DNA of 64,000 nucleotides from Microvirga mediterraneensis (GTDB lineage Bacteria; Pseudomonadota; Alphaproteobacteria; Rhizobiales; Beijerinckiaceae). The stretch is taken from positions 1,240,001 to 1,304,000 of the forward strand of contig NZ_JACDXJ010000001.1 in NCBI RefSeq assembly GCF_013520865.1. The letters are read 5' to 3'. Under the pieces are notes generated by a model. That model did no database searches, was not told the origin of the DNA, and was given only the letters and a program-made list of their open reading frames with translations. Below are positions 1 to 64,000 of this stretch, piece by piece; positions within the stretch are counted from its first letter, which is position 1; every line of letters begins with the position of its first letter. The position numbers and the translations under genes are program-made.

Positions 1-376
1 TGATCCAGACGAAGCGAACGCCCGGATAGCGGCGCTTGAGATAAGCCAGGGTGTCCACCGTGTAGCGGGCCCCGATCTCTTCCTCGAATGCGGTCACGTC
101 GATGCGGGGATCGTCGGAAACCTGCCGAGCCTCCTCCACGCGCATGGCGGTCGTCGCCAGTTCGCCGGTATCTTTCAGGGGATTGCCCGGGGTGACGATC
201 CACCAGACCCGGTCGAGCCCGAGCCGCTTCAGGGCCATGCGGCTCACGTGGCGGTGGCCGGCATGGGCCGGGTTGAACGAACCCCCGTACAATCCGACCC
301 GCATGCCGGGGGCGATCCGCGGCAGACGGGGCAGGCCCGAGGGCCTTATACGGAAGCGGGACAGGCTCAGTTTCAC
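1..376 (-). CDS. nadD: nicotinate-nucleotide adenylyltransferase, partial (C-terminus beyond left edge)
   Basis: NadD adenylylates nicotinate mononucleotide in NAD biosynthesis. The visible N-terminal part carries the nucleotidyltransferase signature [14 protein letters not shown], including the HAGH form of the HxGH motif, followed by [24 protein letters not shown], typical of NadD. The frame runs off the left edge. I chose the GTG at 376 because it overlaps the proA stop as GTGA (translational coupling); an in-frame ATG at 304 directly before the signature is an alternative. It is the last visible gene of the minus-strand obgE-proB-proA-nadD run, an order common in alphaproteobacteria. Confidence 0.9.
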
Positions 377-1659
377 GGACGGGTCTGGCCCGTGCCGCGA
401 ATGCGGTACTTGAACGACGTCAGCTGCTCCACACCGACCGGGCCGCGGGCATGCATGCGGCCCGTGGCGATGCCGATCTCGGCGCCGAACCCGAACTCGC
501 CGCCATCGGCGAACTGGGTCGAAGCATTGTGGAGCACGATGGCCGAATCGACCTCGGCCAGGAAGCGCTCGGCGGCTTCCTCGTCGTCCGTGACGATGGA
601 ATCCGTGTGATGGGAGCCGTAGGTCTCGATATGCGCGAGCGCGGCATCGAGATCCTCCACGACCCGGGCCGAGATGATGGCGTCGAGATATTCGGTGCGC
701 CAATCCTCCTCGCTGGCCGGAGCGGCACGCGAATCGGCCGCCTGGACGGACTCGTCGCCGCGCACGGCGCAGCCTGCGTCGAGCAGCATGGACACGAGGG
801 GCTCGAGATGCGTGCCCGCGCAGGCCCGGTCCACCAGCAGGGTTTCGGCGGAGCCGCAGACGCCCGTGCGGCGCATCTTGGCGTTCAGCACGATCGTCTT
901 GGCCATGTCCAGATCGGCGGCGCCATGCACGTAAACGTGGTTGAGCCCTTCGAGATGGGCGAAGACCGGCACCCGCGCTTCTTCCTGGACCCGTGCCACG
1001 AGGCTCTTGCCGCCGCGGGGCACGATCACGTCGAGATTGCCGTCAAGGCCCGAGAGCATGGCGCCCACGGCGGCCCGGTCCCGGGTCGGCACGAGACGGA
1101 TCGCATCGGCGGGCAGGCCCGCCACTTCCAGCCCTTCGCCCATGGCCTCCGCAATGGCGGAGGAGGTGCGGAAGCTCTCCGAACCGGCCCGCAAGATCGC
1201 GGCATTGCCGGCCTTGAGGCACAGCGCCCCCGCATCGGCCGTCACGTTGGGGCGGCTCTCGAAGATCACGCCGATCACCCCGAGCGGCGTCGCCACCCGC
1301 TCGATCTCCAGGCCGTTGGGCCGCTCGAACCGGGCGAGCACGCGACCCACCGGATCGGGCAGGTCCGCGATGCTCTCGACGGCCTGTGCGATCGCTTCGA
1401 GCCGCTCCGGGTCGAGGATGAGGCGATCGATGAAGGCGGAGGTCTGGCCCTTGGCCTTCGCATCCGCCAGATCCTCTGCATTAGCGGCCAGGATTGCGTC
1501 GGTGCGGGACCGGATGCGGGCCGCCATGGCCCGCAGGGCCGCGTTCTTGTCCTCGGTGCCGGCCAGCGCCACCCGCCGGGACGCCTTGCGGGCGCGGCGG
1601 CCGAGATCGCCCATGAGAACCTGGATGGCTCCGCCTTCGGTCATCGTGAGATCGTCCAT
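373..1659 (-). CDS. proA: glutamate-5-semialdehyde dehydrogenase (gamma-glutamyl phosphate reductase)
   Basis: ProA reduces gamma-glutamyl phosphate to glutamate-5-semialdehyde with NADPH, the second step of proline synthesis in the cytoplasm. The 428-residue product has the usual length. Family stretches are visible: [27 protein letters not shown], and the catalytic-cysteine region [14 protein letters not shown]. The C-terminal HTDSIVTDD and [22 protein letters not shown] segments are also diagnostic. It lies 34 bases after proB and overlaps the start of nadD by 4 bases, so the three genes are probably one transcript. Nothing looks damaged. Confidence 0.97.
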
Positions 1660-1693
1660 GATCCGTCTGCTTCCTTACGCTCCCCCGCGCATG

Positions 1694-3867
<2,174 letters not shown>

Positions 3868-3875
3868 TTACGGGA

Positions 3876-3926
3876 CTGGAGCATTTTTCGCAAAAGCCGA
3901 TCGGCCCTGCGGTTAAAAAATGCTCC
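3876..3926. repeat. palindromic intergenic element (GGAGCATTTTT ... AAAAAATGCTCC)
   Basis: The arms GGAGCATTTTT (3878-3888) and AAAAAATGCTCC (3915-3926) are inverted and enclose about 26 bases that can themselves pair partly. It lies in the gap between the GNAT gene and obgE. It resembles the GAGCATTTTT-type small palindromic repeats scattered through rhizobial genomes. It could fold in the obgE leader RNA. The function is unknown. Confidence 0.55.
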
Positions 3927-3977
3927 CGTCCATAGGATGGCGCGGGAGCAGCGCAGACAAGCGGGAAGCGCTCCTCA

Positions 3978-4011
3978 GATGGCGGAAGCGCTTCCCTGTT
4001 TTTCAGCTCGC
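3978..4011 (+). terminator. hairpin downstream of the GNAT gene
   Basis: GGGAAGCGCT and its complement AGCGCTTCCC flank a loop of about 14 bases and are followed on the plus strand by TGTTTTT. The T-run orientation fits a plus-strand terminator, although all nearby genes are on the minus strand. The stem itself could still end the minus-strand GNAT transcript. Confidence 0.4.
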
Positions 4012-4653
4012 GAGAGACATCTCCCGGTCCACCTCGACCTCGACCGAGATGGGCTCGCGGACGAAGCCGGTGTGGCTCCAGCTCTTGAGGCTCTCCCAGG
4101 CCCGCCGGTCGAGGCGGAAATGGTCGGCCGGGTAAAGTCCGCCCCGGGCCGGCAGCTCGACGAGACCCGCGCCCTGATAGGCGAAGCCGCATTTCTCCAG
4201 AACCCGCCGGGAGGCCGGGTTGATGACCCGGGCCGATGCGGTGAGCTCGTCCCCCTCGCCATAGGCGAAGAAGGCGTCAATCAGCGCACGGGCTGCCTCG
4301 GTGGCGTAGCCCTTGCCCCAGTAGGGCGTGCCGAGCCAGTAGCCCAGCTCGGGCTTGCCCGTGTCCGGACCTGGACCGATGCCGACCATGCCGATGAGGC
4401 TGTTGGGCTTGCCCTTGGGCGTGATGGCGAGCTGCAGGCCCTGGCCGTCCGCATTGGACCGCCGGGACATGAAGATAAATCGCTCGGCATCGTCCGGGTG
4501 ATACGGATGCGGAATTCGCGCCGTCATCTCCGCGACCGATTTCTCACCGGCGAGGCGTACGATGGCTTGGGCGTCCGCGAGGCGAGCCCAGCGCAGCCAC
4601 AGGCCGCGGGTCTCGAGGCGGAAAACATCGTCACGGGTGAGGTCGGGAAACAT
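4003..4653 (-). CDS. GNAT family N-acetyltransferase (RimJ/RimL type)
   Basis: This is an acetyl-CoA-dependent acetyltransferase of the Acetyltransf_3 (RimJ/RimL-like) group; the substrate cannot be told from sequence. Seen are the start LETRGLWLRWARLADAQAI, the core strands LIGMVGIGPGPDTGKPELGYWL, the acetyl-CoA loop PYWGKGYATEAARALI, and the C-terminal INPASRRVLEKCGFAYQGAG. I chose the ATG at 4653 (216 aa), seven bases after GGAG; a longer frame to 4716 would run through the terminator hairpin. It sits between obgE and rpmA, as in many alphaproteobacteria. Confidence 0.9.
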   Translation of the reverse strand: MFPDLTRDDVFRLETRGLWLRWARLADAQAIVRLAGEKSVAEMTARIPHPYHPDDAERFIFMSRRSNADGQGLQLAITPKGKPNSLIGMVGIGPGPDTGKPELGYWLGTPYWGKGYATEAARALIDAFFAYGEGDELTASARVINPASRRVLEKCGFAYQGAGLVELPARGGLYPADHFRLDRRAWESLKSWSHTGFVREPISVEVEVDREMSLAS

Positions 4654-4701
4654 CGTCTTGCTCCGATCCGTTGGGCCCTCCCTGGGCCCGAGAAATGACG
4701 A

Positions 4702-4728
4702 AGGGGAGGTGGACATCCCACCTCCCCT
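4702..4728 (-). terminator. intrinsic terminator after rplU-rpmA
   Basis: A perfect 11-bp stem (AGGGGAGGTGG / CCACCTCCCCT) with a 5-base loop lies 105 bases beyond the rpmA stop. On the minus strand it is followed by TCGTCATTTC, a weak U-rich tract. It separates the ribosomal-protein operon from the GNAT-obgE genes. Confidence 0.65.
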
Positions 4729-4832
4729 GTCGATTTCGGATCGGAGCTTGGCCTTTTAGGGCCTGTCTGGAGCTCTGAACCCGCCGGGTCGGTGTGATGC
4801 CGGCAGGAGCTCCTTCGTTTCGCTCTTGCCGT

Positions 4833-5099
4833 TTACTCTGCGGCCTCTTGGGCCGGTACAACCGATACGAAAGCTCGGCCTTGACGCGTAAGGAATCGGA
4901 CTCGGCCATTGGCCGTGGCAAAGAGGGTGTGGTCTTTGCCCATGCCGACATTGGCGCCGGCATGCCATTTCGTGCCACGCTGACGAATAATGATGTTGCC
5001 GGCGACAACCTGCTGATCGCCGAACTTCTTGACGCCCAGACGACGGCCTGCGGAGTCGCGGCCGTTGCGAGACGAACCGCCTGCTTTTTTGTGAGCCAT
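4833..5099 (-). CDS. rpmA: 50S ribosomal protein L27 (bL27)
   Basis: bL27 lies close to the peptidyl-transferase centre of the large subunit. The 88-residue product begins [16 protein letters not shown] and contains [23 protein letters not shown] and [10 protein letters not shown], all conserved in L27. The length is typical. It follows rplU by 34 bases on the same strand, the standard rplU-rpmA arrangement. Confidence 0.98.
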
Positions 5100-5133
5100 G
5101 GGTTACTCCCGTGTTCCTGTGTGATGCCTGCGC

Positions 5134-5526
5134 TTATTCAGCGGTGGCCGGCGCAGCTTCGTCAGCCGCAGCCTTGGTGGTCTTCTTGGCCGCAGCCTTC
5201 TTGGGCTTCGCGCCGCCGGCGAGGATCTCGGTGATCCGCACCACGGTGTAATCCTGGCGATGCCCGCGCTTGCGGCGCGAATTCTGGCGACGGCGCTTCT
5301 TGAAGGAGATGACCTTCTCGCCGCGGGTATGTTCCACCACCTCGCCCGCCACGGTCACGCCCTCGACGAGGGGGGCGCCCACCTGGGTCGAGCCGTCGTT
5401 CGTGACCATGAGAACCTGGTCGAAGGTGACGGCGGTGCCAGGCTCGCCTGCGAGCGTGGCGACGGTGATGACGTCGTTGGCGGCAACGCGATACTGCTTG
5501 CCGCCGGTCTTGATCACTGCGAACAT
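5134..5526 (-). CDS. rplU: 50S ribosomal protein L21 (bL21)
   Basis: bL21 binds 23S rRNA in the large subunit. The N-terminus [14 protein letters not shown] and the motif [21 protein letters not shown] are diagnostic. The C-terminal extension rich in Lys and Ala (from about residue 103) is common in alphaproteobacterial L21. I chose the ATG at 5526 (130 aa), since homologues begin at MFAVIKTGG; an upstream frame adds eight unconserved residues. It is first in the operon, preceded by a sigma-70 promoter about 145-170 bases upstream. Confidence 0.98.
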
Positions 5527-5669
5527 CTTGATCCTCGTGTTCAAACCCAATTCTCAGCGGGGAGAGCCCCGTTGGATTGGCTTTTTGGCAGTTTCCGGCT
5601 TCGGTTCACGGCAGCCTGCGCTGCCGCATGGATATGAGCAGGCACTCGTGCCCGTTCATAGAGGACGCC

Positions 5670-5698
5670 TACCTACGGGCCGTCCTTGCATTTGTCAA
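5670..5698 (-). promoter_or_regulatory. sigma-70 promoter of rplU-rpmA
   Basis: On the minus strand a perfect TTGACA (5698-5693) is followed after exactly 17 bases by TAGGTA (5675-5670). The leader to the rplU ATG would be about 135 nt and contains the small hairpin GGCAG-CCTGCG-CTGCC, so leader-level control of L21/L27 is possible. Confidence 0.7.
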
Positions 5699-5788
5699 TC
5701 AAAAACCTTGCTTTTGGTGCTTGAAGACCCGCCAAGCCCGTGATATCCACCCGGCCTCAACCAGCGGGCCCGACGGCCTTCGCACCCC

Positions 5789-5878
5789 GGAGAGGTGGCA
5801 GAGTGGTTGAATGCACCGCACTCGAAATGCGGCATACGGGCAACCGTATCGGGAGTTCGAATCTCCCCCTCTCCGCCA
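5789..5878 (+). tRNA. tRNA-Ser (anticodon CGA)
   Basis: The 90-nt gene has acceptor arms GGAGAGG / CCTCTCC, discriminator G and an encoded CCA (5876-5878). The anticodon stem-loop is CCGCA-CTCGAAA-TGCGG, with anticodon CGA reading UCG. It has a long variable arm (CATACGGGCAACCGTATC) and the T-loop GTTCGAATC, all as in class II tRNA-Ser. Its 3' end is the integration site of the island, and the integrase follows directly. Confidence 0.97.
5859..5878 (+). repeat. attL core: 3' end of tRNA-Ser
   Basis: The 20-base sequence gaatctccccctctccgcca at the end of the tRNA gene is repeated exactly at 62865-62884 in the same orientation. The bases on either side differ between the copies. This is the classic signature of site-specific integration into a tRNA 3' end that keeps the tRNA intact. 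Confidence 0.92.
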
Positions 5879-5943
5879 ACATCCCCTAGAAAGCCTTTGT
5901 TTACGCCAAGTTGAAGCCCGGCTTGGGTTTGCGGCTGCCATCC

Positions 5944-5967
5944 TGGTACAAAAGGGTGGTACAAAGG
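5944..5967 (+). repeat. paired GGTACAAA motifs near attL (candidate arm-type sites)
   Basis: Two copies of GGTACAAA lie 13 bases apart, 66 bases inside the attL core. The same pair with nearly the same spacing occurs at 62783-62805, 60 bases inside attR. They could be arm-type binding sites of the integrase or its excisionase; this is inference from their symmetrical placement. Confidence 0.5.
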
Positions 5968-5969
5968 TC

Positions 5970-7577
5970 ATGCGCGTGGCAAGCCCCTGGAAGCATCCCG
6001 ACACTGGCATCTACTACTTCCGCCGCGGCGTTCCCGAAGCGCTGCGTCCGCTCGTCGGCAAGCGCGAGGAGAAGGTCAGCCTGGAGACCCGCGACTGGCG
6101 CGAGGCCGGTCCGCGGCACGCCGTGGTGGCCGCCGAAGTCTCAGCCCGGTGGGAGCGCCTCAGACAGGCGGCGGCGCCAAAGCCGCTCGTCAGGCTCACC
6201 CACAAGGAGGTCGTAGCCCTTGCAGGCGAGGTCTACCGCCGCCGGGTCGCGGCGCACGAGGCAGATCCCGGCGGCCCCGACCGCTGGCGGGACGAGTTGC
6301 TCATGGATGGCCTCTCTCATTCGCCCAAGGCACGGCCCGTCGATCGCTTTCTGGCCCGGCAGTTGCACCGTCCAGCGGTCGAGACCATCCTGGCCGAGCG
6401 CGGGATTGAGGTCGATGCAGCCGGTATGGCGACCCTCATCCGCTTGGCAGCCGAGGCTGTGGAGCAGGCGGACGAGCGCCTCCTGCGGGCAGCACAGGGC
6501 GACTATTCCCCTGACCCTCGCGAGGCGCGCTTCCCGCCTTTAGGCGCTCCTCAGGCCAGTCTGGTCTCATCCTGTGTGCCGTTCGAGTCGGCCTGGGAGG
6601 CTTACCTCGCCGAGAGAAAACCTGCTGCGGGGACAGCGAAGAGCTACCGCGGCGCGATGCGCAACCTGCTAGCCTTTGTTGGCACCGACGATATCGCTCG
6701 AGTGACCGAAGCCGACGTGCGACGCTGGAAGGCTCACCTGATCGAGCGCGGCCTCGATCCCAAGACGATCAAGGAGTCGAAGCTCGCCGCCGTCAAATCC
6801 TTCTACGGCTGGGCTGTGCATGAGAAGAAGGTCGAGGCGAACCCTGCGGCTGACGTCCGGATGAAGGTTCCCAAGAAGCCGAAGCTCCGCGAGCGCGAGT
6901 TCAACGAGCAGGAGCAGAAGCTGATTCTCTCAGCGACCTTTGCCCAGCCTAGCCGACTGATCTCGCCCGAGCACGCAGCCGCCCGCCGCTGGGTGCCGTG
7001 GCTGTGCGCCTATGGTGGAGCGCGCGTCAACGAGATGACCCAGCTCAGGGGTCAGGACATCTATGAGGAGGACGGCGTCTGGGTGATGCGGATCACGCCG
7101 GAGGCCGGCACCGTGAAGACGGGGGTCGCCCGCATCGTGCCGCTCCACCCGCACCTCATCGAGCAGGGCTTTCTCACGTTCGTCCGATCCCGGGGCAAGG
7201 GGCCGCTGTTCTACTCCCCGGCGCGCCAGCGGGGCGGCTCGGCCGAGAACCCAACCTATGTGCGCATGGGCCAGAAGCTGGCCGAGTGGGTGCGAGGGCT
7301 CGGCGTGGACGATCCCAACGTTGATCCGAACCATGGCTGGCGACACCTGTTCAAGACGCGCGGCCGGGCAGCCGGCATTGCGTCGGACAAGCTCGATGCG
7401 CTGCAGGGGCATGCCGCCGGCAGCGTGGGCGCCAAGTACGGCTCCTATCCCGCGAAGGTGCTGATGCAGGAGATCGCCAAGCTGCCCCGCTTCGACGTGA
7501 CGCCCACCCAATCCACTGATCGGCGCCGCAGCGGAGTGAGGGGCGTCGTGCAGGCTGCATCGCAAGAGACAGCATGA
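5970..7577 (+). CDS. tyrosine recombinase/integrase of the island (DUF6538-type N-terminus)
   Basis: This is the site-specific recombinase that most likely inserted the 57-kb island into tRNA-Ser. The 535-residue protein has an N-terminal region WKHPDTGIYYFRRGVP (DUF6538-like), a SAM-like core-binding domain (about residues 200-305) and a C-terminal catalytic domain. The catalytic set is visible: Arg352 (GGARVNEM), His455 and Arg458 (HGWRH), and Tyr490 (AKYGSYP). The ATG at 5970 is 91 bases past the tRNA; the longer upstream frame would read through the tRNA. It appears intact, so the island may still be excisable. Confidence 0.93.
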   Translation: MRVASPWKHPDTGIYYFRRGVPEALRPLVGKREEKVSLETRDWREAGPRHAVVAAEVSARWERLRQAAAPKPLVRLTHKEVVALAGEVYRRRVAAHEADPGGPDRWRDELLMDGLSHSPKARPVDRFLARQLHRPAVETILAERGIEVDAAGMATLIRLAAEAVEQADERLLRAAQGDYSPDPREARFPPLGAPQASLVSSCVPFESAWEAYLAERKPAAGTAKSYRGAMRNLLAFVGTDDIARVTEADVRRWKAHLIERGLDPKTIKESKLAAVKSFYGWAVHEKKVEANPAADVRMKVPKKPKLREREFNEQEQKLILSATFAQPSRLISPEHAAARRWVPWLCAYGGARVNEMTQLRGQDIYEEDGVWVMRITPEAGTVKTGVARIVPLHPHLIEQGFLTFVRSRGKGPLFYSPARQRGGSAENPTYVRMGQKLAEWVRGLGVDDPNVDPNHGWRHLFKTRGRAAGIASDKLDALQGHAAGSVGAKYGSYPAKVLMQEIAKLPRFDVTPTQSTDRRRSGVRGVVQAASQETA

Positions 7578-7605
7578 ACGTTGGCGTGACTTAACTCTTT
7601 GTTAA

Positions 7606-7663
7606 CCTTGTCCGACAGTTCCCACCATCCTTCGTGGCGGTAGGGCTAGCTTGACGGACAAGG
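7606..7663. other. large inverted repeat after the integrase gene
   Basis: CCTTGTCCG (7606-7614) and CGGACAAGG (7655-7663) are perfect inverted arms around 40 bases that hold a second small hairpin (CCAC / GTGG, 7622-7637). It lies 28 bases after the integrase stop and 135 bases before the next start. It could be a terminator, a leader structure or a protein-binding site. No T-run follows. Confidence 0.45.
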
Positions 7664-7798
7664 GCACCCTATCCTTACAGCATCCGGGGCACCCGCCTCG
7701 GTGGTGATCGGATGCCGCAAGCGGCTGCCAGCAGGGAATTGCAGTCCCCGCCAGCAGCCTGGCCATCCCGGTCCCCTGCTCGTGACAGGAGAATCAAG

Positions 7799-8167
7799 AT
7801 GGTTACCTCCATCTCTAGCGGAGTCGTGCTCGCACGCAACTCCCAACCCATCCCCGCATCGCTCGTAATCGGCGACACCGTCGCCCCCGTCCTGCCCGAG
7901 CTCCGCCCGGCAGGTGACCTCGACATCGCGCCCCAGCCCGGCTTCGCGCTCGCCGCGGACCCGCAGGTCTCCCCCGCCGTTGCCGCCTTTGTGCTGGCCA
8001 TCCTCGCCGAGGTCGAGCACGCCTCGCTCGATGAGCTGTGCGCCTGCCTGCCCTGGCACCCGCAGCCCGCCGCCGTCATCCTGGCGCTCGTGCGCGCCGG
8101 CCACTTGCGGCTCGACCTGACGCGGCCCCTCTCGGGCACAACCCAGGTCTGGCACGCGGCAGCGTAA
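7799..8167 (+). CDS. hypothetical protein, first gene after the integrase
   Basis: I do not recognise this 122-residue protein. The ATG at 7799 follows an AGGAGAATCAAG ribosome site. The C-terminal half (AVAAFVLAILAEVEHASLDELCACLPWHPQPAAVILALVRAGHLRLDLTRPLSG) reads like a small winged-helix fold with a closing beta hairpin, so DNA binding is possible. There is no signal peptide. It is followed by the GIY-YIG-like gene and the AAA+ gene on the same strand, and the three may form one integrase-linked unit. Codon use is GC-rich like its neighbours. Confidence 0.65.
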   Translation: MVTSISSGVVLARNSQPIPASLVIGDTVAPVLPELRPAGDLDIAPQPGFALAADPQVSPAVAAFVLAILAEVEHASLDELCACLPWHPQPAAVILALVRAGHLRLDLTRPLSGTTQVWHAAA

Positions 8168-8285
8168 AACCCTCTCCCCTCCTTGCGCCTGAACTGCCGG
8201 CGGGCTGCGCCCGTCGGTCACCCTCCGCCTTTGTCCTTGTCCTGCCCGCCGTGCGCTGTGCGCCGGCGTACCCTGGAGCTTGCCC

Positions 8286-8816
8286 ATGCGCCTCAACCGC
8301 TTCGAGGTCACCTTCCCCGTGCCCAACGCCTGCATCGCCGTCTTCACCAGCAAGGTCTGCCGCGTCGAGGTCATCCGCGCCCGCTGGTCCGACCTGCCCC
8401 TGCTCCTGCGCCACCCCTTGCTCAAGCAGGCCGCGACCTACCTGTTGGGCGGCATCGACCCGCTCACGGGCGAGTTCCGCCTCTACAATGGCGAAGGCGG
8501 CAAGCTCCCGTGCCGCCTGCCCGACCACCGCCGCAACCCTGAGCGCGCCTTTGTCGAGACCATCTACATCCTCACCAGCGACGCCTTCGACAAAACGGAT
8601 GTCGTCTACCTGCAGGAGCGCCTCAGCACTCTGATCCGCCAGGCCGGCACCGCCCGCCTCGTCCAGGGCTGCGGGCCAACCTCGCAGCCGATCAGTGCCG
8701 CCAAGGCAGAAGAACTCGACATGGTGCTCCACTTCGGCCTGCAGTTGCTCGAGCACGCCGGCTGCCGCGGCCTGGAGGCGCTGCCCTGCGTCCTGCCGCG
8801 CCTGCGGGTCGCCTGA
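8286..8816 (+). CDS. GIY-YIG nuclease-like protein
   Basis: The 176-residue protein resembles the nuclease part of GIY-YIG proteins of the DUF4357-associated type. A YLLGG segment is followed by RLYNGEGGKLPCRLPDHRR, matching the second (YIG-like) strand and the Arg/His helix. Next comes ETIYILTSDAFDKTDVVYLQERL, the conserved 'TS..-LTKAHVKYLE-RL' stretch of that group, and then PISAAKAEELDMVLHF. It lacks the C-terminal DUF4357 domain seen in some relatives. A cut of DNA or a regulatory role are both possible. The start is the ATG at 8286; an ATG two codons upstream is equally possible. It is the second of three same-strand genes after the integrase. Confidence 0.6.
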   Translation: MRLNRFEVTFPVPNACIAVFTSKVCRVEVIRARWSDLPLLLRHPLLKQAATYLLGGIDPLTGEFRLYNGEGGKLPCRLPDHRRNPERAFVETIYILTSDAFDKTDVVYLQERLSTLIRQAGTARLVQGCGPTSQPISAAKAEELDMVLHFGLQLLEHAGCRGLEALPCVLPRLRVA

Positions 8817-8893
8817 CGCCTGCCAGGGCAGCGGGAGCCCGGCTCCCCTCTGCCTGCCCTGCCCTCCAATCTTGCACGCAGTGAGATCACGCC

Positions 8894-10456
8894 GTGGCTA
8901 AACACCCCTATGCTAAAGTGACAGGCGCCGCACGCCCGCCAAGCCGTCTGGAGGCGCTGCGCCGGCCGCCCACGCACGACGAGGAGATTGCGCTTGAAGA
9001 CCTTGCGGGCGCGGTGACGCCGTGCGGCAAGGCCCCGGCAACCCTGCCGCGCCTGCTCGAGCTCGTGCTCACCCCAGATCTCGAGCCGTATGTGATGAAG
9101 CCGGAGATCGCCAGGATGATCTCGCAGGGTGTGCCGGCACTCGCCGAGGCGGCCCAGGAGTGGGCCGGTGGCGGCGGTGACGGCGAGAGCCTGTCGCAGC
9201 TACTCTCCGAGCGGGCGGTGGAGCGGGATGCACCGGGACTGGCACGCCTATCGGACGAGGTGGCATTCCTGACGCTGGCCACGACGCGTGAGCGCGGCGC
9301 CTCCGCTTTCTCCCGCACCATGGTGAGCCGGATCGGCGAGGCCTGTGAGCGGCTCGACCCGCTCTCAGTCGATCCGCTCATGCTGGAGCGACTGCGCCGG
9401 GTGGTGCTGTGCTGGCAGGCCTGGGCCGGCGGCGCGGGCGGGCTGCATGCCGCGTTCGTGGATGCGCACCGCATCGTATGCGATCTGGCGGCGGGGCTTG
9501 AGCCCGAGCCGCAGGCGCAGAGCGAGAACCCGGACGAGGCGCCCTCGCCCGTGCCGGAGACCAGGGAGGAGCCTGCCGTCACTCCAGCTGATCCCAGGCT
9601 ATCGCGCATCGTGCTGCCGGCGCTGCCGCTGGCCGGCTCGCGCGAGGCAAGGCAGGCGCTCGATGCTTTCGAGGCGATCGAGGCGCTACCCCTGCCGCTG
9701 GCGCCGGTGCCGGATCTCGCCGCCGTCAGAGCCCGCCTGCTGCGGCAGCTGCCGCACTGGGAGAGCATCATCGATGCCGTTCTGCGCCAGGTGGGCACGC
9801 GACCCTATGCCCAGCTGCGGCTGCTGCTCGTCGGCCCGCCCGGAGTGGCCAAGACCTATGGCGCGAGTGTTCTAATGGATACGCTGGGCATCCCGCATCG
9901 GGTGGTCGACTGCGGCTCGCTCTCGGATGCAATGGTCATGGGCTCGTCCAGAAAATGGTCGAACGGGGCGCCGGGCAGCCTTTGGGATCTCGTCCTGGCG
10001 CATCGGGTGGCCAACCCGGGGCTGGTGTTCGATGAGATCGAGAAGGCGGGCGGCTCGAACCGGAACGGTGACATCAGGAGGTCCCTGCTGGGCCTGCTCG
10101 AGCCTCAACGGGCAGCAGCCCTGCTCGATCCCTACCTGGAGGTGCCGGTCGACCTCTCCGGGGTGAGCGTGATCCTGACGGCGAACTCTCTCCATGGCTT
10201 GTCGCGCCCGCTGCTCGACCGGTTGCAGGTGGTCGCGGTGCAAACGCCCGGACCGGAGCACCTGGAGCCTCTGGCCTCGTCGCTGCTGCGCACGGTCTAC
10301 CGGGAGTGCACGGGCGATGAGCGTTGGGCTGACCCGCTCACAGGAGGTGAGATCGACCTGCTGCGCCGCTACTGGCGTGCCGGCTCGATCCGCAGCCTGC
10401 GCTGCCTCGTCGAGCAGGTGATCAGCACGCGCGAGACGTTCATGACCCGGCACTGA
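8894..10456 (+). CDS. Lon-like AAA+ ATPase without protease domain
   Basis: This 520-residue protein has an uncharacterised N-terminal half (about 1-270) and a C-terminal AAA+ module. Walker A is GPPGVAKT (residues 314-321) and Walker B is LVFDEIEK. The stretches LLEPQRAAALLDPYLEVPVDLSGV and ILTANSLHGLSRPLLDRLQV match the Lon ATPase domain, including sensor 1 (TANS) and the arginine after LLD. No Ser-Lys protease domain follows, so it may act as a remodeller. It follows the GIY-YIG-like gene by 77 bases on the same strand. An ATPase and a nuclease-like protein beside an integrase suggest mobility or defence, but this is inference. Confidence 0.75.
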   Translation: MAKHPYAKVTGAARPPSRLEALRRPPTHDEEIALEDLAGAVTPCGKAPATLPRLLELVLTPDLEPYVMKPEIARMISQGVPALAEAAQEWAGGGGDGESLSQLLSERAVERDAPGLARLSDEVAFLTLATTRERGASAFSRTMVSRIGEACERLDPLSVDPLMLERLRRVVLCWQAWAGGAGGLHAAFVDAHRIVCDLAAGLEPEPQAQSENPDEAPSPVPETREEPAVTPADPRLSRIVLPALPLAGSREARQALDAFEAIEALPLPLAPVPDLAAVRARLLRQLPHWESIIDAVLRQVGTRPYAQLRLLLVGPPGVAKTYGASVLMDTLGIPHRVVDCGSLSDAMVMGSSRKWSNGAPGSLWDLVLAHRVANPGLVFDEIEKAGGSNRNGDIRRSLLGLLEPQRAAALLDPYLEVPVDLSGVSVILTANSLHGLSRPLLDRLQVVAVQTPGPEHLEPLASSLLRTVYRECTGDERWADPLTGGEIDLLRRYWRAGSIRSLRCLVEQVISTRETFMTRH

Positions 10457-10486
10457 TGCGATCTCGGATCGCCAGACCAACACGCT

Positions 10487-10513
10487 CCACGGCAGCCATC
10501 ACGGCTGCTGTGG
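10487..10513 (+). terminator. possible hairpin terminator after the AAA+ gene
   Basis: CCACGGCAGCC and GGCTGCTGTGG pair over 10 of 11 positions around a 5-base loop, 30 bases after the AAA+ stop. Only TTC follows, so the U-tract is weak. Confidence 0.4.
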
Positions 10514-10640
10514 TTCAAGGAGCGCCTTGAGCTTGATCTGAGCATCAGTACTCATGGCGAACGACGAACCTCGGATCTGTTGTCAATGCCGTTTGAATCG
10601 TCCCCAGAAGCGCCGAAGTAAATTTCCCCACTTGTGCCGG

Positions 10641-11170
10641 CTACGTCCCCAGGGGCATCGGACCACTTTTCGGAGGTCGGCCTCGCCGGCGCAGCACCGG
10701 CGCCGGATCGGGCGGCGTAATCAGCGCCTTCGAGCGTACATGCTCGGGCATCAATTCGGCGTGCTGCCGCAGGCGGTAACTTGAGCCCTCGATCTGGATC
10801 ACCACCGCATGATGCAGAAGCCGATCCAGCAGGGCCGTGGCTACCACAGGATCGCCAAACACCTCGCCCCATTCCGCAAATCCGCGGTTCGAGGTCAGGA
10901 TCATCGCCCCGCGCTCGTAGCGGGCATTGACCAGCTGGAAGAACAGGTTGCCGCCCCCAGACACCACCGGCAGATAGCCGATCTCGTCCACAATCAGCAG
11001 CGCGGGCCGGCAGAAGAACCGGATCCGCTCCGCCAGACGCCCCTCGCGCTCGGCACGCGCGAGCAGGCCGATCAGATCCGCCAGCGTACAGAAGTACACG
11101 CTCCGGCCGGCCTTGACCGCCTCCACTCCCAGCGCCGTGGCCAGGTGGCTGTCCCGACGCAACGGGCATG
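10641..11170 (-). pseudogene. IS21-family istB remnant (5' end missing)
   Basis: The minus-strand frame gives the C-terminal two thirds of an IstB helper ATPase: HLATALGVEAVKAGRSVYFCTL, the Walker B region PALLIVDEIGYLP, LTSNRGFAEWGEVFGDPVVATALLDRLLHH, and a basic tail ending GRPPKSG. The Walker A loop that should precede SHLATALG is absent, replaced by unrelated sequence at about 11165. No istA partner is near. It is a dead fragment of an element different from the other IS21 copies in the window. Confidence 0.85.
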
Positions 11171-11356
11171 ACACCATAGTCCTGCGTGCCATCCTACTAC
11201 TTCGTGGCTGGCGATGGGGCATTGGTCTGCCCCCCTCGACCCTATACAATCGGTTGCGGCACGGACCCGCGGCATCTCGGGGCTAGGTGCCAACAGACGG
11301 CGGAGGGCGGACGCCCCCGCATCCGATCGGGGGCGTCCGGCGAGGAAGAGCGGCCC

Positions 11357-11815
11357 ATGACCGACCCGCAGACCGACACTTACTTCCTGGCAGGAATCCT
11401 GCTGCGCTTTCTCGTCCGTGACCCGGCTGCCGGGTACTGCCTGGTCGAGGGGCTGGTCGCGCCAGGGGCCGGCCCGCCGCCTAACCGGCACCCCGGCGAC
11501 GACGAGGCCTTCTACGTCCTCGACGGCACGTTCGAGTTCGGCATCGGCGGCGAGACCCGCGTCGCCACGGCAGGCGACTTCGTCAGGATCCCGCGGGGCG
11601 AGGTGCACACCTTCCGCAACGTCGGCCCGGCTCCGGCGCGGACGCTGATCCTCAATGCACCGGGCACCGCCCACGTCGGGTTCTTCTCGCAGGCCGGGCA
11701 GCCCATGCCGCCGGGAACCAGCGATCTGCCGTCTCCGTCAGGGCCGCCGGACGTCGCCCGCCTGCTCGAGATCGGGCGGCGGAACGGCATCGAGTTCCTG
11801 GTGCCGCAGCACTGA
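11357..11815 (+). CDS. cupin-domain protein
   Basis: This 152-residue protein has a single cupin fold. The first motif region is PPPNRHPGDDEAFYVLDGTFEFGIGG (metal-binding His, Glu positions) and the second is GDFVRIPRGEVHTFRNVGPAPAR (HTFRN). Such proteins include quercetinase-like and isomerase-like enzymes as well as small-molecule sensors; the substrate cannot be told here. The ATG at 11357 follows GAGGAAGAG. It lies alone between an IS remnant and a kinase block. Confidence 0.82.
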   Translation: MTDPQTDTYFLAGILLRFLVRDPAAGYCLVEGLVAPGAGPPPNRHPGDDEAFYVLDGTFEFGIGGETRVATAGDFVRIPRGEVHTFRNVGPAPARTLILNAPGTAHVGFFSQAGQPMPPGTSDLPSPSGPPDVARLLEIGRRNGIEFLVPQH

Positions 11816-12054
11816 TGCCGAAGAGATCCCGCCGCGACCGGGCGGCCTGATCCAGGGCGGAGCGCCAGTGGCCCGTTGCGTTCCCGGGAACCGCGGGTCA
11901 AGGGGACCGCCCGTCATGAGGCCTCCTGCCTCCGCCCGTCCGCACTCCGCCTCGCGCGCCGCCGGGCCGGACGGCGCGTGGCGCCGGTCCCTTGTCAAGG
12001 CAAAGGCCCGGCCATAGTTATGCGCCGGATTCGTCCATCGGGTTCCCACTGCGA

Positions 12055-15011
12055 ATGCCATCAGTTCAGACCGTCTCCCCGCCGGACAGGGCGGACGCGA
12101 CCGATTTCGAGTTCCTGGGCGACAGCGAGATGGGCCGGCGAACGCTGGGCCATGACTGGTCGCGCACGCCGCTCGGGCCGATCGCCACATGGCCCCTGAG
12201 CCTGAAGACCACGGTCGGCATCGTCCTGCGCTCGCCGGTGCCCATCGTCCTGCTCTGGGGACCTGACGGCGTCATGATCTACAACGATGCCTACTCGGGC
12301 TTCGCCGGCGGTCGTCACCCGCTCCTGTTTGGTTCGAAGGTGCGCGAGGGCTGGCCCGAGGTCGCCGACTTCAACGACAACGTGATGAAGGTGGGCTTGA
12401 GCGGCGGTACCCTGTCCTACCGCGACCAGGAACTCACACTCCACCGCAAGGGGGTTCCCGAGCAGGTCTGGATGAACCTCGACTACAGCCCGGTCCTGGA
12501 TGAGAGCGGCCGGCCGGCGGGCGTGCTCGCGGTGGTGGTGGAGACCACGGAACGGGTGCTGGCCCAGCGGGCGCTGGCAAGGACCCAGGAGCGCCTGTCC
12601 CATGCGCTGAATGCTGCGGGCATGGTGGGCATCTACGACTGGCACATCCAGACCGACACCTTCTACTCGGACGCACGCTTCGCGGCGCTGTTCTCGGTCG
12701 ATCCCGATAAGGGTGAGATAGGTGCCCCGATCGCCGAGTACTTCGGGGGGATCCACCCCGACGACCGGGAGAGGATCGGCGAGGCGGTCAATCAGACGAT
12801 CGCAACCGGCTGCAAGTACGTGCAGGAGTACCGCCTGCTCCAACGGGACGGCACCACCCGCTGGATCGATGCGCGCGGGGAGTGCCTGTACGATGGCGAC
12901 GGCAAGCCGTGGCGCTTCATCGGCACCGTGGTCGACATCACCGAGCGCAAGCGGGTCGAGGACCGGCTCGCCGAGACCTCGCGGCGGCTCGACGCGATCC
13001 TGAACAACACCAAGATGGCGGTGTTCATGATGGATGAGCGCCAGCAGTGCGTCTACATGAACAAGTCCGCCGAGGACCTGACCGGCTACACGCTCGCCGA
13101 GACCCGGGGCCGCCCCCTTCACGACGTCGTCCACCACACCCGTCCCGACGGCTCGCCCTATCCCCTGTGCGAATGCCCGATCGACCAGGCGCTCCCGGAG
13201 AACAACCAGGAGCAGGGCGAGGAGATCTTCGTCCACAAGGACGGCAGCTTCTATCCCGTGGCGTTCACCGCCAGCCCGATCCGGGACGAGGCCGGGCGGC
13301 CCATCGGCACCGTGATCGAGGCGCGCAACATCGAGGAGGAGCTGCGCGCCAGGGCCGCGCTCGAGGCGTTCAACGCGACCCTGGAGCAGCGCGTGACGGA
13401 TGCCATCGCCGAACGGGAAAAGGTCGAATCCCTGCTGCGTCAGTCACAGAGGATGGAGGCGCTGGGCCAACTCACGGGCGGCGTTGCCCATGACTTCAAC
13501 AACCTGCTCCAGGTGATCAGCGGCAACCTGCAACTGCTGACGAAGGACGTCGCCGGCAACGAGCGCGCCGAGGCGCGGGTGCAGAACGCGCTCGCCGGCG
13601 TCTCACGCGGCTCCAAGCTCGCCTCCCAGCTTCTGGCGTTCGGACGGCGCCAACCACTGGAGCCCAAGGTCGTCAATGTCGGTCGCTTCATCAAGGGCAT
13701 GGACGACATGCTCCGGCGTGCGCTCGGCGAGGAGATCGAGGTCGAGACCGTGGTCTCGGGGGGTTGTGGAACACGCAGATCGATCCGGGCCAGATCGAGA
13801 ACGCCATCCTGAATCTGGCCATCAATGCCCGGGACGCCATGGACGGCCGCGGCCGCCTGACCATCGAGGCGGGCAACGCCCTGCTCGACGACCGCTATGC
13901 CCTCCAGCATGATGTGGCGGCGGGCCAGTACGTCATGCTAGCCGTGACCGACACCGGCAGCGGCATCCCGCCCGAGATCCTGGAGCGGGTCTTCGATCCC
14001 TTCTTCAGCACCAAGCCGGAGGGCAAGGGCACGGGTCTAGGCCTGTCGATGGTCTACGGCTTCGTCAAGCAGTCCGGCGGCCACATCAAGATCTACAGCG
14101 AGGTCGGCCAGGGCACGACGGTCAAAATCTACTTGCCGCGGGTGCACGAGCAGGAGGATGTCCTGACCGACCTGCGCGCCGCGCCGGTGCGGGGCGGAAC
14201 CGAGACGATCCTGGTGGTGGAGGATGACGACGAGGTCCGCGAGACCGCGGTCGCGCTCCTGTCGGACCTCGGCTACCGCGTGCTCAAGGCGCGCGATGCC
14301 ACGAGCGCCTTGAGCATCATCGAGAGCGGGCTGGAGATCGACCTTCTGTTCACCGACGTGGTCATGCCGGGCCCGTTGCGCAGCCCTGAACTGGCCCGCA
14401 AGGCGCGGCTGCGCCTGCCGCACATCGCGGTGCTGTTCACCTCCGGGTACACCGAGAACGCCATCGTGCACGGCGGCCGCCTCGATCCTGGCGTCGAGCT
14501 TCTGCCGAAGCCGTATTCGCGCGAGGACCTGGCGCGCAAGATTCGCCATGTCCTGGCCAACCAGCAGCAGCGCAACCGCGCCGCATCCGCGCCTGCCACC
14601 CATGCCGAGGCGGCAACGACGAAGGTCGCGAACATCGCGCACTGGACGGTGCTGCTGGTGGAGGACGACGACCTCATTCGGGGCAGCACGGCCGAGATGC
14701 TGGCGGAACTCGGCCATACGGTTCTGGAGGCCGGGGATGCGGCATCGGCCCTGAGGCTGCTCGAAACCAAGTCCGTCGAACTCCTGGTTGCCGATGTCGG
14801 GCTTCCCGATGTTTCGGGAACCGAACTGGCACGGCGCGCCCTAAGGATGCGGCCGGGTTTGGGCGTCGTCTTCGCCACCGGGGACGAGGCCGTATCGGCC
14901 GAGCCGGATCTGGCGACCGCGGTCGTCTTGGTCAAACCCTACGCCGGGGAGGACCTTGCGCAGGCCCTGGCTTCCGCCGTCGCAAAAGCGAAGCTGGACG
15001 CGGCGGAGTGA
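12055..15011 (+). pseudogene. hybrid sensor histidine kinase (multi-PAS, HisKA, HATPase, two REC), frameshifted
   Basis: Read as one protein of about 985 residues, it has three PAS-type sensor regions (about 20-170, 185-310 with DITERKR, 315-435), a dimerisation domain with His479 in [11 protein letters not shown], an ATPase domain ([30 protein letters not shown]) and two receiver domains (LVVEDDDEV and LLVEDDDLI). The frame breaks at about 13758-13766, where GGGGGGTTGTGG lacks one base. Adding one base restores VSGGLWNTQIDPGQIENAIL, as in homologues. This is either a real lesion between the two halves or a homopolymer sequencing error. The ATG at 12055 is uncertain, since no strong ribosome site is visible. 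Confidence 0.85.
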
Positions 15012-15102
15012 TCCGCTGCCATCGCCAAGCAGGGTCGGCCATTCCGCAGCCGGCAGTCATGATGCCCCACGAGGCCGCATCCGGGTCGGACGGAGTTGTT
15101 GG

Positions 15103-15469
15103 ATGTCCGTGCTGAGTGGGTTGCGCCTCCTCCTGGTGGAAGACGAGAGCCATGTGGCCATGCTGGTCGAGGACATGCTGGCCGGCACGGGCTGCCAGGT
15201 CGTGGCGGGCGCGGCCAGGGGTCTCCGAGACCTTGGAGCTGATCGAGGCGACGGACCTCGATGCAGCCGTGCTCGACGTCAACGTCGCCGGCGAGAAGGT
15301 CTTCGCCGTTGCGGAGTGGCTGCGGAATCGAAAGTTCCCTTTCGTGTTCGCGACGGGGTATGGGGCCGAGGGGGTGCGCGAGGACCTGCGTGCCCATGCG
15401 GTGATCCCCAAGCCGTTCCCGCAGCCGCAGCCCCAAAAGGCCTTGATCAGGGCGACCGGCCGTTCATGA
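15103..15469 (+). pseudogene. single-domain response regulator, frameshifted
   Basis: The start MSVLSGLRLLLVEDESHVAMLVEDML is a receiver-domain N-terminus with the acidic pair. The remainder (LIEATDLDAAVLDVNVAGEKVF, then FATGYGAEGV and PKPF) lies in another frame. One extra G in the GGGG run at 15218-15221 explains the break; removing it gives a 121-residue receiver with the phospho-acceptor Asp in AAVLDVN. It sits 91 bases after the hybrid kinase, whose gene is also frameshifted in a G-run. It would probably have been a phosphotransfer partner of a neighbouring kinase. Confidence 0.85.
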
Positions 15470-15722
15470 TGGGCGCCGAACGGCTCGCGCAGGCACCCTC
15501 CGGCCCCTTGCATCACGCCGGCATTCCGAGAGGACTGAGCCGATGGTGTGCCACAGGGAATGGGGTTGCTCCAGCACGGCCATGTTCTAGGTATCCGGGC
15601 GCTCTGCCATCGACGCCGGAACGGGCGTGCACTTCGGCTGACAAATGCGGGACATGACACGTGGAGACTCCGAGCATCCTCGCCTCTCGAGGTGACGACA
15701 CTGCCGAAAGGAACACCCCGTA

Positions 15723-18743
<3,021 letters not shown>

Positions 18744-18833
18744 GGCAACCGGCCGATCCCGGTGCGTCACTGCCGGAAAGGGACCGCCAGGCTGCCGTCG
18801 GGCCGCCATGCACTCCTCCGGTAGCGCTGCGGA

Positions 18834-20494
<1,661 letters not shown>

Positions 20495-20498
<4 letters not shown>

Positions 20499-21319
20499 GA
20501 AGCAGCCACCTGTTCGGGGGCTGGGGCGCGCAGGAAGGCTTCCATAGCCTCAATCGTCTCCTCGGGCGCACTCAGGTTCGGGCAGTGCCCGGTCGCCTGC
20601 ATCAAGATGAATTCGCTGTCCGGAAGGTTCTGCTGGATGTAGCGCCCGACGGCCTCGGGAGCGATTACGTCCTGGGAGCACTGAAGGATGAGCGCCTTGG
20701 TCCTGACCTTCGGCAGGTCAGCCCGGTTGTCCGACAGGAAGGTCACGCGGGCGAAGTGCTTGGCGATCTCCGGGTTGGTGCGGCAGAAGCTATTGGTGAG
20801 CTCTTCGCCAAGCTCGGGCCGATCCGGATTGCCCATGATGACGGGTGCCATGGTGCTCGACCAGCCGAGATGGTTGCTGTCGAGGAAGTCGAGCAGGCCC
20901 TCGATGTCCTCTCGCTTGAACCCGCCGACATAGTCGTCGTCGTCGATGTAGCGCGGCGAGGGGCCGATCAGGACCAGACGCTCGAACCGCTCCGGCTCCT
21001 GGATAGCGGCGAGAACCCCGATCATGGCGCTGACGGAATGGCCGACGAAGATCACGTCCTCCAAGCCCAACTCGCGGCAGATCGCCAGCACGTCGTCGGC
21101 GTAGCCCTGGAGGGAGCCATATCGGGACTGATCGAAGGCGGCCGCGTCCGACTGGCCATGGCCGACATGGTCGAAGAGGACGATCCTGTAACGGTCCTCG
21201 AAGGCGGGAGTGATGAAACGCCACATGTTCTGGTCGCAACCGTAGCCATGGGCAAACAGCATGGGCTGCTCGCCGCGGCCGAAAACCTTGACGTTATGGC
21301 GTGCGAGAACGGCAGACAT
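20495..21319 (-). CDS. RsbQ-like alpha/beta hydrolase (bacterial KAI2/D14 relative)
   Basis: The 274-residue protein matches RsbQ of Bacillus, the hydrolase needed for RsbP-dependent energy-stress signalling, in length and landmarks: FAHGYGCDQNMWRFITPAF, FDHVGHGQSD, and a catalytic set of Ser95 (VGHSVSAM), Asp217 (CSQDVIAP) and His245 (ATGHCPNL). I chose the ATG at 21319, which follows CGGAG by 5 bases. It is translationally coupled to a PAS histidine kinase. In the Bacillus system the partner PAS protein carries a PP2C phosphatase; here the output is a hybrid kinase. The natural ligand is unknown. Confidence 0.9.
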
Positions 21320-21440
21320 GGGCGCTCCGTGCAATCCAAGGACTGATGAGGGCGCTTGCTTCAGGCGATGAATGCAAGCTGTGCAGTTCAGGAGGCCGAT
21401 GTAGGTCTCCCTATCCTTGTTTCAACACCGCTGGAGCTTG

Positions 21441-22588
21441 TCAAATATCCGGTGACGTCACAAGCGGAGCATCGACCGTACAGATGACCCCTTCCGGAGT
21501 GAAGCTGATGTCGGCCTGGCCGTTCAGGTCGCTCGCCAGGCTGCGCTCGATCAGACGCGTACCGAAGCCACGGCGACGGGGTGCCTGAACCGGCGGCCCG
21601 CCCTCCTCCGACCACACCAGATGCAGGCGTGGAGTGTCCGTCCCGATAACCTGCCACCGGATGCCTAATGTCCCGGTGGGGTTGGAGAGGGCTCCGTACT
21701 TGACCGCATTGGTTGCCAGTTCCTGCAATGCCATGGCAGTGGCCAGCGCCATGCGCGGGGCAAGCCTCACAGGCGGCCCCTGCACATTCACCCGGTTCTC
21801 CCGCTCGTGGCGGTAGGGCGCCATCGCCTCACGGACGATGTCCCGCAGGTTCGCGCTCTCCCAGTTCTCACGGGTGAGCACGTCATGAGCCCGGGACAAG
21901 GCGAAGAGGCGCGACTCCATGGCGAAACGGGCCTCGTCCATCGTGCTCGCATTGCGCAGCGTCTGGGAAGCAATCGACTGCACGGTGGCGAGCGTGTTCT
22001 TCACCCGGTGGTTCAGCTCGTTGATCAGGAGCACCTGATGCTCCTCCCAACGCTTGCGATCCGTAATGTCCTGATGAATGCCGACCACCCGTTGCGGAGT
22101 GCCGGATCTGTCACGATGCACGATCGCCTGCGAGCTGACCCAGCGCTCCCTGTCGTCCTTTGCCCGAACTCGGAATTCGGTCCGGTAAGGCTCCTTGCCC
22201 TGCAAGGCGGCATCAAAGGCGGTATTGAGCCGCGCCCGGTCATCGGGATGGATCACGGCCTGCCATGCCTCGCGCTCGAGGAGTTCGTCGGCCGGAACTC
22301 CGAAGATCTCCGCTGACCGGGGCGACAGCAGGCGGCGCTTGGAGGCGATGTCCAACTCCCAGGTGCCGAGCTTGCCGGCCTCCAGGGCCAGGCGCAGTCT
22401 TTCCTCGCTCTCCCGCAGCCCCTCCTCCGCCCGGTGCCGCTCCTCCAGTTCACGCTGAGCTTCTCGGCTCTTCTCGTCAGCAGCCGAGCGCGCCGTGATC
22501 TGGGCCCAGAGCACGCCGGAGACCAGGACCGTGGCCATTAGGCCTCCGCCGAAGAAAAGGGAGATGAGCGACCGGGGTGACCTCTGTT
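21441..22588 (-). pseudogene. 3' half of CHASE-PAS-HWE histidine kinase (split by IS21 element)
   Basis: This half encodes a transmembrane segment (SLISLFFGGGLMATVLVSGVL), a coiled coil, a PAS domain with PAC motif (GTWELDIASKRRLLSPRSAEIFGV, IHQDITDRKRWEE) and an HWE kinase core: ELNHRVKNTLATVQSIASQ with the phospho-His, ALQELATNAVKYGALS (N box) and LVWSEEGGPPV (the W-x-E motif). It has lost its start. Joined to 25228-26147 after removal of the element and one copy of the 7-bp target duplication, the frame reads LEQ-RSPRSLIS without interruption, giving about 686 residues. The two halves are probably non-functional. Confidence 0.92.
22582..22588 (+). repeat. target-site duplication, left copy (ctctgtt)
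   Basis: The 7 bases ctctgtt stand immediately left of the IS21 terminus and recur at 25228-25234 immediately right of it. Seven bases lies within the 4-8 bp range known for IS21 elements. Confidence 0.9.
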
Positions 22589-22747
22589 TGCGTATTCCAG
22601 GGATGGTGATCGGTGGTTCCACACGATCATGATCACTCGTTCTGGTGATCGTGATCACCGTCAGCGTTCACTTGGTGGTTCGCTGAGCGGGGATGAAGCG
22701 GCCAGTACCGCTGGCAGTTGTAAGGTGGTCTGGAAACAGCCTTCAGG

Positions 22748-23473
22748 TCAAGCCCGCCGCCGCAGGCTGTCGCCCTTGAGTTCAATCCGATGTGCATTGT
22801 GAATGACGCGATCCAGGATCGCATCGCCGAGAGTGGGATCGGCAATCACATCGTGCCAGTGTGATACGGGAACCTGGCTGGTGATCAGCAGCGAGCCCTT
22901 GTCGTAGCGGTCGTCAACGATCTCCAGAAGATCCCGGCGCTGCTCGGCGGTGAGCGGCTCCGGGCCCCAGTCGTCGATGATGATCAAATCCGTGCGCTCC
23001 AGGGCACTCATCAGACGCGCCAGACGGCCTTCGCCGCGAGCCTGGACCAGATCGGCAAACAGGCGCGGCGCCCGGCGATACAGAACCGAGAAGCCGTCGC
23101 GACAGGCCTTGTGGCCGAGCGCACAGGCCAGCCAGCTCTTCCCCGTCCCGGTCGGGCCGACAATCGCCAGGTGATTGTGATCGCGCACCCACTGGCTGGT
23201 GGCCAGCGACTGGAACAAGGCCCGGTCGAGACCGCGCGAGCTGCGGTAGTCAACATTCTCTATGGTGGCGCTCTGGCGCAGTTTGGCCGCGCTGAGGCGG
23301 CGCGCCAGACGACGGTTGTCGCGGAACGTCACTTCCCGATCGACCAGAAGACCAAGCCAGTCGGCATGGGGCATCGCCGCGGCATCGGGGTTGGTCTGCA
23401 ACTCGATCAGCGTGTCGGCCATGGCGCTCAAGCCAAGAGCCCGCAGGCGTTCGACAGTGGGGTGAAGCAGCAT
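22748..23473 (-). CDS. istB: IS21 helper ATPase IstB
   Basis: IstB is the AAA+ helper that selects targets and activates the IstA transposase. The 241-residue product has the IstB N-terminal helices (LLHPTVERLRALGLSAMADTL), Walker A GPTGTGKS, Walker B DLIIIDDWGPEPL, sensor region LLITSQVPVSHWHD and DAILDRVIHNAHRI. I chose the ATG at 23473, right behind AGGAGATCCTC and 14 bases after the istA stop; a longer frame to 23521 overlaps istA. It is intact. Confidence 0.94.
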   Translation of the reverse strand: MLLHPTVERLRALGLSAMADTLIELQTNPDAAAMPHADWLGLLVDREVTFRDNRRLARRLSAAKLRQSATIENVDYRSSRGLDRALFQSLATSQWVRDHNHLAIVGPTGTGKSWLACALGHKACRDGFSVLYRRAPRLFADLVQARGEGRLARLMSALERTDLIIIDDWGPEPLTAEQRRDLLEIVDDRYDKGSLLITSQVPVSHWHDVIADPTLGDAILDRVIHNAHRIELKGDSLRRRA

Positions 23474-23486
23474 GAGGATCTCCTGT

Positions 23487-25025
23487 TCAGTGGTAGTAGC
23501 CGGGGCCACGGATGTTGGCATGGACGAGCACCGGCGCGTCCTGCGCCGGCTGGGAGGCCTTGGGCATGCCGCTCTTCAGAATGGCGGCAACCGAGGTGTA
23601 GGACCGGGTGTTGATCGCCAGAGCCTGCGCGCAGGCGGCATCGACCCCCTCCGCCCCATAGCGCTTGACCAGTCCGAGAATGCCGATTGCCGAGCGGAAG
23701 CCCTGCTCAGGATGCGGCCGGGAGCGCAGGATGACGTCGATCAAGGTGGCGGCGTCTGGTCCGACCTTGCCCGCCTCGCGGCGGATGCGCTCATGCGTCC
23801 AGTCGCGGTAGCGCCGATGCGAACTCGGCATGTGCTCGGACACCGTGGTTGGCCGATGCGGACGATGGGACCGCATATGCGAGGCCACGCGCTTGCCGCG
23901 CCAGAAGACTTCGACGGTTGCGGCCGTGATCCGCGCCTCGACCTCCTGACGCACCAGGCTGTGCGGCACGCTGTAGTAATGCTTGGCGATCTCGATGTGG
24001 TAATCGAGACCGACCCGGCAGCGCTTCCACTCGGCATACTCGTACGGTTCGGCCGGCAGCGGCAGGAGCGCCGGGCGGTCGAGCGCCTCGAACAGCTCGC
24101 GCCGGCTGCGGCCCCAGCCACGCAGGGGCCGGTCATTCAAGTCATGCAGCAGATCCTGGATGGCCGCGTTGAGCGCCGACAGCGAGAAGAAACGGCGGTT
24201 GCGCAGGCGGGCCAGGATCCAGCGCCCGACCACCTGAACGCCCACCTCGACCTTCGCCTTGTCGCGCGGCTTGTAGGGCCGGGCCGGCACGATGGCGGTG
24301 CCGTAGTGACGCGCCGCGTCGGCATAGGTGCGGTTAACCATCGGCTCGTGGAAGCAGGCCTTGGTGATCCCGGCCTTGAGATTGTCGCTGACCGTCTGGC
24401 GGGTGGCGCCGCCCAGGAAGGCGAAGGTGCGCACATGCGATCCAATCCAATCCGGCAGACTCTGGGTGAAGGTGGCCTCGGCATAGGTGTAGTTCGAGGC
24501 CCCGAGCACGGCGACGAAGATCTGGACCGGGCGGACCTCGCCGGTGAGCCCGTCGATCACCTCCATGGTGTGGCCGGAATAGTCGACGAAGAGCCTCTCG
24601 CCGGCAACATGGACCTGGCGCAGCGTGGGCTTGAGCCGGCCCGCCCAGTCCTTGTAGTGCTCGCAGAACCAGGAATAGCTGAAGGCCTCGGGCGTGCTGT
24701 CGCAGTATTCCTCCCACAGGAGCATCAGAGTCACGCCCGGCCGGCGCAGTTCGCGATGGACCAGCGTCCAATCGGGCTGGCTGCGTTGCTCGGTGGGCAG
24801 ATCGGAGGGCGGTGGATAGAGCCGGCTCTCCAGCAGGACATCATCATCAAGCTCGGGCGGCAGGGGCCAGGTCAGGCCGGCGCGCCGGGCACGATTGATG
24901 TATTTGCTGACGGTGCCCTGGGCCAGGCCCAGGCTGGTTGCGGTGGCGCGCTGGGAAAGCCCGACAGCGTGGTGCAGGCGTAAGACTTCACGGATGTGGC
25001 GCATCGACAGTCTCTCGGTGGGCAT
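23487..25025 (-). CDS. istA: IS21 transposase IstA
   Basis: IstA is the DDE transposase of the element. The 512-residue protein starts with a helix-turn-helix ([26 protein letters not shown]), then the rve integrase core with the first Asp in [12 protein letters not shown], the second in [10 protein letters not shown] and the Glu in [10 protein letters not shown], then a C-terminal beta-barrel region with [11 protein letters not shown] chose the ATG at 25025 because it places the helix-turn-helix at the N-terminus; an upstream frame to 25118 reaches into the terminal repeats. No lesion is visible. Confidence 0.93.
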
Positions 25026-25227
25026 CTTGGTCCTCGGCTGGAAAGCAAAAGCCAAGATTACCGTAGGTTGCGGACTGCCCGCGGACAGCACCTCTTCCCG
25101 GTCTCGGAGACTGATCACGATCGCTGGAACGAGTGATCACGGCCCTCTGGAAACCATGATCACGATGCCCTGGAACGGATGATCACGATCATCTGGAATC
25201 CGTGATCACGATCGTCTGGAACGCGCA

Positions 25228-25234
25228 CTCTGTT
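25228..25234 (+). repeat. target-site duplication, right copy (ctctgtt)
   Basis: This is the second copy of the 7-base duplication flanking the IS21 element; it joins the CHASE half to the kinase half in frame when the element is removed. Confidence 0.9.
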
Positions 25235-26147
25235 CCAGTTGCGGGCTGCTGAGATAGGCAATCGTCCACTGGCGACCGGCGACGTCGAGCGTGCGAGTGT
25301 CGGTGTGACGGGCCGCCCTTTCGCCTGAACCGTCAGGCTGAAGGCCGGATCGGTGCAGGAGGTTCTGGGGGGAAGGCGGGCCGTCATAGACCCGCAATTC
25401 CAGTCCCGGGTTGCGCATGCCCAGGAAGATGGCGGTGAAAAGATCATCCGCTCGGAAGGGGCTGTAGACGAACCCGGCCAGCCCGTCCTGCCGCTCCGAA
25501 GTCGTCTTGGGCGTGGCGCCACCGCGGTACACCGGCACATAGATCAGGAACCCGGCCTGCTTGGCCTCATCGATCTCCTGGACCAGCTCGACCCTGCCGC
25601 TTGCCGCCGGCTGCCCCGTGTCCCGAGCCTGCTCCATGGCTGCCCTGCGGATCGGCTCCGAGAACATGTCAAAGCCGATGGCGGCCTCGTTGCGCCGATC
25701 CTGCGGCTCAAGATAGATGATGGAGTGGAACTCCGGACCAGGATGATCGGGCCAGGTCCTGAACGACGGACGGCCCTGCTGTCGCTGAACCGTGACGAAG
25801 GCCTCGCGTTCATCGGGCTGCACGCGGGCGGTGTACCCAATGCCCTGAATGCCCGGGTAATCCTTGTTCAAGCGCAGTCCGGCCGCGAAGGCCCGAAATG
25901 CCTCCCTGTCGATGTCGAGATGGTTGGCGTTGAACAGGCCGACACCGGCCCGCAGCAGGGTGACGTACGTGTCGAGACGGTCCCGGATCGCGTCCTGGGC
26001 CTGGTCCACCCGGCGCTCGAAGCTGAGGCGGTCACGTGCGTCGACGACGTCCAATAGGCTCACCGCCACGAGCACCGACGCCGTCAGCCCACCCAGCAGG
26101 GTCGCAAGAGGAATGAACATACGCCAGCGGCGTGGCTGTTGGAGCAT
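25228..26147 (-). pseudogene. 5' half of CHASE-PAS-HWE histidine kinase (split by IS21 element)
   Basis: This half carries a first transmembrane segment (FIPLATLLGGLTASVLVAVSLL) and an extracytoplasmic CHASE domain, recognisable by RLRLNKDYPGIQGIGYTARV, GFDMFSEPIRRAAMEQARDTG and KQAGFLIYVPVYRGG. CHASE domains bind small extracellular ligands in other sensor kinases. The frame continues past the IS junction into terminal-repeat DNA and stops at 25206. The start is uncertain: ATG 26147, or a TTG at 26237. The rest of the gene is at 21441-22588. Confidence 0.9.
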
Positions 26148-26327
26148 TAGCGGTCCGAGGTGATCGCAGGCGGCACAGGAGGAGGAATGATCCGCTCCGG
26201 TGTCCGGCAAGAGCACAAGGATTAGGAGAGCCGTCAATATAGGTGGCGGTGCCGGCCGTGAACAGGGCGGCGCCTCGGTTCAGAGGACGCACGTTTGTGA
26301 AACGGCACTGCCGTCATGGATCGGAGA

Positions 26328-27590
26328 TCATCCTTCGTGCCGCGGTCCCCGCCCCTGAACTGAGGCTGGGGCCTGTCGCTCGCGGCCCCTGTTGTCGAGG
26401 GCAGCGCGCACCCGATCCGCCAACTCCGATCGCCGGTACGGCTTTCCGATAACGTCGGCTCCGGCCGAGGCCTTTCCCTTCGTCAGAAGATCGTCGTTGT
26501 AGCCGGTCGTCAGGAGGATCCCGGTGCCCGGCGCCCGCTCCCGCACGACATCGGCCAGCGCCAGCCCGTTCATGCTGCCCGGCATCACCAGATCGGTGAA
26601 CAGCAGGTCGATCCCGACTTTGGCCTTGTCGAACACGACGAGGGCCTCGTCGGCATCGCGGGCAGTGAGTACGGTGTACCCGAGAGAGGTCAGGTGCTCG
26701 CACGCGAGGGCGAGGACATCGCTGCTGTCCTCGACTACGAGGATCGTCTCGGACTTGCCTCGCGGTTCAGTTTGCGCCGGATTCCGGCTCGGCTGACGGG
26801 GCACCGCAGCCTGTGCGTCGGCGGCTGGAAAGAGCATTCGCAGCGTCGTTCCCTTGCCCTGCTCACTGTCGATCTCCAGCCGCCCGAGGGACTGCTGCAC
26901 GAAGCCGTGCACCATCGCCAGGCCGAGTCCGGTTCCCTTGCCCTGGCCCTTGGTGGTGAAGAACGGCTCAGTCGCCCGCTCCAGCACGTGCGGCGGCATG
27001 CCCTCGCCCTCATCGCTGATCGTCAGCGCCACATAGTCGCCCGGCGGCAGGTGATGGGCGGCTGCATCCCCGTTCAGATGCACCTTGGAGGTGCCGATGG
27101 TGACGATTCCACCCTTCGGCATCGCATCGCGGGCATTGATCAGCACGTTGAGCACCGCCATCTCCAGGTGCACCGGATCAACCAGAGCCGAGGGCACCCG
27201 GGGGCGCAGGTTGAGCTGGACCTCGATCTGCGGACCGACCGAGTTCTCCAGCATCTCGCCGAACTCAATAATCAGGTTGTTCAGGTTTGTGGGCTTGGCC
27301 TCGAGGCGCGTCTTGCGGGCAAAGGCCAGGAGCTGCTTGGTCAGCCTGGCACCGCGCTCGGCGGCCCGGCTGGCGTTCTCCAGCGGACGGCGCAGGGACT
27401 CGTCGTCTGTGCGCGAGAGCGCCAGCTCCAGGTTGCCCGAGACCACCTGGAGAAGATTGTTGAAGTCGTGCGCCAGTCCGGCCGTGAGCTGACCTATGCT
27501 TTCCATCTTCTGCGCCTGGCGGAAGGCCTGCTCCGAGGTGCGCCGCCGCGTCACGTCGAGCTGGGAGGCGAAGAAGTAGAGGAGCCTGTC
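26328..27590 (-). pseudogene. truncated copy of the LOV hybrid histidine kinase (LOV domain lost)
   Basis: From 27554 the frame encodes HisKA ([24 protein letters not shown]), HATPase_c ([26 protein letters not shown]) and a receiver (LVVEDSSDVLALA, LFTDLVMPGSMNG, GKPYRR). It is nearly identical to the second half of the intact LOV kinase at 35384-37144. Similarity also extends past the stop (about 26298) and stops abruptly at about 27590, where IS-derived sequence begins. The LOV domain and start are gone. It may still make a soluble kinase core from an internal start, but I treat it as a decayed duplicate. Confidence 0.85.
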
Positions 27591-27779
27591 TGTGATTCAG
27601 CATCGAATATGTCCCCTTGAGCCGACTGCCGTTACGTACATGACATTGATGGAGAATTTGTCGCGTCAGCGGGGTCATCATCGGCGCCAATTGTGACCCC
27701 ACCAAATTCCCATTTTGCGTCGCTGAACCCAGGCGTTGCGCTCCGCTCGAGAGGGGTTAGTTCTTCGGTGCCGATTCAC
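27591..27779. other. junction DNA between the truncated kinase and an istA fragment
   Basis: This 190-base stretch matches neither the LOV kinase nor the istA next to it. It is presumably the end of one or more further insertion elements. I see no open frame in it. Confidence 0.4.
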
Positions 27780-28865
27780 AACCTGCTCGCCGATGAGGCC
27801 GAAAGGCACGGAGTAGAAGAAGCCTTCCACCTCGATGTGATAGTCCAGCCCGACGCGGGCGAACTGCCATTGCGCGAACTCGTAGTCTTCCGCCGGCAGG
27901 GCCGCGAGGGTGGGTCTCTCGATGCTCTCGAAGAGCTCACGCCGGCTGGTTCCAAGACGGCGCATAAGCGAGGCGTTCATGCGCTCCACCGCTTGTGCGA
28001 TGGCGGCATTGGCCTCGGCGAGCGAGAAGAAGGTGCGGTTGCGCAGACGGCCGAGAATGTAGAACTGGGCAAAGCGCACGCCCACCTCCACCTTGCTCTT
28101 GTCCCGAGGCTTGCGGCTGCGGGTGGGCAGGACGCCGACGTCGTAATGGGCCGCGAGCTTGCCATAGCTGCGATTGAGCTCGGGATCGTAGAAGGACGCC
28201 TTGTGCACGCCGCTCTTGAGGTTGTCCGGCACGATGAGCTTTGGCACGCCGCCAAAGAAGCGGAACATCCGCACATGGGCCTCGATCCAGTCCGGCAATT
28301 GCTGCGTCCAGGTCGCCTCGGCGTAGGTGAAGTTGGAGGCGCCGAGCACCGCTACGAAGATCTCGGCATGGCGCACCTCGCCGGTGGCAGGATCGACGAT
28401 GGGCAGCTTCTTGCCCGAGTAATCAACAAACACCTTGTCGCCGGCCACGTGGTTCTGGCGCATGGTCGGCGACAGGCGGCGCTCGAACTCGCGCATCAGG
28501 TCGCAGAAGCGCGAGTAGCCGTAGCCATCGGGGTAGGCTGCCCTGTACTCCTCATGCAGGATGGTCATCGTGACGCCCGGGCGCTTCATCTCCCTGGCAA
28601 GAGCAGCCCAGTCCGGTTCGGGTCGCCGGCGCAAGCCTGTCTTGACGCCGCTCCTGGCGAACAGACGCTGCTCGAGGAGGGTGTCGGTGAGATCGGCGGG
28701 CAAGGGCCAGGTCAGCCCGGCGGCCTTGGCCCGTTTGAGGGTGTCTTGCACGGTAGAACGGGCGGCTCCGACGGATCGTCCGATCGACCGGTCGCTCGCG
28801 CCGCTGGCGTGCAGGCGCAGGATATGACGTATGGCTCTCATGGTCAGCCTTCTCTTTGCCGGCAT
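27780..28865 (-). pseudogene. IS21-family istA fragment (3' end missing), element A
   Basis: The N-terminal about 360 residues of an IstA: helix-turn-helix MRAIRHILRLHASGASDRSIGRSVG, the first catalytic Asp in VFVDYSGKKLPI, the second in IVPDNLKSGV, the Glu in KSKVEVGVRF. Similarity ends just after YSVPFGLIGEQV. The frame then runs on through unrelated bases to a stop at 27678. It is a different IS21 subgroup from the complete element at 22589-25227. No istB partner remains next to it. Confidence 0.88.
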
Positions 28866-28945
28866 GGCCGCTCCTTGTTTGCAACAATGGAGCCTTCATG
28901 CCTGATCGGCGGACCCTGGGAATACCTCTTGACGCTGTCTCAGCC

Positions 28946-29065
28946 CCTGGCCGGACAATGATCGGAATGGTGGCCGGATTGATCTCGGAACGGCGGCCGG
29001 AGATTGATCGGAATCGTGGCCGACTTCATCTCGGAATCTCTGGCCGGATGAAATCGGAATCTGCA
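28946..29065. repeat. subterminal repeats of IS21 element A
   Basis: Repeated GGCCGGA and GATCGGAAT / ATCTCGGAA motifs alternate about every 25-30 bases upstream of the istA fragment, ending in TGCA at about 29065. This is the typical multiple-repeat end of an IS21 element. Sequence from 29067 on belongs to another element, so element A appears to have inserted into element B. Confidence 0.7.
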
Positions 29066-29066
29066 C

Positions 29067-29492
29067 CAGATGACGCTGCCGCGCGGGCGGGCTCATCCCA
29101 ACGGCAAGCACGGTCATGTGGTCGATTACCGGCACGTGATCCACTCGCTGCGGCGCAAGCCCATGGCCCTGATGGGGCTGGTTTACCGTGACCAGCTCTT
29201 CCCCCGGCAAGCCTATGCCCGGGCCTTCGAGGCGATGATCAGGAAACTGCCGGCCCGAACCGCCTGCCGTACCATGGTCGATCTGCTCGCCTTAGCGCAC
29301 GAGCGCGCCTGCGAGGCCGAACTCGCCGCGCGCCTCGACGAGGATCTCGCGTCCGGGCGGCTGCCGGATCTCAAGAGCTTGCGCGTGCTCTTCAGTCCGG
29401 ATGCCGGTGCCGTGCCTGATATTGTGGTCTCTCATGTGCCGCTCAGTGCCTACGAGGAGCTTGCCCGCGTGCATCAGGGAGAGGTCGCATGA
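29067..29492 (+). pseudogene. IS21-family istA fragment (5' end missing), element B
   Basis: The frame gives the C-terminal about 140 residues of an IstA: GRAHPNGKHGHVVDYRHVIHSL, LVYRDQLFPRQAYARAFEAM and a tail ending VHQGEVA. The whole catalytic core is missing. It overlaps the start of istB by 4 bases (ATGA), the normal arrangement of IS21 elements. The left boundary is the TGCA end of element A. Confidence 0.85.
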
Positions 29493-30298
29493 CGAGCCCC
29501 GATGCCATCGATGTCGGTCGCCTGACCCTGGCTTTGAGTGATCTGCGGCTGCCCGCCATCAAGACGATCTGGCCGGACTTCGCCGCCCGTGCCGACAAGG
29601 AGGGCTGGCCGGCGGCCCGCTTCCTGGCGGCCCTGGCCGAGCACGAGATGGCCGAGCGTGCCAGCCGGCGCATCCAGCGCCATCTCGACGAGGCGCGGCT
29701 GCCACCCGGCAAGACCCTCGACAGCTTTGACTTCGAGGCGGTGCCAATGGTCAGCAAGGCGCAGGTGATGGCGCTGGCGGCCGGCGACAGCTGGCTGGAG
29801 AAAGGGGCCAATTTGCTGATGTTCGGCCCACCCGGCGGCGGCAAGTCGCACCTGGCGGCCGCTCTGGGCCTGGCCCTGGTGGAGAACGGCTGGCGGGTGC
29901 TGTTCACCCGCACGACCGATCTGGTGCAGAAGCTGCAGAGCGCGCGGCGGGATCTGCAGTTGGAGGCGGCGATTGCCAAACTCGACAAGTACCACCTGCT
30001 GATCCTCGATGACCTTGCCTATGTCAGCAAGGATCAGGCAGAGACCAGCGTCATCTTTGAACTCATCGGCGCCCGGTACGAGCGTCGCTCGCTCTTGATC
30101 ACGGCCAATCAGCCCTTCGGCGAATGGGGGAAGATCTTTCCGGACCAAGCGATGACGCTCGCCGCGGTGGATCGTTTGGTGCACCACGCCACCATCTTCG
30201 AGATGAATGTCGAGAGCTATCGCCGCAGAGCCGCCATTGAGCGTAAACGCGGTCCAGGCCGTCCGCCGACCCGCGCGACAATCAAAACCTCATCCTGA
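29489..30298 (+). CDS. istB: IS21 helper ATPase IstB, element B
   Basis: The 269-residue product is a full-length IstB of a different branch: MFGPPGGGKSHLAAALGLAL (Walker A), LLILDDLAYVSKDQAE (Walker B), LITANQPFGEWGKIFPD and a C-terminal basic tail with KRGPGRPP. The gene is intact but its istA partner is truncated, so the element cannot move by itself. Confidence 0.92.
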   Translation: MTSPDAIDVGRLTLALSDLRLPAIKTIWPDFAARADKEGWPAARFLAALAEHEMAERASRRIQRHLDEARLPPGKTLDSFDFEAVPMVSKAQVMALAAGDSWLEKGANLLMFGPPGGGKSHLAAALGLALVENGWRVLFTRTTDLVQKLQSARRDLQLEAAIAKLDKYHLLILDDLAYVSKDQAETSVIFELIGARYERRSLLITANQPFGEWGKIFPDQAMTLAAVDRLVHHATIFEMNVESYRRRAAIERKRGPGRPPTRATIKTSS

Positions 30299-30299
30299 T

Positions 30300-30426
30300 T
30301 GACGCTCGCAACGACAATCAAGAAAGCGCTTGCATCTCTGTCGCGGCGCGACAATCATCGTCCTGCCGCGACAGCCAATCACCCGATCCTGATCGTCGCG
30401 CTCTCCATCCAGATTGTCGCGCTATA
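30300..30426. repeat. subterminal repeats of IS21 element B
   Basis: Direct and inverted copies of GCGACAATC (for example ACGACAATCA, GCGCGACAATCA and the reverse GATTGTCGCG) follow istB. They are the right-end binding repeats of this element. The last copy abuts the transposase remnant that starts at about 30420. Confidence 0.6.
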
Positions 30427-30571
30427 CCTATAACCTGAAGCGGATCATCAACATCCTGGGTGTCGGGCCTCTGCTAAGGGCGCTGGCAGCCTGAACCCTC
30501 TTGCCGCCGCCGACCACGCCCAACCAGCGGCCATCGCACGTCGCTCGAAATCGCGTTTCCACACAACCTCG
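30420..30571 (+). pseudogene. remnant of an IS1182-like transposase 3' end
   Basis: The frame ending at 30494 reads YNLKRIINILGVGPLLRALAA followed by a stop, the usual C-terminus of IS1182-group transposases. About 75 bases of non-coding tail follow. Everything upstream was removed by element B. Confidence 0.55.
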
Positions 30572-30656
30572 GTCGAGCTGGTTTGGAAACCCTGAGCAAC
30601 GCACGACCAAGCTCCAACGTCAGAAATGCCATCGGTCATCCAAGTCGCCTGTGTAA

Positions 30657-31700
30657 TCAATACTCTGGCACTAGGCGGTCCTCGATGAGGGGGATTTCCA
30701 TGTGGCAGGATAGGCCCTCAGGATCATAGGCGATGCTGATCGTTGCATGGCATTGATGGGTCAGTACCCGATGCAGCAGGGTTGATCCAAAGCCCTTGCG
30801 CCGTGGCTGTTCCACCGGCGGACCGCCCCGCTCTATCCATTCGATGGCAAGGCTGCGCCCTGCGGCCCCGTCGTGCATCGTCCAAGCCACAGTGATCTGC
30901 CCGCCCGGAACCGAGAGAGCCCCGTGCTTGGCCGCATTCGTGGTCAGCTCATGCACGGCCATCCCGACTGGCACGGCCAGATCAGCCGACAGCTCCACGG
31001 GCGGCCCGTCAAGGGTGATCCGCCGCGCCCCGCCGTCGTCGTAATGGGCCAGCTCGTTCCTGAGCATCTCGATTAACGGCGCCGTCTGCCAATAGTCCTC
31101 GGTCAGGAGGTTATGGGTGTTGGCCAGCGAGACGATCCGATCCGCAAACGAGCGGTAAAACTCGTCAACGGAATGCGTCGAGCGGGCGGTGGCCCCGAGG
31201 AGCCCCTGGACCGTCGCAAGGGTATTCTTCACCCGGTGATGCAGCTCGCGGATGAGCAGGGCCTGGCGCTCATGCGTCTGTTGTCGTTCCTGGAGGTGCG
31301 CCGCCACCTCCCGTTGCCGCAGCCTTGCGCGAAGAGCGGAGCGTACGCCGTTCACGAGAACGGAGGGGTGGAACGGTCGCTCCAATACTGTGACATTGCC
31401 GAGTAGTTCGGTCAGGTGCTCGACAGGCTCGCCACCACGGTGGGTCAGCAGAATGAAGGGAAGGTCGGACCAGGGCGGCTGCACCTTGATCCACTCGGCA
31501 AGCTCCCGCCGGTCGGCGCTGAGAAGCGCCTCCTCTGTGATCACCGCGCAGGCCGACCCATCCAACCCTGTGACAAGGGCCTCAAGGCTGAGACATATCG
31601 TGGCTTTGATCCCAACCTCGCCAAGAATAGCCGCTGCCACCGTGCCATCCCGCCCGTGGGGGGCGAGGATCAGTACGGACACCTCATCGGCCTGCGTCAT
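30657..31700 (-). CDS. HWE histidine kinase with degenerate receiver domain, coupled to KaiC-like gene
   Basis: The about 347-residue protein has an N-terminal receiver-like fold (about 5-120: VLILAPHGRDGTVAAAILGEVG, LERPFHPSVLV) without the usual acidic pair and clear phospho-acceptor Asp, a short coiled coil, and an HWE kinase core: IRELHHRVKNTLATVQGL (phospho-His), VHELTTNAAKHGALS (N box), IEWIERGGPPVEQPRRKGFG. The ATG at 31700 lies inside the end of the KaiC-like gene (stop at 31684), a 17-base overlap that implies coupling. The KaiC-like ATPase may feed this kinase. Confidence 0.9.
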   Translation of the reverse strand: MTQADEVSVLILAPHGRDGTVAAAILGEVGIKATICLSLEALVTGLDGSACAVITEEALLSADRRELAEWIKVQPPWSDLPFILLTHRGGEPVEHLTELLGNVTVLERPFHPSVLVNGVRSALRARLRQREVAAHLQERQQTHERQALLIRELHHRVKNTLATVQGLLGATARSTHSVDEFYRSFADRIVSLANTHNLLTEDYWQTAPLIEMLRNELAHYDDGGARRITLDGPPVELSADLAVPVGMAVHELTTNAAKHGALSVPGGQITVAWTMHDGAAGRSLAIEWIERGGPPVEQPRRKGFGSTLLHRVLTHQCHATISIAYDPEGLSCHMEIPLIEDRLVPEY

Positions 31701-33201
31701 TGTCGGTCTCACGCTCCTCGAGAAGCGAGGCGCGCTGGCCCTCGAACGTTGGTACGCCTGTCAACACGCCCCTGAACTGCTCCAGCGGCGGACCAACGCG
31801 CAAACCCTGGCTGTCGATCCGGAACTCCCGGATCGTGTCCTCGTGCGAGCCCGTGCGCCGCTTCACCACCGACAGCGCCCGCCGGATGCGGCCGTTCGCC
31901 TCGAAGAAACGCAGCAGCACAACCGCGTCGCTGAGGTAGGTCAGATCAATGGGGGAGACCATCTGGCCGACCATTCCGTGCTGAGCCAGGATCAGGATCG
32001 TGACCACGCCCTGCTGGTTCAGGTAGGTCAGGAGTTCGTGCATCTGGAGCACGATGAACGGCTGCTCCGGCATGGCGTTCAGGTACCCGGTCAGGCTGTC
32101 GATGACGACGACCTTCGCACCGCCTTTCTCGACGGCTTCCCGCACGCGGCCGGCGAACTCGCCGGGCGAGACGTTGGCTGGGTCGATCTGTTCGACGCGA
32201 AGCCGCCCGGCTTCGACGTGAGGCGCCAGGTCGAAGCCGACCCCTTTGGCTCGTTGCAGCAGAATACCGATGGTCTCGTCGAAGCTGATCATCAGGGCAG
32301 GCTCCCCGCGCTCCAGGGCGGCCCAGAGATAGCCCAACGCCAACGTGGACTTGCCCGCCCCCGACGGGCCAACCACAAGGGTGCTCGTGCCGCGGCTCAG
32401 GCCGCCGCCAAGGATGGTGTCGAGTTCACCGATGCCGCTGGGGATCGCATCAAAGGCAAACTCTCTGTGATGATCGGCAGCCGTGAGGCGCGGAAAGATC
32501 CGCAACCCGCCACGCTCGATGATGAGATCGTGGTAGCCGCCCCGGAAGGCCGTGCCGCGCATCTTCGTCACCGTGATCCGGCGCCGTTCCGAGCCGTATG
32601 CCGGTACGATCTGGTCGAGGCGGATCACCGCATGGCTGATGGAGTGCAGGTTGAGGTCGTCCTGCTCGGACGTGAGGTCGTCGAGCATGAGGACAGTCGC
32701 ATCGTTGAGCAGGAAGTAGCTCTTGAGAGCCAGAACCTGCCGCCGGTAGCGCAGGGAGCCTTGCGACAGAAGCCGGATCTCGGACAGCGAGTCGAACACA
32801 ACTCGCTTGGGCTTCACCCGTTCGATCTCCGCGAGGGCCATCTGCACGGTCTCGCCGAGCTCCAGATCGGAGGAGTAGACCAGGCTCTGCTGCTGCTTGG
32901 GATCGAGGCTCAGCTCCGGCGGGACAAGCTCGAAGATCTCGATGCCTTCAAGCGACCAGCCATGGCGGGAGGCGACGGACAGCAGCTCGCGCTTGCTCTC
33001 GGATAGGGTGATGTAGAGGCAGGTCTCCCCCAGCCTGGCACCGGCCATGAGGAATTGCATACCCAGCGTTGTCTTGCCGGAGCCGGGCCGTCCCTCGATC
33101 AGGTGGGCGCGGTTGGCGGCATAGCCACCCGCCAGGATGTCATCAAGGCCTGGAACCCCCGTCGGAATTGGAGCGGCATCGGAAGGCGACGAAAGCGTCA
33201 T
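31684..33201 (-). CDS. KaiC-like tandem RecA-fold ATPase
   Basis: The 505-residue protein has the double KaiC domain. The first has Walker A GRPGSGKT (residues 37-44) and KRVVFDSLSEIRLL; the second has GPSGAGKST and KVVVIDSLTGYLNAM. In the cyanobacterial clock protein, paired acidic residues (FEE, YEE) drive catalysis; here the equivalents are LSES and FDET. By my alignment the Ser-Thr autophosphorylation pair is replaced by Thr-Tyr (DLTYLSD). No kaiA or kaiB is present. It overlaps an HWE kinase gene, a pairing seen with KaiC homologues of non-cyanobacteria. The ATG at 33201 matches the homologous start; the upstream frame is not conserved-looking. Confidence 0.88.
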   Translation of the reverse strand: MTLSSPSDAAPIPTGVPGLDDILAGGYAANRAHLIEGRPGSGKTTLGMQFLMAGARLGETCLYITLSESKRELLSVASRHGWSLEGIEIFELVPPELSLDPKQQQSLVYSSDLELGETVQMALAEIERVKPKRVVFDSLSEIRLLSQGSLRYRRQVLALKSYFLLNDATVLMLDDLTSEQDDLNLHSISHAVIRLDQIVPAYGSERRRITVTKMRGTAFRGGYHDLIIERGGLRIFPRLTAADHHREFAFDAIPSGIGELDTILGGGLSRGTSTLVVGPSGAGKSTLALGYLWAALERGEPALMISFDETIGILLQRAKGVGFDLAPHVEAGRLRVEQIDPANVSPGEFAGRVREAVEKGGAKVVVIDSLTGYLNAMPEQPFIVLQMHELLTYLNQQGVVTILILAQHGMVGQMVSPIDLTYLSDAVVLLRFFEANGRIRRALSVVKRRTGSHEDTIREFRIDSQGLRVGPPLEQFRGVLTGVPTFEGQRASLLEERETDNDAGR

Positions 33202-33371
33202 GGACAGTCTCAACAGGTAAGCGATTTCGATTGGGCCGGCGGTCGAACCGCGATGCTGCGCATCAGGTCCGAGTCCGTCGCACAGGCCGGTAGATCGTCG
33301 TTTGAAGCGCACTTGCGTGTCCTTGTAGACAGGAACTTGTGATCTGTCTGTCCACATGTGCACACTTGGTC

Positions 33372-33400
33372 AACGTTATGTTCACAATTGAACGTAAGTT
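33372..33400. promoter_or_regulatory. inverted repeat between kaiC-like gene and crp/fnr-type gene
   Basis: GTTCA-CAAT-TGAAC (33380-33393) is a perfect inverted repeat. It extends outward imperfectly to AACGTTATGTTCA / TGAACGTAAGTT. It lies in the intergenic region between the divergent KaiC-like and Crp/Fnr-type genes, 54 bases before the latter's ATG. A dimeric regulator, perhaps the Crp/Fnr protein itself, could bind here. Confidence 0.5.
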
Positions 33401-33446
33401 GCCTTAGGACGTTGGACGTACCGAAGTGGTGGAGAAATGACGCCTA

Positions 33447-34256
33447 ATGCATCTTCCAATGATCCCGTCACGGCTGAGGGAGAGGATTGCCAGCAACAAC
33501 TTGCTGAGCGCTCTCAAACCGGAAGACCTCGCCATCGTGGCGCCGTCGCTTCAGGAATGGGAGGGCGAGGCTGGAGCCAGGCTGTACCAACCAGGGGACG
33601 AGGTCAGATTCGTCTACTTCCCTTGCGGCCCAAGCCTGGTGTCCTTCGTGGTTGAGCTTGAGGATGGACTGACCGTTGAGACGGCCCTGATCGGACGTGA
33701 GGGGGCAGTTGGCGGGATCGTGAGCCAAGGGCGTCTGCCAGCTTTTGCCCGCTCCGAGATCCAGTTCCCGGGTCCCTTCCTGCGCCTGTCCACAGCCGAC
33801 CTGGAGGAGTTCGAGACCCGATCCACGAGCCTGCGCCATCTCTTCGCGCGCTACGCGGACTGCATGCTGGCGCAGGTGTTTCAGTCAGTGGCATGCAACG
33901 CGGTCCATACGATCGAGCAGCGAACGGTGAAGTGGCTGCTGGCTGCCATCGATCGGACGGGCGATCACGACATCCCGCTGACGCAGGAGCAGTTGGCCAG
34001 CATGATGGGTGTTGGCAGAAGCTATGTCAGCCGGGTCATCCAGTCCCTGAAGCGCCGACACCTGCTGGAGACCCGCAGGGGTGGGGTTCGGGTCCGCGAT
34101 CTGGACGCTCTGGATACCCTGTCATGCGGCTGCAACACCGCGCTACGCCGGCATTTCGACCAGGTGCTTGCGGGCGTGTATCCAACGGTCGAAGCGAGTT
34201 CGGCTCAGAAGGCGGAGGCGGGCGGCAAGCGCCCTGGATCCAGGATGAAAGACTGA
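33447..34256 (+). CDS. Crp/Fnr family transcriptional regulator
   Basis: The 269-residue protein has a cyclic-nucleotide-binding-like beta barrel (about 20-140: LYQPGDEVRFVYFPCGPSLVSFVVELEDG) and a C-terminal winged helix (IPLTQEQLASMMGVGRSYVSRVIQSLKRRHLLETRRGGVRVRDLDAL). It lacks the N-terminal cysteine set of classical Fnr, so it is not an obvious iron-sulfur sensor. The ATG follows GGAGAAATGACGCCTA. It is transcribed divergently from the KaiC-HWE pair, with a palindrome between them, so it may control that operon. Confidence 0.9.
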   Translation: MHLPMIPSRLRERIASNNLLSALKPEDLAIVAPSLQEWEGEAGARLYQPGDEVRFVYFPCGPSLVSFVVELEDGLTVETALIGREGAVGGIVSQGRLPAFARSEIQFPGPFLRLSTADLEEFETRSTSLRHLFARYADCMLAQVFQSVACNAVHTIEQRTVKWLLAAIDRTGDHDIPLTQEQLASMMGVGRSYVSRVIQSLKRRHLLETRRGGVRVRDLDALDTLSCGCNTALRRHFDQVLAGVYPTVEASSAQKAEAGGKRPGSRMKD

Positions 34257-34597
34257 CAACGGCGTTGCACCGAAAAGCTGCACGCTCCTCATAAGGCCGT
34301 CGTCGACCAAAAAGCGAGGCGTGGCCTTCTGTAGGACATCCGGCCCAATCGCGTTTGAGCACTCCAGGAGGAGAGGTCGGCGACGCCACACTCCGACCCC
34401 TCTCCGCCCGGTCCCGAACACCAAGGGATTTGCCGCATCTCCAAGGCATGCAAACCATAGCCGCCTTCGAGCATCTTGGCATCAGGACGATTCCCCTAAT
34501 CCGAGGATGTCAGCCGTTGCGCCACTGCCTTTCCTGCTCGGCCTGTCATGAGATCAAGTCCGGCAACGGATTTGTCTCCTCTACCCCAGATGGAGCA
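34257..34597. other. non-coding stretch after the Crp/Fnr gene
   Basis: About 340 bases without a convincing gene. It ends at a candidate promoter for the next gene. I see no IS remnant or clear RNA gene in it. Confidence 0.4.
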
Positions 34598-34622
34598 GGA
34601 ACCTGGAGAGCTAGGCTACGTT
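34598..34622 (+). promoter_or_regulatory. candidate EcfG (general stress response) promoter
   Basis: GGAAC (34598-34602), 16 bases, then CGTT (34619-34622) is an exact match to the alphaproteobacterial EcfG consensus. It stands 23 bases before the ATG of the exported protein. By chance about one such match on either strand is expected in a window of this size, so position is the main support. Confidence 0.45.
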
Positions 34623-34645
34623 GCTCCTCATCAAGGGAGGCGGGA

Positions 34646-35260
34646 ATGTCAAAGCCCCGAAGCCAGTTCGTGTTATCAGCGAGATCATGCAGCGTGCTGG
34701 CCGCGGCCCTGATTCTCCCGTTCGCGATCGGCGCCGTTCCTGCCCAGGCGCAGGGTATCTTCGGGCTGTTCAGGGCCTTTTCCCAGCCGGCAGCCCCGGC
34801 CCCACCACCCCCATCATTCGGGTATCAACCCGATCCGGAAGTCGAGAGGCCCCGGCGCAAGGCCCGGCCTCGGCCGAAGCCCGTGGCCGTCGAGCAGCCG
34901 GAGGTCAGGAAGCCGATCGAGCCGAAACCCATGGGCGAGATCGACAACCCCGTTCCGGCGCTTCTGGCCGACAGCACGTTGCGCCGGGGCGACATGGTGA
35001 TGTTTCCCGATGGGTTGCGGGTCTTTGCAGGACGCACTGGCGGGCCACACAAGCTTACCGACTTCAAGCCCGTGGCGCAGGCCGGCAAGCTCCTCTCGCG
35101 CGAGACACGAAAGCTGGTCAAGCATCTGCTCCCGGCAGAAAACATTGCGTGGAGCACGGATGCGGTCAGGTCCGGCGGTAAGCTTGCCGTCAACGATGAT
35201 GTCGCGACGACCGGAAGCGTCAATCCTCCCAAGACCCGAAAGGTGTCACGGTCCCGCTGA
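34646..35260 (+). CDS. exported proline-rich hypothetical protein
   Basis: I do not recognise the family of this 204-residue protein. It has a signal peptide (residues 1-35; hydrophobic VLAAALILPFAIGAVPAQAQ with an AQA cleavage site), a proline-rich linker (48-95: APAPPPPS, RPRRKARPRPKP) and a compact C-terminal domain (about 100-175: STLRRGDMVMFPDGLRVFAGRTG). It should be periplasmic or cell-wall associated. The ATG follows AAGGGAGG. An EcfG-like promoter motif precedes it, suggesting stress-induced expression. Confidence 0.78.
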   Translation: MSKPRSQFVLSARSCSVLAAALILPFAIGAVPAQAQGIFGLFRAFSQPAAPAPPPPSFGYQPDPEVERPRRKARPRPKPVAVEQPEVRKPIEPKPMGEIDNPVPALLADSTLRRGDMVMFPDGLRVFAGRTGGPHKLTDFKPVAQAGKLLSRETRKLVKHLLPAENIAWSTDAVRSGGKLAVNDDVATTGSVNPPKTRKVSRSR

Positions 35261-35383
35261 TTGCCGCGGGGCATGTCGGACAGGAGCGGATCGCCACTGG
35301 CTTCGCCGAGGATGTCAGGCTGCGAGTGAGTTCAACGGCTTGATCAGCGATTGTGGGACGGCACTGCCGTCATGGATGGGTGA

Positions 35384-37144
35384 TCACCCTTCATGGCGCG
35401 GTCCTGGCGCTTGGATGGAGGCCGGGACCTGTCGCTCCCGGCCCCTGTTGTCGAGGGCAGCGCGCACCCGATCCGCCAACTCCAATCGCCGGTACGGCTT
35501 TCCGATGACGTCGGCTCCGGCCGAGGCCTTTCCCTTCGTCAGCAGGTCGTCGTTGTAGCCGGTCGTCAGGAGGATGCCGATACAAGGCTCCCGCTCCCGA
35601 ACGACATCCGCCAGCGCCAGCCCGTTCATGCTGCCAGGCATGACCAGATCGGTGAACAGCAGGTCTATCTTGCCTTCAGCCCTGTCGAACACAATAAGGG
35701 CCTCATCGGCGTCCCGGGCGGTGAGCACCGTATAGCCAAGCGCGGTCAGGTGCTCGCGCGCGAGGGCGAGGACGTCACTGCTGTCCTCGACCACGAGGAT
35801 CGTCTCGGATTTTCCTCGTGGTTCAGTGTGCGCCGGATCCCGGCTCGGCTGACGAGGTGCCTCTGCCCGCTGGGAAACAGCCGCCGGAAAGAGCATACGG
35901 ATGGTCGTACCCTTGCCCTGTTCGCTGTCGATCTCCAGCCGGCCCAGCGACTGCTGGACGAAGCCATGCACCATGGCCAGCCCAAGTCCGGTGCCCTTGC
36001 CCTGGCTCTTGGTGGTGAAGAACGGCTCGGTCGCCCGCTCCAGCACGTGCGGCGGCATCCCCTCGCCCTCGTCACTGATGGAGAGCGCCACATAGTCGCC
36101 TGGCGGCAGGTGGTGAGCCGCCGCATTCCCATTAAGGTGCACCTTGGAGGTGCTGATCGTGACGGTGCCTCCCTTAGGCATCGCGTCGCGGGCGTTGATG
36201 AGCACGTTGAGCACTGCCATTTCCAAGTGCACCGGATCGACCAAAGCCGAGGGCACCCGCGGCCGCAGGTTGAGCTGAACTTCGATCTGGGGACCGACTG
36301 AGTTCTCCAGCATCTCGCCGAACTCGGCGATCAGGGTATTCAGGTTCGTCGGCTTGGACTCAAGCCGGGTCTTGCGGGCAAAGGCCAGGAGCTGCTTGGT
36401 CAGCTTGGCACCGCGCTCGGCCGCCCGGCTGGCGTTCTCGAGCGGCCGCCGCATGGCCTCGTCGTCCGTGCGCGAGAGCGCCAGCTCCAGGTTGCCCGAG
36501 ACCACTTGGAGCAGGTTGTTGAAGTCGTGCGCCAGCCCGGCCGTGAGCTGGCCGATGCTCTCCATCTTCTGCGCCTGGCGGAAGGCCTGCTCCGAGGTCC
36601 GCCGCCGGGTGACGTCGAGTTGGGAAGCGAAGAAGTAGAGAAGCCTGTCCTCCTTGTCGAACACGGGTGCGATGAAGCATGCATTCCAGAACGGGGTTCC
36701 GTCGCGCTTGTAGTTCAGAAGCTCGACCGAGACGGCCCGCTGCTCGTGGACTGCTTCGCGAAGCTCGGCCACAGACTCGCGATCTGTATTGGCTCCCTGG
36801 AGGAAGCGGCAGTTGCGTCCAAGCACCTCCTCCTCGGTGTAGCCGGTGAGGTCCTGGAAGGCGCGGTTGGCGAAGACGATCGGGTTGTCCGGCAGATTGG
36901 GATCCGTGAGGATCATCGGCATCCGGGTCATCTCGATAGCGGCAAAGAACACGCTGCCCCGTTCATCGAGACCCGGCCTGGAGATCGTCGCCTCCTGCCA
37001 GTGGTGGATGCCCGGACCGCCCGTGGGGTTGTAGGAGACGTGCTCGTGCTCGCCCGCTGCTGGCACACCAGCGCTCTGCCCGTCGCCCTGCACATCGAGA
37101 GGCGGATGACTGGCTTCATGCCTCGGGTCTTCGTTACGTTTCAT
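35384..37144 (-). CDS. LOV-domain hybrid histidine kinase (blue-light sensor)
   Basis: The 586-residue protein carries a LOV photosensor (about residues 60-180) with the flavin-binding motif GRNCRFLQG, Cys112 being the adduct-forming residue, and NRAFQDLTGY, NYKRDGTPFWNACFIAPV and FFASQLDVT, all typical of functional LOV. HisKA follows with His206 in [12 protein letters not shown], then HATPase_c ([11 protein letters not shown]) and a receiver (LVVEDSSDV, TDLVMPGSMNG, GKPYRR). The ATG at 37144 is preceded by AGG. A truncated duplicate without LOV lies at 26328-27590. The phosphotransfer partner is not identifiable in the window. Confidence 0.95.
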   Translation of the reverse strand: MKRNEDPRHEASHPPLDVQGDGQSAGVPAAGEHEHVSYNPTGGPGIHHWQEATISRPGLDERGSVFFAAIEMTRMPMILTDPNLPDNPIVFANRAFQDLTGYTEEEVLGRNCRFLQGANTDRESVAELREAVHEQRAVSVELLNYKRDGTPFWNACFIAPVFDKEDRLLYFFASQLDVTRRRTSEQAFRQAQKMESIGQLTAGLAHDFNNLLQVVSGNLELALSRTDDEAMRRPLENASRAAERGAKLTKQLLAFARKTRLESKPTNLNTLIAEFGEMLENSVGPQIEVQLNLRPRVPSALVDPVHLEMAVLNVLINARDAMPKGGTVTISTSKVHLNGNAAAHHLPPGDYVALSISDEGEGMPPHVLERATEPFFTTKSQGKGTGLGLAMVHGFVQQSLGRLEIDSEQGKGTTIRMLFPAAVSQRAEAPRQPSRDPAHTEPRGKSETILVVEDSSDVLALAREHLTALGYTVLTARDADEALIVFDRAEGKIDLLFTDLVMPGSMNGLALADVVREREPCIGILLTTGYNDDLLTKGKASAGADVIGKPYRRLELADRVRAALDNRGRERQVPASIQAPGPRHEG

Positions 37145-37350
37145 GGAAAGCCTATTGCGCCGCAAGGCAGCGATACCGGGTGAGCCGTCAGTGATGCGGC
37201 GTACGAAGGGCGGTAGCTATCGCAGGCCGCCAAGGTGTCAATTCCGACGTGGGGCATCTCGGACGAGGCGACCACGGCGGCGGGATGCGGGGTTCCCAAC
37301 GGGCGCATCCGACGATGGTTTCGCCGGAGGGATCCCGCCCCCCGCTTCGA

Positions 37351-39183
37351 CTAACGCGGCGGGAGCGCTGCGCTGATCCGGACCCGAAGGCCGTCTGGCG
37401 CAAACGTCGTCTCGACCTCGCCGCCCAATTGCCATCCGAGCGCCCGCTGCAACAGCACCGAGCCAAAGCCCTGTCGGGTCGGCACCTCGACGGCCGGCCC
37501 ACCCTGCTCCTGCCAGTTCAACGTCAGCTTGCGCCCATCAGCTCGCGCCTCGAGGTTCCAGGCCACCTCGATGCGGCCACTGGGCAGGGAGAACGCGCCG
37601 TACTTGGCAGCGTTGGTGGTCAGCTCATGCACCGCCATGCCGAATGCCACCGCGATCTCGGACGGCAGCGGAACATCGGGACCAGCGAGCCTTACCCTGC
37701 GGCCCGTGCCGTCGTCGTACGGCGCCAGTTCGGAGGCCAGGATGTCCTGGATCGAGGCCCCGTCCTGCTCCTTCTCGATCAGCAGCGTGTGGGTTTTCGC
37801 CAGCGAGGTAATGCGCTCGGTCACGGCCTGCTGGAACTCAGCAGTGGTATGGGCGCGCCGCCCCGTCGAGGCCACCACCGCCTGGACCGTCGCCAAGGTG
37901 TTCTTGACCCGGTGATGGAGCTCGCGGTTGACCAGCAGAAGTTGCTCCTCCAGGCGCTTTCGCTCGGTGATGTCGCGGGCGATCTTCGAGGCGCCGATGA
38001 TCCGGCCGTGGCTGTCCTTGACCGGAGACACCGTCAGCGAGATTTCGACCGGAGTGCCGTCCTTGCGGCGGCGGACGGTCTCGTAATGATTGACGCGCTC
38101 CCCGCGGCGGATCCGTTCGAGGATCTTGGGCTCCTCGTTCTGGCGGTCCTCCGGGATGAGGATCAGGATGGGCTTACCAATCACCTCATCGGCGCGGTAG
38201 CCGAACAGCCGTTCCGCCCCACCATTCCAGCTTGTGATGATGCCGTCGAGGTTCTTGCTGATGATGGCGTCGTCGGACGACTCGATGATCGCGGCAAGCC
38301 GCTGCTCGGCCTCTTCGGCGTTCTTGCGGGCGCTGGTGTCGATGGCGAACTCGACGATGGTCCCGTCGCCCAGGTCCCGGCCGGCGAACAGCATCCAGGA
38401 GCGGGTGCCATCCTTGCGCAGGTCCTCCTTCTCGTACGGGCCGAGATGACCCGTCCGCCGCAGCGCGGCCATCTGGGCCTCGCTGGCGGCAACCCACTCG
38501 GGCGGGGTCATCCGGCGCCAGTCGAGAGTGCCGCTGCCGATGTCCTCGCGCGACCAGCCGGTCTTCCTCAGGAAGACCTCGTTGGCGTCGATGAGCGTGC
38601 CCTCGTGGTTGAACAGCAGGATGCCCACCGCGTCGGTCTCGAGCACCCGCCGCAGCCGCTCCTCGCTTGCTTGCAGCGCTCCTGCTGCCTCATCGCGCTG
38701 GCGCTGGGCCACGTGCCGGGCCGTGGTCTCGAAGAGAGTGACGAGCACGCCGGCGATGACGCCGTCCTCGTCCCGCAGCGGGCTGTAGGACAAGGTGAGC
38801 CAGACGTCCTCGAGAACACCGTTGCGGGCCAGCGGATAAAGGGCATCGTCGAACGTGACGGTCTCGCCGGCCCGGACGCGCTCGTAGATCGGCTCGTTGA
38901 TGTGCCACACCTCGGGCCAGCACTCGCGGGTGGGCTGGCCCAGTCCGGCCGGATGCTTGAGACCCATGATGCGGGCATAGCCCTCGTTGTAGACCTGGAT
39001 GAGCTGCGGTCCCCAGAGGATGATCATGGGAAAGCCGTTGGGAAGGATCAGGTCTACGGCGCTCCTCAGGCTCTGCGGCCACGTTTCCAGCGCCCCGAGC
39101 GGCGTGGCCTCCCAGTCATGGGTGCGGATGCGCCCAGCCATTTCGTCGTTGCCGGAGGGCCATTCTCTTGCTCTTGCGTCCAT
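37351..39183 (-). CDS. multi-PAS HWE histidine kinase
   Basis: The 610-residue cytoplasmic sensor kinase has three PAS-type domains (about 15-160, 175-300, 305-430; the last two with clear PAC motifs such as RKDGTPVEISLTVSPVKD and IARDITERKRLEE) and an HWE core: NRELHHRVKNTLATVQAVVA (phospho-His), VHELTTNAAKYGAFS and LNWQEQGGPAVEVPTRQGFG. The first domain (THDWEATPLGALETWPQSL) is the same PAS variant that opens the hybrid kinases at 12055 and 15723, pointing to a shared sensor module. I chose the ATG at 39183; 20 further codons upstream are possible. Confidence 0.92.
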   Translation of the reverse strand: MDARAREWPSGNDEMAGRIRTHDWEATPLGALETWPQSLRSAVDLILPNGFPMIILWGPQLIQVYNEGYARIMGLKHPAGLGQPTRECWPEVWHINEPIYERVRAGETVTFDDALYPLARNGVLEDVWLTLSYSPLRDEDGVIAGVLVTLFETTARHVAQRQRDEAAGALQASEERLRRVLETDAVGILLFNHEGTLIDANEVFLRKTGWSREDIGSGTLDWRRMTPPEWVAASEAQMAALRRTGHLGPYEKEDLRKDGTRSWMLFAGRDLGDGTIVEFAIDTSARKNAEEAEQRLAAIIESSDDAIISKNLDGIITSWNGGAERLFGYRADEVIGKPILILIPEDRQNEEPKILERIRRGERVNHYETVRRRKDGTPVEISLTVSPVKDSHGRIIGASKIARDITERKRLEEQLLLVNRELHHRVKNTLATVQAVVASTGRRAHTTAEFQQAVTERITSLAKTHTLLIEKEQDGASIQDILASELAPYDDGTGRRVRLAGPDVPLPSEIAVAFGMAVHELTTNAAKYGAFSLPSGRIEVAWNLEARADGRKLTLNWQEQGGPAVEVPTRQGFGSVLLQRALGWQLGGEVETTFAPDGLRVRISAALPPR

Positions 39184-39465
39184 GGCAGCCAAGGTTTTCG
39201 TGGGGGTTTCGTTCAAGGGGTGGCACCATGTCCTGCAATACACAGTCCATCGTCAGGATTGCAAGGAAGGAGGCATCCGCCGACCGTCCCCGACCCGCCG
39301 GACCGGCGCAACCTCCCAAGACGGCAGATAAAGCTCCCCCTCCGGATTGATCGATGGCGCTGGGCGGGTCGCTCGAAGGCTCTCCGGTTGCCCGTCAAGC
39401 GGACTACGTACTGACGAAGGCCCGCCTGAAAGCGGGTCTTCGGATCTTCTTGCCGCAGGGACGGG

Positions 39466-39807
39466 TCAGGGACAGAGATAGCCGCGGTTTCCATCCGAGA
39501 CGCACCGTGCCCCATTCGGGAGGATGATCCCGCCCGTGCCGTCAGGCGGCACGACCACCCCGTTCGACAGCGTGAACCCTCCACCCGGCTGCGCAGCCAC
39601 GGCCGTGCCGTCGGGCAGGGTGTACCTGCCGTCGCCGTAGGTCACCCGCCTCGTGTACCTGGGCGCGGATGTCGGCGCCGGGGCGGCGGATGGCATCGAT
39701 TGCGTCGCCCCCAGGTTTGCAGGCGGCACGGGCTGCCCTGCCTGCTGGCCTGACGAGACGCACGCTGACACTGCAAGAGATATCAAAACCACGGACGGCA
39801 GGCGCAT
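39466..39807 (-). CDS. small predicted lipoprotein
   Basis: The 113-residue protein has a lipoprotein signal with lipobox LAVSAC (Cys16), a Pro/Ala-rich linker and a C-terminal region of repeated short beta motifs (GDGRYTLPDGTAVAA, GGGFTLSNGVVVPP, GTGGIILPNGARC). Each is a variant of G-x-L-x-NG, like small surface repeats. It is probably anchored in a membrane. Function unknown. Confidence 0.72.
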   Translation of the reverse strand: MRLPSVVLISLAVSACVSSGQQAGQPVPPANLGATQSMPSAAPAPTSAPRYTRRVTYGDGRYTLPDGTAVAAQPGGGFTLSNGVVVPPDGTGGIILPNGARCVSDGNRGYLCP

Positions 39808-39888
39808 GAAAGGTCTCCAGGTTGGAACAGGACCGCGGTATGTCCGTTCGGTGGTGCCGCGGCCAGGAAAGAAGAGACATTTGGAAGC

Positions 39889-40236
39889 TCAGCCTGTCCC
39901 CGCAGCGGAGCCCGGGCCGCCGAACATCGACAGCATCCCGAAATGCTCGGCCAACAGATAGTAGAGGGTGACACTGTTCTTCGTCCGGTCGCCCTTCATC
40001 CTCTCGCCGACAGCCATGATCGACTTGTCGAGATCAGCATCGGGATCGGTCAGACCAAGCTTCTTTTTCAGGAAACTCTCCCGCACCCGGGTGACCTCCT
40101 CCCTGTCACTCAGCGAAACCAGGGACGAATCCCGCTTTTGCAACGAGATGCCGCAGTAGCGGACTATCCCATTGATCGCATTCCGATCCGCGTTTGGGGA
40201 GTATTTCTGAACGTCCAGGCCCCAGTCTTCAGTCAT
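39889..40236 (-). CDS. DUF2853 family protein
   Basis: The 115-residue cytoplasmic protein matches DUF2853: VQKYSPNADRNAINGIVRYCGISL, SLVSLSDREEVTRVRESFLKKKLGL, and MKGDRTKNSVTLYYLLAEHFG. The family has no known biochemical role. I chose the ATG at 40236 over one five codons upstream. It is part of a cluster of small stress-type proteins near the YidB-like and aquaporin genes. Confidence 0.88.
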   Translation of the reverse strand: MTEDWGLDVQKYSPNADRNAINGIVRYCGISLQKRDSSLVSLSDREEVTRVRESFLKKKLGLTDPDADLDKSIMAVGERMKGDRTKNSVTLYYLLAEHFGMLSMFGGPGSAAGTG

Positions 40237-40300
40237 TATTCTATCCCGCACCTCTCAAGTGGACCTGTATGGTCCCATGACACCATCCTCGCATGCCCGA

Positions 40301-40828
40301 TCAGGAACGCGGCAGGTCCGTCGTGTCGGGAAGGCGCCCGTCTGGGGTGACCTTGTCCACGGTTTCCGGCAGCATCGTCGTGAGCCGCGACAGGAGTTCC
40401 TCCCGCGACAGCCCGGTCTGCTGGGTGAGGGTCGCGAGCACCTCAGGACCGATGGCCTGTTCGAGCTGATCGGGAGCGATGGGCTTGTTCGGTCCGGTGC
40501 CGACCCAGGACTCGGCGACGTCGCCTTGACCCTGCTGCCTGAAGCTCTCCATCAACTCACCCAGGCCGCCGCCGAGCAGGCCTCCGAGCCCGCCGCTCCC
40601 CAGGCTTCCGAGAAGGCCGCCAAGGCCAGCCTGGCCCGGAGTTCCGGCACCGCCGCCCAGGTTGCCGAGGAGACCGCCCAGGCCACCCTGCTGATCATCC
40701 TGGTCCGGAATGCCATGGGCGCTCGAACCGGCTCCCCTCAGCATCTCGGCGATCTTGTCCCGGTTCTGGAAGCCTGCCACGGCCAGCAGGCCCAGCAGGG
40801 CCGTCATCGATGGAAATCCGCGGCTCAT
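40301..40828 (-). CDS. YidB/DUF937-like protein
   Basis: The 175-residue protein has a short N-terminal helix (SMTALLGLLAVAGFQN), a glycine/leucine-rich low-complexity middle (GGLGGLLG repeats, about residues 50-90) and the conserved YidB-type C-terminal domain (NKPIAPDQLEQAIGPEVLATLTQQTGLSREELLSRL, LPETVDKVTPDGRLP). Its role is unknown. The ATG at 40828 follows AAGGAG; the longer upstream frame is not conserved-looking. It lies 97 bases after aqpZ. Confidence 0.85.
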   Translation of the reverse strand: MSRGFPSMTALLGLLAVAGFQNRDKIAEMLRGAGSSAHGIPDQDDQQGGLGGLLGNLGGGAGTPGQAGLGGLLGSLGSGGLGGLLGGGLGELMESFRQQGQGDVAESWVGTGPNKPIAPDQLEQAIGPEVLATLTQQTGLSREELLSRLTTMLPETVDKVTPDGRLPDTTDLPRS

Positions 40829-40925
40829 GTCGATGCTCCTTGGGTTGGTTGGCGCGGGAGGATCTTCAACAGGGTTCAGGCCACTCCCGCTTTCGAGCCC
40901 GAACCGCCCCAGATGGCACCATGCC

Positions 40926-41678
40926 TCACGTTGCCGGTCGGATCGGCGGACGGCCGCCTGTGGGTTCAATTCCCGTAACCTGGGCCGAGGGCTCCTCGCT
41001 GAGCCAGCGGTACAGGATGCCGCCGAGCACTCCACCGATCAGCGGCGCGACCCAGAACATCCAGAGTTGGGCCAGGGCCCAGCCGCCGACGAACAGCGCC
41101 GGACCGGTGCTGCGGGCGGGATTGACCGACGTGTTGGTGATCGGGATGCCGACAAGGTGAATCAGCGTCAGCCCGAGGCCGATGGCAATGGGGGCAAAGC
41201 CGACCGGTGCCTTGCCGTGGGTCGATCCCATGATGATGAACAGGAACATCATGGTGAGCACGATCTCGGCCAGTAGTCCCGAGAACAGGGTGTACTTGCC
41301 CGGCGAGTGATCGCCGTAGCCATTGGCGGCAAAGCCCTTGGCGAGGTCGAAGCCGGGTGCCCCGCTGGCGATGGCGTAGAGGACCGCGGCAGCAATCACC
41401 GCGCCGATGACCTGCGCCACCACGTAGGGAACGACGTCCTTCGCCGGGAAGCGCCCGCCTGCCGCGAGTCCGACCGTCACCGCCGGGTTGAGATGGCAGC
41501 CGGAAACATGACCGATGGCGTAGGCCATGGTGAGCACGCTCAGGCCGAAGGCAAGCGAGACGCCGAGCAGGCCGATGCCGACCTCCGGGAAGGCGGCGGC
41601 GATCACGGCGCTGCCGCAGCCGCCGAAGGTGAGCCAGAAGGTGCCGATCGCCTCGGCGACGCACTTGCGAAGGTCCAT
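40926..41678 (-). CDS. aqpZ: aquaporin Z (first copy)
   Basis: AqpZ is an inner-membrane water channel for rapid osmotic adjustment. The 250-residue protein has six membrane segments and both half-helix signatures, HLNPAVT and VNPARS, with Arg of the selectivity filter in the latter. The start [23 protein letters not shown] is typical; the ATG at 41678 follows GGGGAGAACAAG. A close paralogue lies at 47586-48329. It is directly downstream of mscL, so both osmotic channels may be co-transcribed. Confidence 0.95.
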
Positions 41679-41751
41679 GCTTGTTCTCCCCTCAGAGGAA
41701 TTCCGGAATGTCTTGCGCACGGTCGGCCCCTCATCTGCGGGACCGGCGCTC

Positions 41752-42219
41752 TCACGGGCCCCTCACCGGCTTGATGCCGGCACCGCCTGCGGCCTGACCC
41801 GTCGCGAGGAGGTCCCTGATCTCCGACAGCAGCTTCACGTCGGCCGGGATTTCCGGAGCCTGGGGCACGTCGGTCTTCGCGTCCTCCTGACGCTTCAGCT
41901 TGTTCATCCCCCGGATCACGAAGAACAGCACCCAGGCGACGAGCAGGAAGTTCAGGGCCACCGTGATGAACTGGCCGTAGCCGACCACCGCCCCCTGCTT
42001 CTTGGCGTCGGCGTAGGAGGCCCCGTCCTGCACGGCCGAGGACAGCGGCAGGTAGTAGTTCGAGAAGTCCAGACCGCCCGTGGCCGCTCCGATGATCGGC
42101 ATGATGATGTCCTCGACCAGCGAGGTCACGATGGCGCCGAACGCCACGCCGATGATCACGCCGACCGCAAGGTCGACGACATTGCCCCGCAAGGCGAACT
42201 TCTTGAACTCCTCAAGCAT
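41752..42219 (-). CDS. mscL: large-conductance mechanosensitive channel
   Basis: MscL opens under membrane tension and releases solutes during hypo-osmotic shock. The 155-residue protein shows the conserved N-terminus [23 protein letters not shown]1 with [22 protein letters not shown]2 with [19 protein letters not shown] and a C-terminal helix with [16 protein letters not shown]. It overlaps the upstream small gene by 8 bases and is followed by aqpZ. Confidence 0.97.
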
Positions 42220-42640
42220 AAGTCAGACTCCGTTGGTCGTGGTTCACGATCGGCTTCGGGATTTGGTTTCCGGCGGACGCGAAATGCCCTTTCGACGGTG
42301 TTCGCGTTGCGCCTCCTGCGTCGTTCGCGTGAGCGGCTCCCATCAGGAGCACCCCGAGGCAGGTGGCGATCAGCAGGACGAGAAGCGCGCGTGGGTCTAG
42401 TGTCATGAACGTGTCCTTGCCCTTCGCCTGTGGGGATCGGGGAACGTTCAGGCGTCTTCCCGTCGGGGTACCTTGCCCTTGGCCGAATGCGGCCTCGCCG
42501 GGCGGCGCGGGCGACGTGTCTTTCGGGCGGGCGGCGTCCCGTGTCCGGAGGATGGCCGTGGCCCGGTCCACGGCGTCATCGACGCGCTTGGCGAAGCCGT
42601 GAACGGGTACCCTCAGCACCTTCCCGGTCTTGGCTGGCAT
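42212..42640 (-). CDS. small hypothetical protein upstream of mscL
   Basis: The frame from the ATG at 42640 (after a strong AGGAGG site) gives 142 residues. An internal ATG at 42406 would give a 64-residue protein beginning with a membrane or signal segment ([21 protein letters not shown]). The first 35 residues ([31 protein letters not shown]) could instead be a separate short cytoplasmic peptide. I recognise no domain. The stop overlaps the mscL start, so it is in the same operon. Confidence 0.5.
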
Positions 42641-42690
42641 CGCGTCCCTCCTCTAGGGCGCCAGGGAATCTCCTGCGCCGCATGGATGCC

Positions 42691-43038
42691 CTAGTGCAGA
42701 TTATGTACCCGTTGCCATGCGCGGGCTATGAGCGTCACTGCCCGCGCCAGCTCGGCCGCGTCGAGTTCGGCACATTCGCAACTGTCGACGACGGCGTGCC
42801 TGGCGTGGGAATAGAGATCGAGCCGCACCCCTGGGGGATCGGGAAGCCGATGCGTCTCCTGAATTCCGGTCAGCCACGCCTCCAGCATGCCGAACCGGAG
42901 AACGGTGAAGGTGCGGGAGCCGGCCGTCTCCGGCGACCAGGCGAGATGGATATAGGCCCGTATGATGCGCCGTTCGATCTCGTCAGGGCTCATGCCGGTC
43001 CTGGCAAGGCTCAAGGCCGTTCCTGTCATCCCAAGCAT
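42691..43038 (-). CDS. hypothetical protein
   Basis: The 115-residue soluble protein is not recognised. It starts after GAGGACACGCA and contains SPDEIERRIIRAYIHLAWSPETA and a C-terminal helix with AELARAVTLIARAWQRVHNL. There is no signal peptide. It lies upstream of the mscL-aqpZ genes on the same strand, 51 bases before the next start, and could be the first gene of that operon. Confidence 0.55.
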   Translation of the reverse strand: MLGMTGTALSLARTGMSPDEIERRIIRAYIHLAWSPETAGSRTFTVLRFGMLEAWLTGIQETHRLPDPPGVRLDLYSHARHAVVDSCECAELDAAELARAVTLIARAWQRVHNLH

Positions 43039-43323
43039 TGCGTGTCCTCAACCGTCGCGCCGCGATGGCCGCGCGTCCTACGCCCCGGCTTTCGGCTCCG
43101 GTCGCGGATGCGATGATCGCCTCGTCGATCCTTGCTCCTGCCGTCCGCCACACGGAAACGAGACGCCTCCAAACCCTCACCACGATACCTCGGCCTCATT
43201 CCCATGGGCGGGACGTCGCCTCCCGTCCCGAAGCGCCATCTCCATTCATAAAGGCGCATCAGGGCCGGGATTGGAATCAGGTCAGGACCGGAGGAGAAGG
43301 TCAGGATTACCCTACCATCCGGC

Positions 43324-43554
43324 TCACCCCAGCCTCTCGACGGTCAGGACAATGCTCAGGTTCAGCCGGGACCGGCCCTGTTCATCGCGGACTCTGACCC
43401 GAACCAACCGCGCGGATGACAGCCAGGCCTGTCCGAGCTCAATCGCCGTCTGCGTCGCCTGCCGCTCGGCAGCCTCCAGGCTGTCGGTCTCGAAGCCGTC
43501 TGGATCCGGGATGAGTTCCGGTCCCTTATGGATGTCGAAATAGAAGCGCGGCAT
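43324..43554 (-). CDS. DUF6894-type small protein
   Basis: The 76-residue protein begins MPRFYFDIHKG and contains the ETDSLEAAERQATQTAIEL helix and RVRVRDEQGRSRLNLSIVLTVERL. This matches the small DUF6894 proteins that are numerous in rhizobia and methylobacteria. No function is known. The ATG at 43554 places the conserved MPRFYF at the start. Confidence 0.8.
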   Translation of the reverse strand: MPRFYFDIHKGPELIPDPDGFETDSLEAAERQATQTAIELGQAWLSSARLVRVRVRDEQGRSRLNLSIVLTVERLG

Positions 43555-43712
43555 GTCCGTCCCCACCCGGTTCATGACTCGGCGGGGAGACCTTGGGCCA
43601 TGCAGACCCCGCCGAGCACCGCCACCCAGGGGAAACCGGCAGCACCTGGATTGGGATCGGGGCACGACCGGAGGAGCGGCTCGGGATTGCCCTGATGCCG
43701 GAAACGGCAGGG

Positions 43713-44351
43713 TCAGGGCTCGACCAGCTTGTTGCGGACGGCATAGAGGGCGAGCTCCACGCCCGATCGCAGGTTCAGCTTCTTCATCGCCGCGGTACGG
43801 TGGCTCTCGACGGTCTTGATGCTCACCTGCCAGCGCTCGGCGATGTCGCGGTTGTTCCGCCCCTCCGCCACGAGCTGGATCACCTCCCGCTCGCGCGAGG
43901 TCAGGGTCTGCGACGCCACCACCTTGTCGCTGGTCAGGAAGGTGTCGAGCAGGGTCTCGGACACCTTCGGCGAGAAGTAGGGTTGCTTGCGCAGCAGGGC
44001 GTGCACCGCCCTGACGACCTCGGCATCGTCCTCCGTCTTGAGCAGGTAGCCGCGGGCCCCGGCTCGCAGCACGTCGCGGATCACGTCCTCGTTGTTGTGC
44101 ATGGTGTAGATCAGCACCTCGGTGCCCGGGCTGGCGAGGCGGATGTGGCGGGTGGCCTCAAGGCCGTTCATCCCTGGCAGGGAATAGTCGAGGATGGCCA
44201 CGTCCGGCCGGTGCTGGGTCGCCAGATCGACCGCCACCTGCCCGTTCTCGGCAGTGGCACAGACCTGCCAATCCGGCTCGGCCTCCAGCAGGGCTTGCAA
44301 GCCGCGGCGAACGATGGCGTGGTCGTCGGCGACGAGGAGCTTTCTATTCAT
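43713..44351 (-). CDS. NarL/LuxR-type response regulator
   Basis: The 212-residue DNA-binding regulator has a receiver domain (VADDHAIVRRGLQALLE, phospho-acceptor Asp55 in AILDYSLPG, Lys in YLLKTEDD) and a C-terminal LuxR helix-turn-helix (LTSREREVIQLVAEGRNNRDIAERWQVSIKTVESHRTAAMKKL). It lies 26 bases downstream of the Cache histidine kinase gene on the same strand, so the two are very likely a cognate pair. Confidence 0.95.
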   Translation of the reverse strand: MNRKLLVADDHAIVRRGLQALLEAEPDWQVCATAENGQVAVDLATQHRPDVAILDYSLPGMNGLEATRHIRLASPGTEVLIYTMHNNEDVIRDVLRAGARGYLLKTEDDAEVVRAVHALLRKQPYFSPKVSETLLDTFLTSDKVVASQTLTSREREVIQLVAEGRNNRDIAERWQVSIKTVESHRTAAMKKLNLRSGVELALYAVRNKLVEP

Positions 44352-44377
44352 GGCACCCCTTTGGACTCCGGCAATCC

Positions 44378-46189
44378 TTATCCCCGATGCCGCTTCGGTC
44401 CTATCGGGTCTGGACCCGAACCATGGCTCGGGATTTCCCTGAGAGCAGCTTCAGGCTGAGTGTGCAATTCACCGGATCGAGCCGTCTCGGACCCGGAACG
44501 TCCGTCGACCTGTTCGTCAGGCATCATGACAGGGAACAGGAGGCGTACTATCGTGCCGCGACCCTCGCGACTCTCCAGCTCCACGTCCCCGGCACTCTGC
44601 TGGACGAAGCCCAGAACCTGACTGAGACCCAGGCCGTTGCCCTGGCCCTTGGTCGTGAAGAAGGGATCGAACGCGCGCTCCAGCACCGCCGGGGGCATTC
44701 CGATGCCCGTATCCGTCACCGTGATCTGAACCCACCGCCGGTCGGCGTTGTAGGCGCGACGTCCTCCCGGATCGGACGGGCGGTCGATGCCTGTCGTCTC
44801 CACGGTGATGGTGCCGCCGTCCGGCATGGCATCGCGGGCGTTCAGGACCAGGTTGAGCAGCGTCGCCTCGAGTTGAACAGGATCGAGCCGAGCGGCGTGA
44901 CCCATGGCGGAGAGCCTGAGATCGAGGGCGATCCTGGGGCCCGCCGCCTGCCTCAGGATGGAAGCAAAGCCCTCGATCCGCCCGTCGATGACCGTGATCT
45001 CCGGCCGGAGTTCCTGCCGTCGCGCGAAGGCGAGCAGGCGTTCGATCATCGCCGTTGCGCCCTTGAGGGTTTGGTCGGCATCCTTGACCAGGGACAGTGC
45101 GTCCGGGCGGTCAGCCAGGGAGGGACGCAGGAGCCGGAACGTGGAATGCATGATCCGGATGGTGTTGCCGAGATCGTGCGCGATGCCGCCGGCGATCCGC
45201 CCCAGTCCTTCGAGCCGCTGCGCCCGGCTGAGCCGGGCCTGCTCCGCTTGCTCGCGCCGGCGGCTTTTCTGGACGAGGGCGATCAGGGCGCCCGTCAGGC
45301 CCAGCAGGATGGCCGCGGAGATGGACACCACGATCGCATGCTCCCGCCAGGGCCGGAGGACCGTCTGCCGCGCCAGCCCCACGTTGACGACGGCCGGCAC
45401 GGTATCAAGGGCACGATACCCGATGACACGGGTCATGCCGTCGATCGGGCTGGCGCCCCAGAAGATGCCTTGAGGGCTTCGTGACAGGTGGGTGTTGAGC
45501 GGCTCCACGGCGGCGAAGGACTTGCCGATCGCCTCCTCCGACGCCGGGCTGCGGGCCAGGAGGGTACCGTTGCGCAGCAGGAGTGCGATGAAGCCGTCCT
45601 CCCCGACCGAGAGCCCGCCATAGAACCGCTCGAAGTAGCGCGGCTCGACGGCTGCGACGACAATCCCGCCGAAGCTGCCGTCGGGGCGGTTGATCCTGCG
45701 GCTGAAGCTGACGAACCAGACCCCCACCGATCGGCTGCGCAGCGGCTGCTCGACGTGCATGCCAAGGGCGGGATCCTGCTGGTGAGCCTTGAAGTAGGGC
45801 CGGTCGGCCAGGCTGACCCGCGGTGTCGAGGGATAATCGGTATCATGCGCGATGAACCCGTCCGGACCGATGACGTAGAGGGCGCGAACATACGGCAGGG
45901 CCTTGAGCCGCTCCTTTAGCGTCTCGCGGAAGCGGTCATCGTTCTCGGGCATGCTAGTGGCAGCCGTCAGAGCATCCCGAATGCCCAGGAGGGTAAAGTC
46001 GACTGCCTGAAAGGTCCGCTCCGTCTGCTCAGCCAGCACGTCAGCGAGGTTCCTGGCGTTCTCCTCGCCGCGACCCGCCGCCTCCTTGTAGCTTTGCAGA
46101 AGTTCCAGCGTTCCCAGCAGCAGGATGCCAAGTGCGAGAACCACGGCCGTAGCAAGCGGCAGCGCGAATCTCGTGGGCCTGGGCCTCAT
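44378..46189 (-). CDS. Cache-domain sensor histidine kinase
   Basis: The 603-residue membrane kinase has TM1 (about 9-31), a periplasmic double-Cache sensor (about 35-280: YVRALYVIGPDGFIAHDTDYP, DRPYFKAHQQ, FSRRINRPDGSFGGIVVAAV), TM2 (285-307), a HisKA-like domain with His338 in AGGIAHDLGN, and HATPase_c (LVLNARDAMPDGG, DTGIGMPP, GQGNGLGLSQ). dCache domains usually bind amino acids or small organic acids. The downstream response regulator is its probable partner. The ATG is at 46189. Confidence 0.95.
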   Translation of the reverse strand: MRPRPTRFALPLATAVVLALGILLLGTLELLQSYKEAAGRGEENARNLADVLAEQTERTFQAVDFTLLGIRDALTAATSMPENDDRFRETLKERLKALPYVRALYVIGPDGFIAHDTDYPSTPRVSLADRPYFKAHQQDPALGMHVEQPLRSRSVGVWFVSFSRRINRPDGSFGGIVVAAVEPRYFERFYGGLSVGEDGFIALLLRNGTLLARSPASEEAIGKSFAAVEPLNTHLSRSPQGIFWGASPIDGMTRVIGYRALDTVPAVVNVGLARQTVLRPWREHAIVVSISAAILLGLTGALIALVQKSRRREQAEQARLSRAQRLEGLGRIAGGIAHDLGNTIRIMHSTFRLLRPSLADRPDALSLVKDADQTLKGATAMIERLLAFARRQELRPEITVIDGRIEGFASILRQAAGPRIALDLRLSAMGHAARLDPVQLEATLLNLVLNARDAMPDGGTITVETTGIDRPSDPGGRRAYNADRRWVQITVTDTGIGMPPAVLERAFDPFFTTKGQGNGLGLSQVLGFVQQSAGDVELESREGRGTIVRLLFPVMMPDEQVDGRSGSETARSGELHTQPEAALREIPSHGSGPDPIGPKRHRG

Positions 46190-46703
46190 GCAATGGATCC
46201 CTCAAGGCAGGGCGGAAGTGAAGCAAAGGTTACTCTAGCAGGCCTGACGCAGCCAGCCATCAGGAACGCATCGGCCCTTTCGGGTGGGGCAGGTCTCCGA
46301 GGCTGCCTGGCGACGGCTCCATCGGGGACAAGCCGCTGAGGTCCCGTTCGTTGGGCGGTGTGCCGCCGGCGATCCCTCAGGGTGCCGCGGAGCCAACCGT
46401 CAACTCGAAGGAGACATGCGGAACGGGAATTCGCTTGGGCCAGGACTTGATGAAATGGGCGTCACGCTCAAGGATGCCAGAGGGACCGGGATCGGCACCG
46501 CAGTGCATCTCTGCCTCAGAGGTGCCGCTGGAACGCGGCACTGAGCGAGCCTGAGCGCCGAGCGTCCTCAAGAGCAATACCGCAGAGGGAAGCCTTCGCG
46601 CTCGCAGCGCCACTGCGGGTCCAAGGGTGCATATGCTGCCTCTGCTCGGTGACGAGGGCCTGTTCCGGCAGCATACGCTGGCTGGGGTGAAACCGCTGCG
46701 CTC
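46190..46703. other. non-coding stretch upstream of the Cache kinase
   Basis: About 510 bases lie between the DUF3597 gene and the Cache kinase, both on the minus strand. I find no convincing frame, repeat or RNA here. It should hold the kinase promoter, but I see no clear -35/-10 pair. Confidence 0.4.
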
Positions 46704-47144
46704 CTAGCTTCGAAGGTCGTCGGGAACCTTGCCGCCGCTCGCCGCGAGCTTGGCCATGACCTGCTTGTGCAGCCAGATGTTCATGGAGGCGGAGTCGGAG
46801 GTGTCTCCGGTGTAGTTCAGCTCCTTGGCGAGTTCCTTGCGCGCATCGAGGCTGCTGTCGAGGTCGAGCAGCTTCATCAGGTCGACGATCGACTTGCGCC
46901 AGTCGAGTTTCTGACCCTTCTTCGCGGCGAGGCCGGTCAGCACGGCCTCGACGTCGACCTGGGACATCGGCGCGCTGCCCGATGCCGGCGTGCTCGCTGT
47001 CCCTTGCGTGGTCGAAGCGGTCGTTCCGGCAGGGGCTGCGCCAGCTCCCTGAGTGGGCTGTGCCGGGGCGGATGGCGCCTGAGGCGCTTCCTGCGCCGTC
47101 GCGGATCCGAAGATGGCGTCCTTGATCCTGCTGAAGATGCTCAT
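46704..47144 (-). CDS. DUF3597 family protein
   Basis: The 146-residue protein begins MSIFSRIKDAIFGSA, has an Ala/Pro/Thr-rich linker (about 20-60) and ends in the conserved DUF3597 domain: VEAVLTGLAAKKGQKLDWRKSIVDLM, LDLDSSLDARKELAKELNYTG, SASMNIWLHKQVMAKLAA. The domain resembles a small helical fold of unknown role, common in Proteobacteria near envelope-stress genes. Confidence 0.9.
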   Translation of the reverse strand: MSIFSRIKDAIFGSATAQEAPQAPSAPAQPTQGAGAAPAGTTASTTQGTASTPASGSAPMSQVDVEAVLTGLAAKKGQKLDWRKSIVDLMKLLDLDSSLDARKELAKELNYTGDTSDSASMNIWLHKQVMAKLAASGGKVPDDLRS

Positions 47145-47294
47145 CGTATCCTTCCGTTGAACTGCGTTCCCACAGGCTGCCCTGTGGCCAAGGAAGTAGA
47201 GCCGATCTCGGCCAGGGCAACGGCCGCCGTCCAGGCGCGGTTTCGACAGACCTTCCGATCAGCCAATGCTGCCGGACAGCGCAGGCGGACCCCG

Positions 47295-47573
47295 TCACCG
47301 CCGTGGCTGGCGATTGAGCCAGACCGTGGCCTGCATGCTCGTCCAGGCCGACAGGACCAGGAACTCGTACCACTGGCCGTCGGGCGCCAGGAGCCGTCGC
47401 ACGTCATAGTCAGCGGATGCTTCCCTTGACGGGGTCGAAGCCCTGTCCGCCGGAGACATGGCAACGGCGTCCTTCGGCGCGGACAGGCGAATTCGCCTCT
47501 CGTCGATCGTGGTGTGGAGCATGCCGTCGCATGGGCCTCCCACGCATCGGTAGGTTCGCTCCCGCGTCGCCAT
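47295..47573 (-). CDS. hypothetical protein
   Basis: The 92-residue protein (MATRERTYRCVGGPCDGML and VRRLLAPDGQWYEFLVLSA) is not a family I can name with certainty. It reads as a small soluble beta-rich protein. It starts 13 bases beyond the stop of the second aquaporin gene on the same strand and may be its downstream operon partner. Confidence 0.55.
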   Translation of the reverse strand: MATRERTYRCVGGPCDGMLHTTIDERRIRLSAPKDAVAMSPADRASTPSREASADYDVRRLLAPDGQWYEFLVLSAWTSMQATVWLNRQPRR

Positions 47574-47585
47574 CGCGAACCGCAC

Positions 47586-48329
47586 TCACTCGGCCGGGGT
47601 GGCAGGCGCGATGCCGGTGACCTGCGCGGAGGGTTCCTCACTGAGCCAGCGGTAGAGGATGCCGCCCAAGGCCCCGCCGATCAGCGGCGCGATCCAGAAC
47701 ATCCAGAGTTGCGCCAGTGCCCATCCGCCGACGAACAGCGCCGGGCCGGTGCTGCGGGCCGGGTTCACGGAGGTGTTGGTGATCGGAATGCCGACGAGGT
47801 GGATCAGCGTCAGGCCCAGGCCGATGGCGATAGGGGCGAAGCCGACCGGCGCCTTGCCGTGTGTGGACCCCATGATGATGAACAGGAACATCATGGTCAG
47901 CACCACCTCGGCGACGAAGCCCGAGATCAGGCTGTACTGGCCCGGCGAGTGCGCGCCGTAGCCGTTGGCGGCAAAGCCCTTGGCAAGGTCGAACATGGGC
48001 GAGCCGACGGCGATGGCAAAGAGTGTCGCCGCGGCGATGACGGCGCCCACCACCTGCGAGGCCACGTAGGGTCCGATGCAGTTGGCCGGGAAGCGGCCGC
48101 CGGCCCAGAGACCCACCGTGACGGCGGGGTTGAGGTGGCACCCCGAGATGTGGCCGATGGCGTAGGCCATGGTCAGCACCGTCAGGCCGAAGGCGAGCGA
48201 CACGCCGAGCAGGCCGATGCCGACGTCGGGGAATCCCGCCGCGATGACCGCGCTGCCGCAGCCGGCAAAGGTGAGCCAGAATGTGCCGATGGTCTCGGCG
48301 GCGCATTTGTGCATGGTGCTGCTGTGCAT
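47586..48329 (-). CDS. aqpZ: aquaporin Z (second copy)
   Basis: The about 247-residue water channel is nearly identical to the copy at 40926-41678 over its whole length, with the same HLNPAVT and VNPARS signatures and the same [11 protein letters not shown] and [19 protein letters not shown] tail. Differences cluster in the second half of the first repeat ([17 protein letters not shown] against [17 protein letters not shown]). The ATG at 48329 follows GGGAGGAG. Two copies in one island suggest a recent duplication or separate regulation. Confidence 0.94.
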
Positions 48330-48776
48330 GGGCTCCTCCCGTGGGTCACGCAAACCAACTCGGGGACTGGAGCGACGTCGACAGAGGTGCCGATCAAAGC
48401 AGGCTCATCGCGAGCCTAGGTCCAACGCAGGAACGCTTCTTCGTTTGGACGCGAGGATACCTCGCCTCGGTTGCGGTCGTCGAGAAGGATTTCCGGCCGA
48501 TGCCGCAGGCGGGTCGGGACGCCTCGCGCGCCGCCCCCTGACACACCTGCGGCGCCCACCGGCTCACAACGGGCTTGAGCTTGCTCACCGACGTTGAGAT
48601 GATGGAAGCTGGTTCATGCCAGAGATGTGGTTTCCGATCATCGGCTTCATTAGAGCCAGAACCAGACCGAGACCGGTCGCGGCGGCTGGTTCGCTCGAAA
48701 GCTGCCCTATCGATTTTCCAGCCTTGAAGCTGAGGTGTACACTGGGCCAATCAACTTCTTGGGAATGGAGGCGGCG
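48330..48776. other. divergent intergenic region
   Basis: About 450 bases between the minus-strand aquaporin and the plus-strand exported protein. It should hold both promoters. I see no reliable motif and no small gene. Confidence 0.4.
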
Positions 48777-49625
48777 ATGGCCCGCTTCACCGCAAAGGTT
48801 CTCGGACTGCTCGCGTGGCTGCCGGTGTTCCTTTGCGCTGCTCCTGTCCATGCGGACCCGTTCTTCGTCCGGGTCTATGGCAGGACGTACAAGATTGACC
48901 CTCGATATCCGACCAGCGAGCCCAAAGGTCCAAAGCCGCAGGAGGCCATGAAAGCCCTTCCTTCTGACCTCGCGAAAGGTCCTGGCTTCAAGCCGTCGCA
49001 CGAGCAGGTGCTCGCTGAAGTCGAGGAACGGGTCTGGATCGCGCGCACCCAACTCGATGAAGCATCAGAGAAGACCACCCCCTCACGAGGCGCAGGGACG
49101 AACGCCACGGAGGTGACACGATCCCTTGCGGCCAGAGTAGAGCAGAGTCGTTCACCGGAGGTGCAGAAGCTCTCCGATCGCCACAGGGCTCTGAACCTCC
49201 TCGTGCAGGAGTTGCGCAGGTCTATGGATCTGCCGGTGAGGACACCAGAGGCTGGGTTCTCCCGGCCAAAGCTGTCACCTGAGATTGAGGCCGATTTCCG
49301 CAGCCTGAACTTTGATCCCCTGGAGGCCTACTACAGCTTCAGGCGCGTCAAGGCGGCTTTTCGATCCAACGACATCCAACTTCTCGCCAGGGTGATCCAC
49401 TATCCTCTATTGGTGACGGGAAAGATTAGACGAAGCATTCGCAATCGTGATCAGCTCATGGCGGCGAAGGAAACTGTTCTGAACCCGCGCATTCGAGAGG
49501 TCGCTGCGAAATCCACCTTTGAGACAGTCTTCGTTCGGGACAAGGGGATGATGCTTGGCGAGGGAGAGGTCTGGATTACTCACGATAAGGCGGGCTTCGG
49601 TTTAGGAGCGATCAACGTGGAATAG
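48777..49625 (+). CDS. exported hypothetical protein
   Basis: The 282-residue protein has a signal peptide (RFTAKVLGLLAWLPVFLCAAPVHA, cleavage after HA) and no further membrane segment. The mature part is helical in the middle (EQVLAEVEERVWIARTQLDEASE, QKLSDRHRALNLLVQELRRSM). It ends in a region (DPLEAYYSFRRVKAAFRSNDIQLLARVIHYPL, VWITHDKAGFGLGAINV) that resembles NTF2-like or YchJ-like folds. The ATG follows GGAGGCGGCG. Probably periplasmic; function unknown. Confidence 0.7.
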   Translation: MARFTAKVLGLLAWLPVFLCAAPVHADPFFVRVYGRTYKIDPRYPTSEPKGPKPQEAMKALPSDLAKGPGFKPSHEQVLAEVEERVWIARTQLDEASEKTTPSRGAGTNATEVTRSLAARVEQSRSPEVQKLSDRHRALNLLVQELRRSMDLPVRTPEAGFSRPKLSPEIEADFRSLNFDPLEAYYSFRRVKAAFRSNDIQLLARVIHYPLLVTGKIRRSIRNRDQLMAAKETVLNPRIREVAAKSTFETVFVRDKGMMLGEGEVWITHDKAGFGLGAINVE

Positions 49626-49743
49626 CACTTAACGCACCTGCGCCTTGGTCCTGCTGGCAGCTTCCCCACCGCCGGAAAGGGCACAATGTGACGGGCGCGA
49701 AAGCCAGTCGTCGCACCTCATCTCAGTGTGAAAGGATGTACGA

Positions 49744-50565
49744 ATGTTCGTGGCCCGGCAATCTAAGATCATCGCGTTCGTAGCCTTGGCGTCACTCGTG
49801 GAAATAGCCAACACGGCAGACGCAGCGCAGTGCGGCAGTACGGCGACTGGCTTTGAGGCTTGGAAGCAGCAGTTTGCCACTGAAGCAAGAGGAAGAGGCG
49901 CCAGCACCACGGCTATCGCAGCTCTCATGGGCGCTACCTATGCGACAGCGACCATCGCGGCTGATCGAGGCCAGAGGAGCTTCCGTCTGTCGCTTGATCA
50001 GTTTCTTGCAAAGCGGGGCGGCGTGATGATCACCGCTCGAGGGCGTGCACTCAAGCAGTCTCAGGCGGCGCTCTTTGCCTCTCTTGAACAGCGCTATGGC
50101 GTCCCGCCAGGGCCGCTCTTGGCGATCTGGGGCATGGAGACGGCATTCGGGACCCAACGTGGCAACCAGAACACTCTGTCGGCTGTGGCAACGCTCGCCT
50201 ACGACTGTCGACGGTCAGCCTTCTTCACCGACCAGCTCTACGCCACCCTGACCCTGATCGACCGTGGCATTCTCTCGGCGGGCACGCGCGGCTCCATGCA
50301 CGGCGAGATCGGCCAGACCCAGTTCCTGCCCAAGAGCATCCTGAACTACGGCACTGGCGGCGATCTCAACAATGCTGCTGACGCACTCGCCTCGACGGCC
50401 AATTTCCTCAAGGCCCATGGCTGGCGTGCCGGTGCGGGCTACCAGCCCGGGGAGCCCAATTTCCGTGCGATCCAAGCTTGGAATGCCGCTTCCGTCTACC
50501 AGCGCGCCATCGCACTGATTGGCCAAGAGATTGATGAGCGAGAGCGCCCGTCGGCCAGGCGCTAG
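49744..50565 (+). CDS. lytic murein transglycosylase (SLT2/MltB type)
   Basis: The enzyme cleaves the glycan strand of peptidoglycan to form anhydromuropeptides. The 273-residue protein has a signal peptide (1-28), the MltB-type core FEAWKQQFATEARGRGAS and the catalytic Glu132 in LLAIWGMETAFGTQRGNQNTL, then GEIGQTQFLPKSILNYG and ADALASTANFLKAHGW. It lacks the C-terminal peptidoglycan-binding domain of longer MltB proteins. It should act in the periplasm. Confidence 0.92.
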   Translation: MFVARQSKIIAFVALASLVEIANTADAAQCGSTATGFEAWKQQFATEARGRGASTTAIAALMGATYATATIAADRGQRSFRLSLDQFLAKRGGVMITARGRALKQSQAALFASLEQRYGVPPGPLLAIWGMETAFGTQRGNQNTLSAVATLAYDCRRSAFFTDQLYATLTLIDRGILSAGTRGSMHGEIGQTQFLPKSILNYGTGGDLNNAADALASTANFLKAHGWRAGAGYQPGEPNFRAIQAWNAASVYQRAIALIGQEIDERERPSARR

Positions 50566-51137
50566 CGGTTCTACGAGTGACCTTCGGCTGGCTGCGCATC
50601 CATGTGTCAGAACCAAGCACGATCAACCAATCACCCTATCTGAATTCCATGCCGGTGCCGAAGCCGATATAGATCCAGGCTCTGTGTCGTTGATTTCTTT
50701 GTAACCTCCGGGCTTCTGATCAGTCCCAACCTGAAGGGCAGCTTCGGGTCAGGCAAGGTCCTCAAGGGTGGCCGTGTGACGGTCCGCTCACCCTGCAACG
50801 GCGGCTTTCGCTCATGGCAGCACCTGACAGTAAGGGAGATCCGAGCAGTCATGGTAGCTTCTGCTACCCGCCTTTCGCAGCCATCATTGGCAGTCGTGCA
50901 ATAACTCTGGCGCAACGAAGGCATTCTTTCCGCACGGTCGAGTACATGCTGCCTATTGCCAAGCTTAAGAACCGACACATTTCGTGATTGGTTCGCTTCC
51001 GTTCATCTCAGGTACGCTACAAGACATGCGATTCAGTGCTTTGAGCGACCAACCCACGAGGATGGATTCCGCTTTGACGTTCCGACCACGCTGCATGCGC
51101 CGGATCCACGGCTGAGTCGCGGGCCCGAGAGGACAGC
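50566..51137. other. non-coding stretch before the subtilase gene
   Basis: About 570 bases without a convincing gene. Short frames exist on both strands, but none has a ribosome site or recognisable protein. It presumably holds the subtilase promoter. Confidence 0.4.
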
Positions 51138-53243
51138 ATGGCACACTGGTGGCGACACACCCTCATCGCAATAGCAGGCCTTGCGGCTGCCTTCCCCCTG
51201 CGCATCCAGATCGATCTCGGCCACGGATCCAGCATGCCCCTCTTCGACGGATCAGCACTCGCCAAAGGCGGCGATGGTGGTGGCAATGGCGGGGGGAACG
51301 GAAACGGTGGTGGAAACGGGAATGGTGGCGGCAATGGAGGTGGCAGAGGCGACGGTGGCGGGAACGGCAACGGGAACGGCGGCAATGGTGGAGGCAACGC
51401 TGGCGGTGGGAACAGCGGTGGCTCGGCCGGAGGAGGCGCAGGAAACGGCAACGGCGGGGATAACGGCAAATCTGACGGTGGCGGGAACGGAAACAGTGGT
51501 GGCAAAGGCGGCGGCGGTGGCAATCAGGGGAATGCTGGCGGCAACGGCAACAACGGAGGTAAGGGCGGCAACGGAAACGCTGGTGGGAAGAGCAATGGTG
51601 CGGCCGGCGGTGGAGCAGGAAACGGGAAGGGCAATGGCGGCGGCAAAGGCAATTCCAACGCCGGCGGCATAGGCGGCGGGGCTGGCAGCGCCGGTGTGGG
51701 GAAGGGTAACAACAATGCCGCTGGCAACAGCGGCAAGGCCAGCCCTGGCAATAGTGGGAAAGTCAATTCCAGCAAGGCCGCGAGTGCAGGTGCAGGTCAA
51801 CGCAGCAGCAAGGGCAGTTTGAAAGCCGGCACACCGGGTGCCGTGGCCGCATCGAGCGGCAAAAGCCAACGAGCTAATGACAAGGCCCAAGCGAGCAGCG
51901 GCAAGACTTCAACGAGCCGGAGCAAGGCTGCGGCATCTACCCCTCAGCCAGCCAGCCGAGCCAAAGCGGCCGCCCAGGTGCAGGCGGCGAAGCCTGCACC
52001 TGCGGTCACGGCTCAACCGACCCGTGCCGTGCCTGTCGTCGAAGAGATCGACCGCCGCCCCAAGCCGCGGCGATCCACGCGCTCCATTGTGGCCTCTGGC
52101 TTGTCTCCGGCGGACCTGGCCCGACTGACGGCGCAAGGGTTCAGGATCGAGACCCGGACCCAGGGTAGCATCGCGACCGAGGTGATCAGGCTTCAGGTCC
52201 CACGTGGCGTCTCGGTGGCGCAGGCCCGGCAGCGGGTCCGCCTCGTCGATGCGCGGGCCTCGGTCGACTTCGACCAGTTCTACTACCTTGATGAGAGCAC
52301 CCCCGCCTGCATGGGCGCCGAGTGCCTGTCCAACTCACTTGTGGACTGGGCCTCTCTCGTGCAGTGGTCAGGGTCGAACGCTTCGCAATGCGGCCCCGCT
52401 CCCCTCATCGGGGTGATCGACACCGGCATCAACGTCGAGCATGACGCTCTGAAGGACCAAGCCATCCAGATCATGGCTCAGCCCGCCCGCCGCGCCACGC
52501 CCTCGTTGCAGGATCACGGCACAGCCATTGCGGCTCTCCTCGTCGGTCGGCCAGGAAGTCAAAACCCCGGGCTTCTGCCGGACGCGAAGCTCGTTGCCGT
52601 GGATGCCTTCTATCGCGACGGCGGCACGGCTGATCGCACGGACGTGACGTCCCTGGTCTCGGCGATCGAGGCCTTGGCCGAGCGCGGGGTGCGGGTGATC
52701 AACATGAGCTTGTCCGGCCCTGCGAACGAGGTCCTCCAGAAGGCTATTGCCGCGGCTCAGGCCAAGGGCATCGTGATCATCGCGGCGGCCGGCAACAATG
52801 GGGCCGGTGCCGAGCCATCCTATCCGGCCGCCTATCCGGACGTCTTCGCCGTCACGGCTGTTGATCATGAGCTGAAGGTGTACCGGCGCGCTACCCAGGG
52901 CTCCTATGTCGACCTGTCCGCCCCTGGGGTGAATGTCTGGACGGCCTCGGCCCAGGGGACCGGCTCTCTCAAGTCAGGCACATCCTATGCAGTTCCCTTC
53001 GTCTCGGCCGCCGCAGGGATGCTACTCGCCTCCAATCCGGCATTGGACGCCAAAGCCCTTCAGACCCGCCTGGAAGCGTACACCCGTGACCTTGGCAGGC
53101 CTGGGCGGGATCCCACGTTCGGGTTCGGCCTGATCCAGATGGCAGGCCTGTGTGAGCCGCCGGCAGACGCTCCGGCGATCGCAACGGTTTCTGATCAACC
53201 GAATGCGCTGGCTGGCAAGGGGCAGACCGTGGACATCCCCTGA
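51138..53243 (+). CDS. subtilisin-like serine protease with long Gly/Asn-rich region
   Basis: The 701-residue protein has an N-terminal hydrophobic segment (about 7-25), a low-complexity Gly/Asn/Ser region of about 160 residues (43-205; GGNGNGG-type repeats), an Ala/Ser/Lys-rich stretch (205-300), a small domain (315-400: GLSPADLARLTAQGFRIETRTQG) and an S8 protease domain with Asp428 (VIDTGIN), His460 (DHGTAI) and Ser616 (SGTSYAVP). The GAGAGGACAGC site precedes the ATG. The Gly-rich part could be a surface linker or extracellular matrix-like segment; S8 proteases with such prefixes occur in rhizobial secreted proteins. Confidence 0.9.
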   Translation: MAHWWRHTLIAIAGLAAAFPLRIQIDLGHGSSMPLFDGSALAKGGDGGGNGGGNGNGGGNGNGGGNGGGRGDGGGNGNGNGGNGGGNAGGGNSGGSAGGGAGNGNGGDNGKSDGGGNGNSGGKGGGGGNQGNAGGNGNNGGKGGNGNAGGKSNGAAGGGAGNGKGNGGGKGNSNAGGIGGGAGSAGVGKGNNNAAGNSGKASPGNSGKVNSSKAASAGAGQRSSKGSLKAGTPGAVAASSGKSQRANDKAQASSGKTSTSRSKAAASTPQPASRAKAAAQVQAAKPAPAVTAQPTRAVPVVEEIDRRPKPRRSTRSIVASGLSPADLARLTAQGFRIETRTQGSIATEVIRLQVPRGVSVAQARQRVRLVDARASVDFDQFYYLDESTPACMGAECLSNSLVDWASLVQWSGSNASQCGPAPLIGVIDTGINVEHDALKDQAIQIMAQPARRATPSLQDHGTAIAALLVGRPGSQNPGLLPDAKLVAVDAFYRDGGTADRTDVTSLVSAIEALAERGVRVINMSLSGPANEVLQKAIAAAQAKGIVIIAAAGNNGAGAEPSYPAAYPDVFAVTAVDHELKVYRRATQGSYVDLSAPGVNVWTASAQGTGSLKSGTSYAVPFVSAAAGMLLASNPALDAKALQTRLEAYTRDLGRPGRDPTFGFGLIQMAGLCEPPADAPAIATVSDQPNALAGKGQTVDIP
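51264..51752 (+). repeat. GGN-type low-complexity repeat within the subtilase gene
   Basis: The DNA is an irregular repeat of GGCAATGGTGGC-like units encoding Gly-Gly-Asn runs. Codons vary at the third base, so the repeat is kept at protein level rather than by recent slippage. Confidence 0.8.
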
Positions 53244-53644
53244 TCCGTGAGAAGCACCGAAGCAGAATAGGCTGGATTGGTGGCACACCGCCAGAGGACG
53301 CTAGACCGCAAAGCTTTCCCCAGCCACCAAGGTAATTCGGGCGTCCTCACTGAATAATCAACTATGTGCCTCGACCATCCCAGCGTCGTGGACCGCAGAC
53401 CCACTGCAAAGTCACGGCTCGAGCAAGCAGGCGATGCCAGAGGCGCCAGAGGAGCTACAGGCAGCCGAGGACTAGGCCCGCTCGGCCCGACCCGGAGTGT
53501 GGAGGCGCGGACATAGAGTCCGCACTCTTATCCAGGTCCCGCTGCTTTGACGGCGGCTCATTTTCGCCGCGAATCGCCGATAGCACGATCAAGTAATGAG
53601 AGAAGTTCTTCCAAAGATAACCAATGCATCTGGGAGGAGACGGT
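53244..53644. other. non-coding stretch after the subtilase gene
   Basis: About 400 bases. I see no gene, hairpin with T-run or IS remnant; it is less GC-rich toward its right end, where the ribosome site of the next small gene lies. Confidence 0.4.
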
Positions 53645-53893
53645 ATGCCTAAGTATTCCAATAATGCATACGACTCTTATAATCCCGCGCTGTTTGATGT
53701 CATCAGGGAAGTTCTTCACAGAATTGGCGACATCGACTCTCAGCATGATGCTGAACTCGGCAAGGTGGACGCCGCCTCAACCGACGGAGAGCTGAAGGGT
53801 TACATCAAGCAAAGGATTCGGGCAGCCCACCAGAAAAGGCGCCAGCCCTATGTTGATCTGCTGACCATCCTCCGGTCGAAGCAGCAGGGCTGA
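53645..53893 (+). CDS. small hypothetical protein, family also present at 55696
   Basis: The 82-residue protein follows a strong GGGAGGAGACGGT site. It is helical: FDVIREVLHRIGDIDSQHDAEL, then GYIKQRIRAAHQKRRQPYVDLL. The pattern (R/I)GDID..HD.EL and IK..I...HQ.RR.PYV.L recurs in the broken gene at 55696-55977, so the two are paralogues of a small family I cannot name. The composition is more AT-rich than surrounding genes. Confidence 0.7.
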   Translation: MPKYSNNAYDSYNPALFDVIREVLHRIGDIDSQHDAELGKVDAASTDGELKGYIKQRIRAAHQKRRQPYVDLLTILRSKQQG

Positions 53894-53925
53894 CGAAATC
53901 GCTTCCGGTGCGATGTGGCTACGCT

Positions 53926-54717
53926 CTATGGGAAACCGTGTCCCAGGACGGGCCAGAAGCGCTCGGCCGGGCCGAGTGCCCCGCCCACTTCCTGGGCAAA
54001 GGCCGTCACAGCGCCGCGGAAGTCCTGGGTGAAGCGGAAGATCACCGGCACCTGACTGGCATAGCAGGCAATCGCCTCCAGCCGCTGCTCCAGCGTCTCG
54101 GCAATTGGCACCAGCACCGGCTTGCCTACCTTGCCCTCCAAGGCGGCCAAGCGGACGCGTTGGCCTTCAGGCGTATGGATGGCATACGGGCAGTCCTCGT
54201 AGGCATAGACCTCCACTCCTTGTGCAGCGAGGCAGCGGCCGGCCTCGAACACGAGCTGGTGGTCCACATGTGAGCCGATCCCTAACGGCACGAACACGCG
54301 GTTGCCCTCCCGCCACTCCGGCAGGTGGCGGATCTCCTCGGCCAGGTGAGAGGCCAGCTCTCGTTCCTCGGCAGGCAAAGGACCGAACAGCTCCTGGTCC
54401 GAGGTGTAGCGGTCGCGGTAGATCGCATCCGGCAGCCCGAGCCAGCGCACGCTGCATCCCAGCGCGTGCGCTGCGGCAGCGTCCTCAGCTCGCCTAGCCT
54501 CCAGCACTTGGTCAGGATCGGTGAGCTTCCAGCGCTCGTGTTTCCAGGCCGCGAACTCGCCGACCATCTGCGGCAGCAGCTCGCTGGCAAAAACCGTCAC
54601 CATGTGCGGCTCGTGTCTGTTCCTTGCGAGCAAGGCCACCGTGCCGCCGCAGGAGAGCGGGACGTCATCGTAGTGCGGCTGGATGAAAAGGGCGGAGCCG
54701 GAGGTGAGTTTAGGCAT
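53926..54717 (-). CDS. PIG-L family deacetylase
   Basis: The 263-residue enzyme belongs to the zinc-dependent N-acetylglucosaminyl deacetylase superfamily. It has the metal-binding PHYDD motif (residues 14-18), CGGTVALLA after it, and a distal His pair in GIGSHVDHQLVFEA. Substrates vary widely in the family (GlcNAc conjugates, mycothiol or bacillithiol precursors, antibiotics), so none is assigned. There is no signal peptide. It lies alone on the minus strand. Confidence 0.9.
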   Translation of the reverse strand: MPKLTSGSALFIQPHYDDVPLSCGGTVALLARNRHEPHMVTVFASELLPQMVGEFAAWKHERWKLTDPDQVLEARRAEDAAAAHALGCSVRWLGLPDAIYRDRYTSDQELFGPLPAEERELASHLAEEIRHLPEWREGNRVFVPLGIGSHVDHQLVFEAGRCLAAQGVEVYAYEDCPYAIHTPEGQRVRLAALEGKVGKPVLVPIAETLEQRLEAIACYASQVPVIFRFTQDFRGAVTAFAQEVGGALGPAERFWPVLGHGFP

Positions 54718-54933
54718 AGAGCCGTTCTAGGGCACTACCTCGGAAGAGGCAAAGCTGACCTACATATGTGGAGCCATAGCCGAAGGAGAGCTTCGATGCG
54801 ACTACGTGCCGAGGTAACCTAACCTCAAGGGCCTCTCATGGCCTGGTCTGATGGGCCGAGTTGATCGCGAGGCCCCGACACCGGCCGATCAGAGGACGCT
54901 TGAGCCCGTTCGTGCCGGCGTCGCCCCTTGGCT

Positions 54934-55176
54934 GTGAGGAATTACTTCAAACTTCGTTGGAGGCGGCAAGCTGTGCATCCCCTGGGTCAGGACCAAGCGG
55001 CCGAGTACCGCCGGCAGGCACAGGAGATCCGGCTGATCGCCCAGAGGATCTCGATCAACGAGGCTCGCGAGCAACTCCTTGAGTCGGCCGAACGCCTCGA
55101 ACGGCTCGCCGAAGCGGAGGAGCGCAAAGACAATCCCAAGGGTTTCATGCCAGAGCTTAACTCACAGGAGCGATGA
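54934..55176 (+). CDS. small helical hypothetical protein
   Basis: The 80-residue protein starts at a GTG (54934) or at a TTG two codons upstream. AAEYRRQAQEIRLIAQRISINEAREQLLESAERLERLAEAEE is one long helical segment of the type found in many short alphaproteobacterial proteins with the YRRxAxEIRxLA pattern. Function unknown. Confidence 0.55.
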   Translation: MRNYFKLRWRRQAVHPLGQDQAAEYRRQAQEIRLIAQRISINEAREQLLESAERLERLAEAEERKDNPKGFMPELNSQER

Positions 55177-55373
55177 CCGCGTTCCCCGCCAAGCCACAGC
55201 TCAGTGACGCTCCTGGCCCCGCAAACTGCCTCTCATCTCCTTGGTTCCCAAGACACGGCGGCAGGGAAGCGGTTCCTAACTCCACGATAGTGAACGTCGT
55301 TGCGGCACGATGATCCGGATCGTAGAATTAAGGGTGCCTGACGGGCGGGGTTGCTGCGATCATGGAGGATGCC

Positions 55374-55589
55374 ATGGGACGCAAATTCATCGACTGCCGT
55401 GCCTTTCCGAGCGAGATGAACTGCTCGATCACCATCATCGCCGACACCGAAGCCGAACTGCTGGACGCGGCTGCTCAGCATGCGGTGGCCGTGCACGGGC
55501 ACCAGGATACGCCCGAGCTGCGCGACCAGCTCCGGGGCGCCATCCATGACGGCATGCCGTCCGAGGCAGCGCCGTCCCGCGCCGCCTGA
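55374..55589 (+). CDS. DUF1059 family protein
   Basis: The 71-residue protein matches DUF1059: GRKFIDCRAFPSEMNCSITI, then ADTEAELLDAAAQHAVAVHGH and DTPELRDQLRGAIHDG. The ATG at 55374 follows GGAGGATGCC. The family is small, cytoplasmic and often found near stress genes; no reaction is known. Confidence 0.88.
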   Translation: MGRKFIDCRAFPSEMNCSITIIADTEAELLDAAAQHAVAVHGHQDTPELRDQLRGAIHDGMPSEAAPSRAA

Positions 55590-55695
55590 CGGGCCTCGCG
55601 CCGCCGATCGCGTCACTACCACCTTCGGACAGGTTGCGTCGGGCTGCGCCTGATCCCACGTCGCGGCCAGAGCCGGCTGCCGTCGGAGGAAGACC

Positions 55696-55977
55696 GTGTC
55701 CATCGCACCTGGACAATCTTCTCGTTCGGCCATGGGGAGCATTCCCCACGTGTACCCGCCCGAGATCCAGCCCCTGCTGCAATCGATCCTCGCCGCCTTG
55801 GCCGACATCGATCTCGTGCATGAGAGCGAGGTCGCCATCATCAGGGACAGCGATGCGGACGAGTGACTCAAGCAGAGCGTGATCCGCCGGCTGGAGGAGC
55901 GCCACCGCGAGCGACGGGCGCAGCATGTCCGGCAGCTCGAGGCCGTGCAGGAGCGCATCCGGGCGCTCGCGGCCTGA
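55696..55977 (+). pseudogene. small protein gene with in-frame stop, paralogue of 53645
   Basis: From the GTG at 55696 (after GGAGGAAGACC; an ATG at 55732 is also in frame) the frame gives 56 residues ending IIRDSDADE, then TGA at 55864. The same frame continues with LKQSVIRRLEERHRERRAQHV and stops at 55977. Joined, the product aligns with the protein at 53645: PPEIQPLLQSILAALADIDLVHESEV against ALFDVIREVLHRIGDIDSQHDAEL. The gene therefore probably lost function by a nonsense change. Readthrough or a shorter active product cannot be excluded. Confidence 0.65.
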
Positions 55978-56028
55978 CTGAACCAGACGGCATCCGCAGA
56001 GGCCATCGCGGCGCAGGTCTCACCCGGT

Positions 56029-56338
56029 TCAAGCCGCCTGCTGTCCTGCCGATCCGAGCGGAATAGCAATGGTGCAGCACACGCCCTCACGCTCGTACCG
56101 GATGTCGAGCTGTCCGGCGAGTTCGCGGGTGATCGTCTGTCGCAGCAGGCGCGAGCCGAAGCCTGAGTTGGGTTCGGTTTCGAGCACAGGCCCACCCAAT
56201 TCGCACCAGTCAATGGTCAGGATGGTATCTCGGCCCGTTTCATTGATCGTCCAGTCCACCTGCACCCGACCCGAGGGTGCTGACAGGGCGCCGTACTTGG
56301 CTGCATTCGTGGTGAGCTTATGGATAGCTGATCGAAAC
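56029..56338 (-). pseudogene. C-terminal fragment of an HWE histidine kinase
   Basis: The minus-strand frame reads SAIHKLTTNAAKYGALSAPSG (N box), DWCELGGPVLETEPNSGFGS and LLRQTITRELAGQLDIRYEREG, the ATPase end of an HWE kinase. The H box and all sensor domains are missing. Upstream of about 56338 the sequence is the 3' end of the second recombinase gene, so the kinase gene was probably broken by a rearrangement with that gene. Confidence 0.8.
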
Positions 56339-57388
56339 GCCGTTGAGCCTTCGGGCTTCTGTACGGGTGCGGGGCTGGTCACAAGCAATCTTTGCCTTCG
56401 TGCGGGCCCCAGGCCGCACCTGAGCGCACAAGTCGGTAGCAATCGATGCGAGCTTGCGCACCCGCGCGGAGCGCCAGCCTTTGCGCCCTGAAGCATAGTG
56501 GGATCCATTTGTGTCGGCGCTGGCGTGGCCCATGCGCACAGCGATCTCCTCGCGGCGGACCCCAGCGGCCGCGAGGTTGGCCCGGTATTGATGACGGCTT
56601 GTATAGAGGCAAATCCGATTGCGCTTACCCTTCCCGCGGACCTTGCGGAGCACGGCTTGCATGCGACGAAGCGCAAGCTCCGGACTCCCTGCCTTCTTGA
56701 CTACCTGCCCTACCGTCTCAAGCAGATCAATCAGGAGGCGGATGTCTCCCTCATCGTAGTCGTCGAGGGGGACATCCCGAGTGGCGGCCAGTGCCCGACC
56801 GTTTTCGGGTGAAAATTTTGCACTCCGACAGCGCAGCACGTTTCCGATGATCTTAGCCTCTGGCCATTCTGACGGCCTCAGACCAAGGTAGCAGCCGTGC
56901 TTCAGGATTCCAGCGGCCGCCCGAGCTTCGTCGGATCCTTCGCTATACAAAGCATGGACGATGCTCTCTAGGCGTCTTTCAGGCAGGTGACGTGCTCGCC
57001 CCGCCGACGTGCGCCAGCGCCTCCTACCTTTCGAGCCTATCGCGGCCTCGTCAGGTCGCTCGATCCTGCGCAGCTTCGCCTCGAGTTCCTCGATCCGCTC
57101 TCTCGGGATCGAGCCCCCGTCCCACATGTCGCGCAGCTCCTGCAGGATGGCTGCGCGGTACTGGCGGAAGCTCGCGGGTTTCAGGTCGTGCGCACGAGCG
57201 ACGACATCGTCGATGACGTCATCGATTGACACGGTTGGGCAACCCAGCTCTCGGCTCAGACGCCGGACCATGCCTGCATAGCGGATGCGATACTGGTCCT
57301 CAGTCTTCGACGAGCGGGCCTGCACCCTGCCGCCAGCATCCGGGCGGGACAGGCAATCAGGATAGGGAGAAGGTTTCAGCATTCTCAA
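56318..57388 (-). CDS. second tyrosine recombinase-like protein
   Basis: The 356-residue protein carries the tyrosine-recombinase pattern: Arg in YLGLRPSEWPEAKI, HxxR in SRHQYRANL, then MGHASADTNGSHYASGRKGW with the His and the candidate nucleophile Tyr. An N-terminal helical region (about 30-110) would be the core-binding domain. It is unrelated to the island integrase at 5970. Its last 20 codons overlap the kinase fragment, and its C-terminus may be altered. The start could also be the second Met. It may mark a separate insertion within the island. Confidence 0.78.
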   Translation of the reverse strand: MRMLKPSPYPDCLSRPDAGGRVQARSSKTEDQYRIRYAGMVRRLSRELGCPTVSIDDVIDDVVARAHDLKPASFRQYRAAILQELRDMWDGGSIPRERIEELEAKLRRIERPDEAAIGSKGRRRWRTSAGRARHLPERRLESIVHALYSEGSDEARAAAGILKHGCYLGLRPSEWPEAKIIGNVLRCRSAKFSPENGRALAATRDVPLDDYDEGDIRLLIDLLETVGQVVKKAGSPELALRRMQAVLRKVRGKGKRNRICLYTSRHQYRANLAAAGVRREEIAVRMGHASADTNGSHYASGRKGWRSARVRKLASIATDLCAQVRPGARTKAKIACDQPRTRTEARRLNGVSISYP

Positions 57389-57779
57389 GTCCTGGGCTAC
57401 GTTACAGTCCCAAGAGACTACGCCTTTGCGATGAAAGTATCCCGCTCGGCTGGAATGGTGGCTCTGCCCCGCAAGGGAGCAGGTGAATCAGGAGGTTACA
57501 CGGCTCAGCCGTCGGTGAGTCTGCGTGAAATTCGGCGCATCCGTCACCCGAAATCATCCTGCGCCAGGGGCCCTGAAAAGAGGATTCGGTGATGAAGTGC
57601 GCCTGATCTGAGGGCTCAGAGAGGTAGTCTGGTGGAGCCAAACTGATTTCCATTTCGCTCCCCGCTGCCAAGAGCAAGGATCTGGTCAGGCATATCGCTC
57701 GGGTATCAGACTGCCGACCCTATTCGCGAGGTCCACTGAAATTGGCGTGAGTTGCGGTGGACCTATTGTAACTCGGGGC
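57389..57779. other. non-coding stretch upstream of the second recombinase
   Basis: About 390 bases without a recognisable gene. Short frames on the minus strand have no ribosome site. It leads into the 21-bp repeat block. Confidence 0.4.
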
Positions 57780-57905
57780 GATGCGTTTGGCTTCGCCGAA
57801 CTTACGTTCGTATTCGTCGGACTAGTGTTAGTGTTCACCGTTGGTGCGTTTGTATTGACCAGAAGCGCGTTTGGAATCACCGGAAAAGCGTTACATACGG
57901 TACAT
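57780..57905. repeat. six degenerate 21-bp tandem repeats
   Basis: Units begin at 57780, 57801, 57822, 57843, 57864 and 57885, each 21 bases long. The shared core is GCGTTTG near the start and TTCACCGGA-like at the end (for example ggtgcgtttgtattgaccag and agcgcgtttggaatcaccgg, first 20 bases of each). On the minus strand they would give a 7-residue repeat (NTNAPTV-like). The period being a multiple of three suggests a coding origin, but no supported gene covers them. Iteron-like or recombinase-binding roles are alternatives. Confidence 0.75.
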
Positions 57906-58447
57906 CTCGGGATCTAAAGTGGGTCATTCAGAATGGACTGAGCTTCTTCTCCCCCTCAAGAGGATCCTGTGAACTTTTCCGCGAAGTGCAGGCGCTACGC
58001 GAGCGCATGTAAGAACCTCTCTAATCCCCCCTTGCGAGCCAATTGGCAGGTGATCGGGGGAGGCGCATCTATTGGCGGTGAATATAGGCACAGATAATTC
58101 CATCAATGTTTATCGACAAAGTTATATTCGAGCAGATGCACCTCTACACAATGGCCAAATTACGCTAAGGCACTTTCGGACAACTTCTTGCCCCTTGCTT
58201 GTTTTGGCAGCTTTCTTTTACGTTCTGTAACAGTAATGAGCATTTCTTTGGCTCCCGATGAATTCCATTACAAACGCCTGTCTTCGGGGATCCCACGCAG
58301 CCGCCGCTCTAAAGCAGACCCAGATTGATCTCGGGGACTTTGGACGCGGGAAAAAGTTGTGATATCCGGCGGGTCTCCATTGCGGGTCGGCCGCTGCCGT
58401 CCTTCACTGGACCTTACCTGCCCCCTCATGGATCAGACTATTCCCCC
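57906..58447. other. AT-richer region before the ABC-3C operon
   Basis: About 540 bases with clearly lower GC than the rest, containing several TTAT/TAAC-rich stretches. It should carry the promoter of the ABC-3C operon. I cannot assign a -35/-10 pair with confidence and see no gene. Confidence 0.45.
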
Positions 58448-59388
58448 ATGGCCTCTTGGATGCCCCCTCACCAGCGCTGGTACTGGCAGGCCCTACTGGA
58501 GCGACCCTGCGGCGGCTGCACGGCGACGCCTTCCAAGGCTTCTTCTCCGACGTCATGTCCGAGCTGCACGGCGACGACTTCGTGCCGGTGGGCGCGTTCG
58601 GACGCCGCGGAGACAAGGGGTGCGACGGGTATCTCTTCCAGTCGGGACAGCTCTTCCAGTGCTACGACAAGCTGCACGATGCGGGGCTGGACGTCGACGG
58701 GATGGTCGGCAAGATGGAGAAGGACTACGGCAAGGCCGCCGCTGGCCTCTCCGTGATCATGAAGGAGTGGCACTTCGTCCACGACCTGTTCGACGGCTTT
58801 CCGGTGGAGGCCATCCTCAAGCTGAAGGAGCTCGAGGCCGCAAACAGCCAGCACAAATTCGGGTTCATCGGACCACAGGGGTTCGAGGACCGGGTGCTCC
58901 GGCTAGACGAGGAACACGTGGTCGCCCTGCTCGGCCCGGCGGCGACCGCCGCGGACACCCAGAACATGCGCATGGAGGAGGTCAGTGATCTGATCAAGGC
59001 GGTCATGGCGAGCGTCGACGCCGACCAGCCGGACACAGGCCCCATCACCGTTGTGCCCTACGACAAGCTTGAGACCAACAAGATCACCGGATGCTGGCAT
59101 CACCTGCTGGTGGCCGGGTTCAGCAACGCCCCGCATGTCCGCCACTACATCGACCGTCACCCCGACCCGGAACTCGGAACGCACCTGGCCAGGGTGTTCA
59201 AGGCCCGCTACGAGAACCTGAAGCTGCAAGGACTGAAGCCGAACGCGATCCTTGCCTCGCTCTACGAAGGCATCACCGGCGTCGGAAGCGTGTCGCCGGA
59301 GCGCCAGGTCGCCGCACATGCCCTGCTCGCCTACCTGTTTGAGGCTTGCGACATCTTCGAGGATCATCCCTCCAAGGTGAACGCATGA
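58448..59388 (+). CDS. ABC-three-component (ABC-3C) system protein, first component (start probably frameshifted)
   Basis: This is the large first component of an ABC-3C system. The main frame (from 58456) gives about 310 residues: RLHGDAFQGFFSDVMSELHGDDF, GRRGDKGCDGYLFQSGQLFQCY, MVGKMEKDYGKA and MKEWHFVHDLFDGFPVEAI. The block GDKGCDGY followed by FQCY resembles a restriction-endonuclease-like core. The preceding bases from the ATG at 58448 encode MASWMPPHQRWYWQALLER in another frame, which looks like the family N-terminus, so a frameshift near 58500 is likely. The stop overlaps the next gene as ATGA. Confidence 0.75.
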
Positions 59389-59636
59389 TTCTTCCCGGCA
59401 AACATCTCTCTCCCCACCGCGCCCTTATCGGCGTCGGCGCGGAGATCCTTGCCCAGTTGGACCGCCCCCGCGCGGTGTCCGACCTGTGGGATCGCGTGCG
59501 TGCGGCACGGGGTGGCCGCCAGGCCGCGGCACCCCTCTCCTTTGACTGGTTCGTGCTTGCCCTGACGTTCCTGTACACGATCTATGCGGTGGAGGACGCG
59601 GACGGACTGGTGCGGCCCGGGCAGGGTGCGCCATGA
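59385..59636 (+). CDS. ABC-3C system middle component
   Basis: The 83-residue protein (MILPGKHLSPHRALIGVGAEILAQL, RPRAVSDLWDRVRAAR, LSFDWFVLALTFLYTIYAVEDADGL) matches the small winged-helix-like middle components (MC6 type) of ABC-three-component systems, which lie between the effector-like protein and the ATPase. Its ATG overlaps the upstream stop, and its stop overlaps the ATPase start, both as ATGA. Such tight coupling supports a three-subunit complex. Confidence 0.85.
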   Translation: MILPGKHLSPHRALIGVGAEILAQLDRPRAVSDLWDRVRAARGGRQAAAPLSFDWFVLALTFLYTIYAVEDADGLVRPGQGAP

Positions 59637-61408
59637 TCGTCTCCATCAGCAGCAGCCTGCTGACATTCAAGACCGTGAGGTTCCACGGGGGCCTCAACGT
59701 CGTCCTGTCGACGAAAGCTCCGGGCTCCAACGACAGGCAGACCCGCAACAGCGCTGGCAAGACCAGCCTGATCGAGATCATCCACTTCCTGCTGGGAGGG
59801 AAGGCCGATCCCGACAGCCTCCCCCGCCACAAGGCTCTGGCCGCCCATACCTTCAACGGCCGGTTCGTCATCGGCGGTCGGGAGGTGGACGTCGCACGCA
59901 GCGGCGCCAAGGCGTCGCGGGTGTTCATCGACGAGGGCAGCGCGAAGCATTTCGGGCTGGCCACGAAGAAGGACAAGGAGACCGGCGCAGAGTTCGTGTC
60001 GAACGAGGCCTGGAAGGACTTCCTGGCCCACCGGTTCTTCGACTTCCCCGCGGTGGTGGAGGGCTCGCCCTTCGAGGAGAGCTACACCCCGTCGTTCCGC
60101 GCCCTGTTCGCGTACTTCGCGCGGCGCTACGGATCGGGCGCGTTCCTGCACCCGAAGAAGCAGGCCGAGGCGCAGCAGCGCTGGGACTGGCAAGTGAACC
60201 TTTCGTACCTGCTCGGGCTCGACTGGCGCATCCCCCGCGATCTGCACATGGTGCGGCAGCGGGAGGGCCAGCTGGAGGAGCTCAAGAGGGCGGCAAAGGG
60301 CGGAGCGCTCGGCCACCTAATCGGAACCGTGGCGGAGCTCCGCCCAGCCCTGGTCCTCGCCGAGGCCAGGGCGACCAAGCTGCGCGAGCAGCTCGGCCGG
60401 TTCCAGGTCCATGAGTCCTACCGGGAGATGATGGACCGGGCCGCCCGCGCCAAGACGGAGATGCAGGCTCTCACCCGCCGGGCCGTCTCGCTTCGCGAGA
60501 CCCTTGCCCATCTTCAGGAGGCACTGAAGCGCGAGCGCCAGCCTGAACGGGATGACGTCAATCGTCTCTATCAGGCGGTCGGAATCGAGCTGCCCGAGAG
60601 TGCGAAGCGGCGGTTCGAGGATGTCGAGCGTTTTCATCAGTCTGTGGTGGAGAACCGCAGGCTGCGCCTCCAAGAGGAGATCGAGGGCATCGAACGTGAG
60701 CTCGCTACTGGCGAGATCAGGTCGGCGGATCTGGATGTCGAGCGCAGCGAGATCCTCCGGATGCTGGAGGGACGAGGTGCCCTGGAGGATTTTACCGCAC
60801 TGCAGAAGCGGCTTGCCGACGCCGACGCGGAAGCCGCCTCCCTGCGCGAGCGGTTCAAGGCGGCAGAGGCCCTTGAGAGCGAGACCACACAGCTCGGCAT
60901 TGACCGGAAGAGCATCAAGCGTCGGCTGCAGGAAGACCATCAGCTGCGACGGGACAGGCTGGACGAGGCGATCCTGCTGATCGGCGAAGCCATCGGTCAT
61001 CTCTACGAGGAACGGCAGGGCAAGTTCGAGGTGGAGGCCACCGAGAACGGGCCGGAGTTCCGCATCTCGATCCAGGGTGACCGGGGCGGCGGGATCTCCA
61101 ACATGGAGATCTTCTGCCTGGATCATGCCCTGTTCGCAATCTGGTCAGGTCGCAAGAAGGGGCCAGGCCTCCTCATCCACGACAGCCATCTCTTCGACGG
61201 AGTCGACGCACGCCAGGTCGCGAACGCGCTCGACCTCGGAGCTGTCACCGCCACGCGGTTCGGCGCCCAATACATAGTGGCTCTCAACTCGGACATCTTC
61301 GACAACCTGCCCCTGCCGGACACCATCGACCGCGACGCCATCGTGGTGCCGACCCGTCTCTGGGACGAGAGCGAGACGGGCGGCCTGTTCGGTTTCCAGT
61401 TCGACTGA
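59633..61408 (+). CDS. DUF2326-type ABC ATPase of the ABC-3C system
   Basis: The 591-residue SMC/Rad50-like ATPase has an N-terminal nucleotide-binding half with a divergent P-loop (TRNSAGKTSLIEIIHFLLGG, Lys43), a long coiled-coil middle (about 225-465) and a C-terminal half with NMEIFCLDHALFAIWSGR and the Walker-B-like GPGLLIHDSHLFDGVD (DUF2326). In ABC-3C systems this ATPase is thought to sense invading nucleic acid or replication stress and trigger the partner effector. It is the last gene of the operon and looks intact. Confidence 0.93.
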   Translation: MIVSISSSLLTFKTVRFHGGLNVVLSTKAPGSNDRQTRNSAGKTSLIEIIHFLLGGKADPDSLPRHKALAAHTFNGRFVIGGREVDVARSGAKASRVFIDEGSAKHFGLATKKDKETGAEFVSNEAWKDFLAHRFFDFPAVVEGSPFEESYTPSFRALFAYFARRYGSGAFLHPKKQAEAQQRWDWQVNLSYLLGLDWRIPRDLHMVRQREGQLEELKRAAKGGALGHLIGTVAELRPALVLAEARATKLREQLGRFQVHESYREMMDRAARAKTEMQALTRRAVSLRETLAHLQEALKRERQPERDDVNRLYQAVGIELPESAKRRFEDVERFHQSVVENRRLRLQEEIEGIERELATGEIRSADLDVERSEILRMLEGRGALEDFTALQKRLADADAEAASLRERFKAAEALESETTQLGIDRKSIKRRLQEDHQLRRDRLDEAILLIGEAIGHLYEERQGKFEVEATENGPEFRISIQGDRGGGISNMEIFCLDHALFAIWSGRKKGPGLLIHDSHLFDGVDARQVANALDLGAVTATRFGAQYIVALNSDIFDNLPLPDTIDRDAIVVPTRLWDESETGGLFGFQFD

Positions 61409-62031
61409 CGAGCACAAGCGCTTGGTCCGAATGAGGTTCGGTCATATTCCATATGCGGTGCCACGACAGCGCCATCGGCTTGAGGGTCACCGTTGTAGAC
61501 GATGGTTTCAAATCTGACCTACTAACATCCAGCCCGAACGTTGCATCAAGGGCTAACCACCTTCTGGATCGGCGCTGGAGATCCGAATCCCATTGTATTC
61601 TACATCACCCCTTGAGCAGGTAGTCATCCTACTCGAAGCAGTCCACCATGCGGCGTTGATGAGGATGTAACGCGGCGTACACTGCACCATAGTAGCAGCC
61701 TATTGGCCTCCTCCAGCTTCGACTGGGGGCATTGACTACGATAATCGGCTGTATTCTGACATATTATGAGGTCATGGGGAGTTCAGCGCGTGTTCACGGT
61801 GCAAGTGTCAACCCCTGAAACACATAGAACGCAAAGTGCACTCACTTTGTCACCAGTATCGGCAGCCATCACGGATTGTTAGAAGCAGGGAGTGCGTATA
61901 CGGGCTTTCTCCTGAACTACGAGTTATGTCTGCGAAACAAACAATTCGCGGACTGCCCTCCAGTTGAAATCCTATCCGACAAGATTTATACTACCAGCCG
62001 TACATATATGTATGAGGCCTCGTTATGCGGC
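61409..62031. other. AT-richer region after the ABC-3C operon
   Basis: About 620 bases of lower GC content. A frame on the plus strand from 61876 has no ribosome site or known motif. I recognise nothing, though decayed IS or gene remnants are possible. Confidence 0.4.
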
Positions 62032-62505
62032 TTACGCCGCGCCCTGGCACAGGAAGCCAATTGGTCGCGGCGCACCACAGAGGTAGGAGTGCTCGATGCT
62101 GCGGATCGTGAAGCCTGCCCTGTCTAGGAGCTTTTGAACGGGTGGGTCAGATTGCATCGCACGGCCAGCCTGCACCAGATCGGTTGAGTTGCTGCTGCCA
62201 AGTGACCACGCCAGCTTCGCATGACTTGCCGTGCTCCAGGAACAGGACGCGTCCACCCAGCCGCAGCACGCGCAAGACCTTAACCGGATCCTCCACCAAG
62301 CACGGAGTGTAGGTGGTGACCGCCGTGTCGACGGAGGCATCCGCCACAGACAGCGCCGTGACCGACACCTGTGATCTTCAGCGGGACCGGCGAGCGGCCC
62401 CGCTTCATTAAGTCCGCTCGGGATCGACACTGATCACGAGTGTGACGCGGAAGGATCGTACAGCGGCTGGTTCAGCCCCAGCCCAATCCCGATCTCAAGC
62501 ACCAT
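62032..62505 (-). pseudogene. decayed class I SAM-dependent methyltransferase
   Basis: Pieces of a class I methyltransferase can be read in order on the minus strand but in different frames: VLEIGIGLGLNQPLYDP (SAM-binding motif I), VISVDPE, then SVADASVDTAVTTYTPCLVEDPVKVLRVLRLGGRVLFLEHGKS (motifs II-III), and finally AGFTIRSIEHSYLCGAPRPIGFL at the C-terminus. At least two frameshifts and a stop separate them. The N-terminal helix and start are missing. It is the last gene trace before attR. Confidence 0.7.
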
Positions 62506-62782
62506 GCCAGAGACCCTCGGGCAACTTTCGGACGTTTATTGGCGCTTGCCTCCATTGAGCAGATACAGTTGACGAGCCGCGGATGGATAAAATGCGTATA
62601 GAAGCCGATGACGGAACTCTCCCGGGCTGCGACAGAGAATGGATACGCTGTTGGCCACATGCTTGCGAGATCGCGGTACGCCGTGACCCAGCACACGTTG
62701 CGCAGTCAGTTGTTTAGTTCCCAAGCATGGGCAGGCTGGGCAAGATGAACTCAAGCGGTCTTTGTCCATGAGGGTGGACGAA
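62506..62782. other. non-coding stretch near the right island end
   Basis: About 280 bases with no recognisable gene. It leads into the GGTACAAA motifs. Confidence 0.4.
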
Positions 62783-62805
62783 GGTACAAAGGGCTGGTAC
62801 AAAGG
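62783..62805 (+). repeat. paired GGTACAAA motifs near attR (candidate arm-type sites)
   Basis: Two copies of GGTACAAA, 13 bases apart, match the pair at 5944-5967 next to attL in sequence, orientation and spacing. They stand 60 bases before the attR core. Confidence 0.5.
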
Positions 62806-62864
62806 CTATACATCACGGCAGCCAAAAAACCTTGTTCAGCAACGGTTTTCGCGAAGCCGGCGGA

Positions 62865-62884
62865 GAATCTCCCCCTCTCCGCCA
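62865..62884 (+). repeat. attR core: repeat of tRNA-Ser 3' end
   Basis: gaatctccccctctccgcca is an exact 20-base copy of the tRNA-Ser 3' end at 5859-5878, in the same orientation, without the rest of a tRNA. Flanking bases differ. It marks the right junction of the island with the chromosome. Confidence 0.92.
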
Positions 62885-63180
62885 TTTAACTTCCTGAAAT
62901 AGCAGCTTTTCACAGGGTTACCGGTCGGGGTATCGAACCTTCGAGCGATTATTGCCCTGCGCACAGGATCGAAGCCGTCCGCGTTGCGGCGGGTCTCAGA
63001 TTTTGCGGATGTGCGATTGCGATCAGGATGGGTTGGCAACCGTGTCGATTCCCGCAGCCGCGGTCTTGCCGGAAGGCTCAGGAGGGAAGTGTTCCAGGCC
63101 TTCTCGTCATCGGACATGGGGTAGGGCCGCAGGACCGGCAGAGGGGCGGGTGTCCCGCCCTTAAACTCTTGAGTTGGCCT
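62885..63180. other. chromosomal spacer after attR
   Basis: About 300 bases between attR and the dehydrogenase gene. Before insertion it would have followed tRNA-Ser directly. I see no gene; part of it may end the dehydrogenase transcript. Confidence 0.4.
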
Positions 63181-64000
63181 TCAGCGGGTCGGAACCGGCT
63201 TCTCGCCGCGATAATCGTAGAACCCGCGCTTGGTCTTCCGTCCGAGCCAGCCGGCTTCGACGTATTTCACTAGGAGCGGGCAGGGGCGGTACTTGGAATC
63301 GGCCAGGCCCTCGTGCAGCACCTGCATGATCGACAGGCAGGTATCCAGGCCGATGAAATCGGCCAGCTGCAGCGGGCCCATGGGATGGTTGGCGCCGAGC
63401 CGCATGGCCGTGTCGATGGCTTCGACCGAGCCCACGCCCTCGTAAAGGGTGTAGATCGCCTCGTTGATCATCGGCAGCAGGATGCGGTTGACGATGAAGG
63501 CTGGGAAATCCTCGGACACGGTCGAGGTCTTGCCGAGCTTCGCGATGAATTCCTTGGCGGATTCGTAAGTATGGTCCTCGGTGGCGATGCCGCGGATGAG
63601 CTCGACGAGCTGCATGACCGGGACCGGGTTCATGAAATGGATGCCGATGAACCGCTCCGGCCGGTCGGTCGCGGCCGCGAGGCGCGTGATCGAGATCGAC
63701 GACGTGTTGGTGGCGAGCAGCGCGTCGGGGCGCAGCGAAGGGCTGAGATTGGTGAAGATCTTGCGCTTCACCTCCTCGTTCTCGGTCGCGGCCTCGATGA
63801 CGATATCGCAGACCGCCAAGTCGTCGTAGGTGCGGGCCGGTTTGATCCGCTCGAGCGCGGCCTGCCGGTCGGCATCGGTGATGACGCCCTTTGAGACCTG
63901 GCGCGCCATGTTGCCGTTGATCGTGGCGAGCCCGGCATTGATCCGATCTTCCGAGAGATCGTTCAGCCGGACGTTCAACCCCGCGAGCGAGCAGACATGG
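63181..64000 (-). CDS. 3-hydroxyacyl-CoA (3-hydroxybutyryl-CoA) dehydrogenase, N-terminus beyond right edge
   Basis: The enzyme interconverts 3-hydroxyacyl-CoA and 3-ketoacyl-CoA with NAD(P). The visible about 273 residues lack the start and the Rossmann glycine motif. They show CDIVIEAATENEEVKRKIF, LATNTSSISITRLAAATDRPERFIGIHFMNPVPVM, the C-terminal-domain stretch DFPAFIVNRILLPMINEAI, and ANHPMGPLQLADFIGLDTCL. The size and KYRPCPLLVKYVEAGWLGRKTKRGFYDY tail fit the short single-function type (Hbd/FadB2), often linked to butyrate or polyhydroxybutyrate metabolism. It is core chromosome right of the island. Confidence 0.93.
   Translation of the reverse strand, partial: HVCSLAGLNVRLNDLSEDRINAGLATINGNMARQVSKGVITDADRQAALERIKPARTYDDLAVCDIVIEAATENEEVKRKIFTNLSPSLRPDALLATNTSSISITRLAAATDRPERFIGIHFMNPVPVMQLVELIRGIATEDHTYESAKEFIAKLGKTSTVSEDFPAFIVNRILLPMINEAIYTLYEGVGSVEAIDTAMRLGANHPMGPLQLADFIGLDTCLSIMQVLHEGLADSKYRPCPLLVKYVEAGWLGRKTKRGFYDYRGEKPVPTR

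Follow-up and report, generated by a model that had tools for sequence, protein, structure and literature searches.

Lamassu and ABC-three-component (ABC-3C) cassettes form an established family of systems by which bacteria counter invaders. An ABC-3C locus, as Pfam and RefSeq define it, holds adjacent genes for an effector, a small middle component and an ABC ATPase; its marks are a middle-component family, a C-terminal CTD10 domain and a coiled-coil ATPase with a P-loop. According to current models of Lamassu, B-type ATPases recognise DNA ends or other unusual structures in DNA and hold the effector, releasing it for oligomerisation and DNA cutting (PMC10586767, PMC12799240, PMC12409362, PMC12904381). 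In DdmABC, grouped with LmuACB as Lamassu type II, DdmB carries DUF6521 and DdmA is a Cap4-type nuclease effector (PMC12409362). As for YydB and YydD of Bacillus, no statement on their function was found among the entries listed or in the main texts of PMC11383924 and PMC10090944, which do not mention YydD.

The gene arrangement and domain matches of the ABC-3C definition are present in the window, by which we mean the whole stretch of DNA analysed (64,000 nucleotides). Gene A, the first component and presumed effector, is the longest open frame from a TTG start (58456..59388, plus strand, 310 aa); it is followed on the same strand by gene C, the middle component 6 (59385..59636, 83 aa), and by gene B, an SMC/Rad50-like coiled-coil ABC ATPase with DUF2326 (59633..61408, 591 aa), of which the genome holds a single copy. 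As the original prediction stated, the three consecutive frames are joined by two 4-bp ATGA overlaps, A/C at 59385-59388 and C/B at 59633-59636, and the GDKGCDGY and FQCY motifs both lie in A. All three component models score above their Pfam cut-offs, which supports the ABC-3C identity then proposed: the small middle protein, described as MC6-like and singled out for a profile check, matches MC6 well above threshold (68.2 bits, cut-off 27.2; E 6.1e-19), DUF2326 is recognised in B (113.5 bits, cut-off 28.7), and CTD10 in A over residues 176-302 (37.4 bits, cut-off 28.1). The Pfam and PADLOC scores also rule out chance open reading frames. Profiles and predicted models identify B as a short Rad50/SMC-like coiled-coil ATPase, C as an MC6 component, and A as a restriction-endonuclease-like domain joined to CTD10, the N-terminal part being assigned with the help of a relative's predicted model. 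Judged by sequence, the cassette is a genuine and ordinary member of the family.

The likeness to each described system is nonetheless partial. With ABC-3C cassettes of the CTD10, MC6 and DUF2326 type the window copy shares gene order and overlaps, but its first gene is frameshifted near the start and the N-domain of A has no Pfam family up to E 1. With regard to PDC-M68 of PADLOC, B resembles PDC-M68B over its full length (E 1.7e-138, residues 1-590, profile 1-581 of 581), whereas A resembles PDC-M68A over the C-domain only (E 8.4e-20, residues 168-302, profile 116-251 of 253), short of a full-length match; the PDC-M68A profile fits an HNH-type effector along its length (L009, E 2e-97, profile 1-251), whereas the N-domain of window A is restriction-endonuclease-like, a type that groups separately on the tree of B proteins. 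Window B is LmuB-like as in Lamassu type II, with weak matches to the PADLOC LmuB models, and A matches the LmuA model PDLC03852 over residues 17-118 (E 4.2e-9); yet C matches MC6 and not the DUF6521 of LmuC/DdmB, and the A N-domain lacks a Pfam counterpart. Relative to B. subtilis YydB-YydD (integrative model 9a6c), likeness to YydB is limited to the C-domain of A. For gene C, MC6 was the only Pfam match, and PADLOC yielded none up to E 1; an NCBIfam scan gave nothing useful, and a sequence search of the PDB found no protein related to A and, for B, none with a convincing E-value.

Overall, we consider it likely that this is an ABC-3C cassette of the Lamassu superfamily, YydB/YydD-like and PDC-M68 by its ATPase, which was acquired within a tRNA-Ser island and would act by Lamassu-like release of A, with A in this copy frameshifted in its first helix.

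The start of the effector gene

Gene A had been thought to begin at 58448, and this start did not hold: the ATG there opens a different frame, which reads MASWMPPHQRWYWQALLE and then departs from that of A, itself open only from the TTG at 58456. The segment 58448..58503 (plus strand) is best described as a remnant of the ancestral start in another frame, to be compared with MTSWMTSEQRWQWQALLE in the M. soli gene; that relative reads MTSWMTSEQRWQWQALLELTLRRLHGD in a single frame, and its protein is 79% identical to window A from residue 17. A leader just upstream (58337..58447, plus strand) is common to the window and M. soli by DNA comparison. A promoter and terminator scan gave 0 promoter-like sites, which is uninformative because shuffled sequences give only 0.8. 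In the alignment with M. soli, the window DNA lacks one base near 58503, at about codon 19, the only indel within the three genes. Owing to this shortfall, the N-terminal 15-16 residues of window A are non-homologous: they match no relative, and the relatives' matches to A begin no earlier than residue 16 (HMMER) or 17 (BLAST), own-genome copies excluded. The N-terminal effector domain of this strain therefore carries a frameshift at about codon 19, its remainder being open and homologous from residue 16-17. The original prediction overlooked this frameshift in component 1, which means that the strain cannot be taken to have a working system; since the effector gene is out of frame near its start, the window copy may not work as it stands. 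By eye, the site has no slippery run of the kind expected for programmed frameshifting.

That the window cassette is a recently inactivated relic, which has lost the effector start and first helix and makes no functional A, is a serious possibility, although one we stop short of favouring. A base missing relative to M. soli as the sole indel in three genes, 15-16 residues without homology and a helix predicted at residues 7-23 in the A protein of an intact relative are what such a relic would display; but the shortfall could be a sequencing error, and the other ~294 codons of A are open and constrained. The dN/dS ratios between the window and M. soli are 0.23 (A), 0.10 (B) and 0.04 (C). Measured against the L003 relative, window A and the intact M. 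soli gene have practically the same dN (0.282 and 0.281), so A has not sped up; the corresponding dN/dS is higher for the window (0.32) than for M. soli (0.21) because dS is lower, and B has the same tilt (0.20 vs 0.14). The part of A after the shortfall is thus, on these comparisons, open and still constrained. Moreover, several matches to the restriction-endonuclease fold begin only at model residue 13-28, so that the first helix may be dispensable. The missing base would be a recent lesion, a change tolerated through a later start without the first helix, or a sequence error. Elsewhere in the window, the 3HCDH gene at its end has no indel from 63181 on in five sister-genome alignments (L060, L064, L065, L067 and L068), and within 1718-5878 the comparison with G017 shows 5 short indels and that with G021 shows 7, coding and non-coding pooled.

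Effector active site and ATPase

A restriction-endonuclease-like fold of the first component, for which structure prediction had been proposed as a check, is supported by the predicted model of the closest relative's A, with a restriction-endonuclease-like N-domain and a YydB-like C-domain; the N-domain has the core fold of the PD-(D/E)XK superfamily. In M. soli numbering, F45, G55, D56, D60, G61 and K89 are invariant in the 21 restriction-endonuclease-type A proteins aligned (a set that leaves out L038, whose in-frame N-part does not resemble HNH, L042 and L011, where no A was found, and L012, L032, L035 and L043-L047, which are only distant or partial). Position 73, usually the lysine of QxK, is Tyr in 20 proteins and His in one, so that none of the 21 carries the motif III lysine of (D/E/Q)xK, and Gln71, two residues before, is Ala in three. 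Such replacements would suit a degenerate nuclease, binding DNA or another ligand without cutting and owing any toxicity to another route, but this is unlikely: Asp56, Asp60 and Lys89 never vary among the 21, and in the predicted model Lys89 lies on a helix (83-100) that follows the third core strand (68-73), a displacement of the motif III lysine described in several PD-(D/E)XK families (PMC1913061). K89 may thus take over the role of the motif III lysine.

As a rule, the catalytic Glu of ABC ATPases follows the Walker B Asp. The Walker B region of B reads LLIHDS, with Ser at the usual position of the Glu; His516 and Asp517 are invariant in 18 aligned B proteins and Ser518 is nearly so. Lamassu type II differs here, given that LmuB reportedly has Gln at the position in general (PMC10586767). 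Because Ser replaces Glu in nearly all aligned proteins, B probably works as an ATP-bound switch with little hydrolysis. Its P-loop is TRNSAGKT, and the predicted model has an SMC/Rad50-type fold with long helices, in keeping with the divergent P-loop and coiled coil anticipated for a DUF2326 ATPase; the nearest structure is B. subtilis YydD, then Lamassu LmuB, and the repair proteins rank lower than YydD and four Lamassu entries, with a narrow margin in two cases. Pfam CTD10 is also called on the coiled coil of B (residues 290-415) at 55.1 bits, above the 37.4 bits of window A. A domain common to the A C-domain and the B coiled coil was rejected, as profiles built from each do not match (hhalign probability 0.2%); the label on B possibly stems from a mixed Pfam model.

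Relatives and host island

The cassette is patchily distributed. B occurs in 10 and A in 8 of 200 relative genomes. Within the class, 9 of 385 genomes have PDC-M68B (E <= 1e-20); within the phylum, 15 of 398 have MC6, 12 of them over the cut-off. The own genome is included in each count. B was also found on 45 of 72,556 plasmid records, ten predicted conjugative. That homologues are always core genes, which would have told against the original prediction, is therefore not the case, and the patchy distribution and plasmid records rule out a core-gene explanation. Among the matches listed, 24 of 25 plasmid rows have proteins that RefSeq calls "ABC-three component system protein" and "middle component 6", and six plasmid loci that we examined have ABC-3C names on all three genes. 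Two cassettes of the family (L071, L072) are on plasmids typed conjugative, one beside an AbiE toxin-antitoxin pair. No match to B was found in 50,697 phage records at E <= 1e-10; the phage family phrog_5467 (PHROGs, function unknown) does match B (E 1.3e-37), so phage-borne relatives exist. Just upstream of the cassette, both of the closest relatives carry an integrase-like gene (53.5 bits in L002; 25.7 bits in L003, where the cut-off of 27.1 is not reached). That the operon serves DNA repair or chromosome maintenance instead, as the resemblance of B to Rad50/SMC heads might suggest, is highly improbable in view of this patchiness, the plasmid records, the integrase-like neighbours (one below the Pfam cut-off) and the ranking of YydD and four Lamassu entries over repair proteins (narrowly for two).

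The versions in two same-genus genomes (one 18% contaminated) are only 44-45% identical, as against 68% for a Bosea plasmid version, which suggests that the cassette has spread by horizontal transfer. Within 20 kb surrounding the M. soli operon, the sole block shared with the window is 58337-61408, pointing to a cassette-sized exchange.

Two types of effector accompany CTD10-like C-domains, MC6 and DUF2326: restriction-endonuclease-like (n = 21) and HNH-type (n = 8), the latter called by sequence pattern, with two scanned in Pfam (HNH_2, one below cut-off) and one in PADLOC; second copies of one place (e.g., L004 and L015 of L002) are not counted. On a tree of 28 B proteins (20 restriction-endonuclease, 8 HNH; L032, in the B alignment, and L023, among the 21 A proteins, are absent from it), each effector type needs a single change, with support of 100 and 99, although the long branches of L025, L010, L029, L013, L075 and L074 make deep placements unsure. 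Thus, in this sample effector and ATPase mostly travel together, and frequent effector exchange is not supported. One of the 21 A proteins (L023) has the restriction-endonuclease-like N-domain without Pfam CTD10, and no B or C lies in its flanks of ~1.5 kb.

The mobile-island setting and the position near attR were both correctly anticipated. The island spans 5879-62884 (57 kb) and is inserted at a tRNA-Ser(CGA) gene (5789..5878, plus strand), whose 3' end contains the attL repeat (5859-5878) and is copied over 20 bp at attR (62865..62884, plus strand). Beside the tRNA lies a tyrosine-type integrase frame (5811..7577, plus strand; phrog_1 E 2.1e-29; DUF6538 and Phage_int_SAM_1 above cut-off, Phage_integrase below), with a true start that must lie downstream since the open frame starts within the tRNA gene. 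Only ~80 bp separate the tRNA from the 3' flank in sister genome G003, an empty site; in G017 and G021 this tRNA-Ser is separated from this 3HCDH gene by ~19 and 12.5 kb of other DNA, without island matches over 150 bases at E 1e-15. As to the AT-richer pocket previously described, the flanks are indeed poorer in GC (58.7 and 58.9% in 57-59 kb, 56.7% in 61-62 kb), but the operon body is not (65.2 and 66.3% in 59-61 kb).

The island has other features of its own. A second tyrosine-recombinase-like protein is encoded near attR (56318-57388, minus strand; phrog_1 E 2.8e-6, without a match in Pfam). Two pairs of long direct repeats, 86-89% identical (26292-27120 with 35348-36179, and 40969-41268 with 47611-47910), are probably duplications. 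A subtilase gene (PF00082, E 6e-36) occupies 51138-53243 and holds, at 51276-51494 in a stretch of strong AT skew, three direct repeats of 30 nt; a KaiC-like ATPase adjoins an HWE histidine kinase at 30660-33363 (minus strand).

Proposed mode of action

Given the domain matches, the Lamassu scheme is our best guess for how an intact cassette would act. By analogy with the characterised Lamassu systems, a B dimer together with C would keep A inactive via CTD10; B would clamp DNA ends or abnormal DNA of a replicating phage or plasmid, upon which A would be freed; and the freed A would oligomerise and cut DNA, so that the invader is stopped or the cell killed. We found no published test of the branch combining a restriction-endonuclease-like effector with CTD10, MC6 and DUF2326, a weak negative given a limited literature search and the ambiguity of the term MC6.

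More tentatively, and short of what we would expect to hold, the A proteins of this clade might represent a little-described effector lineage: a restriction-endonuclease fold, perhaps Mrr-like by motif, whose catalytic lysine has left strand 3 for the helix that follows while Tyr occupies its former position, and which CTD10 links to a switch of the YydD type that stays ATP-bound and hydrolyses little. Effector and ATPase would have been inherited together as a single ancient unit, shared by plasmids of Streptomyces and Hymenobacter and by alphaproteobacterial islands, and separate from an HNH-armed sister group.

The ABC-3C family is already named in public annotation; the effector domain of this branch is without a Pfam match. 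The frameshift serves as a practical warning, since profile hits alone would imply a complete system despite an effector out of frame at its start. The invariant set Asp56, Asp60 and Lys89 and the Asp-Ser Walker B offer precise mutants for testing, and the effector active site merits bench work.
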